In this document: piece after piece, positions 1-38,309 of the stretch
How positions within the stretch are numbered: the stretch's first letter is position 1
Layout: every line of letters begins with the position of its first letter
Assembly (NCBI GenBank): GCA_019694595.1
Contig: JAIBBQ010000038.1
Span: 1 to 38,309, forward strand
DNA length: 38,309 nt
Direction: 5' to 3'
Origin: Myxococcaceae bacterium
GTDB taxonomy: Bacteria; Myxococcota; Myxococcia; Myxococcales; Myxococcaceae
Notes under the pieces: model-generated
The model's database searches: none
What the model saw: only the letters and a program-made list of their open reading frames with translations
What the model was told of the DNA's origin: nothing
Position numbers and translations under genes: made by a program

Positions 1-1
1 G

Positions 2-3000
2 CCCCTGCCCGGCGCCGCGGGCCAGTTCGACCCGGGCGCGGTCCCTCTGCCCGGCGCGTCGGGCCATGTCGACCAGGGCGCGGTGCCGCTCCCGGGCGGC
101 GCAGGTCACTTCGACCAGGGCGCGGTGCCGCTCCCGGGCGGCGCGGGCCACTTCGACCAGGGCGCGGTGCCGCTTCCGGGCGGCGCGGGCCACTTCGACC
201 AGGGCGCGGTGCCGCTCCCGGGCGGCGCGGGTCCGGCCGACGAGACCGACTTCGGCTCCCTGTCGATTCCCGGGGCCACCACCCCGTCGGCCCCGCCGTC
301 GAACATCACCCTCGCCTCCGACGGGCGGGCGATTCCCCTGCCCGGGGGCGCCGCAGGTGCGGGCGCGATTCCCCTGCCCGGCGCCGCTGCGTTCGAGGAA
401 GACAGCTCGGAAGCGGCCACCTCCCTGGGCATGGCCACCATTCCCCTGCCCGGCGCCGCGGAGTTCACCGCGCCGGCCGCCCCTGCCATTCCGCTGCCCG
501 GGGCCTACGGCGACAGCGGCCCCGGCGCCATTCCCCTGCCCGGCGCCACCACCCCCATGGCACCGGCGATCGCCCTGCCGGGCGCTGCGCTCAACCCCTT
601 CGGCGGCGACACCACCATGCCGGGCGAGGCCATCGCCCTGCCGGCGCCGCTCGGCGAGTCCGAACCCGCCAACACCTCGCCGTACGGCGTGCTGAGCGAC
701 CCGCCCGGCTCCGCGCCTGCGCCGGAGTCGACCGAGCTCGGCCTGCCCACGCTGCCGCCGCTCGAGCTGCCGCCCGCGGCCCCGGCCGCGGCCGACCCCT
801 TCGACGTCGACCTGGGCATCGAAGGCCCGCCTCCGCCCGCGGCCGCCCCGGCCGGCGACGACTTCCAGCTCGACCTCGCGCCGCCGCCGCCGCCGGCGAG
901 GGCGCCGTCGCTCGACGACGGCTTCCTGCCGTCGCCCAAGGGCATGTCGGTGCCCGAGCCGGGTCTCGACGACACGTTCCTGTCGGGCCCCAAGCCGCAC
1001 CAGACCGCGCCGTCGCTCGACGACGGGCTCCTGCCGACGCCCCGCGGAGAGGCGCCTCCCGCCGCCGCCGAGGCCGCCCCGTCGTCGTTCGAGCTCAACG
1101 ACCTGCCGATGCCGTCGATGGGCAGCAACCTGCCCAGCCCGGCGGCGGCCCCCAGCGTCAACCCGAGCACCTCCTTCGGCGACGTGGACCTCGGCGGAGG
1201 CGAGAGCCTGGAGTTCGACCCCGGCGACGCCCCGGCGAAGGACGCGCTGGAAGCCGACCTCAACGCGCCGCTGCCGCCCAAGGCGCGCCCGGGCGCGGCC
1301 GCCGACGGCCTGGAGATGCTGTCGTTCATCGACGACACCGCGAAGAAGGAAGGCGCGGGCGGCAAGGACAAGGTCCAGCGCTTCCACATTCGCCGGCGCA
1401 GCGGAAAGACCTTCGGCCCCTTCGAAGGGCCGGTCATCGTCAAGATGCTGGAAGACGGTCAGCTCCTCGGCAACGAGGAGGTCTCGCTCGACGGCGAGAG
1501 CTGGCAGCCCATCGGCGCCGAGGCCTCGTTCCAGGCGGCCATCGCCGCGCTGATGGACTCGCCCGCCCGTGCGGCGACCGCGGCGGCGATGCCCGCTGCG
1601 GGGGGCGGCGACGGAGCCCCGGCCACGCAGGCCTCGATGGAGCGGCTCAAGCAGCTCTACGACGGACGCATGGCGGCGGTGGCGGTGGTGCAGGGCCGCG
1701 AGCCGGTGGCGATTCGCAAGCGGCTGCCGATGATCATCGCGGTGGCGGTGCTGCTGCTCGTGGTGGGCGCCGGCCTGTCGCTGGGCTCCACGCCGTACGG
1801 CGTCTTCGGGCTCAAGATGCTGCTGCCCGCCACCATCAAGCCGGGCATGCGCGAGTACGCCGACCTCAACGCGGCGAAGCAGGCGCTGCTCGCGGACACC
1901 TTCTCGTCGTACCGGGCGGCGAAGACCGGGGCGGAAGGCGTGCTCAAGGTGAAGGAGTACCCGGAAGCGCGCGCGGTGTGGTGCCAGGCGGTCTTCTACC
2001 TGCAGCGCCGCTACGCCGCGGCGAACCCGGTCGACGCGCAGGAAGCGGTCAAGGCGCTCGACGACATCGAGCTGCTGGGGAAGAAGCACGTCGAGGTGAC
2101 CAAGGCCAAGGCGGGCGCAGCGCTGGCACAGCGCCAGAGCGACGCGGCGCTGACCCTGCTCGCCGACGCGCTGGCGCGCTCGGAGAACGGCGACGACCTC
2201 GAGCTCCTCTTCCTGCGGGTGGAAGCCGAGCGCCAGAAGGGCCAGAACGCCCCGGCGAAGACCGACCTGGAAGCGATTCTGAAGAAGAGGGCCGACTCCG
2301 CGCGGGCGCTGCACGCGCTGGGTGAGCTGCAGGTGGCCGCCAAGCAGATGCCGGAAGCGAAGGCCTCGTTCGAGGCGGCGCTCAAGGCCGACCCCGAGCA
2401 CGTGGGCTCGGCCATCGAGCTCGCGGCCATCGCGCTCCTGGAAGAGCACCAGGCCGACGCCGCGGTGACGTCGATCGAAGCGGCGCTGGAACCGTCGCGC
2501 CGCGACAAGCTGGGCCCGAGCGAGATCGCCCGCGCCCTGGCGCTCAAGGGCGAGTCGCTCGCGCAGCAGAAGAAGGACACCGAGGCCATCGCGCTCTTCG
2601 AAGATGCGCTGAAGCAGGACCCCAAGCAGGCCTTCGCGCGCACCCGGCTGGGCGCGCTGTACCTCTCGCGCAAGGACTTCACCAAGGCGCTCCCCATCTT
2701 GCAGGACGCGGCCAAGGCGACGCCCGAGAGCTTCGAGGCCACCGAGGCCTTCCTGCTGGCGCTCATCGGCGTGGGCAAGATGCAGGACGCGCGCACCACG
2801 GTGGCGGAAGCTGCCAAGCGCTTCCCGTCGAACGCGCGGCTCTCGTACCTCAAGGGCAACGTGGAGATCACCCTGGGCAAGCGCAAGGAAGCCGAGGCCG
2901 CGTGGCTGTCGGCGGTGAGCGCCGACGGGAGCCTGGTGGAGCCGCGGCTCGCGCTCGCCGACCTGTACCTCAAGAACAAGCAGATCGACGCCGGCCGCAA

Positions 3001-4111
3001 ACAGATCGAGGAAGCGGCGGCGCTCCCCGGCCAGCGCACCGACGTGCTCATCGCCCAGGCGCGGCTGTTCCTCATCGACCAGAAGCTGTCCGAGGCGGAC
3101 AAGGCGAGCGCCGACGCGGTGGCGCTCACCCCGCAGTCGGCCGACGCCCGCGTGGTGCGCGGCCAGGTGCTCAACGCGCTGGGCAAGAGCGCCGAAGCCG
3201 AAGCCGAGGTGCTCAAGGCGCTCGAGGTCGAGCCGGCGGCGCGGCTCGGGCAGCAGACCCTGGGCGAGGCGCTGCGCGCGCAGGGCAAGCTCGACCAGGC
3301 GACGGCGGCGCTGGAGAAGGCCCGCCAGGCCGACCCCACCAACGCACAGGCCACGCTGCTGCTCGGCGTGGTGCAGCGCGAGAAGGGCGACCTCGCGGGC
3401 GCGGCCGGCACGCTGCTGGCGGCCCAGCAGGCCGACCCCGGCAACCCCGAGTGCTGGTACCAGCTCGGCCTGGTGCGCACCGCCCGCCGCGAGTTCAACA
3501 CCGCGGTGGACACGCTGAAGAAGGCCATCGAGTACTCGCCCAAGCAGGCGAGGTTCCACCTCGCGCTCGGCGACGCGCTGCTGGGCAGCGGCAAGGTGCC
3601 CGAGGCACAGGCGTCGTGGAAGCAGGCGCTCGCGCTCGACCCCAAGCTGGCGGCGGCGCTCGAGGCGCTGGGCCGGCTGGCGCTCGACCGCAACGACTAC
3701 AAGGGCGCCTACAAGTACCTGAGCGACTCGCTCACCATCGAGGCGTCGCGCGCCGAGGTGTGGGTGGCGCTCGGCGACGCGCAGGTGGGCCAGGAGAACT
3801 TCGAAGGCGCGGTGAAGAGCTTCACCAAGGCGCTGGAACTCAAGCCCGACCTCACCACCATCTACTTCCGGCTCGGACAGGCGCACCAGGCGCAGCACCG
3901 CTACGCCGACGCCTCGAGCTGGTACCGCAAGGCGACCAAGGCCGAGCCGAACAACGCCGGCGCGTGGCTCAGCCTCGGCTGGGCGTGCAAGGAACAGAAG
4001 CAGCGCGCCGAGGCCAAGGCGGCCTTCAAGCAGTACCTGACGCTCAAGCCCGACGCCGACAACCGGAAGGAGATCGAGGACGAGATCGACTACCTCGCCT
4101 CGGACAACTAG
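2..4111 (+). CDS. PLPG-repeat / GYF-like / TPR transmembrane protein (5' end outside window)
   Basis: The frame is open from base 2, so the true start lies upstream; about 1,369 residues are visible. Residue numbers here count from the in-frame GTG at 83. The N-terminal part (to about 200) is low complexity, with at least eleven PLPG motifs, first as 14-residue tandem repeats and then scattered (IPLPGA). Around 300-345 there are three copies of an SLDDGFLP-like motif followed by a P-K/R pair. A GYF_2/DUF4339-like domain lies at about 430-485 (GKTFGPFEG, then a W near its end). One membrane helix is at 548-567, and TPR repeats fill about 600-1340. The likely topology is a cytoplasmic N-terminus and a periplasmic TPR region. 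This layout recalls the large gliding-motility proteins of Myxococcus (GltI/AgmK, GltJ/AgmX type), but orthology is inference. Its TAG stop shares a base with the serS start. Confidence 0.85.
20..229 (+). repeat. Five 42-bp in-frame tandem repeats
   Basis: Five consecutive 42-bp units at 20-61, 62-103, 104-145, 146-187 and 188-229 each encode a 14-residue unit of the type [15 protein letters not shown] partial copy precedes them at the window edge. The last three differ by only a few bases, while the first is more diverged. The near identity suggests recent expansion or homogenisation by slippage or recombination, and the copy number may vary between strains. The array is coding, and the total length cannot be known because it runs off the window. 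Confidence 0.9.
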
Positions 4112-5391
4112 TGCTCGACCAGCGTGAAGTGGCGAAGAACTTCGAAGCCGTCGTCGCCCGGCTGCAGGACCGCAAGGGAAGCCTGGACCTCACCGAGGTG
4201 AAGACGCTCTTCGCGGAGCGCAAGGTGCTCCACGTGGAGGTGGAAGGCCTGCAGGCCAAGCGCAACGCGGCCAACGAGGAGATGAAGAAGCTGGCCAAGA
4301 GCGACCCCAAGGCGCTGGAAAGCGCCCGGGGCGAGCTCAAGGCGGTGAGCAGCGGCATCAAGGAGAAGGAAGCGCGGCTCACCGAGCTGGAAGAGAAGCT
4401 CGAGAAGCTGATGCTGGTGATTCCCAACGTGCCGCACGCCTCGGTGCCCACCGGCGCCTCGGAGGCGGACAATCAGGTGGTGCGCACCTGGGGTGAGAAG
4501 CCCAACCTGCTCTTCACGCCCCGCCAGCACTTCGAGGTGGGCGAGAAGCTCGGCATGCTCGACTTCGAGCGCGCGGCGAAGGTGTCGGGCAGCCGCTTCG
4601 CGTTCCTGAAAGGGCCGCTGGCGCGGCTCGAGCGCGCGCTCGCCTCGTTCATGATCGACCAGCACGTGCAGCGCGGCTACGAGGAGCTCCTGCCGCCGTA
4701 CCTGGTGACCCGCCAGTCGATGACCGGCACCGGCCAGCTGCCCAAGTTCGAGGAAGACGCCTTCAAGACGGCGGGGGAACACGAGCTGTTCCTGATTCCC
4801 ACCGCCGAGGTGCCGGTCACCAACTTCCACCACGACGAGATTCTCGAGGGGGCCACGCTCCCGAGGAAGTACTGCGCCTTCTCGCCCTGCTTCCGCGCCG
4901 AGGCCGGCTCGGCGGGCAAGGACACCCGCGGCCTCATCCGCATGCACCAGTTCCACAAGGTCGAGCTGGTGCAGTTCGTCCGCCCCGAGGAATCGCAGGC
5001 CGCGCTGGAAGCGCTCACCGCCGACGCGGCGCGCATCCTCGAGCTGCTCGGGCTGCACCACCGGGTGACGCTGCTGTGCACCGCGGACATGGGCTTCGCG
5101 TCGACCAAGACCTACGACCTCGAGGTGTGGCTGCCGGGGCAGCAGGCGTACCGGGAAATCTCCTCGTGCAGCTCGTTCGGCGACTTCCAGGCGCGGCGGG
5201 CGAAGATCCGCTTCCGCCCCGCGCAAGGCGAGAAGCCCCAGCTGCTCCACACGCTGAACGGCTCGGGCCTCGCGGTGGGCCGCACGCTGGTGGCCATTCT
5301 CGAGAACTACCAGCGCGAAGACGGCACGGTGGCGATCCCCGAGGTGCTGCGCCCGTACCTGGGCGGCCTCGACGCGCTGCGGCCGGTCTAG
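4111..5391 (+). CDS. serS: Seryl-tRNA synthetase
   Basis: This class II aminoacyl-tRNA synthetase charges tRNA-Ser with serine. The product is 426 residues, normal for bacterial SerRS. Residues 1-110 form the charged antiparallel coiled-coil arm that grips the long variable arm of tRNA-Ser. The catalytic domain follows, with TAEVPVTN at about 231, motif 2 ([14 protein letters not shown]) at about 261-275 and motif 3 ([10 protein letters not shown]) at about 385-394. The GTG start at 4111 reuses the last base of the upstream TAG stop and places VLDQREV where the family begins, so translational coupling to the TPR gene is likely. Two of its tRNA substrates are encoded at 30.8-31.0 kb in this window. 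Confidence 0.97.
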
Positions 5392-5402
5392 AGGCCGCAG
5401 CG
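5375..5402. terminator. 10-bp perfect hairpin across the serS stop codon
   Basis: CGCTGCGGCC at 5375-5384 and GGCCGCAGCG at 5393-5402 are perfect reverse complements around the 8-base loop GGTCTAGA, which contains the serS TAG. It lies between two convergent genes and has no T-run on either side. A bidirectional terminator or RNA-stabilising stem is the likely role. Confidence 0.6.
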
Positions 5403-5421
5403 TCAGCGCGGGCCAGAAGCT

Positions 5422-6060
5422 TCAGCCGTTGGGGCAGGCCGCGAGGATTTGCTCGCTGCTGAGCCCGCTTCGCACCAGGGTCATCAGCTGCGCCGCGGTG
5501 CAGCCCTGCTTCGCCGCGAGCGGCGGCGGGCGGCTCGCAGAGACGTACGCGGGCGCCGGCGGTGGGGCCGGCGGGCCACGGCTCGGAGGGGCGGGCGCGA
5601 GTGCCACCGGCTGGTTCGGCGACGAGACCTCGGTGACCGAGCTGAAGGCGGGGCGCCGGTTCCAGCTGGGCGCGCCCTCGGGAACGAGCGTGGCCTGACA
5701 GCTCGACTCCTGGAGGTCGTTCCACGCGCCCCCGGCATCGACGAATGCCACGCAGCCCAGCGGGAAGAGGAACAGGCACATCAGCGTGTCGGCGGCGACG
5801 TAGCCGCCCGCCGGCGTCATCGCGGTCCGGCAGGTGTGGGCTTCGAAGCCGGGGCTCTTGAGCTGCACCGTGGACGACGCTTTGCGGGGCAACGTGATGG
5901 TGGCAGGCGTCCACCCGACGCTCTGGCCGTCGACCAGGATCTCGGCGCCCTGCGGGCTCGAATCGACCCGATAGGGAACCGTGGTGGAAGCGCTGACGGT
6001 CGCACAGCCGACCGACAGGGAAGACACGACCAGGAAGGGGAGCAGGCGCAGTGGGTTCAT
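5422..6060 (-). CDS. PEGA-domain lipoprotein
   Basis: A 212-residue protein. The chosen ATG at 6060 gives a classic lipoprotein signal: a short basic start (MNPLR), a hydrophobic core and the lipobox SVGC with Cys at about 19. Residues 30-73 fit a PEGA domain, a small beta-sandwich found in surface proteins (VDSSPQGAEILVDG, then GWTPATITLP). A second hydrophobic stretch with cysteines follows at about 85-110, then a Pro/Ala-rich linker at about 155-180. The C-terminus holds two more cysteines (GCTAAQL and LAACPNG). The open frame extends upstream to 6576, but that part is antisense to mgtA and lacks a signal sequence. Its function is unknown; an outer-membrane or periplasmic location is inferred. 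It converges with serS. Confidence 0.8.
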   Translation of the reverse strand: MNPLRLLPFLVVSSLSVGCATVSASTTVPYRVDSSPQGAEILVDGQSVGWTPATITLPRKASSTVQLKSPGFEAHTCRTAMTPAGGYVAADTLMCLFLFPLGCVAFVDAGGAWNDLQESSCQATLVPEGAPSWNRRPAFSSVTEVSSPNQPVALAPAPPSRGPPAPPPAPAYVSASRPPPLAAKQGCTAAQLMTLVRSGLSSEQILAACPNG

Positions 6061-6161
6061 GCCGGGCCATGGTGCACGGTGCGGGCAAGCCCAAGTGGTT
6101 GATCTCCTTGCCGGGCGGATGGTGAGCCAGTCCTCGGCGCGGGAGCCGCCGCCGTCAGGCC

Positions 6162-8657
6162 TCAGCCCGGCTGCCCGACGAGCTGACGCCGGTAGAACCA
6201 GCGCTTGGTGAGCTCGGCCATGGCCGCGTACCCCAGCGTGATGCCCACCAGCGCCGCCAGCAGCGCGGGCGGCAGCGGCTCGAAGCCCAGCGGCCCGGCG
6301 AGCGGGGTGTACGGCAGCACCAGGTCGATGGCGGCCACCACCGCGGACGAGACCCACAGCACCCGGCCCGGGCGGCTCGAGAATGCGAAGCCTCGCGTGC
6401 GCACCACGAAGAGGATGAGCAGCTCGGTGAGCAGCGACTCCACGAACCACCCGGTGCGGAAGCGCTCGGGGCCGGCCTCGAACGCGAACAGCAGCGTGCC
6501 GAAGGTGGCGAAGTCGAAGAGCGAGCTCAAGAGCCCGAACTCCACCATGAAGCGGCCGATGAAGCGCAGCTCCCACCGCCTGGGGCCGGCGATGGCCTCT
6601 TCATCTACCGCGTCCCCGGCGAGCGCCATCGCCGGCACGTCCGACAGCAGGTTGTTGAGCAGCACCTGGCTGGCGAGCAGCGGCAGGAACGGCAGCACCA
6701 GCGACGCCGCCGCCATGCTCACCATGTTGCCCAGGTTGGCGCTGGTGGTGGTGAGCACGTACTTGAGCGTGTTGGCGAAGGTGCGCCGGCCTTCGCGCAC
6801 GCCGGCCTCGAGCACCTTGAGCCCCCGCTGGAGCAGCACGAAGTCCGCCGCCTCGCGGGCCACGTCGACCGCGCCTTCCACTGAGACGCTGACGTCGGCG
6901 GCGTGCATCGACGGCGCGTCGTTGATGCCGTCGCCGAGGTAGCCCACCACGTGCCCCACCTTCCGGAAGGCGCGCACCACGCGCTCCTTCTGGTGGGGGT
7001 CGAGCTGGGCGAAGACGTCGACCGAGCGCACCCGGTGCCACAGCGCCTCGTCGCGCAGGCCGTCGAGGTCCTCGCCGGTGAGCACGTCGAGGCCTTCGAG
7101 CCCCACCGCGGCCCCGACGTGGCGGGCCACGCCCCGGGCGTCGCCGCTCACCATCACCACCCGCACGCCGAGCCGGCGCAGGTCGGCGATGGCCGCGGCG
7201 GCGTCGTCGCGCGGCGGGTCGGCGAAGAGCAGCGCCCCTTCCCAGGTGAGCGCGCGCTCGTCTTCCCGGGTGGGCGCGCGCTCGCAGTCGAGCGCCCGGC
7301 TGGCGACGCCGATGACGCGCAGGCCGTCGGCGTCGCGGGCCGAGAGGCGCTCCAGCAGCGCCCGGCGCTCGGCCGGCTCGAGCGCGCAGCAGTCGAGCAC
7401 CTGGGCGAGCGCGCCCTTCACCACCAGCACCGGGCGACCCGACACCACCGCGGCCACCGACAGCCGCTTGCGCACGAAGTCGTAGGGCACCTCGCCCAGC
7501 TTCCGGGCCTCGACCGTCGGCGCGGCGCGGGCGATGACCTCGTCGAGCGAGGAACTCATGCCGCCCTGGAGCCGCGCGTTGACGCCGGCGAGCTCGAGCG
7601 CGCGCGGAGTGGTGGCCTCGCACAGCGCGGGCGTGCCCACGGTGAGCGTGCCCGTCTTGTCGGTGCACAGCACGTCCATGCTGCCCAGGTTCTCCACCGC
7701 GTCGAGGCGGCGCACGAGCACGCCACGCTCGGCCATCACCCGGGTGGCGTGGGTCAGGTTGATGGACAGGATTGCGGGCAACAGCTCGGGCGTGAGCCCC
7801 ACCGCGAGCGCGAGCGAGAAGAGCAGCGCTTCCGCCGGAGGCCGGTGGAGCAGCACGTTGACCGCGAAGACCACCACCACGATGGACAGCATGGCGACGG
7901 TGAGCAGGAGCCCGAAGCGCCTCAGCCCGCGCTCGAACTCGGTCTCGCCGCGCGGCGAGGCGAGCCGGTGGGCGATGCCGCCGAAGGCGGTGCGTGGCCC
8001 GGTGTGCACCACCAGCGCGCGCGCAGTGCCGCTGCGCACGTGGGTGCCCAGCCAGACGCACCCGGTGCGCTTCGCGAGCGGTGTCCCCGGCGCGCAGGGC
8101 CCGACGCGCTTCTCGACCGGGAAGCCTTCGCCGGTGAGCGCGGCCTCCGACACGAAGAGGTCGTTGGTGGCGAGCAGCACCGCGTCGGCCGGCACCAGGC
8201 TGCCCGCGCGCAGCTCCACCACGTCGCCCGGCACCACCTCGGGCACCGGCACCGGCACGCTCACGCCGTCGCGCAGCACCTGGGCCTTGAGCACCAGCTG
8301 GCGCTCGAGCTTCTCGAGCACGTCGCGCGCGCCGCGCTCCCGCCGGTAGCCGATGGTGACCGACGCGCCGACGATGATGGCCACCACCAGCGCCTCGGTG
8401 ACGCCGCCCGCCCACAGCGAGACGCCCATGGCGAAGACGAGCAAGAGCACCATGGGCGAGCGCACCTGCCGCCACAGCAGGTCGAGGTCGCGCAGCCGCC
8501 GCGCGCGCTCGAGGCTGTTGGGGCCGACCTGCCGCAGCCGGGCCGCGGCCTCCGGCGCGCTGAGCCCGCGGGCCGAGCTGGCGACCGACGCGCAGAGGTC
8601 CTCCGGGGTCAGGCTCCACGGCGGCGGCGAGGTCGCTGCGGGTGGGGCCAAGGGCAC
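6162..8657 (-). CDS. mgtA: Mg2+-importing P-type ATPase (MgtA/MgtB family)
   Basis: An inner-membrane P-type ATPase of class IIIB, 831 residues. The phosphorylation motif DKTGT has Asp at 333, the M4 motif is TPELLP at about 287-292, and the hinge GDGIND is near 575. The C-terminal block (NTLKYVLTTTSANLGNMVSM, later FRTGWFVES) is characteristic of MgtA rather than of Ca2+ or Na+/K+ pumps. The frame stays open to 8939, but I place the start at GTG 8657 because AAAGGAG sits four bases upstream and the preceding 94 residues are low-complexity and Arg-rich. It is transcribed divergently from the kinase at 9131. In other bacteria mgtA responds to low Mg2+; no recognisable Mg2+ riboswitch was seen here. 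Confidence 0.93.
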   Translation of the reverse strand: MPLAPPAATSPPPWSLTPEDLCASVASSARGLSAPEAAARLRQVGPNSLERARRLRDLDLLWRQVRSPMVLLLVFAMGVSLWAGGVTEALVVAIIVGASVTIGYRRERGARDVLEKLERQLVLKAQVLRDGVSVPVPVPEVVPGDVVELRAGSLVPADAVLLATNDLFVSEAALTGEGFPVEKRVGPCAPGTPLAKRTGCVWLGTHVRSGTARALVVHTGPRTAFGGIAHRLASPRGETEFERGLRRFGLLLTVAMLSIVVVVFAVNVLLHRPPAEALLFSLALAVGLTPELLPAILSINLTHATRVMAERGVLVRRLDAVENLGSMDVLCTDKTGTLTVGTPALCEATTPRALELAGVNARLQGGMSSSLDEVIARAAPTVEARKLGEVPYDFVRKRLSVAAVVSGRPVLVVKGALAQVLDCCALEPAERRALLERLSARDADGLRVIGVASRALDCERAPTREDERALTWEGALLFADPPRDDAAAAIADLRRLGVRVVMVSGDARGVARHVGAAVGLEGLDVLTGEDLDGLRDEALWHRVRSVDVFAQLDPHQKERVVRAFRKVGHVVGYLGDGINDAPSMHAADVSVSVEGAVDVAREAADFVLLQRGLKVLEAGVREGRRTFANTLKYVLTTTSANLGNMVSMAAASLVLPFLPLLASQVLLNNLLSDVPAMALAGDAVDEEAIAGPRRWELRFIGRFMVEFGLLSSLFDFATFGTLLFAFEAGPERFRTGWFVESLLTELLILFVVRTRGFAFSSRPGRVLWVSSAVVAAIDLVLPYTPLAGPLGFEPLPPALLAALVGITLGYAAMAELTKRWFYRRQLVGQPG

Positions 8658-9130
8658 ACCACTCCTTTCGCAAGCCACGTGCCGTCGGGCCAGGGCCTCT
8701 TTCCGGCCTGATGGAAGCCCCGGTGCCCGATGCTTCGCTGGCGCGCCGCGCAGGAGACGGCGGCGCGGTGTCCAAGAGCGCACGGACTGCGCACCTTCAC
8801 CCCTGGCGGCGCGCAAAGTCGTCGTCTCGAGCCTGATGAGCGCTGCACGACACCGCACCACCACCGAAGCGCTGCAATTCACGACACGATGGCGGCGCAG
8901 GGCCTCACGCCGGCGGTTGCATTCGGTCACCCGGGTCATCTCGGAATCACTGCTGAGTCGCGCCAGCGTCGGGCGCGCGCGTCTCAGTGAATCGCCCGAT
9001 TTCGGGACTGAATTCTTCCCGGTACCTTCTCAGGCGTAGCTTCGGACTCCGCACCACCTTCCGACGAGTCGTTCCTTTCGAGCTCGCGGGTCCTCCGGCA
9101 GTTCGCAGCGACAGCCAGCGCGGGACCAAC
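8658..9130. other. Divergent intergenic region, 473 bases
   Basis: This stretch separates mgtA (leftward) from the histidine kinase (rightward) and must hold both promoters. The mgtA ribosome binding site is at 8662-8668 on the minus strand. A small dyad, CCCGA-TT-TCGGG, lies at 8995-9006. The kinase frame is open from GTG 8987, so part of this stretch could be coding if translation starts there, but that GTG has no visible ribosome binding site. I could not identify confident -35/-10 or sigma54 elements. Confidence 0.5.
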
Positions 9131-10152
9131 GTGACGAGCACCACCTTCGACCCGGTTCATTCTCCATTGCGTCTGGTGCGCGTCGGCACGGTCGCGCTCG
9201 ACGCCGAGCGCCGCATCGAGTCGGCGGACGCCGCGGCGCTCAAGCTCCTGGGCATGACCGAGCGCGAGGCGCGCGGGCAGGCGCTGAGCGCGGTGGTGGT
9301 GCCCGACTCGGCCGACGACGTCACCGCCGCGCAAGGCCAGCTGCCGTCGAGCTCGCTCGGGCTGGCGCGCCAGACGGGGGCGACGCTGCTGGTGAACGTG
9401 AACCAGCTGCCGGGCCGGGGCCTCACGGCCACCCTGGTGTCGGTGAACGAGTACCTCGCGGAGTCGCAGTCGCTCGCGCGGGTGAAGCTGCGCAACACCA
9501 TCGAGTCGATCATGGCGGGCTTCGCGCACGAGGTGCGCAACCCGCTGGCGGCGATCCTGAGCCTCACCGAGGCGGCGCTGCTCGAGGTCCAGCCGCCCGA
9601 GACACCGCTGGTGCGGATCCCCGGGCTGGTGGCGCGGGTGGAAGCGCTCATCAAGCAGGCGCTCTCGTACAGCCGGCCGAGCGCGCCGCGCCGCGAGCTG
9701 CACCAGGCGACCACCATCGTCGACCACGTGGCCACCGTGGTGCGCAAGCGCTCCGGCAAGACGCTGGAGGTGGCGCCGCCGTCGCCCACGCTCCCGCCGG
9801 TGATGGTCGATCTGCTGCAGGGCGAGCAGGTGCTCACCAACCTCATCGACAACGCGCTCGACGCCGCGAAGTCGCACGTGCAGGTCTCGGCCCGCCAGGT
9901 GACGGTGGGCGTGCCGGCGGTGTGCATCGAGGTGCTCGACGACGGGCCGGGCATTCCGCCGGAGACCGCGTCGCGCATGTTCGACCCGTTCTTCACCACC
10001 AAGGCGCACGGCACCGGGCTCGGCCTGGCGATCGCCCGCGACCTCGCCCGCCTCAACGGTGGCGACCTTCGTTACTGCGCGGTCCCGAGTGGGGGCACCG
10101 CGTTTCAGCTCCACCTGCCGTCGACCGCCGCTCCGGTCAGAGGAACCTGGTA

Positions 10153-10153
<1 letters not shown>
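9131..10153 (+). CDS. PAS-type sensor histidine kinase
   Basis: A 340-residue soluble two-component kinase with no membrane helix, so cytoplasmic sensing is likely. Residues 10-110 fit a PAS-like input domain (ALDAERRIESADAAALKLLG). The H-box FAHEVRNPLAAIL has the phospho-accepting His at 133. The ATPase domain has N-box NLIDNALDA at about 237, G1 DDGPGIPP at about 270 and a FFTTK...GTGLGLAIA lid. The layout is NtrB-like. The frame is open from GTG 8987; GTG 9131 is preferred because a GGGA lies a short distance upstream and the PAS fold follows directly, but the start is uncertain. Its TAA stop overlaps the next ATG by one base (TAATG), so it is coupled to the regulator that is its probable partner. 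Confidence 0.88.
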
Positions 10154-11511
<1,358 letters not shown>

Positions 11512-11513
11512 CC

Positions 11514-11546
11514 GGTGGTTCGATCGTGACCACCCCTCCAGGTGGT
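11514..11546 (+). promoter_or_regulatory. Alternating GGTGGT / ACCACC / GGTGGT arms
   Basis: Directly after the NtrC-type stop codon, GGTGGT (11514-11519), ACCACC (11529-11534) and GGTGGT (11541-11546) can form two mutually exclusive hairpins sharing the central arm. There is no T-run. A terminator, an attenuator-like switch or chance in GC-rich DNA are all possible. Confidence 0.3.
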
Positions 11547-11603
11547 CGACCGACCCAAACCTCTGATCCGTCGTACCGGAGGCAGGGCTCGAGCGCGGCA
11601 GAC

Positions 11604-11615
11604 GGTTTGCAAACC
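11604..11615. promoter_or_regulatory. 12-bp perfect palindrome GGTTTGCAAACC upstream of the signalling operon
   Basis: GGTTTGCAAACC is its own reverse complement, is unusually AT-rich for this DNA, and ends 13 bases before the chosen ATG at 11629. The size and position fit an operator for a dimeric regulator. No second copy was noticed in the window. Confidence 0.4.
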
Positions 11616-11628
11616 ATTCCAGCGGGGA

Positions 11629-12792
11629 ATGGGAACCAACTCGACAGGACTTCCGCCAGGCCCGTACTGGATGGTCGACGACGAGAAGGAGCTGGTGACC
11701 GCCACGGTCAGCATGCTCGCTCGGGAGCTCGGCCCGTCGCAGGTGCGCGGCGCCACCGACCCGCGCGAGGTGGCGAAGTGGATCGACGCCGAGCGGCCGA
11801 CCGCGCTCATCACCGACGTGCGCATGCCCCACGTCACCGGCCTCGAGCTGGTGACCAAGCTGCACGAGCGCTGGGGCCCGGTGCCGGTGGTGGTGATGAC
11901 CGCCTTCCCCACCGCCCAGGTGGACCAGGACGCGCGGGCCGGCCGCTTCGCCTACCTGCTCAAGCCCTTCACCTTCCACACCCTGCGCGAGACGCTGCTG
12001 CGCATCTGCCACCAGCCCGCGCCGTCGGCTTTCAGCGGCGCCATCGCGGTCAGCATGCTGGGCGAGGTGGTGCAGCTCTACGGCCTGGCGAACCGCTCCG
12101 GCGTGCTGCGGGTGCTCTCGCCGGCCGGCTCGGGCGACATCGGCTTCGAATCGGGCCGGGTCATCGACGCCCGCACCGGGCCGCAGTCGGGCGTCGACGC
12201 GTTCAACACGATCCTCTCGTGGACCTCGGGGAGCTTCAACTGGTTCGCCACCCCTCCGGTGGGCCGCACCATCAACCAGGGGCTCGCCGAGCTGCTGATC
12301 GACGCGTACCGCCTGCGCGACGAGCAAGACGCCAAGCGCGGCGGCGGCGCCGGCGCGAGCGCGAGCTCCAGCACCAGCTCCGACGATGAGCTCGACCTGG
12401 CGCTCGACTCCCTGGTGCCCACCGGCTCGGACAACGTGCAGAACAACCTGCGCCGGCTGGAGCGGGTCGACGGTTTCCTGGGCGCGGCGCTCTACGACCT
12501 CAAGGCCCAGTCGTGCCTCGCCGCGCTGGAACGGGAAGGGCTCCGGGCCATCGAGACGCTGGTGGGCGGCCACGCGGAGCTGGTGACCGCGAAGCAGAAC
12601 ACCATCGGCCGGCTGCGGCTCGACGACACCATCGAGGACATCGTCATCTCGCTCGGCCAGGAATACCACCTGCTGCGGCTGTGCCGGCGCGACCCCAAGC
12701 TCTTCTTCTTCCTGTCGCTCGAGCGCTCCAAGGCGAACCTGGCGATGGCGCGGTACGTGCTCTCCGACGTCGAGAGGGACATCGTCCTGTGA
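11629..12792 (+). CDS. Response regulator: receiver + PATAN (DUF4388) + C-terminal roadblock domain
   Basis: 387 residues. The receiver (10-125) has MVDDE as first strand, putative phospho-Asp63 in ITDVRMP and Lys in YLLKPF. A DUF4388/PATAN-like domain spans about 135-235 (FSGAIAVSMLGEVVQLYG, then GVLRVLS and SFNWF). A Ser/Ala-rich acidic linker (about 240-262) joins a C-terminal domain (270-387) that matches the two roadblock proteins downstream: DDTIEDIVISLGQEYHLLR and ERSKANLAMARY recur there almost unchanged. Roadblock domains dimerise and act on Ras-like GTPases, so phosphorylation may steer GTPase regulation. The start is uncertain; ATG 11629 keeps the first receiver strand. It overlaps the next gene by four bases (GTGA). 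Confidence 0.85.
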   Translation: MGTNSTGLPPGPYWMVDDEKELVTATVSMLARELGPSQVRGATDPREVAKWIDAERPTALITDVRMPHVTGLELVTKLHERWGPVPVVVMTAFPTAQVDQDARAGRFAYLLKPFTFHTLRETLLRICHQPAPSAFSGAIAVSMLGEVVQLYGLANRSGVLRVLSPAGSGDIGFESGRVIDARTGPQSGVDAFNTILSWTSGSFNWFATPPVGRTINQGLAELLIDAYRLRDEQDAKRGGGAGASASSSTSSDDELDLALDSLVPTGSDNVQNNLRRLERVDGFLGAALYDLKAQSCLAALEREGLRAIETLVGGHAELVTAKQNTIGRLRLDDTIEDIVISLGQEYHLLRLCRRDPKLFFFLSLERSKANLAMARYVLSDVERDIVL

Positions 12793-13691
12793 GCGCGCTG
12801 GGGGGCGTGCAGGAGGTCGCGGCGGTGGGCGAGCAGGGCGCGGACAACGTGCTGCGCGTGCTCTCGGAGATCGAGGCGCTGCCCGCAGACGCCACGGGGG
12901 CGCTGGCCTTCGGGCCCGAGACGAGCATGTCCGGGGTGGTGCTGCTCGAGCGCGGGCGGGTGTGCTGGGCCGCGGCCCAGGGCCTGCGGCGGCGGCTGAC
13001 CGACCTGCTGCGCGAGCGCTGCCAGCCGCAGCTGACCAACGACGAGGTGGAAGCGGTGGTGCAGCGCTGCAAGCAGACGGGCACGCCGGTGGGCGAGTCG
13101 CTGGTCGCCGACGGGCGGCTCACCGCCGACGCGCTGCGCGCCACGCTGCTGCGCCACACCGTCGAATCGCTGGCCGCGGGGGTGTCGTGGCGGGCCGCGC
13201 CGCGCTGGCTGCCCCACCGGGCGCGGGGCTACCAGTCGGCCTTCACCTTCCAGCCGGCGGAGCTGCTCGCCTTCGCGCACACCATCGCCGTCGACCGCGG
13301 CGAGCTCGAGGCGGCGGAGCGGCGGCTCGCCAGCGTGGGCCAGGCCCACAACGCGGCGGCGTTCGACATGCTCGGGGTGCACCTGCTCGCGTGCCGGCTG
13401 CCCGAGGAAGGCACCGCGGCGGTGACCGAGCTGCGCGCCGCGGTGGCCTGGGCGGCCCGCAGCCTCGCCGCCGATGCCGAGCGCAGCGCGGTGCTCAAGT
13501 TCGCCTTCGACGGCCACGGCGGCAGCTGGCTCGGCTGGCGCGACGGCGGCATGACCTTCGTGGCCCACTGCCGGGACCGCGACGCTTTCTCCAGCCTGAT
13601 GCGCGAGCTGCAGCGCCAGGGGTGGACGTCGGCCGTGCACTCCACGGTCCCCTACGTGGGCCGCGCCGCCCAGCCTTCCCCTTCACCGTAG
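12789..13691 (+). CDS. PATAN/DUF4388-like protein of the GTPase operon
   Basis: A 300-residue soluble protein whose GTG start overlaps the previous TGA, so it is translationally coupled. The N-terminal 75 residues resemble DUF4388/PATAN modules (TGALAFGPETSMSGVVLLERGRV). The middle is Arg/Leu-rich and probably helical. The C-terminal third (about 225-300) contains FDGHGGSWLGWRDGGMTFVAH, which could be a compact alpha/beta domain. No catalytic motif or signal peptide is visible. Its position between a receiver-roadblock protein and two stand-alone roadblock proteins suggests an adaptor or scaffold role in the same pathway, which is inference only. Confidence 0.75.
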   Translation: MSALGGVQEVAAVGEQGADNVLRVLSEIEALPADATGALAFGPETSMSGVVLLERGRVCWAAAQGLRRRLTDLLRERCQPQLTNDEVEAVVQRCKQTGTPVGESLVADGRLTADALRATLLRHTVESLAAGVSWRAAPRWLPHRARGYQSAFTFQPAELLAFAHTIAVDRGELEAAERRLASVGQAHNAAAFDMLGVHLLACRLPEEGTAAVTELRAAVAWAARSLAADAERSAVLKFAFDGHGGSWLGWRDGGMTFVAHCRDRDAFSSLMRELQRQGWTSAVHSTVPYVGRAAQPSPSP

Positions 13692-13742
13692 TCCACGCCG
13701 TTCAAACGCAGTCCTCTCGCAGTCCACAAGGAGCAGTGAGTC

Positions 13743-14108
13743 ATGGCCAACGCCAAGGAAACGATGCCGAAGCTGATGGAGATCGATGGTTGCGTCGGTG
13801 CGTGCATCGTCGATTCGAACAGCGGAATGATGCTCGCCGCCTCGGGTGGCGGCGCGGGCATGAACCTCGAGGTCGCCGCGGCGGGCAACACCGAGGTGGT
13901 GCGCGCCAAGCGCAAGACGATGAAGGCGCTCAACCTGCACGACGCGATCGAGGACATCCTCATCACGCTGGGCAAGCAGTACCACCTGATCCGCCCGCTC
14001 TCGACCAACGACGCGCTCTTCATCTACCTCGCGCTCGACAAGTCGAAGGCGAACCTCGCGATGGCGCGCCACAGCCTGGCGAGCATCGAGAAGGACCTCA
14101 CCGTCTGA
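13743..14108 (+). CDS. Stand-alone roadblock/LC7 protein (first copy)
   Basis: A 121-residue single-domain protein of the roadblock/LC7 (MglB-like) family, with the alternating strand and helix pattern EIDGCVGACIVDSNSGMML, then LHDAIEDILITLGKQYHLI and DKSKANLAMARHSL. Roadblock dimers bind small GTPases as GAPs or adaptors, as MglB does for MglA in Myxococcus polarity control. A good ribosome binding site (AAGGAG) lies nine bases before ATG 13743. It is the closest relative in the window of the C-terminal domain of the regulator at 11629-12792, so one may derive from the other by duplication. Confidence 0.9.
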   Translation: MANAKETMPKLMEIDGCVGACIVDSNSGMMLAASGGGAGMNLEVAAAGNTEVVRAKRKTMKALNLHDAIEDILITLGKQYHLIRPLSTNDALFIYLALDKSKANLAMARHSLASIEKDLTV

Positions 14109-14152
14109 CGCCGACCGATTCCCCCCGACCCCAACCGAAAAGGCCCACGTCC

Positions 14153-14521
14153 ATGCCCAGTGAAAAGCAGATCGTCGAGACGTTCGACCACATCGCCGCA
14201 GACATCCCCGGCTTCATCGCCGCCTCGCTCGTCGATCTCGACTCGGGCATGACGCTGGGCCTCAAGTCGCTGCGGCCCGACTTCGATCTCGCCGCGGCCA
14301 GCGCCTACAACAGCGAGATGGTGAAGCAGAAGCTGAAGATCATGAAGTCGCTCAACCTCAAGACGCACCTCGAGGACATGCTGCTCACCCTGGGCGACCA
14401 GATTCACCTCATCAAGATGGTCGGCCAGGGCACGTTCCTGTACCTCGCCGCCGATCGCGCCGGGGCCAACCTGGCCATCGTGCGCAGCGCGGTGAACAAG
14501 CACGCCGGCGCCCTCTCGTAG
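14153..14521 (+). CDS. Stand-alone roadblock/LC7 protein (second copy)
   Basis: 122 residues, the third roadblock domain of the cluster. The fold pattern is shared with the copy at 13743 (FIAASLVDLDSGMTLGLKSL, KTHLEDMLLTLGDQIHLIK, RAGANLAIVRSAV), but identity is clearly lower, so the two are probably not interchangeable and may form a heterodimer. The gap to the preceding gene is 44 bases, and an AAAAGG element lies 9 bases upstream of ATG 14153. The product should be cytoplasmic. Regulation of the GTPase encoded 17 bases downstream is the natural hypothesis. Confidence 0.88.
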   Translation: MPSEKQIVETFDHIAADIPGFIAASLVDLDSGMTLGLKSLRPDFDLAAASAYNSEMVKQKLKIMKSLNLKTHLEDMLLTLGDQIHLIKMVGQGTFLYLAADRAGANLAIVRSAVNKHAGALS

Positions 14522-14538
14522 GCGAAGGAACGCGCCTC

Positions 14539-15894
14539 GTGGCCAGCCTCGACCGCGCCAGAGATGCGGTGGTGGTGCGCATCGTCTACGACGGGCCGCC
14601 GATCGCCGGAAAGACGACCACGCTCCAGGCGCTCGCGGAGCGCCTGGGGCAAGGCCAGGTGCGCAGCCCCGAGCAGACCGACGGCCGCACGCTCTTCTTC
14701 GACTGGGTCGAGTACGTGGGAGGCCGCTTCGAAGGGCGGCAGATTCGCTGTCAGATCGCCAGCGTGCCGGGGCAGACCGAGCTGCTGCCCCGGCGGCTGA
14801 TGTTGCTCGCCACCGCCGACGCGGTGGTCTTCGTGGGCGACACCTCGCGCAACGGCATCAACGAGAGCCGGGCCCACCTGGAAGACCTGCTCTCCCGGGT
14901 GAAGCGGCCCGGCGAGCCGCAGGTGGGCGTGGTGCTGCAGGCCAACAAGCGCGACCTGCCGGGCGCGGTGCCGCTGGCCGAGCTCGTGGGCACCACGGGC
15001 CTGGCGGTGGTGGAATCGGTGGCCTCCAAGGGCGAAGGGGTGCGCGAGGCGTTCGTCTTCGCGGTGCGCCTGGCGCTCGACCGGGTGCGCGAGCTCAACC
15101 GCCAGGGCGGCCTGAAGGAAGGCAAGCCCGACGCCGAGGACCCGGCCGACGCCCTCTTGCGCGACATGCTCGCGCTCCCCTTGAACCCGCTCGGCCGCGC
15201 GCTGTGGCCTTCGGCGCTGGAACGCGAGAGCGTGCAGGCCCCCCAGGGGCCGCCGCGGGTGCCCGACGCGTCGATTCCCAGCGGGTGGATCTGGCCGCCG
15301 GTGCACGGGCGCGTGTACCTCCAGGAAGCGGCGCGGCCCGACGCGGTGGCGCGGGAACTGACCGCCGGCGAGTGGGCCTGCGACGGCGCCCACGGCTGGC
15401 GGTTTCACTCGGTGGGCAGCGCCGAGTTCAACGACCTCGAGGCGGCGCGCAGCGCGCTCATCCGCTGGGCCCAGCTGCACGCGGTGGTGGGGCCGTGGGT
15501 GAGCCCGCTGCGCTGCGTGGCGCTCAGCCAGCAGCCCGAAGGGACCTGGCGGCTGTGGCAGGCGGTGCGCAGCGTGCCGTCGGTGTGGCAGCGGCTCACC
15601 GAAGGGCTGCAGGGGCCGCGCGAGGCGGCGCCCATCAGCGCGCTCTTCTCGCAGGCCGCGGCGCAATGTTCCCGCGCGGCGGCGCGCTGGAGCCAGGCGC
15701 CCATCGACCTGCCCTGCACGCTGGAGACGGTGAGCGCGGAGCTCGACCCCTGCGTCTTCGTGGGCCTGATGCCGTCGAGCCCCAGGCCCACCGAGAGCAT
15801 CGACCGGCGCGCCCGGCTCTGGCAGCAGCTGCACTCGATGCTCAACGCCGAGCTCGGCGAGGCGCACTACGTGCGGGAAGCGAGCCCCCGGTGA
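14539..15894 (+). CDS. MglA-like small GTPase with a long C-terminal extension
   Basis: 451 residues. The N-terminal 195 or so form a Ras-like GTPase of the MglA type: P-loop GPPIAGKT at 19-26, the divergent switch II motif SVPGQ (about 75-79) in place of DxxG as in MglA, and the base-specificity motif NKRD with Asn136. Residues 200-451 are an extension I do not recognise, rich in Trp (SGWIWPPVHGRVYL, DGAHGWRFH, WVSPLRC), perhaps a ligand or effector domain. MglA itself is only about 195 residues, so this is a fusion. GTG 14539 has GAAGGAA eight bases upstream. It is the last gene of the roadblock operon and likely the target of those proteins. Confidence 0.9.
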   Translation: MASLDRARDAVVVRIVYDGPPIAGKTTTLQALAERLGQGQVRSPEQTDGRTLFFDWVEYVGGRFEGRQIRCQIASVPGQTELLPRRLMLLATADAVVFVGDTSRNGINESRAHLEDLLSRVKRPGEPQVGVVLQANKRDLPGAVPLAELVGTTGLAVVESVASKGEGVREAFVFAVRLALDRVRELNRQGGLKEGKPDAEDPADALLRDMLALPLNPLGRALWPSALERESVQAPQGPPRVPDASIPSGWIWPPVHGRVYLQEAARPDAVARELTAGEWACDGAHGWRFHSVGSAEFNDLEAARSALIRWAQLHAVVGPWVSPLRCVALSQQPEGTWRLWQAVRSVPSVWQRLTEGLQGPREAAPISALFSQAAAQCSRAAARWSQAPIDLPCTLETVSAELDPCVFVGLMPSSPRPTESIDRRARLWQQLHSMLNAELGEAHYVREASPR

Positions 15895-15902
15895 GCGCTC
15901 AC
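15891..15902. other. 12-bp palindrome holding two convergent stop codons
   Basis: GTGAGCGCTCAC is a perfect palindrome. The GTPase TGA (15892-15894) and the complement of the PDZ-gene TGA (15899-15901) are its symmetric halves. It may be too short to terminate transcription, and coincidence is possible. Confidence 0.4.
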
Positions 15903-16279
15903 GACCGCGGCACGTCGTCGGAGGGATCGGCGTCGGCCTCGGCCTGCGCCTCGGCGACCTTGCGGGCCATGGTGGACAGCGCGCCGCTCTTGAGCACGCG
16001 CTGGAACACCGCGGCCGCCGTCGGCGCCTCGGTCTCTTCCCGCAGCGGCAGCTCGAAGCGCAGCTCCGCGCCGGCGCGGAAGACGCGCACCGACATCGAC
16101 GGCCGGGTGCGGGACAGGGCGACGTACGCCGCCCAGTCGGGGGTCGGCTCGCCGTTCACCTCGAGGAGGATGTCGCCGTAGCGCAGGCCGGCCTCGGCGG
16201 CCGGGCTGCCGGGCAGGCACCCGAGGATCGCGAGGCCGCCCATCGCCGTCGCCAGGCTCTCGAGATCGTCGCGTCGCAC
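15899..16279 (-). CDS. Short PDZ-domain protein
   Basis: 126 residues from GTG 16279. Residues 12-85 fit a PDZ domain of the type in bacterial proteases and type II secretion proteins: GLAILGCLPGSPAAEAGLRYGDILLEVNG is the carboxylate-binding loop and groove region, followed by DWAAYVALSR and SVRVFRAG. The last 40 residues are charged and Ala-rich. No protease domain, signal peptide or membrane helix accompanies it, so it would act as a soluble peptide-binding module. The start is uncertain: no clear ribosome binding site is visible and TTG codons lie further upstream, while the longer open frame is antisense to 16385-17242. It is divergent from that gene. Confidence 0.65.
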   Translation of the reverse strand: MRRDDLESLATAMGGLAILGCLPGSPAAEAGLRYGDILLEVNGEPTPDWAAYVALSRTRPSMSVRVFRAGAELRFELPLREETEAPTAAAVFQRVLKSGALSTMARKVAEAQAEADADPSDDVPRS

Positions 16280-16384
16280 GATGGAAATCAAAGGCCCAAT
16301 CGCCCGGGCTGGCAAGCCGGGCCGGCGGGCGGACAGGTCGCAGAAGGTGCACCGATGTGGGCCACGGCAGCAGGAGACGGCGTG

Positions 16385-17242
16385 ATGGCAGCGGAGCTGG
16401 TCGCGGCAGAGACGGACCTCGAGCAGGGCCACGAGCTGACGCGGGTCGCCGCGGCGCGCGGGCTGCACTTCAACGCCACGCTGGTGGAGATGCTCGACGA
16501 GCACTTCTCGCACCGCACCGAGCGGCGCGGCTGTGGCTACACGCAGGCCACCCGCCACCTCGCGGTGCTGGTGAACGAGCCGCAGGAAGCGGCGCACAAG
16601 CTCTTCCCCCGGTGGGCACGGAGCGCAGGCCCCCAGGCGCACGGCGGCGCGCCCCGGCTGCTCCACCTCGAGATGCTCGCGGTGCTCGACGGACTCGAGC
16701 TCGAGGAGAGCCGGCTGCTGGCGGGCATCGTCGCCGACCTGCTGGCGCCCCGGGAGTGCGGGCCGCGCGCGCTGCCGGTGTGGCGCGAGCCCTTGAAGAT
16801 CGGCACCTGTCCCCTGGCGGAGAAGTACTTCCTGGAGATCGCCGACGGCTTCGTCCGCCGCAAGGGCCGGGCGAACGTGCTCGTCACCGACGACGGCGAG
16901 CCGGTGATGCTGGAGAAGGTCGGCCTGGGCGACGACCACTCGTGCATCAGCGTGACCACGCTGGAGCTCAACGGCGTGCGGCTACCACCCGGGTGTCTGT
17001 TCGGCGTCAGCCCAGGTGAGCGCACCGCGCTGCGGGCCAACCGCACGCTGCCGGGTTCGGTGATCCCGGTGCGGGCCTGCGGGGGCTTCCGTTTCCTGCG
17101 GCTGACGACGCTGGCCGTCTCGCCGGAGAACCGGGCGCGCGCCTTCTCGGCCCACTTCAAGGCCCAGCTCGACGCCGGGCTGTACGCCCCCGGTCTGGCC
17201 ACGGTCGCGCAGCTGGCCCGGGTGGCCCGGGACCAGCTCTAG
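16385..17242 (+). CDS. Conserved-looking protein of unknown function
   Basis: 285 residues; I do not recognise the family. The ATG at 16385 has AGGAG eight bases upstream, so it is preferred over an earlier in-frame ATG at 16355. The protein is soluble, with no signal peptide or membrane helix. The first half is helical and acidic (ETDLEQGHELTRVAAARG, LEMLAVLDGLELEESRL). The second half looks beta-rich (RANVLVTDDGEPVMLEKVG, then LPPGCLFGVSPGE and FRFLRLTTLAV). There are scattered cysteines but no clear metal motif. The next gene, a deacetylase-fold enzyme, starts only three bases after its stop, so the two are probably co-transcribed and functionally linked. Confidence 0.75.
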   Translation: MAAELVAAETDLEQGHELTRVAAARGLHFNATLVEMLDEHFSHRTERRGCGYTQATRHLAVLVNEPQEAAHKLFPRWARSAGPQAHGGAPRLLHLEMLAVLDGLELEESRLLAGIVADLLAPRECGPRALPVWREPLKIGTCPLAEKYFLEIADGFVRRKGRANVLVTDDGEPVMLEKVGLGDDHSCISVTTLELNGVRLPPGCLFGVSPGERTALRANRTLPGSVIPVRACGGFRFLRLTTLAVSPENRARAFSAHFKAQLDAGLYAPGLATVAQLARVARDQL

Positions 17243-17245
17243 GCC

Positions 17246-18253
17246 ATGCCCCTGCCCTTCCCCCGGCGTCCGCCCGAGCTCCTGCGGGTGTACTACTCGA
17301 GCGACGTGGTGGCGGAGTTCGACACCACGGGCTCGCCGAGCGGCCGCAAGCCGAGGGAGGTGAGCGACGCGCTCCGGCGCCAGCTCTGGCCCATCGAGTT
17401 CATCGCGCCCGAGCCGGCGGAAGTCCTGGACCTCTGCCGGGTGCACGACCCCGACTTCGTGGCCGACGTGCTGGAGCTCCGCCGCCGCAACGGCTTCGGC
17501 TCGGTCTCGCAGGTGGTGGCGCGCTCGCTGCCGTACACCACCGGGGCCTGCATCGGCGCGGCGCTCACCGCGCTCACCGACGGCATCGCCGCCTCGCTCA
17601 CCTCGGGCTTCCACCACGCCGGTCCACGCGGCCCGCGCGGCTTCTGCACCTTCAACGGGCTGATGGTGGCGAGCACGCGGCTGCTCGCCGAAGGCCGGGT
17701 GATGCGGCTGGCGATCGTCGACTGCGACTACCACTACGGCGACGGCACCCAGGCGATCATCGAGGCGAAGGGCCTGGCCGACCAGGTGCTGCACGTGAGC
17801 TTCGGCCAGCGCTTCACCGCGCCGCACCACGCCCAGGCGTACCTCGACGAGGTGCACCGGCTGGGCGACTGGCTCACGGCGTTCGGCGCGCAGCTGGTGC
17901 TGTACCAGGCGGGCGCCGACACCCACGTCGACGACCCGCTGGGCGGGCTGCTCACCACGGCGCAGATGCGCGAGCGGGACCGGGCCATCTTCACCATGGC
18001 GCGGGAGCTGCGCCTGCCACTCGCCTGGAACCTCGCCGGGGGCTACCAGGTCGAGCCCGACGGCTCGATTCCGCGGGTGGTGCAGCTGCACCTCAACACC
18101 TTCGAGGAAGCGCTCGAGGTCTGGGGGCTGCGCGCGCCTGCCCCGGCCCGACCCGAGGCTCCCGGGCGAGCCGAGCGGCCGGAACTGTCCTCCCCCGAGG
18201 ACACCGGGGTCCAGACCGCGTCCTTCGCCGCAGGACAGGACCGCCGGCGTTGA
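17246..18253 (+). CDS. Histone-deacetylase-superfamily amidohydrolase
   Basis: 335 residues of the arginase/deacetylase fold, the family that includes HDACs, acetoin-utilisation AcuC and acetylpolyamine amidohydrolases, which remove acetyl groups using Zn2+. The key sites can be placed: the His-His dyad in GFHHAGP at about 123-125, zinc ligands Asp161 and His163 in DCDYHYGDGTQ, the third ligand in GADTHVDDPLG near 224, and the catalytic Tyr in GGY near 267. The usual HHG motif is HYG here. The active site therefore looks complete. The C-terminal 45 residues are a Pro/Ala/Glu-rich tail without predicted structure. Substrate unknown; it follows an unrecognised gene by three bases. Confidence 0.88.
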   Translation: MPLPFPRRPPELLRVYYSSDVVAEFDTTGSPSGRKPREVSDALRRQLWPIEFIAPEPAEVLDLCRVHDPDFVADVLELRRRNGFGSVSQVVARSLPYTTGACIGAALTALTDGIAASLTSGFHHAGPRGPRGFCTFNGLMVASTRLLAEGRVMRLAIVDCDYHYGDGTQAIIEAKGLADQVLHVSFGQRFTAPHHAQAYLDEVHRLGDWLTAFGAQLVLYQAGADTHVDDPLGGLLTTAQMRERDRAIFTMARELRLPLAWNLAGGYQVEPDGSIPRVVQLHLNTFEEALEVWGLRAPAPARPEAPGRAERPELSSPEDTGVQTASFAAGQDRRR

Positions 18254-18257
18254 CACA

Positions 18258-18297
18258 ACGGGGGTGGACCGGGCGTCGCGCCGGGCCGACACCCCGT
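18258..18297 (+). terminator. Possible hairpin between the deacetylase and lipoprotein genes
   Basis: ACGGGGGTG (18258-18266) can pair with CACCCCGT (18290-18297) with one bulged G, and a shorter GGCG-TCG-CGCC stem lies inside. There is no T-run and it ends just before the next ATG, so a translation-modulating role is equally possible. Confidence 0.25.
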
Positions 18298-18298
18298 C

Positions 18299-21142
18299 AT
18301 GGACCTCCAGCACACGTTGCTCCGCTGCGCCCTGGCCGTCGCCGTCGCCACCAGCTGGCTGGGCTGCGGTGGCCCGGTGGACGACGGCGGGCTCGGGTCG
18401 GGCACCCAGGAGCTCGCGCCCACCTGCGAGGCGCCGCAGCGGTGCGCCGACGGCCACTGCGACGACTTCACGCCGACGGACGAGATCGTCGCCGCGCGAG
18501 GCCTGCAGCCGCTCGACGCCCCGGCGGTGCCGATGCCGCCGCCGCCGCTCGGCCACCGCTCGGTGCGCCTGGGCAGCGACGTGAAGGGCCAGTACCTGCG
18601 GCCGGTCATTCCCGCCTTCCGCACCTCGCCCGACGGGCGGGTGGCCCTGCTGTCGGCGGAGATCGCGAGCCACAAGCTCGAGGTGCTGCGCGCGGCGCCG
18701 GTGGTGCAGCACCACAAGGACCTCGCGGCGCGCCTCATCGGCACCAGCCGGGTGAACCTGCACGCGCGCTTCGAGAGCCGGATGCCCGCGGGCACCACCG
18801 CGAGCGGCGCCGAGTTCCTCTGTCAGCCCGAAGCGAAGATGCCCTTCGCCTGCGGCACGTCGGACCGCGACGACTGCTACCGGCTGGTGCTGATTCACGA
18901 GCGGGAGCGCAGCGACACCTCGCTGCAGCTGTTCTCGATTCCCATCTTCGTCCGGGTGCAGAACCCGAAGACGGTGAAGGCGGAGATCGCGGAAGTCCGG
19001 GTGGACCTGGACCGCATCGAGGCCTCCGACCCGCTCCCGTTCGGGCTGATGGCCGAGCTGGTGTCCACCGCCGACGGGCGGATGATCGCGGGGCGCATCC
19101 TCGCCGGCCCGGGCGACGGCTTCGGGGCCACCCTCACCTACCGGCTCGCCGGGGGTCGCGAGGCGACCAACCAGTTCAGTCTCTTCTACGCGTACAGCGA
19201 CACGCCGTGCGACGTGCGCACCTGGTTCGGGCGCGAGGCGGGCGTGTTCACCTCGCTGCGCCCCATTCCGGCGGCGGCCTTCGACCCGCGGCTCACGCCC
19301 CGCTACGGCCTGGCGGCCCGCCCGCTGCGCGACACGCTCGGCCGGGAGCTCGGCGAGACCGACGTGCTCGCGGGCTCGTACCCGTGGCTCGACCGCGAAG
19401 GGAACAACCTCTTCTTCTCCAGCACCAACCCCATGCCCTTCAGCCAGGACGCGACCCAGGGCCGCTGGCCGGCCAAGCGCGAAGGGAAGCCGCTGCAGTT
19501 CGTGGGCACGGCGCCCCGGGGCTTCTCGGTGGTGGGCTCGTGGACCCAGGGCAAGGTGGTGCTGCTCGACGGCCTCATCAACAACGACGACTCCGGCTTC
19601 GGCCCGGAAGACACCCACCAGCTGGGGCTCTACCGCTCGACGACCGAGCGGCTCGCGGTGCGGGTGAACGGCGGCGGCAAGGACGGCACGAGCGAGCTGC
19701 AGCTGCCCGACGCCAAGGGCAACAACCACCACATCGAGTCGCTGGAGAACCGCCTCGGCATGCACACCGGCAGCCTGCCGGTCACCCCGCGCGACGTGGT
19801 CTGGCAGGTCACCCGCGGGCTGATGACCGACGAGATCGCCTTCGACGACTACATGGACCCGCACGTGGTGCTCTTCGCGGAGATGAACGCCGCGGTCCGC
19901 GTGCAGCCCGACGACGCGCGCAACGGCTCGTACCTCGACGGCTTCGGCAAGAGGGACGGGGCCTTCGTGCACGACCCCCAGGACATCGTGCTCCAGAACG
20001 CGGCCACCTCGCGGGTGTACGCGGCGCTGGGCAACGGCCGCCTCGACGGCCCGGGGCGCATCGAGCCGGTGGCGCTGGGCGGCGTCCGCGGCCGGGGGCT
20101 CTTCCTCGACGCGCAGACCCAGCTGCGCTTCGACGTTCCCGCGGCGCTCGAGCCTCAGGTCGCCGGCAAGGCGTACCTGGTGAGCGCCTTCGTCGACGCG
20201 CGCGACGCGCTCGCAGGGGCGCGCCACGTCCTCACGCTCGACGATGCGGTGGCGCCGCTGGTGGTGACGCTGCGCGACGGCCAGGTGCTGTCGTTGACCC
20301 AGGGCGCCGAGGCCCCGGTGCGTGTCGACCTCGGCTGCGCGGTGGGCAGCTGGGTCGGCCGCTGGCATCACCTGGGGCTGCTGGTGGAGCCGTCGGGGGC
20401 GGTGACGGTGCTGGTCGACGGCAACCCGGTGGAGCGGCGCCGGCTCGCCACGCCGCACCCGCTGCGCGCGGGCACGCTGCGCTTCGGCCGGGGCAGCGAC
20501 GGCACCGCCGGGGTGCGCGGCTGGTACGACGAGGCGCGGGTGGTGGTCGACGGCAAGGCCCAGCTCACCGCGAGCGGGTCGATCGAGCTGCTGTGCAACT
20601 ACGCGCGCGGGCTCAGCCTGGGCGTGCACGCCGACTCCACGCTGCGCGCGCGGGCCGAGCGGGTGCCGTTCGCCCGCACCCGGGCGGCCGAGCTGGGGTA
20701 CCGCGCCTCGCAGGGGCTCCTGTGGTGTGCCACCGACTTCGACCGGCCGTTCGGCGTCGGCCGCCAGGCGGTGCCCGACGCGGCGCACGTCACGGTGCTG
20801 CGCGACGAGATCCTCCTCGAAGGCACGCAGCCGCTGCGCTTCGACCGCGCCCGGCCCGACAGCCGCGGTCGCTCGTTCTGCGCGAGCTGCCACCTCACCC
20901 GCGCCGAGGACCCGGGCCGCACCGACGGGCTCGCGGTGCAGGCGCTGACGCCCGGCATGGTGAACGTGGCCGACGACCCCCGCACCCAGCCGATGCAGCC
21001 GCCGTCGCCGGGCAACGACGGGGCACAGGCGCTGGGCGTCATTCCCGCGCAGTGGGTGCTGGGGTCCGATGGCGCGCGCTACCCGGAGCAGCCCCAGCGC
21101 GGGCCGGTGCAGGTGCTGCGCTTCCTCTTCCGTCCGAAGTGA
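18299..21142 (+). CDS. Large lipoprotein with LamG-like region and one C-terminal CxxCH haem motif
   Basis: 947 residues. The N-terminus is a lipoprotein signal with lipobox SWLGC (Cys about 23), so the protein is exported and lipid-anchored. A Cys-rich stretch follows (PTCEAPQRCADGHCDD). The middle holds many beta-rich segments. At about 640-760, ARHVLTLDDAVAPLVVTL, WVGRWHHLGLLVE and RGWYDEARVVVDG resemble a LamG/concanavalin-like module. One haem c-binding motif, CASCH, sits at about 861-865 and is followed by a short tail. A single haem site at the very end of a large surface lipoprotein is unusual; a degraded cytochrome-type oxidase or dehydrogenase domain is one reading. Function unknown. 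Confidence 0.8.
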   Translation: MDLQHTLLRCALAVAVATSWLGCGGPVDDGGLGSGTQELAPTCEAPQRCADGHCDDFTPTDEIVAARGLQPLDAPAVPMPPPPLGHRSVRLGSDVKGQYLRPVIPAFRTSPDGRVALLSAEIASHKLEVLRAAPVVQHHKDLAARLIGTSRVNLHARFESRMPAGTTASGAEFLCQPEAKMPFACGTSDRDDCYRLVLIHERERSDTSLQLFSIPIFVRVQNPKTVKAEIAEVRVDLDRIEASDPLPFGLMAELVSTADGRMIAGRILAGPGDGFGATLTYRLAGGREATNQFSLFYAYSDTPCDVRTWFGREAGVFTSLRPIPAAAFDPRLTPRYGLAARPLRDTLGRELGETDVLAGSYPWLDREGNNLFFSSTNPMPFSQDATQGRWPAKREGKPLQFVGTAPRGFSVVGSWTQGKVVLLDGLINNDDSGFGPEDTHQLGLYRSTTERLAVRVNGGGKDGTSELQLPDAKGNNHHIESLENRLGMHTGSLPVTPRDVVWQVTRGLMTDEIAFDDYMDPHVVLFAEMNAAVRVQPDDARNGSYLDGFGKRDGAFVHDPQDIVLQNAATSRVYAALGNGRLDGPGRIEPVALGGVRGRGLFLDAQTQLRFDVPAALEPQVAGKAYLVSAFVDARDALAGARHVLTLDDAVAPLVVTLRDGQVLSLTQGAEAPVRVDLGCAVGSWVGRWHHLGLLVEPSGAVTVLVDGNPVERRRLATPHPLRAGTLRFGRGSDGTAGVRGWYDEARVVVDGKAQLTASGSIELLCNYARGLSLGVHADSTLRARAERVPFARTRAAELGYRASQGLLWCATDFDRPFGVGRQAVPDAAHVTVLRDEILLEGTQPLRFDRARPDSRGRSFCASCHLTRAEDPGRTDGLAVQALTPGMVNVADDPRTQPMQPPSPGNDGAQALGVIPAQWVLGSDGARYPEQPQRGPVQVLRFLFRPK

Positions 21143-21208
21143 CGCAAGCGCCCGCCGGTCTGAACAAAGGTGAAGGCGGCGGCGAAAGGGCCATGGCGTG
21201 ATGCGCGC

Positions 21209-21871
21209 ATGGACCTCCACCGTCTCAGCATCACCGCCGGCGCCATCGCCGCGGCGCTCGTCGTGGGCATGCTCGCGCTCTTCCTCGCCACCGGCGTGGG
21301 GCAAGACGCTCTTCAGTGGCTCAAGCCGCCCGACGTGTACGCCGCCGCGCTGCTCGCCGACCCAGGCGCGCTGCGCGCTGGCATCGGCCTCGACAACGCC
21401 TTCATCGTCTTCTACGCGCTGCTCTTCGCCGCGCAGGGCGCGCTCCTGTGGCGCAGCGGAGCGCCCAGGGTGCTGGTGGCCGGCTTCCTGCTCTTCGAAG
21501 GGCTGACCGCGCTGCTCGACCTGGTCGAGAACATGCACTTCCTGACGATGATCGCCGGCGCGGCGCTGGGGCAGTTCCCGTCGGCGGGGGAGATCGCCGC
21601 CCAGGTCTTCGAGTCGATGCTCAAGTTCCACCTGAGCTACCTGGGGCTGGCCATGCTGGGCTTCGCGCTGCCGGTGAAGAGCAGGCTCGGCGGCGCGGTG
21701 GCCTTCGCGCTGCGGTGGGTGCAGTGGCCCATCGGGCTCGCCATCTCCGCGGGGCCTTTGGCCTGGGCGGTGCCGCTGGTCTTCGCGCGCTTCAGCTTCT
21801 TCGTCTTCGGGCTGGTGGCCTTCGCGGTGCTCGCGGCGCGCCGCGAATTCGGCTCAGGTGCACCGGCGTGA
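21209..21871 (+). CDS. Polytopic membrane protein, unknown function
   Basis: 220 residues with about five or six membrane helices (for example AGAIAAALVVGMLALFLATG, NAFIVFYALLFAAQGALLW and WPIGLAISAGPLAWAVPLVF). A conserved-looking acidic pair in LLDLVENMHF lies in the third helix. No family was recognised with confidence. The ATG at 21209 is chosen because it leaves a short basic leader before the first helix; an upstream GTG at 21170 is possible. The last 80 bases overlap the 3' end of the convergent Crp/Fnr gene, so both C-termini are encoded by opposite strands of the same DNA. Confidence 0.75.
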   Translation: MDLHRLSITAGAIAAALVVGMLALFLATGVGQDALQWLKPPDVYAAALLADPGALRAGIGLDNAFIVFYALLFAAQGALLWRSGAPRVLVAGFLLFEGLTALLDLVENMHFLTMIAGAALGQFPSAGEIAAQVFESMLKFHLSYLGLAMLGFALPVKSRLGGAVAFALRWVQWPIGLAISAGPLAWAVPLVFARFSFFVFGLVAFAVLAARREFGSGAPA

Positions 21872-22397
21872 TGCCGAGGTAGGACGCCACCAGGTGCAGC
21901 GGCACGCGCGAGTCGAGCCCCGGGTTCAGCGCGCGGAAGGCGAGGTAGCGCGCGCGGGCGTCCATGGTGAGCATCTCGTGCTCGCGGCGCACCTTGCGCA
22001 GGTAGAGCCCCTGGGCCTGGCGCAGCGCCAGGCGCGCCCACGCGGGGTCGGTGTCGACCAGCGCCTGCAGGTGGGCGAAGGGCACCCGCCACACGCGCGT
22101 CGGCTCGAGCGCCTCGATGTTCACCAGCGCCGGCTCGCCGGACAGCAGGTCGGCGAGCGAGCCCGACAGGCCCCCTTCGGCGATGAACACCCGGGTGGCC
22201 TCGCCCCCGTCCTGATCCACGTAGAACTCGCGCAGGAGCCCCTGCTTCACCCCGAACACGAACCGGGCGCGCTCGCCTTCGCTCAGCAGGCGCTCGCCCT
22301 TCGCGAAGCGCACCTCTTCGGGCGCGGCGCGCTCGAGCTGCCGCCACGACGCGTCGCCGAGCGGAGAGATGGCCTCGAAGGCGGCGCGGAAGCTCAT
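21792..22397 (-). CDS. Crp/Fnr-family transcriptional regulator
   Basis: 201 residues from ATG 22397 (an alternative ATG lies at 22427). Residues 15-115 form a cyclic-nucleotide-binding-type beta-roll (ERLLSEGERARFVFGVKQG, LAPLL-type loop at SGSLADLLSG). A dimerisation helix follows, then a C-terminal helix-turn-helix (LHLVASYLGITPVHLSRIR). No Cys cluster for an iron-sulphur centre as in Fnr is visible. The protein ends in a 15-residue Arg/Pro/Ala tail after the recognition helix (GAPRAPRRPPARRRRS), encoded antisense to the end of 21209-21871. This suggests the original stop was lost, or that the overlap is old. It may regulate its neighbours, which is unproven. Confidence 0.87.
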   Translation of the reverse strand: MSFRAAFEAISPLGDASWRQLERAAPEEVRFAKGERLLSEGERARFVFGVKQGLLREFYVDQDGGEATRVFIAEGGLSGSLADLLSGEPALVNIEALEPTRVWRVPFAHLQALVDTDPAWARLALRQAQGLYLRKVRREHEMLTMDARARYLAFRALNPGLDSRVPLHLVASYLGITPVHLSRIRGAPRAPRRPPARRRRS

Positions 22398-22507
22398 GGT
22401 CTGCCGTGTATCGAAGCTTGCCGACATTGGCGCACATCATGGGGCCCTCCCCTCGGATAATCCCTGAGTCGGACCGAGCTGCTGTCTCCAACTCCCTGGA
22501 ACTCCTC

Positions 22508-23482
22508 ATGGCGCCCCCGAAGATTCAGCCGAAGGTCACCACGCCCAGCGCGCCGAAGCAGGCGGATGCGCTGGCCGGCGGGCTGAGCGCGGACTTCCGC
22601 AGCTTCCTCGAGACGCACGGCTACGACGTGGAGCGCTTCGCGCGCGACGACGTCAAGGGCGGCAGCTTCGGCGGCAAGCGGACGCCGGGCGAGAAGCTCA
22701 CCCACCAGCCGGTCATCTTCATTCACGGCAACAGCGACAGCGCGGTGGGGCCGGCGGGCCTGGGTGGCTTCCGGGTGCCCATCGAGAAGTACCTCGCCCA
22801 GGGGTACCAGCCGTCGGAGCTCTACGCCTTCACCTGGGGCGACGCGAAGGCGAGCCACGCGGCGCTCAACTACCACTCGAAGAAGAACGTGGAGTCGGTG
22901 CGGCAGTTCATCGAGGCGGTGCTCGAGTACACCGGAGCCTCGCAGGTCGACGTGGTGAGCCACTCGATGGGCGTGACGCTGGCGCGAGGGGCGATCAAGG
23001 GCGGCGTGCACCACGACCTGCTCGCCGGCGGCAAGTACGACCTCGGCAAGCCGCTCACCGACAAGGTGGACACCTTCGTGGGCATCGCGGGCGGCAACGA
23101 AGGGCTCGCGTCGGCGGTGCTGGCGCCGATGCTCCCCACGGCCTCGCCCACCAACGGCTTCTACCCCGGCGTGCCGCTGACGCCGCTGGGCCCCATCGTC
23201 GGCCGCTCGCGCTTCCTCGAGGAGCTCGACGAGAACCCGGCGCGCGAAGGGCAGCACGTCTACAGCATCTGGTCGCCGGCGGACGAGCTCGCGGGCCTGC
23301 CGGTCTACGGCAAGCCGACGTCGCGCATTCGCGGGCAAGACGGCGAGAAGGTGTACTCGTTCAGCGAGGTCCGGAAGCTCCACCAGCCGGGCGAGAGCAA
23401 GCTCATCGGCAACCACCTGGGCCTCAAGAGCGGCACCGCCGACGTGGTGCTGGAGATGATCGAAGACCACCAGGTGAAGTGA
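22508..23482 (+). CDS. Lipase/esterase-like alpha/beta hydrolase (lipase class 2 type)
   Basis: 324 residues from ATG 22508 (the frame is open to 22406). The oxyanion-hole segment PVIFIHGNSDSA lies near His73, and SELYAFTWG resembles the lipase_2 family. The nucleophile elbow is SHSMG with Ser153, where GHSMG is usual. Later residues such as WSPADELAG and KLIGNHLGL could supply the catalytic Asp and His. No clear signal peptide is seen with the chosen start, so either the protein is cytoplasmic or the start is misplaced. It is divergent from the Crp/Fnr gene, with only about 110 bases between them, and stands alone on its strand before a hairpin at 23516. Confidence 0.83.
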   Translation: MAPPKIQPKVTTPSAPKQADALAGGLSADFRSFLETHGYDVERFARDDVKGGSFGGKRTPGEKLTHQPVIFIHGNSDSAVGPAGLGGFRVPIEKYLAQGYQPSELYAFTWGDAKASHAALNYHSKKNVESVRQFIEAVLEYTGASQVDVVSHSMGVTLARGAIKGGVHHDLLAGGKYDLGKPLTDKVDTFVGIAGGNEGLASAVLAPMLPTASPTNGFYPGVPLTPLGPIVGRSRFLEELDENPAREGQHVYSIWSPADELAGLPVYGKPTSRIRGQDGEKVYSFSEVRKLHQPGESKLIGNHLGLKSGTADVVLEMIEDHQVK

Positions 23483-23515
23483 GCGGTCGCGGGCCGGGGC
23501 CGGCGCCAAGTCACC

Positions 23516-23532
23516 CCCGCGTGACACGCGGG
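23516..23532 (+). terminator. GC-rich hairpin after the lipase gene
   Basis: CCCGCGT (23516-23522), loop GAC, ACGCGGG (23526-23532): a perfect 7-bp stem with a 3-base loop, 34 bases after the lipase stop and before the biosynthetic operon. There is no T-run, as often in GC-rich genomes. Confidence 0.5.
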
Positions 23533-23667
23533 CCCGAAGCTCCTCCGGCGCGCCCGGGTGCACTTCAGGTGGGCTGGTAGGGTCAAAAGCGTCATGGGAC
23601 GCCAGCACACCCCGACCGAGTCACCCACTTCCCGTCGGCACCCGCGCGGTGCCTCGCGTCGGCCGCG

Positions 23668-24363
23668 ATGATCGTCGCCGTCACCGGAAGCCGCCGGGGG
23701 CTCGGCCGGTCCCTCGCCGAGCACTTCCTCGCGGCGGGGGCGTGGGTGTACGGCTGCAGCCGCGAGCCGTCGGACCTCACCCACGCGCGCTACGTCCACA
23801 CGGACATGGACGTGACCGACGAGCGGGCGGTGAAGGAGTTCTTCCGCGCGATTCGCAAGGACCACGACCGGCTCGACGTGCTGGTGAACAACGCCGGCAC
23901 CGCGGTGATGAACCACGTGCTGCTCACGCCCCGCGAGACGCTGTCCAGGCTGGTCGAGGTGAACCTGGTGGGCACGTTCCTCTGCTCGCGCGAGGCGGTG
24001 AAGCTGCTGAAGAAGAGCGACCACGGGCGAATCGTGACCCTCTCGTCCATCGTGGTGCCGCTGAGGCTTCCGGGGGCGGCGGCCTACGCCGCGAGCAAGT
24101 CCGCGGTCGAGAGCCTGATGCAGACGATGAGCAAGGAGCTCGCGCCGCTCGGCATCACGGTGAACACCGTCGGGCCGACGCCGGTGCCCACCGCGCTGGC
24201 GCGCACGGTGCCCAAGGAAGCGCTCGACCAGGTCGTCGCGCAGCAGGCGATCAAGCGACTGGGGACCGCGGAGGACGTCATCAACGTGGTGGACTTCTTC
24301 GTGCGACCCGAGAGCGACTTCGTGACCGGGCAGACCATCTACCTGGGTGGAGTCTGCGCGTGA
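23668..24363 (+). CDS. Short-chain dehydrogenase/reductase (FabG-like), first gene of the halogenase operon
   Basis: A 231-residue classical SDR, an NAD(P)H-dependent ketone/alcohol oxidoreductase. The nucleotide-binding motif TGSRRGLGR is at 6-14; Arg in this loop suggests NADPH preference. NNAG follows near 75, then the catalytic Ser in TLSS and Tyr140-xxx-Lys144 in YAASK. The length and order match FabG-type 3-oxoacyl-ACP reductases, and a carrier protein encoded in the same operon makes a beta-keto reduction on an acyl-ACP plausible. The ATG 23668 lacks a strong ribosome binding site. The 185 bases upstream should hold the operon promoter, but no element was identified. The stop overlaps the next start by four bases. 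Confidence 0.92.
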   Translation: MIVAVTGSRRGLGRSLAEHFLAAGAWVYGCSREPSDLTHARYVHTDMDVTDERAVKEFFRAIRKDHDRLDVLVNNAGTAVMNHVLLTPRETLSRLVEVNLVGTFLCSREAVKLLKKSDHGRIVTLSSIVVPLRLPGAAAYAASKSAVESLMQTMSKELAPLGITVNTVGPTPVPTALARTVPKEALDQVVAQQAIKRLGTAEDVINVVDFFVRPESDFVTGQTIYLGGVCA

Positions 24364-25724
24364 GGGTGAAGCCGTTCATCGAGCGACTCGCCTCGTTCGC
24401 CGACGCGCCGGCGCTCCACACCGCGGAGCGAACCCACACCTACGGCGAGCTGCACCGCGCGGTGCTCGACCGGGCGGCCTGGCTCGAGGCGCACGGGGTG
24501 TCGCGCCCCCACTCCATCGTGCTGCTCGAGGCGGACTACTCGCTCGACGGCATCGCGCTGCTGCTCGCGCTGTTCAACCAGGATCAGATCGTCGGGCTGA
24601 GTTCCGGAGGACCGGACGCCGAGGCCCGCCTCGCCGCGCTCGACCCGCACCACGTCATCGACGCCCGCGCGCTGACCGTCGCGCACCGCGAGGCGAGCCA
24701 CGCGCACCCGCTCACCGAGCGCCTCCCGGGTGGCCGCGCGGGCCTCGTGCTCTTCAGCAGCGGCACCACCGGCCGGCCGAAGGCGATGCTCCACGACCTC
24801 GACACCATCGTGGACGCGTTCCTGGGGCGCAGGCCCCGCAGGCTGAACGTGCTCCTGCTGTTGATGTTCGACCACATCGGTGGGCTGAACTCGCTGCTCA
24901 GCACGCTGGCGATGGGCGGGGCCGCGGCGCTGCCGCGCGAGCGCTCGCCCGACGCGGTGTGCGGCATGGTGGCCAGGCACGGCGTGGTGGTGCTGCCCGC
25001 CTCGCCCACCTTCCTCAACCTGATGCTGCTCAGCGGCGCCTGCGAGCGGCACGACCTGAGCTCGCTGCGCCTCATCACCTACGGCACCGAGCCGATGCCC
25101 GAGAGCCTGCTGACGCGGCTCAAGGCCCGGTTTCCAAAGGTGAAACTGCTGCAGACCTTCGGAACCAGTGAGACAGGCATCGCTTCCACCGTGTCTCTGT
25201 CCTCGGGAAGCCTGTTCATGAAGATCGACGACCCCTCGATGGAGCACAAGATCGTCGACGGCGAGCTCTGGCTGCGCAGCCAGCGGCAGATCCTCGGGTA
25301 CCTCAACGAGGAATCGACCCGCTTCACGGCCGACGGCTGGTTCCGCACGGGCGACATGGTGGAGACCACGGGCGACGGCTTCTTCCGCATCCGCGGCCGG
25401 CAGACCGACATCATCAACGTGGGCGGCGAGAAGGTCTTCCCCGGCGAGGTCGAGTCCTGCGTGGGAGAGCTGCCCTTCGTGGCCGACTGCCGGGCCTACG
25501 GCCAGGCGAACGCGCTGACGGGGCAGGCGGTCTGGGTGGACGTGGTGCTCAAGCCGGGCAGCGAGCCGGCCGGGGCAGACGCCAAGGCGCGGGTGAAGGA
25601 GATCCGCGCGTTCACCCGCGAGCGGCTCGACGCCTTCAAGGTGCCGGTGCGCATCAACGTGGTGGACGCCATCGCCTATTCGGCCCGCTTCAAGAAACTC
25701 CCACACCAGGAGCAGCGCCCGTGA
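24360..25724 (+). CDS. AMP-forming acyl/aryl ligase (ANL superfamily)
   Basis: 454 residues. It activates a carboxylic acid as acyl-AMP and transfers it to a thiol, probably the phosphopantetheine of the carrier protein encoded downstream. Seen motifs: P-loop FSSGTTGRPKAM near 132-143, ITYGTEPMPES, QTFGTSETG (the adenine-pocket loop), GDMVE, and the hinge region FRIRGRQTDIINVGGEKVFP. The end, YSARFKKLP, places a candidate catalytic Lys in RFKK. At 454 residues it is shorter than typical acyl-CoA synthetases and nearer to DltA-like ligases found in small pathways. GTG 24360 overlaps the SDR stop (GTGA). Substrate unknown. Confidence 0.92.
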   Translation: MRVKPFIERLASFADAPALHTAERTHTYGELHRAVLDRAAWLEAHGVSRPHSIVLLEADYSLDGIALLLALFNQDQIVGLSSGGPDAEARLAALDPHHVIDARALTVAHREASHAHPLTERLPGGRAGLVLFSSGTTGRPKAMLHDLDTIVDAFLGRRPRRLNVLLLLMFDHIGGLNSLLSTLAMGGAAALPRERSPDAVCGMVARHGVVVLPASPTFLNLMLLSGACERHDLSSLRLITYGTEPMPESLLTRLKARFPKVKLLQTFGTSETGIASTVSLSSGSLFMKIDDPSMEHKIVDGELWLRSQRQILGYLNEESTRFTADGWFRTGDMVETTGDGFFRIRGRQTDIINVGGEKVFPGEVESCVGELPFVADCRAYGQANALTGQAVWVDVVLKPGSEPAGADAKARVKEIRAFTRERLDAFKVPVRINVVDAIAYSARFKKLPHQEQRP

Positions 25725-26383
25725 ACGTCGTGTTGCTGGGGTCGGGCGGGTTCGCGCGCGAGGTGCAGGAGTACCTGCTGGCGGCGGGCGCGACCGCCCC
25801 GCTGAAGCTCAAGGGCTACCTCGACGTGCCGGGCCACCAGTCGCTGCTCGGCGACGCCGCGCACCTGGGCGAGGAAGGCAGCTACCGCCCCGGCGCCGAC
25901 GAATGCTTCCTGCTGGGCATGGCCGACGGCGCGAAGCGGGCGGAGGTGCTCGCGCGCTGCTCGGGCGCCGGCTGGAAGAGCCTCAACCTGATTCACCCCA
26001 CCGCGGTGGTGTCGCCGCGCGCCTCGCTGGGCACGGGCAACGTCATCGGCCCGTTCGTCTACGTGGGGGCGAACGCGGTCCTCGGCGACCACAACGTCTT
26101 CAACTGCGGCTGCTCGGTGGGGCACGACTCCACCATCGGGTCGAACAACGTCTTCGCGTCGAACGTGCAGCTCGCCGGCTACGTGCGCATCGGCGACGCG
26201 AACTTCTTCGGCATCAGCGCGTCGGTGATTCCGCGCCTGACGATCGGCAACGGCAGCAAGGTGGCTGCGGGGACGGTGGTGACCGCGAACGTCCCCGACG
26301 CCTGCCTCTACTTCCACCGAGACACCAACAAGGTCGCCTTCATCTACCCCCAGGCGGCCCAGGCGCAGCCCACCCCGGAGTGA
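25721..26383 (+). CDS. NeuD/PglD-type acyltransferase (left-handed beta-helix)
   Basis: 220 residues. The N-terminal Rossmann-like domain begins VVLLGSGGFAREVQEYL, diagnostic of the sialic-acid O-acetyltransferase NeuD / PglD group. Hexapeptide repeats follow from about 85 to 190 (HPTAVVSPRASLGTGNVIG, GANAVLGDHNVFN, VGHDSTIGSNNVF), ending with IGNGSKVAAGTVV. His in GHDSTIG is the expected catalytic base. Family members N- or O-acylate sugars or sugar nucleotides using acyl-CoA; in polysaccharide clusters related enzymes occur with dedicated ligases and carrier proteins. The GTG start overlaps the ligase stop by four bases. This gene is the best hint that the acyl group ends on a sugar or amine acceptor. 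Confidence 0.9.
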   Translation: MNVVLLGSGGFAREVQEYLLAAGATAPLKLKGYLDVPGHQSLLGDAAHLGEEGSYRPGADECFLLGMADGAKRAEVLARCSGAGWKSLNLIHPTAVVSPRASLGTGNVIGPFVYVGANAVLGDHNVFNCGCSVGHDSTIGSNNVFASNVQLAGYVRIGDANFFGISASVIPRLTIGNGSKVAAGTVVTANVPDACLYFHRDTNKVAFIYPQAAQAQPTPE

Positions 26384-26403
26384 CCACCAGTGAGAGAGCA
26401 GCC

Positions 26404-28122
26404 ATGAACCCGGTACTGATCGTCGGCGCAGGGCCCGCGGGGTGCGTCTCCGCGCTCACCCTGCGCAAGCTCGGCCACGAGGTCGTCCTCTTCGAGCGGG
26501 CGGGGGCCCCCGAGTACAAGATCGGCGAGTCGCTGCTCCCAGGCACGCTCTCGATTCTCCACCGCCTGGGGCTCAAGGACCGGCTCGACGCCGCGAAGTT
26601 CGTCAAGAAGCCGTCGGCCACGTTCATCTGGGGCGCCGACGAGGAGCCGTGGACCTTCTCCTTCGCCACCGCGCGCCCGGAGCCGTGGATCTACGACCAC
26701 GCGATCCAGGTGCTGCGCAGCGAGTTCGACGGCATCCTCCTCGACGCGGTCAAGGAAGCGGGGGTCGAGGTCCGCGCGGGCCATTCCGTCTCGGGCATCG
26801 AGAGCTCGCGCCCCGACGACGTCGAGGTGCAGTGGACTGCCAACGGCCAGAGCGGCACCCAGCGGGGCAGCTACGTCATCGACTGCACCGGGCAGGCCGG
26901 GCTCATCGCCAAGAAGCACGAGCTGCGGCGCTACGACGCCTTCTACCGGAGCCTCGCCGTCTGGAATTACTTCCCCGCGACGCGCGCGTTCTCGGGCGAC
27001 CTCAACGGCACCACCTTCTCCATCACCTTCCGCGACGGGTGGATCTGGATGATCCCCCTGAAGGACGGCACGTACTCGGTGGGCGCGGTGGTGGACACCG
27101 AGGCGAGCCGCGAGATCCAGGCGCTGGGGGCGAGCGCGTTCCTCGACCGGTGCCTGCGCTCGGCGCCCGAGGTGCACACCATCGTCGACCTCTCGCAGCC
27201 CCGCAGCGAGACCCGCATCATCCGCGAGTGGTCGTACGACGCCACGCGTTTCTCGTTCGGCCGGGTCTTCATGTGCGGCGACGCGGCGTGCTTCACCGAC
27301 CCGCTCTTCTCGCAGGGAGTGCACCTGGCGACGCAGTCGGCGGTGTGCGCCGCCGGGGCCATCGACGCGCTCGCGAAGAACCCCGCCCACGCGGACGCCG
27401 TGCACCAGTGGTTCGACACCAGCTACCGGGAGTCGTACTCGCAGTACCACGAGTTCCTGGCGTCGTTTTACAGCCACGCCTCGCGGCTGATGCCGAGCTC
27501 GGCCTTCTGGAGCAAGCGTCGGGTCCAGGACTTCGCCGACAAGCGCTTCGCGAACACGCTGTGGATGAAGTCGCTCACCGGCCAGGCGGAGCCCGAGGCG
27601 GGCGGCGAGGGCGCGGTCATCGACCAGTTCGTGGGCCGCTCGGGCACGATGATCGGCATCGGCCAGCACCTCCGCAAGGAGCTGCACGCGGACTTCAGCG
27701 AGGCGGAGCTCAGCCAGAAGCGGCTGATGTGGGTCGCGAACCTGACCAAGTCGCTCAACCGGATCCAGAAGTTCAGCTGGGTCGGCGACGAGGCGCGCCT
27801 GGTGCCCACCTTCAAGGTGGACCCGCTGTCGTTCCGTCTCCGCGAGGAAGCCATCGTGGCCAACGAGCGCGGGGTCACCATGTCCAAGTACCCGCTGAAC
27901 GAGAAGTACCTCGCGGTGCTGCAGGCGCTGAAGCACGAGGAGGTCGGGTACAAGGAACTGATGCGGCGCTTCCAGGCGCTCGACCAGCCCGAGGTCGCGA
28001 GCCAGATCATCATCCGGCTGCTCGAGGCGGGGCTCCTGCGCGGGTACGACAAGAAGGGCGAGCGGGTGGCGATCCAGAAGCGGCTGCGGTTCGACGGCGT
28101 CGGCGCCGAGTACGAGGTCTGA
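26404..28122 (+). CDS. Flavin-dependent halogenase-like FAD enzyme
   Basis: 572 residues. The FAD-binding GAGPAG is at 8-13, and KIGESLLPG near 40 is typical of halogenases and relatives. Both motifs used to define flavin-dependent halogenases are present: GWIWMIP (GWxWxIP) at 212-218, and FTDPLFSQG (FxxPxxSxG) at 297-305 just after GDAAC. The second motif is associated with true halogenation activity, so chlorination or bromination is predicted. The family includes enzymes acting on carrier-bound substrates such as PltA, and an ACP gene follows after one base. Residues about 490-550 look like an added winged-helix-type domain (YPLNEKYLAVLQAL, LLEAGLLRGY), making it longer than typical members. 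An oxygenase role is the main alternative. ATG 26404 follows a GAGAGA-rich leader. Confidence 0.88.
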   Translation: MNPVLIVGAGPAGCVSALTLRKLGHEVVLFERAGAPEYKIGESLLPGTLSILHRLGLKDRLDAAKFVKKPSATFIWGADEEPWTFSFATARPEPWIYDHAIQVLRSEFDGILLDAVKEAGVEVRAGHSVSGIESSRPDDVEVQWTANGQSGTQRGSYVIDCTGQAGLIAKKHELRRYDAFYRSLAVWNYFPATRAFSGDLNGTTFSITFRDGWIWMIPLKDGTYSVGAVVDTEASREIQALGASAFLDRCLRSAPEVHTIVDLSQPRSETRIIREWSYDATRFSFGRVFMCGDAACFTDPLFSQGVHLATQSAVCAAGAIDALAKNPAHADAVHQWFDTSYRESYSQYHEFLASFYSHASRLMPSSAFWSKRRVQDFADKRFANTLWMKSLTGQAEPEAGGEGAVIDQFVGRSGTMIGIGQHLRKELHADFSEAELSQKRLMWVANLTKSLNRIQKFSWVGDEARLVPTFKVDPLSFRLREEAIVANERGVTMSKYPLNEKYLAVLQALKHEEVGYKELMRRFQALDQPEVASQIIIRLLEAGLLRGYDKKGERVAIQKRLRFDGVGAEYEV

Positions 28123-28123
28123 G

Positions 28124-28465
28124 GTGGCGAGCCAGGCAACGACGGCGGCGACGGGCGCGGAGGACGAGGTCCTCTACGGGATGATCATGGGCGTCCTGGG
28201 TGAGCTCAACCAGGGCCGGGAGAACCCCATCGAGCTCGGCCTCGGCAAGGGGCTCGTGCTCTTCGGGCGCGGAGCGGTGTTCGATTCCATGGGGCTGGTG
28301 AGCTTCCTGTCCCGGGTCGAAGAGGAGCTCGAGGACCAGCTCGACCAGGTCATCTCGCTCACCTCGGAGAAGGCGGTGTCGCGCCGGCAGAGCCCCTTCG
28401 CCAGCGTGCAGGCGCTCATCGACTTCATCCGCGAGGAGCTGGCCGAGCAGGGCGCGGCGACGTGA
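28124..28465 (+). CDS. Acyl carrier protein-like
   Basis: 113 residues, acidic and helical. GAVFDSMGLVSFLSRVEEEL matches the carrier-protein signature, with candidate phosphopantetheine Ser55 in DSMGLV. It is longer than the usual 80 residues because of about 20 extra N-terminal residues and a longer loop before the serine. The third and fourth helices (LTSEKAVSRR, VQALIDFIREELAEQ) are recognisable. GTG 28124 lies one base after the halogenase stop, and the gene overlaps the next by four bases. It is the likely tether for the acid activated by the ligase at 24360 and a possible substrate platform for the halogenase. A phosphopantetheinyl transferase is not encoded in the window. Confidence 0.85.
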   Translation: MASQATTAATGAEDEVLYGMIMGVLGELNQGRENPIELGLGKGLVLFGRGAVFDSMGLVSFLSRVEEELEDQLDQVISLTSEKAVSRRQSPFASVQALIDFIREELAEQGAAT

Positions 28466-29346
28466 GCGGTCCCGCGGAGGCTCCGTCGACCATCGTCCGC
28501 AAGGCGGTGCCGGGAGATCTCGACCAGATCTTCACGCTGCTGGCCGGCTCGGAGCTGTCGCGGGAAGCGCGCGCGCGCATGTTCGAGAAGCGCTGGGGCG
28601 CCGACGAGGACTACTTCGGGTACGTGCTCGAGCTGAACCACACCATCGTGGGGATGCTGGGGCTGATGTTCAGCCGCCGGGAGCTGAACGGGGTCACCCA
28701 CAAGTTCTGCGAGCTGCACACCTGGTACGTCGACGACGCCCACCGCGACGAGAGCCTCAAGCTGTTCCTGCCGGTGATGGGGCTCAAGGGGTACGACTTC
28801 ATCAACGTCGCCCCGTCCGACGTGGTGCTCGCCATCTCCAAGAAGTTCGGGTTCCAGGAGCTGGAGACGCACCTGCGGCTGGTCTTCCCGGTGCCCACGC
28901 CGCGGACCTTCGTGGGTGGCACCGAGCTCGTCTTCGACCACCAGGTCATCGAGCGCTCGCTGTCGGGCAGAGACCTGCGGATCTTCCAGGACCACCGCGA
29001 CCTGCCGCTCACCCACGTGCTGGCGCGCGATGGCTCGGGCCACCACTGCTACGTCATCGCCAAGGCCTGCTCGCGGGAACGCTGGGAGCGCTACGGCCGC
29101 ATCTTCCACTTCAGCAGCGCGGAGGCGTTCGTGCGGCACCTGCCTGCGCTGCGCGTCAGGCTCTGCCTCGAGCTCGGAGTGCTCTTCCTGGTGACGAACG
29201 ACGCGAAGCTCGAGGGCGCCCAGGTGCCGTTCTCGAAGGTGATTCCGCGCGAGGTCCCCTCGCTCTTCAAATCGAAGACGCTGCGGAGAGAAGACCTCGA
29301 CCACCTGTACACCGAGCCGTTGGTCCTCGGGTACCGGTTCCAGTAG
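28462..29346 (+). CDS. GNAT-like acyltransferase
   Basis: 294 residues. The first 165 fit a GNAT fold: IVRKAVPGDLDQIFTLL start, YFGYVLELNHTIVGMLGLMF core strands, and ISKKFGFQELE, the 'GF' near the end of the domain common in this family. The acyl-CoA pyrophosphate loop is not obvious. The second half (165-294) is an additional domain, beta-alpha in character (HHCYVIAKACSRERW, VRLCLELGVLFLVTND), perhaps a second degenerate GNAT-like unit. GTG 28462 overlaps the ACP stop, so stoichiometric production with the ACP is likely. An acyl-ACP dependent N-acyltransferase role is inferred from context, not shown. Confidence 0.75.
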   Translation: MSGPAEAPSTIVRKAVPGDLDQIFTLLAGSELSREARARMFEKRWGADEDYFGYVLELNHTIVGMLGLMFSRRELNGVTHKFCELHTWYVDDAHRDESLKLFLPVMGLKGYDFINVAPSDVVLAISKKFGFQELETHLRLVFPVPTPRTFVGGTELVFDHQVIERSLSGRDLRIFQDHRDLPLTHVLARDGSGHHCYVIAKACSRERWERYGRIFHFSSAEAFVRHLPALRVRLCLELGVLFLVTNDAKLEGAQVPFSKVIPREVPSLFKSKTLRREDLDHLYTEPLVLGYRFQ

Positions 29347-29357
29347 GGACGCGCGCG

Positions 29358-30647
29358 ATGCCCGCCGCTCGTCGCACGTACCTCTTCTACCGCGACGTGG
29401 ACTTCGTCCCGTACCTGGTCTCGCTGGCAGCCGTGGGGGGCCTGACCTGGGCCGCGCTCCCCTACGCGTGGGTCCGCGGCAGCGTGGCGGTGGCGCTCGC
29501 GTTCCTGGCGGCGCTCTTCTGGCGCAAGCACGGTGCGCGGCTCGAGCCCCGAAGCGTGGGCCTGCTGCTGCGCGGCCTCGGGCGCTACCCCTGGTCGCTC
29601 GCGCTGCGGCTCCTCGACGGCTGGGCCATCTCCGCGCAGCTGGCGCTCGGGTTCGCGGTGGCGCTCGGTGTCGAAGCCGGCGTGCGCCACGTCGCGGGGC
29701 CGGACTCGCTCTGGCTCACGCCCTTCCCGGCTCTCTGGTGCTTCGCCGTCGTCTTCGGCGCCCTGACCGCGTACCGGACCGTCGTGCTGCTGGCCCACCT
29801 GCGGAAGGCGCGCCACGTGCGCCAGGTGCTCGAAGGGTCGAGCTGGGCGCGGGAGCTCAAGGGGCTCTCGACCTGGGCGCACCTGGTGCACGCCTGGGTG
29901 ACGGGCGAGCTGGCGACGCTCGCGTTCTTCCTGCCGTCGCTCCTGTTCTGGCAGCTGACGGAGCCGACCTGCGTGCGCGAGCTGGTGCTCCTGGCGCTCG
30001 GTGCGGGCGCGATCCTCGCGAGTGCGCGCGGCCTCGACACCCGGGCCGAGGTGCCCGCGTCCAGGTCGCTGCGGGTGGCGGTGGCGCTGGTGGTGCCGTC
30101 GGGGAAAGCGGCGGAGCGCGAAGGCGGCCTCACCCACGGGGCCGACCACGCCTCGCGCTTCGGCTTCACGCTCTTCCACGGCCACCACCACGACGCGGTG
30201 CCGTGTGCGCTGGTCGGCGGACCGGGCGTGGGACTGCTGGAGGCGTTCGACAACGGCTTGCTCTACCTGCCGTATCTCGGCAGCGCGACGGTCTCGCTGC
30301 TGGCCTTCGGCGCGTACGCGGTCATCGACATGCTCTTCCACCAGTACGTGCCCGGCGTCTTCCCGTACACGCGCGCGGTGCTGTCGTTCCAGGTGCACCA
30401 CGTCGCGCACCACTTCTTCTCGCTGCGGCCGGTGAGCGTGAACGCGCGGTACGGCTTCGACGTGGGCGCGGGGTACCGGCCGGACAACGCGGTGACCCGC
30501 TGGTTCCTCGAGACGGCGAAGGCGCACGAGCCGGTGCCGGTCGACGTGTCGGACCGCTTCCTGCGCCTGACGCTCGCCGAGCCGATGGTGGTGACCCCGG
30601 AGGAAGTCGCCCGCATCGACGCGCACGCGCGCGGCGCGGTGGCCTGA
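29358..30647 (+). CDS. Membrane di-iron protein of the fatty-acid hydroxylase/desaturase type
   Basis: 429 residues with about six to eight membrane helices in the first 330. Three histidine clusters match the HX3H, HX2HH, HX2HH pattern of the fatty-acid hydroxylase / sterol desaturase superfamily: HGADH at 260-264, HGHHH at 274-278 and HHVAHH at 347-352, with another His in FHQYVPG. These residues would bind two irons for O2-dependent hydroxylation or desaturation of a lipid-like substrate at the inner membrane. The N-terminal 200 residues are longer than in the simplest members. It is the last gene of the operon, 11 bases after the GNAT-like gene, so the final product or an acyl precursor is probably lipophilic. 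Confidence 0.82.
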   Translation: MPAARRTYLFYRDVDFVPYLVSLAAVGGLTWAALPYAWVRGSVAVALAFLAALFWRKHGARLEPRSVGLLLRGLGRYPWSLALRLLDGWAISAQLALGFAVALGVEAGVRHVAGPDSLWLTPFPALWCFAVVFGALTAYRTVVLLAHLRKARHVRQVLEGSSWARELKGLSTWAHLVHAWVTGELATLAFFLPSLLFWQLTEPTCVRELVLLALGAGAILASARGLDTRAEVPASRSLRVAVALVVPSGKAAEREGGLTHGADHASRFGFTLFHGHHHDAVPCALVGGPGVGLLEAFDNGLLYLPYLGSATVSLLAFGAYAVIDMLFHQYVPGVFPYTRAVLSFQVHHVAHHFFSLRPVSVNARYGFDVGAGYRPDNAVTRWFLETAKAHEPVPVDVSDRFLRLTLAEPMVVTPEEVARIDAHARGAVA

Positions 30648-30681
30648 GCGCTCCCCTCGGGGGCCCCACGTCGCAGATCCG

Positions 30682-30808
30682 TTGGCAACCCGCAGAGGTC
30701 GTGCTAGCAGCAGCCGCCTTCAGGGTGGGCAGGGCGGCGGCGTCAAGGAGTCGAACCAGCAGTTCGCAGCACCTCAGTACGAGCAGGGCAAGGCCTTCTA
30801 ACTCCTTG
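30682..30808 (+). other. Possible 39-codon ORF and paired arms upstream of the tRNAs
   Basis: From TTG 30682 a frame of 39 codons runs to TAA 30799-30801, ending in QFAAPQYEQGKAF, with GC-rich third positions in its second half. It has no ribosome binding site. CAAGGAGT (30744-30751) is the exact complement of ACTCCTTG (30801-30808), and inside it CGAAC-CAGCA-GTTCG (30752-30766) forms a further stem. It could be a small protein, the remnant of a gene end, or a structured leader of the tRNA transcript. Confidence 0.25.
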
Positions 30809-30820
30809 GAAGTGTAGTAG

Positions 30821-30907
30821 GGAGCAGTGGCCGAGCGGCTGAAGGCAGCGGTCTTGAAAACCGCCAGGGGTGCAAGCCCCTCGAAGGTTCGAATCCTTCC
30901 TGCTCCG
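30821..30907 (+). tRNA. tRNA-Ser (anticodon UGA)
   Basis: Acceptor arms GGAGCAG and CTGCTCC pair fully, with discriminator G. The anticodon loop CTTGAAA gives TGA, reading UCA codons and related serine codons. The long variable arm GGGG-TGCAAG-CCCC marks a class II tRNA. The T arm is GAAGG-TTCGAAT-CCTTC. The 3' CCA is not encoded and must be added after transcription. Confidence 0.96.
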
Positions 30908-30938
30908 CAGTTTGGTCTTTGACAGCAGTGGCGTGAAT

Positions 30939-31025
30939 GGAGAGTTGGCCGAGCGGCTGAAGGCGCAGGTTTGCTAAACCTGTATACTCGAAAGGGTATC
31001 GAGGGTTCGAATCCCTCACTCTCCA
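30939..31025 (+). tRNA. tRNA-Ser (anticodon GCU)
   Basis: Acceptor arms GGAGAGT and ACTCTCC pair fully. The anticodon loop TTGCTAA gives GCT, for AGU/AGC serine codons. The variable arm forms ATAC-TCGAAAGG-GTAT, and the T arm is GAGGG-TTCGAAT-CCCTC. CCA follows at 31026-31028 and may be encoded. The discriminator base reads A, whereas bacterial tRNA-Ser normally has G73. The gene lies 31 bases after the first serine tRNA. Confidence 0.95.
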
Positions 31026-31058
31026 CCAACTCGAAGTACGCAGCAGTCGTTTGGAAAA

Positions 31059-31132
31059 GCTCCCTTAGCTCAGCTGGATAGAGCGTTGGACTACGAATCC
31101 AAAGGCCGGAGGTTCGAATCCTCCAGGGAGCG
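31059..31132 (+). tRNA. tRNA-Arg (anticodon ACG)
   Basis: Seven-base acceptor arms GCTCCCT and AGGGAGC, with discriminator G. The anticodon loop CTACGAA gives ACG, and the T arm is GGAGG-TTCGAAT-CCTCC. No CCA is encoded. In bacteria the A34 of this tRNA is deaminated to inosine by TadA so that it can read CGU, CGC and CGA. The tadA gene starts only seven bases downstream. Confidence 0.97.
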
Positions 31133-31139
31133 CTGAACC

Positions 31140-31616
31140 GTGGAGTCCGCCGAGGCAGCCCGCGACGTCGCGTGGATGACCGAGGCGATGGCGCTGGCGA
31201 AAGCAGCCGCCGCGCTGGGTGAAGTGCCGGTGGGAGCCGTCGCGGTGCGCGATGGCGTCGTCGTCGGCCAGGCCCACAACCGCAGAGAGCTGGATCAGGA
31301 CCCGTTCGGCCACGCCGAGCTGCTCGCGTTGCGGGCGGCGGCGAAGACCCTGGGCGCCTGGCGGCTGACCGGGGTGACGCTGTACGTGACGCTGGAGCCC
31401 TGCACCATGTGCGCGGGCGCGCTGGTCCAGGCGCGAATCGCGCGCCTGGTGTTCGGCGCCGCCGACCCCAAGGCGGGCGCGGTGGGGAGCCTCACCGACG
31501 TGCTGGCGGATCCGCGGCACAACCACCGGGTGCAGGTCGTGCGCGGGGTGCTGGAAGCCGAGTCGAGCGCGGAACTCAAGGGCTTCTTCCAGCGACTGCG
31601 CGCGAGCCGGGGCTGA
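31140..31616 (+). CDS. tadA: tRNA-specific adenosine deaminase
   Basis: 158 residues; it converts A34 of tRNA-Arg(ACG) to inosine. Zinc and catalytic residues are all present: His58 and Glu60 in GHAELLAL, Cys88 and Cys91 in EPCTMCAGAL. Other family hallmarks are GEVPVGAVAV near 27 and HNRRE near 46, with the helical C-terminus ELKGFFQRLR that distinguishes TadA from CMP/cytidine deaminases. GTG 31140 is seven bases after the end of its substrate tRNA gene, so tadA is probably read from the tRNA transcript and has no separate promoter. The 5' end of its mRNA may be created by tRNA 3' processing. It converges with the DksA/TraR-like gene. Confidence 0.95.
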   Translation: MESAEAARDVAWMTEAMALAKAAAALGEVPVGAVAVRDGVVVGQAHNRRELDQDPFGHAELLALRAAAKTLGAWRLTGVTLYVTLEPCTMCAGALVQARIARLVFGAADPKAGAVGSLTDVLADPRHNHRVQVVRGVLEAESSAELKGFFQRLRASRG

Positions 31617-31622
31617 CCGCGC

Positions 31623-31660
31623 AGTTCTTGCGGGCCGTTCGCGACCAAAGCGCAGGAACT
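31623..31660. terminator. Stem between convergent tadA and zinc-finger genes
   Basis: AGTTCTTGCG (31623-31632) and CGCAGGAACT (31651-31660) pair over ten positions with one G-U, enclosing an 18-base loop. It fills the gap between two convergent stops and is likely a bidirectional terminator. Confidence 0.5.
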
Positions 31661-31897
31661 TCAGCGTTCGACGCCGTCGAGGCAGTGGCTGCAATGCCTC
31701 GACTCGGGCATCGCGCGCAGGAGGTTGCGCCCGATGGCGCCTCCGCATTTCTCGCAGTGACCCCAGCTTCCCGTCGAGAGGCGGTGCAGCGCGGCGTCGA
31801 TCTCCTTCAGCTCCTCCTCGACTTGCGGACTGAGCTCCCGCGCGGCGAGCGCGGAGCGGCGGGAATCGAGGGACTCACGAGCGCGTGCGGCATCCAT
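31661..31897 (-). CDS. DksA/TraR-family C4 zinc-finger protein
   Basis: 78 residues. The N-terminal half is helical and charged (EELKEIDAALHRLSTGSWG), followed by a C4 zinc finger with Cys48, Cys51, Cys69 and Cys72 (CEKCGG, HCSHC), the DksA/TraR signature. DksA-type proteins bind the RNA polymerase secondary channel and, with ppGpp, adjust promoter activity. This copy is much shorter than DksA (about 150) and lacks the full coiled-coil, so it is closer to TraR or YbiI-like members; the acidic tip residues cannot be placed surely. It is the last gene of the minus-strand operon with the globin kinase and the Ca2+-type pump, 15 bases after the kinase. Confidence 0.88.
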   Translation of the reverse strand: MDAARARESLDSRRSALAARELSPQVEEELKEIDAALHRLSTGSWGHCEKCGGAIGRNLLRAMPESRHCSHCLDGVER

Positions 31898-31912
31898 GCC
31901 CCACGGAGCAAT

Positions 31913-33094
31913 TCACACTCCGTGCCGAGGCAAGGTGACGGTGAAGCAGGCGCCGCCGCCGGGCGCATCGGACGCGACGAGGGTGCCGGAATGCTGGGTG
32001 ACGATGGCGTGCACGATGGGCAAGCCGAGCCCCGAACCTTGCGCCTTGGTGGTGAAGAACGGCTCGAAGATGCGCTCGCGCAATTCCGGCGGGATGCCGG
32101 AGCCGGTGTCGGACAAGGTGAGCACGGCGCGGTCGCCCTCGGTGGCGACGCGGGCGGTCACGGTGCCACCGGTGGGACAGGCTTCCAGGGCGTTGAGCGC
32201 GAGGTTCATCACCACCTGGCGCAGGCGCGGGTCGTCGCCCAGCACCAGCACCTTGGGCTCGAGCTGCCGCACCACCGCCACGCCGCGGCGCTCGGCGTCT
32301 CGGTCGAGCAGGTCGAGCACGCGGCCGACGAGCTCCGAGAGGTCGACGCCTTCGGCGCGCAGGTCGCGCGGCTTGGACAGCTGCAGGAAGTCCTCGAGCA
32401 GGTGGTTGAGCCGACGGATCTCGTCGCGCACCAGCTGCTGCGGCGCCGCGAGCGAGGCGCGCAGCTCCGGCGGGTTCACCTTCTCGAGCCGCCGCTCCAG
32501 CACCGAGAGCTGCAGGCCCGCGGCGTTGAGCGGGTTGCGGATCTCGTGCGAGAGGCCCGCGGTCATGGTGGCGATGGCGGTGAGCTTCTTCGCGGCGGCC
32601 TGCTGTTCCTGCCGGGCGCGCTGGGCGATGAAGTCTTCCTGGTAGGTGTGCAGCATGATGGCGAGCTCGAGGTCGAGGATCTTCCCCAGGCTCTGGCGCT
32701 GCGCCGCCCCCTCGGGCGAGCCGTGCGCCTCCACCAGCGTGCCGATCCGCTGGCGAATGACGTTCATCGCCCCGAACATGTAGTGCTGCGGCAGCGCGAT
32801 GCGCACGTGCATGCGGCCGATGCGGCAGCGGCGCTCGAAGTACGCCTCGTCCCACGGCCCGCGCAGGAGCAGGTCGAGCCAGGCCTGCAGGGTGACCTTG
32901 AGGTGCCCCACCACCGACTCGCCGCCCACCAGCGACGCCCGCGCGCCGTCGTGCTCGAGGATGCGCTCGTAGAAGACTTCCGAGATGGCGACGAAGTGCG
33001 GGGACACCACCGGGTGGAGCGCCCGCAGTCGCGCCTCGTCGTCGGGCCCGAACCCGACGTAGCGCTTGAGCTCGACGAAGAGGGACTCGGACAT
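31913..33094 (-). CDS. Globin-coupled sensor histidine kinase
   Basis: 393 residues, soluble. Residues 5-150 fit a sensor globin (protoglobin type): LKRYVGFGPDDEARLRALHP at the start, and the haem-binding segment RIGRMHVRIALPQHYMFGAM, with His96 as the expected proximal haem ligand. A short helical linker leads to the H-box AGLSHEIRNPLNAAG with phospho-His183 and the ATPase domain (N-box NLALNALEA, DTGSGIPP, FFTTKAQGSGLGLPI). Such kinases sense O2, NO or CO through haem. No receiver domain is attached and no partner regulator is adjacent. ATG 33094 is 11 bases after the upstream pump gene, so the two are in one operon. The longer open frame runs antisense into other genes. Confidence 0.9.
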   Translation of the reverse strand: MSESLFVELKRYVGFGPDDEARLRALHPVVSPHFVAISEVFYERILEHDGARASLVGGESVVGHLKVTLQAWLDLLLRGPWDEAYFERRCRIGRMHVRIALPQHYMFGAMNVIRQRIGTLVEAHGSPEGAAQRQSLGKILDLELAIMLHTYQEDFIAQRARQEQQAAAKKLTAIATMTAGLSHEIRNPLNAAGLQLSVLERRLEKVNPPELRASLAAPQQLVRDEIRRLNHLLEDFLQLSKPRDLRAEGVDLSELVGRVLDLLDRDAERRGVAVVRQLEPKVLVLGDDPRLRQVVMNLALNALEACPTGGTVTARVATEGDRAVLTLSDTGSGIPPELRERIFEPFFTTKAQGSGLGLPIVHAIVTQHSGTLVASDAPGGGACFTVTLPRHGV

Positions 33095-33105
33095 CGGCGC
33101 GGACC

Positions 33106-35535
33106 CTAGCCAGGAACGGCGCCGGAGGCAGCGACGGAACTCTTGCGCGGGCGACGCCGCCACAGCTTGAGCAGCTCGATGCCCGACACCGGCGCGAGCC
33201 CCAGCCCCAGCGCCACCGCGCCGTCGAGCACGGTCAAGGGCCCGAGGTGAAAGAGCTCGCGCACCGGGGCCACCGCGACCAGGGCCACCTGCAGCAGCAC
33301 CGAGAGGCCCACCACTGCGAGCAGCGGCTTGTTGGTGAAGGCGCCCACTTCCCAGAAGGTGCGGGTGCTGCTGCGCGAGCCGAGCGCGCGGAAGACCTGG
33401 CAGAAGACGACCACGCAGAACACCAGCGCGCGGGCGGTGTCCTCGCCGCGGGTGCCCAGCGCCCACACGAAGGCCCCGAAGGCGAGCGCGGCTTCCACGG
33501 TGCCGCGGCCCACGATGCGGCGCCATTCCGGGCGGCCGAGCATCGGCTCGTCGGGCCTCCGGGGCCGGCGGCGCATCACCGTCGAGCCGGGGGCATCGAG
33601 CACCAGCGCCAGCGCGGGGAAGCCGTCGGTGACCAGGTTGATCCACAACAGCTGCAGCGGGAGCAGCGGCGCCGGCAGTCCGGCGAGCGAGGCGACCAGC
33701 ATCACCGCCAGCTCCGAGGTGTTGCCGGCCAGCAGGTACACCAGCGCCTTGCGGATGTTGTCGAAGATGCCGCGCCCTTCGCGCACCGCGGCCACGATGC
33801 TGGCGAAGTTGTCGTCGGTGAGCACGATGTCCGACGCCTCGCGGGTCACCTCGGTGCCGCCCTTGCCCATGCAGATGCCGATGTCCGCCTCGCGCAGCGC
33901 CGGGGCGTCGTTGACGCCGTCGCCGGTCATCGCCACCACGCCACCTTCGGCGGCCAGACGCCGCACCACGGTCAGCTTGTCTTCCGGCGAAGCGCGCGCG
34001 TACACGCGGCCTTCGGGGCTCTGCCCCGGCTCGAGGATGCCGAGCTCGAGCGCGATGGCCTGCGCGGTGCGCGGGTGGTCGCCGGTGATCATCACCGTCT
34101 CGATGCCCGCCGCCTTCGCGGCGGCGACCGCGGCGATGGCCTCCTCGCGCGGCGGGTCGGCGAGCCCCAGCAGCCCCACCAGGGTGAGGTGCGCTTCCGC
34201 AGGGCCCTGCCCGAGCGCCACCGCGAGCACCCGCAGGCCCTTGCTCGCCATGAGGTCGGCCTCGGCGCGCGCGGCCGCGGTGTCGGCGTCGCAGAGCGGG
34301 AAGACCGACTCCGGAGCGCCCTTGACGTGCAGCGTGCCGCCTTCGCGCAGCACCGACATGCGCTTGCGCTCGGAGTCGAAGGGCAGCTCGGAGAGCCTGG
34401 GGTGCCGTCGCTCGAGGTCGGCGCGCAGCACGCCATGCCCGGCGGCCGCGCGGAGAATGGCCACCTCGGTGGTGTCCCCCACCCCGCTCTTGCCGTCGGC
34501 GGCGAGCTCGGCGTCGCAGCACGCCGCGGCGGCCTCGAGGAGCGCGCGCGGCTCGGCGCCCCAGGTGGTGCGGACCGTCATCTCCCCGGTGGTCAGCGTG
34601 CCGGTCTTGTCGGTGCAGATGACGGTGGCGCAGCCCAGCGTCTCCACCGCGGGCAGCCGGCGCACCAGCACGTGCCGCGACGCCATGCGCCGTACGCCGA
34701 TGGCCAGCGCGATGGTGACGATGGCCGGCAGCCCTTCGGGCACCGCGGCGACGGCGAGCGACACCCCGGAGATGAGCACGTCGAGCCAGGGCGTGCCGCG
34801 CCACAGTCCCACGGCGGCGACCACCACCACCACGCCCAGGCAGATGTAGAGCAGCAGGCGGCTCACCGCGGCGAGGCGGCGCTGCAGCGGCGTCTCGCGG
34901 TCCTCGGCGGTGGCGAGGAGCCCGGCGATGCGGCCGAGCTCGGTCTTCATGCCGGTCGCCTCGACCTCGGCGAGTGCGGCGCCCTTCACCACCGCGGTGC
35001 CCATGAAGACGTGGTCGTGCCGCTCGGCGAGCGGCGCGGTGGCGCTCACCGCGTCGGGCGACTTCTCGACCTGGGCGCTCTCTCCGGTGAGCGGCGCCTC
35101 GTTGGTGGCGAGCGCGTGGGCCTCGAGCACGTGGGCGTCGGCCGCCACGAGGTCGCCCGCCTCGAGCTCCAGGAGGTCGCCGGGCACCACCTCCGCCGCG
35201 GGGACCAGCACCGCGCCGCCGTCGCGCCGCACCCGGGCCCTGGGCGCGGTCATCGCCCGCAGGGCCTGCATCGCGCGCTCGGCCCGGTATTCCTGCAGCA
35301 CGCCCACCACCGCGTTGAGCACCACGATGGCGCCGATGGCCACCGCGTCGGCCACCTCGCGCAGCACGCCCGACACCACGCACGCCCCCAGCAGCAACAG
35401 CACCACCGGGCTCTTCAGCTGCTCGAGCAGCAAGGCCGGCCAGGTGACGCTCTCGGCCTGGGTGAGCGCGTTGGGCCCGTGCTGCGCGAGCCGCGCCTTC
35501 GCCTCCACTTGAGTCAGGCCGCTGCGGGTGGTCAC
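33106..35535 (-). CDS. P-type cation ATPase, Ca2+ (type IIA) family
   Basis: 809 residues from GTG 35535 (the frame is open to GTG 35571). It belongs to the SERCA/PMR1-like type II pumps: actuator motif TGES ([11 protein letters not shown]), PEGLPA in M4 at about 264-269, phosphorylated Asp309 in DKTGT, KGAPE in the nucleotide domain and [11 protein letters not shown] in the hinge. The M6 segment NLVTDGFPA carries the Asn, Thr and Asp used for Ca2+ binding in SERCA, and M4 has the Glu, so Ca2+ export is the best guess; Mn2+ or Na+ remain possible. AAAGG lies 15 bases before GTG 35535, rather far, so the start is unsure. First gene of an operon with the globin kinase. Confidence 0.9.
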
Positions 35536-35585
35536 GGTCCGAGGTGTATTCCTTTGTGCGCGGGAGAGCACGCGCAGAGGGTGCG

Positions 35586-35624
35586 CTGCGCAACTGCGTG
35601 GGCGGTTGCGCAGGAAGCTGCGCA
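35586..35624. promoter_or_regulatory. Repeated TGCGCA dyads in a divergent promoter region
   Basis: CTGCGCAAC (35586-35594) and GTTGCGCAG (35605-35613) form a perfect 9-bp inverted repeat with a 10-base spacer, and a third TGCGCA lies at 35619-35624. They sit between the divergent pump operon and the gene at 35715. The spacing fits a dimeric regulator covering about two helical turns. Confidence 0.45.
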
Positions 35625-35714
35625 GCGGCCGCGTCGAGCGCCGGGAGAAACGGGCCCGCGGCGGTGCACACGGCTTGCTCTGGCAGGACCTCGTTCCCCT
35701 CGCCAGGAGCCCTC

Positions 35715-36017
35715 ATGCACCGCCTCGCCGCCATCGTGCTGCTCGCCACCGCCTCCGTCGGCCGCGCCGAGGAGTCGCGGGCCTCGCTCGTGCCTTCGCA
35801 GCTCACCGCGGCCAGCGCCGGCGCGGTGACCGGCGAGCTCCTGCCGCGGCCGAGCCGGGCCTCGACGTGGACCTTCGGCCAGCGGCTCGCGCTCGGGCTG
35901 GGCTTGAGCGCGGTGGCGGTGACGCTCACCACGCTCCTCTTCACCTTCGTGCTGGCGCCGGCGCTGCGGGGCTTCGCGGCGCTGTCCAACCTGAGCTCGG
36001 TGAACCTGCCTCACTGA
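35715..36017 (+). CDS. Small exported membrane protein (paralogue A)
   Basis: 100 residues. ATG 35715 has AGGAG six bases upstream and opens a signal peptide (MHRLAAIVLLATASVGRAEE). A short polar segment follows, then TWTFGQRLALGLGLSAVAVT and a membrane helix (LTTLLFTFVLAPALRGF). The longer open frame back to 35544 is rejected because it would bury the signal peptide. It shares WTFGQ-x-LALGLG and overall layout with the next gene, so the two are tandem paralogues. No known family was recognised. An inner-membrane location with a periplasmic N-terminal part is inferred. Confidence 0.75.
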   Translation: MHRLAAIVLLATASVGRAEESRASLVPSQLTAASAGAVTGELLPRPSRASTWTFGQRLALGLGLSAVAVTLTTLLFTFVLAPALRGFAALSNLSSVNLPH

Positions 36018-36075
36018 AGTCGCTCGCGTCCCCGTCTCACCTTCCCCACCCCTCACGCCTCGAACCGGAGCCACC

Positions 36076-36366
36076 ATGCGCCACCTCGCCGCCGTCGTGC
36101 TGCTGTCCACCGCCGCCGTGAGCCACGCCGGAGTGCCCAGCGCCCACCTGCTGCCGCAGCACCTGGTGTCCGACAGCGCCGACGGCAGCCTCGCCCTGGT
36201 GGGCGACGACACCCCGAAGAAGCCGACGGGCTGGACCTTCGGCCAGAAGCTCGCGCTCGGCCTGGGCATCGGCGCCGGCGCTGCTGCCCTCGCCGGGCTG
36301 GTGGTGTGGCTGGTGGTGAGCTCCATCCGGCTGGACCTGCGCATCCTCTCCGGGCCGCTGCTGTAA
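36076..36366 (+). CDS. Small exported membrane protein (paralogue B)
   Basis: 96 residues. The signal peptide MRHLAAVVLLSTAAVSHAG is close in sequence to that of the gene at 35715. A polar region (DDTPKKPTG) follows, then WTFGQKLALGLGIGAGAAALAG leading into one membrane helix (LAGLVVWLVVSSI). CGGAG lies six bases before ATG 36076. The two paralogues are separated by 58 bases, on the same strand, and are probably co-transcribed. The retained signal peptide and WTFGQ motif, while the middle segments differ, suggest the motif before the helix is the functional part. Confidence 0.75.
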   Translation: MRHLAAVVLLSTAAVSHAGVPSAHLLPQHLVSDSADGSLALVGDDTPKKPTGWTFGQKLALGLGIGAGAAALAGLVVWLVVSSIRLDLRILSGPLL

Positions 36367-36434
36367 ACCCAGCACCCGGCGCGCGAAGAGCCGAACCGGT
36401 GGTGAAGAGCGGCCGAGGCTGCGCGGATCAGCGC

Positions 36435-36866
36435 TCAGCTCGGCGCGATGGCGTTCGATCTCACCTGGGCCGTGACGCCGAGGATCGCTGCGCACGCGGC
36501 GATGAACGTCATCGCGACGCCAACCGGGTTCGAGAACCCCGGGATGACGAGGAAGATCGTGAAGCCCAGGTGCGCGAGGCCGCCCACGATGGTGCAGAGA
36601 AGCACGCCCTGCCGGCTGCCCCTGAAGACCAGCACGCTGCCGACGAGGACGACCAGGCCGAACCACGTGTTGTTGAACGAGTGCTCCGCGAGCGTGCGCC
36701 GGACGTGGAACGGGAGCTGGTCCCCCATCAGGCTCAGCGTCACCGACTCGGGCACACCCGCGACCTCGTTCGAGAAGGTCCGCACCACGCTGATGCCAGC
36801 CACGAGGTGGAGCAGGCCCCACGCCGCCCACAGCACCCCTGCGACCCGGAACATCACCTTGTTCAT
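36435..36866 (-). CDS. Four-helix membrane protein, unknown
   Basis: 143 residues with four predicted membrane helices (AGVLWAAWGLLHLVAGISVV, WFGLVVLVGSVLVF, VLLCTIVGGLAHLGFTIFLV, GVAMTFIAACAAILGV). The loop after helix 1 holds polar residues including HVRRTLAEHSFNNTWF. No family is recognised with confidence. ATG 36866 overlaps the stop of the upstream dehydrogenase fragment (ATGA), so the pair formed a coupled operon. Since that upstream gene has lost its 5' end and perhaps its promoter, expression of this gene may now be altered. Confidence 0.75.
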   Translation of the reverse strand: MNKVMFRVAGVLWAAWGLLHLVAGISVVRTFSNEVAGVPESVTLSLMGDQLPFHVRRTLAEHSFNNTWFGLVVLVGSVLVFRGSRQGVLLCTIVGGLAHLGFTIFLVIPGFSNPVGVAMTFIAACAAILGVTAQVRSNAIAPS

Positions 36867-37702
36867 GGCGCCTCCAGCGAGACCGCGCGGCCTTCGCGCG
36901 ACGAGCGGACGAGCGACTCCAGCAGCTCGTGCACGGCGAGCGCGTGGGCGAAGTCCGGGCTGAACGGCCCCCGCTGCGCGATCGCCCGCGCGAAGCCCCG
37001 GTACAGCCCTGCGACGTTGCGCGCGGGGCCGACGATGTCCGCGGGAATCGTGTCCAGCCGCGGAGGAACCGTCAACACCGCGAGCTCACCGTTGCCCTGC
37101 GCGCCGAGAAGCTCGATCGGCGTGATCTGCGGCATCACCGGCGTCGTGGCCACCAGCGTTCCCTTGCTGCCGTGCAGCTCCATGCGCCACCCCGGTGCGC
37201 GGGTCGTCACCGTCACGCCGCGGTAGGAGACCGCCGCGCCGCTCGCGAGCTCGCCCTGGAAGAGCAGCGTGTCGGGCGTCTCCACGGCGACGGTCGCGCC
37301 GGTGTCGGCGAAGCGCACCTGCCGCAGCTGCGTCGAGACCCGGGCGCTCACCCGCCTGAGCGGGCCACAGCAGAAGAGCAGCGTGTCGATGGTGTGACCG
37401 CCGGTGACGTTGAAGAAGTGCGCCCCCTTCTTGCGCTCCGCTTCCCACGCCGCCTGGACCGGAGCCTCGGGCGAGCCCGCCACCACCGCGGACACGTCGA
37501 CCGAGAGCAGCTCACCCAGCCAGCCCTGCTCGACGAGCTCCTTCACGTACTGCAGCGCGGGCGTCACGCGCCCTTGCAGGCCGACCGCCGTCACCACGCC
37601 TCGCTGTCGCGCGAGTGCCGCGAGCTCCTGCGTCTGCTGCAAGCTCGTCCCCAGCGGCCATTCGCAATACACGTGCTTGCCCGCCTTCAGCGCCGCGAGC
37701 AC
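36863..37702 (-). pseudogene. Gfo/Idh/MocA-family dehydrogenase, 5' truncated
   Basis: 280 residues are open from GTG 37702. The visible part begins LAALKAGKHVYCEWPLGTS, which in the family follows the NAD(P)-binding Rossmann half, and continues through the substrate domain (GRVTPALQYVKELV, FNVTGGHTIDTLLFCCG, the catalytic His region) to a normal C-terminus. The first roughly 85-95 residues with GxGxxG are absent. In frame upstream only 17 unrelated codons precede a stop at 37754-37756, and the other frames do not encode the missing half. The break is near 37703. A 5' deletion or rearrangement is the simplest reading; without its cofactor domain the product should not be active. Confidence 0.8.
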
Positions 37703-38058
37703 GGCCGAGCATCTCGGAGGGCGCGCGCCGGTCGGGCATTCCGCTCGCCACCCTCAGCCGCCTGCCGACGCTTCCGGGTGACGGCCCGTCAGCGCGCTTC
37801 ACATCGACTGGCCTGGTGCGTGCGGGCCCTCGCAACGTCGCCTCGGAGGCGACGTTCCGCTTCGCGCGAAGCGCACCTCGTCTCCCACTGACCCACCTTT
37901 CCAATCGCGCGCAGCACCGCGCACAGGGCCGAGGACACGAGGGCGGCGCTCGGATTCTTCGCGGTCCGGCGCGACAGACGCCCCCGCGGGCGCACCAGGG
38001 GTGAGCCTGGGCCGCTTCTTGCTGAGCGGCCGGCACCACCTTCGAGGGGAGCGAGACG
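37703..38058. other. Intergenic stretch, 356 bases, with two palindromes
   Basis: This lies between the truncated dehydrogenase (leftward) and the lipoprotein start (rightward). I find no convincing coding frame. Open frames here have no start with a ribosome binding site and no recognisable protein family. It contains the palindromes at 37834-37873 and, near its end, the GGGGAG ribosome binding site of the next gene. Confidence 0.6.
37834..37873. repeat. Two adjacent perfect inverted repeats
   Basis: AACGTCGCCTC (37834-37844), one base, GAGGCGACGTT (37846-37856) form an 11-bp-arm dyad. After a single base, the 16-bp palindrome CGCTTCGCGCGAAGCG (37858-37873) follows. Adjacent perfect dyads of this size are unlikely by chance and suggest a recombination or protein-binding site, or a mobile palindromic element. 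Confidence 0.6.
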
Positions 38059-38309
38059 ATGAAGACGACGTGGGCGGCCTTGGCCGCGATGGCACTGGGA
38101 CTCTCGGGCTGCACCGCCGATGCGCCCGGGGCGACGGCGAGCGCGTCTGCGCCCGGCGTCATCCAGGCGAGCCTGGAGCGCTCGGCGCGGAGCCACGCGG
38201 TGCCGCTGCCGGTGCTGGCGGCGGTGGTGTGGAACGGCAACCGCTTCCAGCTCCCCGAAGCGCCCGAGCGCCGCACCGACATGCCCCAGGCGCAGCTGCT
38301 CGACGGCGA
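38059..38309 (+). CDS. Lipoprotein, possible peptidoglycan-active enzyme (3' end outside window)
   Basis: The frame runs from ATG 38059 to the window end; 83 codons are visible. GGGGAG lies seven bases before the start. The signal MKTTWAALAAMALGLSGC is a lipoprotein signal with lipobox LSGC (Cys18). After an Ala/Ser-rich spacer, IQASLERSARSHAVPLPVLA and AVVWNGNRFQLPE resemble the first helix pair of lytic-transglycosylase-like or amidase-linked modules (a helix with VP followed by LLAAV and a W/N-rich turn). That match is weak, and the catalytic part would lie outside the window. Confidence 0.7.
   Translation, partial: MKTTWAALAAMALGLSGCTADAPGATASASAPGVIQASLERSARSHAVPLPVLAAVVWNGNRFQLPEAPERRTDMPQAQLLDG

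Follow-up and report, generated by a model that had tools for sequence, protein, structure and literature searches.

A CmlS-type halogenase operon in a Myxococcaceae genome: a putative haloacyl cassette related to the chloramphenicol dichloroacetylation genes

Background

What might a compact operon make when it joins a flavin-dependent halogenase to a carrier protein, an acyl-activating ligase and two putative acyltransferases, and carries no polyketide or peptide synthase? The question is raised by a locus in the genome of a Myxococcaceae bacterium (GCA_019694595.1), where seven such genes lie together on contig JAIBBQ010000038.1 (positions 1 to 38,309); this whole stretch of 38,309 nucleotides is referred to below as the window. 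The initial annotation, made from the sequence of the window, delimited the operon and stated that the combination of genes was not recognised.

Four of the seven gene families are found together in the chloramphenicol cluster of Streptomyces venezuelae. There, cmlM (ACP), cmlJ (SDR), cmlK (AMP-ligase) and cmlS (halogenase) are clustered, likely in one operon, and have been assigned to dichloroacetylation, partly by elimination; the roles of these genes are said to 'remain obscure', and CmlM has been put forward as the tether of the acid during halogenation (PMC4249514). A malonyl enolate has been proposed as the substrate of CmlS (reviewed in PMC8407142), and another review considers the natural form of this substrate to be unclear (PMC4227530). 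In this paper, we have analysed the seven genes and their genomic setting, and have collected related loci from about 85,000 genomes plus plasmids, using patterns derived from the halogenase alone.

Results

Layout and genomic setting of the operon

The list of open reading frames places seven genes between 23668 and 30647, all on the + strand. These genes, and the tRNA array that follows them, are as follows (coordinates, strand, product, basis of the call).

23668..24363, +, SDR oxidoreductase, CmlJ-like, FabG-type, 231 aa (Pfam, motifs, Andreprevotia match)
24360..25724, +, ANL acyl ligase, CmlK-like, 454 aa, GTG start (Pfam, motifs)
25721..26383, +, NeuD/PglD-like left-handed beta-helix acyltransferase, 220 aa (TIGR03570 score, structure-sequence alignment)
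26404..28122, +, CmlS-type flavin-dependent halogenase, 572 aa (NF033113, CmlS_C, PDB 3i3l)
28124..28465, +, acyl carrier protein, CmlM-like, 113 aa (homology to carriers of related loci)
28462..29346, +, tandem-GNAT acyltransferase, 294 aa (identity to cassette GNATs, model fold)
29358..30647, +, membrane protein with His boxes, possible di-iron oxygenase, lineage-specific, 429 aa (His-box pattern)
30821..31133, +, tRNA-Ser(TGA), tRNA-Ser(GCT) and tRNA-Arg(ACG), right border of the inserted stretch (ARAGORN)

In gene order, the junctions measure -4, -4, 20, 1, -4 and 11 bases: the SDR and ligase genes, the ligase and NeuD-like genes, and the ACP and GNAT genes each overlap by 4 bases, the halogenase and ACP genes are separated by 1 base, and the GNAT and membrane protein genes by 11. 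The gap of 20 bases between the NeuD-like and halogenase genes applies to the halogenase ATG at 26404; if the in-frame GTG at 26380 were the start, the two genes would overlap. The operon delimited initially is thus borne out, with gaps of at most 20 bases and three starts overlapping the preceding stop, and the seven genes may fairly be taken as a single predicted transcription unit. A Lipase_2 gene stops 185 bases 5' of the operon, and tRNA-Ser(TGA) begins 173 bases 3' of it. Unlike the operon, this upstream lipase has homologues of about 50% identity in 12 other genomes of the family.

In all eight genomes of the same family that were fetched, the tRNA-Ser/Ser/Arg array lies within about 130 bases 3' of serS. 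In the window, 25.4 kb (5392-30820) separate serS from the array, and the operon occupies the tRNA end of this stretch. The initial annotation had proposed searching Myxococcota for the seven-gene order; in that survey a CmlS-type halogenase was present in the source genome only (1 of 195 genomes of the phylum), so that the occurrence is an isolated one. Together, the interrupted serS-tRNA arrangement and this single occurrence suggest a lateral gain of the operon in a rearranged locus; misassembly of the draft may be an alternative source of its placement. Contamination is unlikely, since a single contig carries the operon together with host-type genes on one side and, on the other, a tRNA array that is kept in relatives.

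The halogenase

The halogenase aligns over its full length (residues 3-572) with the CmlS structure (PDB 3i3l) at 50% identity, and it contains the CmlS C-terminal domain (PF22045, CmlS_C, 1.5e-45). Its NF033113 score of 786 bits is under the NCBIfam cut-off of 900 for the CmlS equivalog, and by this curated rule it is predicted to be a relative of CmlS and not the same enzyme. The signatures GESLLPG, VKKPS (with its Lys) and WIWMIP (WxWxIP) are intact. In the stretch REWSYD, a Glu stands at the first Asp of QDWSYD, a position where CmlS and most other homologues have Asp, a change common only to the window, the cluster of Andreprevotia chitinilytica (L012) and one further locus (L033). Should the changed residue correspond to the Asp through which CmlS binds its flavin, the window enzyme may be linked to the flavin differently. 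Identity to the Andreprevotia homologue is 66%. CndH, the myxobacterial halogenase of chondrochloren, is also a flavin halogenase homologue (3e1t, E 2.8e-64); it is far more distant than CmlS, and its match ends at residue 397, short of the CmlS C-terminal domain.

The other six genes

The SDR matches Pfam adh_short_C2 (3.4e-49), contains the motifs TGSRRGLG, NNAG and YAASK, and is 58% identical to its Andreprevotia counterpart and 42-52% identical to those of the other cassette loci. The ligase matches Pfam AMP-binding (1.6e-34) plus the C-terminal domain, carries the motifs SSGTTGRPK, GTSE, GRQTDIINVGGEK and FKK, and shares 56% identity with the Andreprevotia protein. The NeuD-like protein scores 146.2 bits against TIGR03570, under the curated cut-off of 160.8; its residues 3-196 align to the perosamine N-acetyltransferase 4ea7 across both domains, and it keeps the active-site His (VGHD) that was mutated in 4eaa/4eab, which is also retained in the NeuDs of other cassettes. 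It is 55% identical to the Andreprevotia homologue. The family assignments that are strong as predictions are those to SDR, AMP-ligase, NeuD/hexapeptide and flavin halogenase.

The product of the fifth gene gave no meaningful Pfam match. It is homologous to 32 carrier proteins of the related loci (39-60% identity, 60% for Andreprevotia), and the Ser of its FDSM is invariant in all 33 rows, in the context 'DSM/ESM' or equivalent; by homology, it is a predicted carrier protein. The label 'GNAT-like', given initially to the sixth gene, finds little backing in Pfam (E 0.0013, under the cut-off) and gains from a structure model built from ten sequences (pLDDT 78), which has a tandem-GNAT fold with Eis, glucosamine N-acetyltransferase and N-myristoyltransferase as neighbours (Z about 14-15.6, rmsd 4-5 A, about 260 residues). 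This protein is 39-48% identical to the GNATs of other cassettes (47% for Andreprevotia).

As for the seventh protein, which had been labelled fatty-acid-hydroxylase-like, the His boxes and hydrophobic segments are present, and homology to such enzymes was found neither in Pfam (up to E 5) nor in the PDB (up to E 10). The boxes HxxxH ... HxHHH ... HHxxHH are located at H260/H264, H274/276-278 and H347/348/351/352, and the pattern arose in only 4 of 100,000 shuffles; it is this pattern alone that suggests di-iron chemistry. No homologue was found in the plasmids, the 195 genomes of the phylum or 398 proteobacteria, nor in 19 cassette genomes, where one chance-level match contained stops. A single-sequence model (pLDDT 38.5) was useless. 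Within the genomes searched, the seventh protein is unique, an apparent orphan specific to this lineage.

Related loci and their trees

All 32 loci that were selected by the halogenase alone also hold homologues of the ACP, SDR and ligase nearby, and therefore the association of these genes in the operon is not due to chance. The NeuD-like acyltransferase is found in 18 of these loci and the GNAT in 11, and the hosts include Actinomycetota and alpha-, beta- and gamma-proteobacteria. The order ACP-SDR-ANL-Hal is seen in 13 loci, with NeuD added in seven others and with both NeuD and GNAT in another nine; one further locus has NeuD and GNAT in permuted positions, and one from Acidobacteria is ordered ANL-Hal-ACP-SDR. 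Homology, intact motifs and the co-inheritance of six of the genes are established at the level of sequence. The combination deemed unfamiliar at first can be recognised: four of its genes are counterparts of cmlM/J/K/S, and six of the seven are seen together again in other phyla. In the open-access literature searched, we found no description of this wider cassette family.

Only the Andreprevotia cluster shares the gene order of the window (SDR-ANL-NeuD-Hal ... ACP-GNAT), and it provides the closest relative of each of the six genes (47-66% identity). Unlike the window, it has genes for a PPTase, a serine hydrolase and a C-A-T-TE NRPS between the halogenase and the ACP, and it has no membrane oxidase. 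To our knowledge, no product of this cluster has been described. Nine clusters of Rhizobium, Pseudomonas and Streptomyces (L010, L018, L024, L025, L027, L028, L030, L037 and L038) contain the same six gene families as the window, but in the order ACP-GNAT-SDR-ANL-NeuD-CmlS, with ACP-GNAT in front; in most cases a serine hydrolase and a weakly FeeM-like GNAT come after the cassette. Nine of the related loci have such a FeeM-like GNAT, and the FeeM match in the Rhizobium, Pseudomonas and several Streptomyces loci is sub-threshold (E 0.0011). The FeeM-like GNAT and serine hydrolase of these clusters were not found in the source genome, an empty result that is weak evidence. ATP-grasp ligases are present in some of the related loci. 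Because the partners differ between loci (NRPS, FeeM-like GNAT, ATP-grasp ligases), the core looks like a portable source of haloacyl groups that can be combined with one or another condensing enzyme. The only such partners available in the window are the NeuD-like protein and the tandem GNAT.

In the halogenase tree, the window and Andreprevotia pair at 100/100 and are split from the 31 other rows at 96/98, and CmlS groups with 12 NeuD-lacking loci in one clade (96/95) next to the NeuD-bearing loci. The ligase tree, which does not include CmlS, again joins the window to Andreprevotia (96) and recovers the clade of 12 loci (94); for SDR and ACP, too, the row nearest to the window is that of Andreprevotia. 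The presence of NeuD requires three changes on each of the two trees. As these alignments place them, the window and Andreprevotia form a deep branch and the chloramphenicol cassettes a separate clade. The latter appear to be a reduced version of a wider system, a polarity that depends on an insecure root set on a very long outgroup branch.

Discussion

With a probability of roughly two in three, we read the operon as a divergent haloacyl cassette of the CmlM-CmlJ-CmlK-CmlS kind, which has acyltransferases of its own and would work on an ACP-tethered haloacyl group, probably dichloroacetyl, with no assembly line. In this scheme, the ligase would adenylate a short carboxylic acid and load it onto the small ACP, the SDR would set the oxidation state at the beta carbon, and the CmlS-type halogenase would chlorinate the activated alpha carbon, probably twice. 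The product on the carrier would be an alpha-haloacyl-ACP, most likely dichloroacetyl, formed, where required, once the remainder of the chain has been lost. The NeuD-like and tandem-GNAT proteins would then move acyl groups to or from the carrier and an amine acceptor, the role played by the NRPS in chloramphenicol-type clusters, and the membrane protein would tailor the acceptor or the product. Loading, halogenation and the partnership of these enzymes are supported by homology; we infer the substrate acid, the number of halogens, any chain cleavage, the order of the steps and the acceptor, as well as every step given to the NeuD-like, GNAT and membrane proteins. The sequence of adenylation, ACP loading, SDR reaction, halogenation and transfer to an amine that was proposed initially fits the chloramphenicol dichloroacetylation proposal, and its membrane di-iron step is indicated by a motif only.

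This reading is supported by the full-length homology to CmlS, the core found in 32 of 32 loci, the assignment of the cml genes and the trees that pair the window with Andreprevotia. It is weakened by the NF033113 score of 786 against 900, the Glu in REWSYD, the operon itself, in which neither an acceptor gene nor a condensing enzyme is found, and genome searches that yielded no FeeM-like GNAT, serine hydrolase or CmlA homologue. The window is not a chloramphenicol cluster proper, as cmlP, cmlA, cmlH, cmlI, cmlT and the p-aminophenylalanine genes are missing from alongside the operon, and its gene order, its two acyltransferases and its membrane protein are different. The Micromonospora record GG657738 has been named as holding the CHL genes (PMC4249514), and our locus L040 falls within it; a homologue of the L040 protein in the CmlA position was not found in the source genome. 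Because the core suffices in chloramphenicol clusters, which are without both NeuD and GNAT, these two are accessory.

More tentatively, the operon might encode a complete pathway without a synthase, in which the haloacyl group on the stand-alone ACP would pass to an amine through the NeuD-like enzyme or the tandem GNAT and would then be oxidised at the membrane by an undescribed oxidase, and in which the chloramphenicol cassette would be a trimmed relative of an older, wider system. If true, this would give a new class of alpha-haloacyl amide. A possibility of similar, limited weight is that the cassette feeds an NRPS encoded elsewhere in the genome, with the NeuD-like and GNAT proteins preparing the acyl substrate (e.g. 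by S-acyl transfer) and not condensing the product. The claim that a polyketide or peptide synthase is missing stands for the operon, but not for its nearest relative, since Andreprevotia has the NRPS within its cassette; furthermore, the source genome has 13 condensation-domain matches on several contigs, all other than that of the operon, and on Rhizobium pT136b the cassette is followed, about 13 kb downstream, by NRPS genes. On the other hand, the window holds no NRPS, the operon stops at the tRNA array, and no link was found between the NRPS contigs and the operon.

It is unlikely that the operon modifies a surface sugar or lipid, with the NeuD-like enzyme attaching an ACP-made acyl group to an amino sugar and the membrane oxidase acting on a lipid. 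The alignment to perosamine N-acetyltransferase with its retained His agrees with this idea, as do relatives of the GNAT (28%) that belong to polysaccharide loci in Paludibaculum and in Sinorhizobium, in the latter next to ligase and carrier genes. However, glycosyltransferase, nucleotide-sugar and transport genes are absent from the operon, the NeuD-like protein is under the TIGR03570 cut-off, and NeuD cassettes otherwise adjoin NRPS, FeeM-like, PPTase and antiporter genes. More improbable still is that the CmlS-like enzyme has ceased to be a halogenase and works as a flavoenzyme that hydroxylates or oxidises an ACP-bound substrate, as its score under the equivalog cut-off and the rare Asp-to-Glu change would allow, but the intact Lys, GES and WxWxIP signatures, the 66% identity to the Andreprevotia enzyme and the constant partnership with the same core speak against.

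Conclusions

The haloacyl cassette that we favour belongs to a known kind, and the form found here has a NeuD-like protein, a tandem GNAT and a membrane protein of orphan status but no assembly line. How the dichloroacetyl group of chloramphenicol is formed has been called obscure (PMC4249514). On the present evidence, the four chloramphenicol genes would represent one version of a cassette that occurs in several phyla, in which NeuD and GNAT are optional and the condensing partners interchangeable, and its natural variants would make substrate, halogenation and transfer testable apart. The analysis also flags a set of clusters, one of them in a myxobacterium, as likely makers of halogenated acyl amides, of which we found no study. 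Comparing these cassettes across bacteria could reveal how the chlorine-bearing acyl group arises and is handed on.

Insertion between serS and the tRNA array

The operon lies within a stretch of 25.4 kb (window 5392-30820) that separates serS (4132-5391) from the tRNA-Ser/Ser/Arg array, whereas no more than about 130 bases part the two in all eight of the same-family genomes fetched. A simple check found no direct repeat of at least 10 bases between the two borders of this stretch. It also carries, downstream of an unknown ORF, a histone-deacetylase-like protein (17246-18253). Near the start of the window, 42-base tandem repeats (83-224), each unit coding 14 residues, open the frame of a TPR protein.

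A second flavin halogenase (36% identity) is encoded at locus L009 (G000:C131 36573-37742), on a contig shared with several NRPS condensation domains. A relative (28%) of the tandem GNAT, the sixth operon gene, is found in a polysaccharide region of Sinorhizobium meliloti pSymB (L058 8899-12929), adjoining an exosortase-type AMP-ligase, a PLP decarboxylase and a phosphopantetheine-binding protein.

Genes accompanying CmlS-type cassettes

Large related proteins, resembling penicillin acylases as judged by eye, are encoded near four cassettes, i.e. those of L012 (Andreprevotia chitinilytica; 18571-21012), L028 (2247-4658), L037 and L038; they are possibly amide hydrolases, serving self-protection or maturation. 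Four Streptomyces cassettes of the chloramphenicol clade (L019, L020, L036 and L041) are each accompanied by a related ATP-grasp protein, with an additional aminotransferase and amino acid permease in L036, and no NRPS was seen near them; these cassettes possibly lead to different chloroacyl products.

A GNAT protein of L028 (12301-13707), with homologues in nine loci, weakly matches the N-acyl amino acid synthase FeeM. In Rhizobium, Pseudomonas and Streptomyces such weakly FeeM-like proteins come after CmlS-type cassettes; in Rathayibacter one lies near such a cassette. The L028 protein and its homologues may be N-haloacyl amino acid synthases.

Follow-up and report, generated by a model that had tools for sequence, protein, structure and literature searches.

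A CmlS-type flavin-dependent halogenase in a predicted seven-gene operon of a Myxococcaceae bacterium

A predicted halogenase gene in a row of closely spaced genes

The window, that is, the whole stretch of 38,309 bases analysed here, comes from a Myxococcaceae bacterium and carries a row of seven closely spaced genes in the order SDR, AMP-ligase, NeuD-like, halogenase, ACP, GNAT-like and His-rich membrane protein:

23668..24363, + strand: SDR-family reductase/dehydrogenase, CmlJ-like, first gene of the predicted operon (Pfam adh_short_C2, E=3.4e-49)
24360..25724, + strand: AMP-ligase, CmlK-like (Pfam AMP-binding, E=1.6e-34)
25721..26383, + strand: NeuD/PglD-like hexapeptide acyltransferase (NCBIfam NeuD_NnaD, 146 bits, just under the cut-off of 160.8)
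26404..28122, + strand: CmlS-type flavin-dependent halogenase, 572 aa (open reading frame; NF033113, 3i3l and Pfam matches)
28124..28465, + strand: small carrier-protein-like protein, CmlM-like, with a DSxxLV serine (alignment A4; identity to CmlM homologue)
28462..29346, + strand: GNAT-like acyltransferase (Pfam Acetyltransf_1, E=0.0013, below the gathering cut-off)
29358..30647, + strand: orphan membrane protein with His clusters (six hydrophobic segments; 11 bp after the GNAT-like gene)

The gaps between these genes are, in order, -4, -4, 20, 1, -4 and 11 bp; a lipase gene lies upstream at a distance of 185 bp from the SDR gene, and tRNA genes follow the last gene. Such spacing suggests that the seven genes form one transcript. 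A search for promoter-like sites at the operon returned none, and terminator-like sites did not exceed their frequency in shuffled sequences.

The SDR, the AMP-ligase and the ACP are respectively 47%, 48% and 52% identical to their counterparts in a chloramphenicol-type locus of Streptomyces omiyaensis (L023), so that the window holds a CmlJKMS-type set of SDR, AMP-ligase, ACP and halogenase. Homologues of CmlA, CmlI and CmlP gave no tblastn hit at 1e-10 anywhere in the 38,309 bases. The initial annotation had placed a carrier-protein gene beside the halogenase, and the CmlM homologue found there (52% identity) agrees with this. The product of 28124..28465 is a putative ACP by virtue of its homology to CmlM: it has no PP-binding hit in Pfam, and the serine of its DSxxLV motif is invariant in the ten carrier proteins of alignment A4. 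CmlM itself, according to a passage of PMC4249514, was assigned from a Phyre2 prediction and a conserved serine.

The membrane protein displays the histidine clusters HGADH, HGHHH and HHVAHH. Its one Pfam match is FA_hydroxylase at E=5, and no homologue was found in the loci of 31 relatives (see below) or in 194 other genomes of the phylum; a role as di-iron or membrane oxygenase is a guess. Upstream of the operon, positions 18299-21142 hold a 947-aa open reading frame whose product starts like a lipoprotein and matches neither Pfam nor NCBIfam models.

Identity of the halogenase

The features that we consider within the halogenase gene are the following:

26608..26610, + strand: codon of Lys69, aligned with CmlS Lys71 (Lys in 32/32 aligned sequences)
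27037..27057, + strand: GWIWMIP (WxWxIP motif), residues 212-218 (pattern in 32/32 aligned sequences)
27226..27228, + strand: codon of Glu275, aligned with CmlS Asp277 (Asp in 29/32 aligned sequences)
27292..27318, + strand: FTDPLFSQG (FxxPxxSxG tunnel motif), residues 297-305 (pattern in 32/32 aligned sequences)
27730..28083, + strand: CmlS_C domain, residues 443-560 (PF22045, E=1.5e-45)
27769..28047, + strand: predicted RRE-like winged helix, three strands then three helices, residues 456-548 (AlphaFold2 model of residues 431-572)

The reading frame is uninterrupted from ATG to stop. An alternative in-frame ATG lies upstream at 25903; 26404 is the likelier start because aligned relatives begin near residues 1-4. 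GWIWMIP and FTDPLFSQG, both named in the initial annotation, are borne out by the translation and by the alignment, and a GxGxxG motif is also present. Across all six reading frames of the window, translated to 76,614 residues, the pattern W.W.IP has one match and F..P..S.G has two, the additional one being a stray match at another place in the same frame; by themselves, these motifs are thus modest evidence.

What decides in favour of a predicted halogenase is homology to CmlS beyond the motifs. The NCBIfam CmlS model NF033113 matches residues 4-572 (E=1.9e-236, 786 bits), the solved CmlS structure 3i3l matches residues 3-572 (E=1.5e-194, 651 bits), and the protein is 50% identical, end to end, to the chloramphenicol halogenase CmlS of Streptomyces venezuelae. 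It consists of an FAD/halogenase core (PF04820, E=9.2e-37) followed by CmlS_C, the domain that defines the PF22045 group. An AlphaFold2 model built from 32 sequences (mean pLDDT 82.7, pTM 0.87) superposes on 3i3l over 566 columns in Foldseek, with TM scores of 0.89/0.92. The earlier proposal of a halogenase-type flavoenzyme is therefore supported by motifs and by homology alike.

Residues E42, K69 and Y348 are invariant in all 32 aligned sequences and align with CmlS E44, K71 and Y350 (CmlS numbered from MTRSK), which we take, for both roles and numbers, to be the catalytic Glu, Lys and Tyr. The position of CmlS Asp277, presumably the flavin-attachment residue under that numbering, is occupied by Asp in 29 of the 32 sequences and by Glu in the window, L003 and L024. 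Passages of PMC12052999 and PMC6864650 describe the FAD of CmlS as bonded to an aspartate. Since CndH, FasV, RadH and Mpy16 also have Asp at the position aligned with Glu275, as aligned here, Asp at this position does not mark covalent FAD exclusively. Glu275 would be a naturally occurring substitution of Glu for Asp at the site of an unusual bond between flavin and protein.

Is the enzyme simply CmlS in another organism? The two systems share full-length similarity, motifs, the Lys/Glu/Tyr residues, CmlS_C and the SDR, AMP-ligase and ACP partners. However, the score of 786 bits lies below the NF033113 equivalog cut-off of 900 bits, the flavin-bonded Asp is replaced by Glu, and the neighbours differ, the window being devoid of chloramphenicol backbone genes. 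These differences rule out a simple CmlS equivalog.

The C-terminal domain

An extra winged-helix-like part of about 60 residues had been noted at the C terminus and called not typical. A winged helix is indeed predicted, within a larger domain of about 118 residues whose three-helix part amounts to about 60. In the full-length model, helices span residues 500-508, 516-524 and 529-542, and strands lie within 456-487 and at 545-548. Modelled alone (residues 431-572, 28 sequences, mean pLDDT 88), the domain begins with a helix, continues with three strands and another three helices, and ends in a strand. The description as not typical does not hold, since the region is Pfam CmlS_C, which is matched by all 28 C-terminal segments of the group scanned with Pfam and is also found in the solved CmlS structure; an atypical, unprecedented domain is thus ruled out. 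As judged from the alignments, CmlS_C is extra only relative to halogenases outside the CmlS group: CndH, FasV, RadH and Mpy16 align to residue 397 of the protein or less, leaving the CmlS_C region outside the alignment. CndH (3e1t) and FasV (8zop) share the halogenase core and the motif regions with the window protein, but at about 30% identity and with no CmlS_C domain aligned.

Using the C-terminal model as a query, Foldseek returned 3i3l as the sole match at E < 0.001. With VIA-align, 3i3l scored Z 16.7 and the next matches were the carbamoyltransferases GdmN and NovN (4.8-5.6). Further Z scores, all in the range under 8 that may reflect merely a common arrangement, were 4.8 for ThcOx, 4.8 for the PbtF RRE (83 residues, 3.4 A), 4.7 for MadB, 4.6 for TigE, 3.8 for LynD, 3.2 for QhpG and 2.8 for PqqD; the assignment of RREs to these entries is in part our assumption. 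A passage of PMC12710340 defines RREs strictly by the strand-helix order bbb-aaa, and the CmlS_C model has this order, preceded by an extra N-terminal helix.

CmlS_C therefore resembles RREs (PbtF 8t19, LynD 4v1t, TigE 8vpo, PqqD 5sxy) in the order of three strands and three helices and in weak fold matches (Z 2.8-4.8), but similarity to PqqD in sequence was not detected and no precursor peptide is known for the window. The C-terminal alignment A3 (28 of the 32 sequences, with L015, L017, L020 and L029 left out) had no similarity to nine PqqD sequences in hhalign (probability 0.6%), and a control comparison of A3 with the ACP alignment gave no match either (0.1%). A Pfam scan of the 28 C-terminal members found no PqqD match. 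In a profile search of the PDB, A3 retrieved 3i3l and then 12 PPR/alpha-solenoid chains, which we read as spurious helix-repeat hits.

Does CmlS_C bind the carrier protein? QhpG (7ctq), a peptidyl-Trp flavin monooxygenase, is a structural relative of CmlS that likewise ends in a winged helix; in the part of PMC7876137 that concerns us, its protein substrate is docked by model into a pocket between the two domains. QhpG, however, modifies a protein residue, and its domain match is just Z 3.2. BmdC oxidises a carrier-bound intermediate, and a passage of PMC8795117 has its authors judging its RRE-like domain a likely relic. A possible binding of the carrier by CmlS_C is thus favoured by the QhpG precedent and by a CmlM-type ACP near all 31 relatives, and disfavoured by the case of BmdC.

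Relatives and their gene neighbourhoods

A scan of genome contigs with the window halogenase and CmlS yielded 32 loci, 31 of them full length or nearly so. The 31-locus counts below leave out L034 (27% identity, residues 157-459 only) and the two loci of the window's own genome (L001 and L002). They rest on tblastn, because the gene caller missed genes (ACPs, for instance, were clustered in 28/32 loci), and neighbour functions were taken from selected representative ORFs in sets of ten, seven and ten. The closest relative is that of Andreprevotia chitinilytica (L003, 66% identity), the others standing at about 48-53%.

Homologues of the SDR, the AMP-ligase and the ACP (CmlJ, CmlK and CmlM) flank the halogenase in 31 of the 31 relatives. 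As SDRs and AMP-ligases are common families, this co-occurrence alone is weaker evidence than identity combined with close spacing; the SDR homologues are about 42% or more identical over nearly their full length, in closely spaced genes. Homologues of CmlA and CmlI (AurF) accompany this set in seven loci (L014, L017, L020, L022, L023, L025 and L031), among which that of S. omiyaensis encodes CmlA_N, AurF, an adenylation-carrier-reductase protein and an aldo-keto reductase. A NeuD-like acyltransferase is present in 17/31, with no overlap with these seven, and the window, with NeuD and no CmlA or CmlI, is of the NeuD type. Less widespread are a Na/H antiporter (13/31), a serine hydrolase (11/31), a GNAT homologue and a CmlT-type aldo-keto reductase (10/31 each), a FeeM-like N-acyltransferase (8/31) and a penicillin amidase (4/31); relatives also carry PPTases.

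NeuD-type loci of Andreprevotia, Streptomyces and Pseudomonas resemble the window in their SDR, AMP-ligase, NeuD, halogenase, ACP and, often, GNAT genes, whereas some have a serine hydrolase, a FeeM-like enzyme or a penicillin amidase, which the window lacks, and none has the window's membrane protein. For the SDR, ligase, NeuD, halogenase, ACP and GNAT of the window alike, the homologue of highest identity is that of the Andreprevotia locus.

Several loci show additional arrangements. A penicillin-amidase-type protein lies beside the cassette in L003, L019, L028 and L029; in L019 and L029 it adjoins the Na/H antiporter, perhaps for maturation and self-protection. In an acidobacterial MAG (L024, positions 1498-7370), a minimal ligase-halogenase-ACP-SDR set is directly followed by a SulP-type anion permease, which might supply halide. 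Streptomyces achromogenes and Streptomyces sp. WELS2 each have two different NeuD-type CmlS loci (L006 and L018; L012 and L015).

We scanned six of the 31 relatives with NF033113, one that has the chloramphenicol pair and five that lack it. L009 (1078 bits; on a 15.7-kb contig, its neighbourhood incompletely seen), L019 (1013 bits) and L033 (1032 bits) pass the cut-off, all without CmlA or CmlI in their flanks, so the model's name 'chloramphenicol-biosynthetic' over-reaches and automatic CmlS names derived from it may mislead. L003 (804 bits) and L024 (737 bits) miss the cut-off.

Distribution and origin

At E 1e-100, the halogenase was found in one of 96 genomes of the family and one of 195 of the phylum, in both cases the window's own; the membrane protein, at 1e-15, is likewise confined to its own genome among the 195. 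This distribution fits horizontal gain. The GC content of the cassette (0.699) is close to that of its flanks (0.725). A search with upstream-flank DNA in 21 genomes, the window's own included, gave only short scattered matches elsewhere, and no empty insertion site was found.

In a tree of the halogenases, the window pairs with Andreprevotia with a support of 100/100. Rooted with the outgroup, the acidobacterial L024 splits first, followed by the window pair, and chloramphenicol-type loci are nested among NeuD-type ones. The outgroup is the genome's second halogenase, on a very long branch, which makes the rooting unsure. The presence of NeuD requires three changes on this tree, which may correspond to one gain and two losses. 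With the rooting unsure, we read the chloramphenicol module as probably derived from a NeuD-bearing one.

Proposed function and alternatives

We propose that a CmlS-type FAD halogenase is the core of the seven-gene operon and alpha-chlorinates a short ACP-bound acyl group, which an acyltransferase then transfers; we give this reading a probability of about 0.6. It builds on what was observed here, namely homology, motifs, a predicted fold, gene spacing and a recurring four-gene set; the nature of the substrate and of the acceptor, how many chlorines are added and in which order the steps run are inferred. The AMP-ligase would load a short aliphatic acid onto the ACP, and the SDR would bring the beta-carbon to the oxidation state that allows an enolate to form at the alpha-carbon. 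Using FADH2, O2 and chloride, the halogenase would generate HOCl near the conserved Lys69. Chlorination of the alpha-carbon, probably in two rounds, would yield a thioester of the dichloroacetyl or alpha-chloroacyl type. The chloroacyl group would then be passed by the NeuD-like or the GNAT-like enzyme to an acceptor with an amine or alcohol function, a step that would stand in for the chloramphenicol backbone genes. Favouring this proposal are the full-length CmlS match, the invariant E42, K69 and Y348 together with the motifs, the partner set in 31/31 relatives and the tight gene gaps; the missed NF033113 cut-off, Glu275 and the ACP's missing Pfam hit speak against it. A search of the window's own genome for a FeeM-like homologue found none, a result that shows little as the search had no positive control. 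To our knowledge, no product has been described for any NeuD-type locus. Literature passages on CmlS propose that it acts through a substrate enolate, and those examined report no demonstrated in vitro substrate.

The acyl group could be of another kind. An aromatic or heteroaromatic acid on the ACP, as for PltA or CndH, would be in line with the presence of CndH, FasV and Mpy16 among the next PDB relatives and with the aromatic acid that Piraee and colleagues suggested for CmlK (as cited in a passage of PMC4249514); yet the CmlS match is far closer (651 bits versus 221 for CndH) and the whole CmlJKM set accompanies the halogenase, which makes an aromatic substrate unlikely. It is also quite unlikely that the halogenase acts on a free small molecule or a CoA ester, with the ACP serving another step. 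One review, in the portion available, tabulates CmlS as variant A (free substrate) and mentions malonyl-CoA, but a CmlM-type ACP is found near 31/31 relatives, and in the window the ACP gene starts a single base after the stop codon of the halogenase gene.

Two further alternatives are weaker. The operon might provide dichloroacetyl for the product of an NRPS encoded in another part of the genome, for example by the cluster on contig C131, which combines NRPS-like regions with two matches to CmlA_N and with another halogenase that resembles CndH. This is very improbable given that C131 is a different contig whose cluster has its own halogenase, and that the 30 kb of C131 examined contain no AurF/CmlI hit. 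Finally, models of QhpG, LodB and GoxB also match the protein, and the C-terminal winged helix of QhpG could likewise hint at a monooxygenase or a protein-modifying flavoenzyme. Those matches reach 186 bits or less, however, against 786 for the CmlS model, and all 32 aligned sequences retain the two halogenase motifs and the aligned Lys, so an enzyme other than a halogenase seems very improbable.

Within the proposed ACP-bound chlorination, a wider scenario can be sketched, which we consider doubtful as a whole: an RRE-type CmlS_C would have been reused as an ACP dock, with CmlJ/K/M/S as an ancient, portable haloacyl-ACP module; chloramphenicol clusters would have borrowed CmlJKMS and lost NeuD, while the deep lineage of the window would keep the acyltransferase and hold its flavin through Glu or non-covalently.

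Implications for dichloroacetylation

Passages of PMC4249514 describe the origin of the dichloroacetyl group of chloramphenicol as obscure and, arguing in part by elimination, regard cmlM, J, K, T and S as probably responsible for dichloroacetylation. Our comparison narrows these candidates: J, K, M and S occur side by side in 31/31 loci, against 10/31 for CmlT and 7/31 for CmlA/CmlI. At the level of gene content, this co-occurrence supports a role of J, K, M and S in dichloroacetylation and makes the four-protein set the one to reconstitute, while a general need for CmlT is not supported, as it occurs in 10 loci only. The loci of the window, Andreprevotia and the acidobacterial MAG provide deep, divergent versions of the set, and NeuD-type loci point to unexplored producers of chlorinated acyl compounds. 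The recurring partner genes, in a bacterium that has no other part of the chloramphenicol pathway beside them, suggest that the chlorinating machinery is a portable module serving the synthesis of other molecules. As the CmlS_C domain was already known, what is new is the genomic setting of the halogenase; in the literature searched (titles and beginnings of abstracts, with most subscription journals outside), we found no description of NeuD-type loci and no link between CmlS_C and RREs.

The same genome holds a separate NRPS-like region on contig C131 (L048 and L049, about 24.7-37.8 kb). Its two CmlA-type hydroxylase matches are 40.7% and 32.1% identical to CmlA of S. omiyaensis, and CmlA_N occurs in this genome on C131 only. 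The CndH-like halogenase of this region is the second halogenase of the genome.
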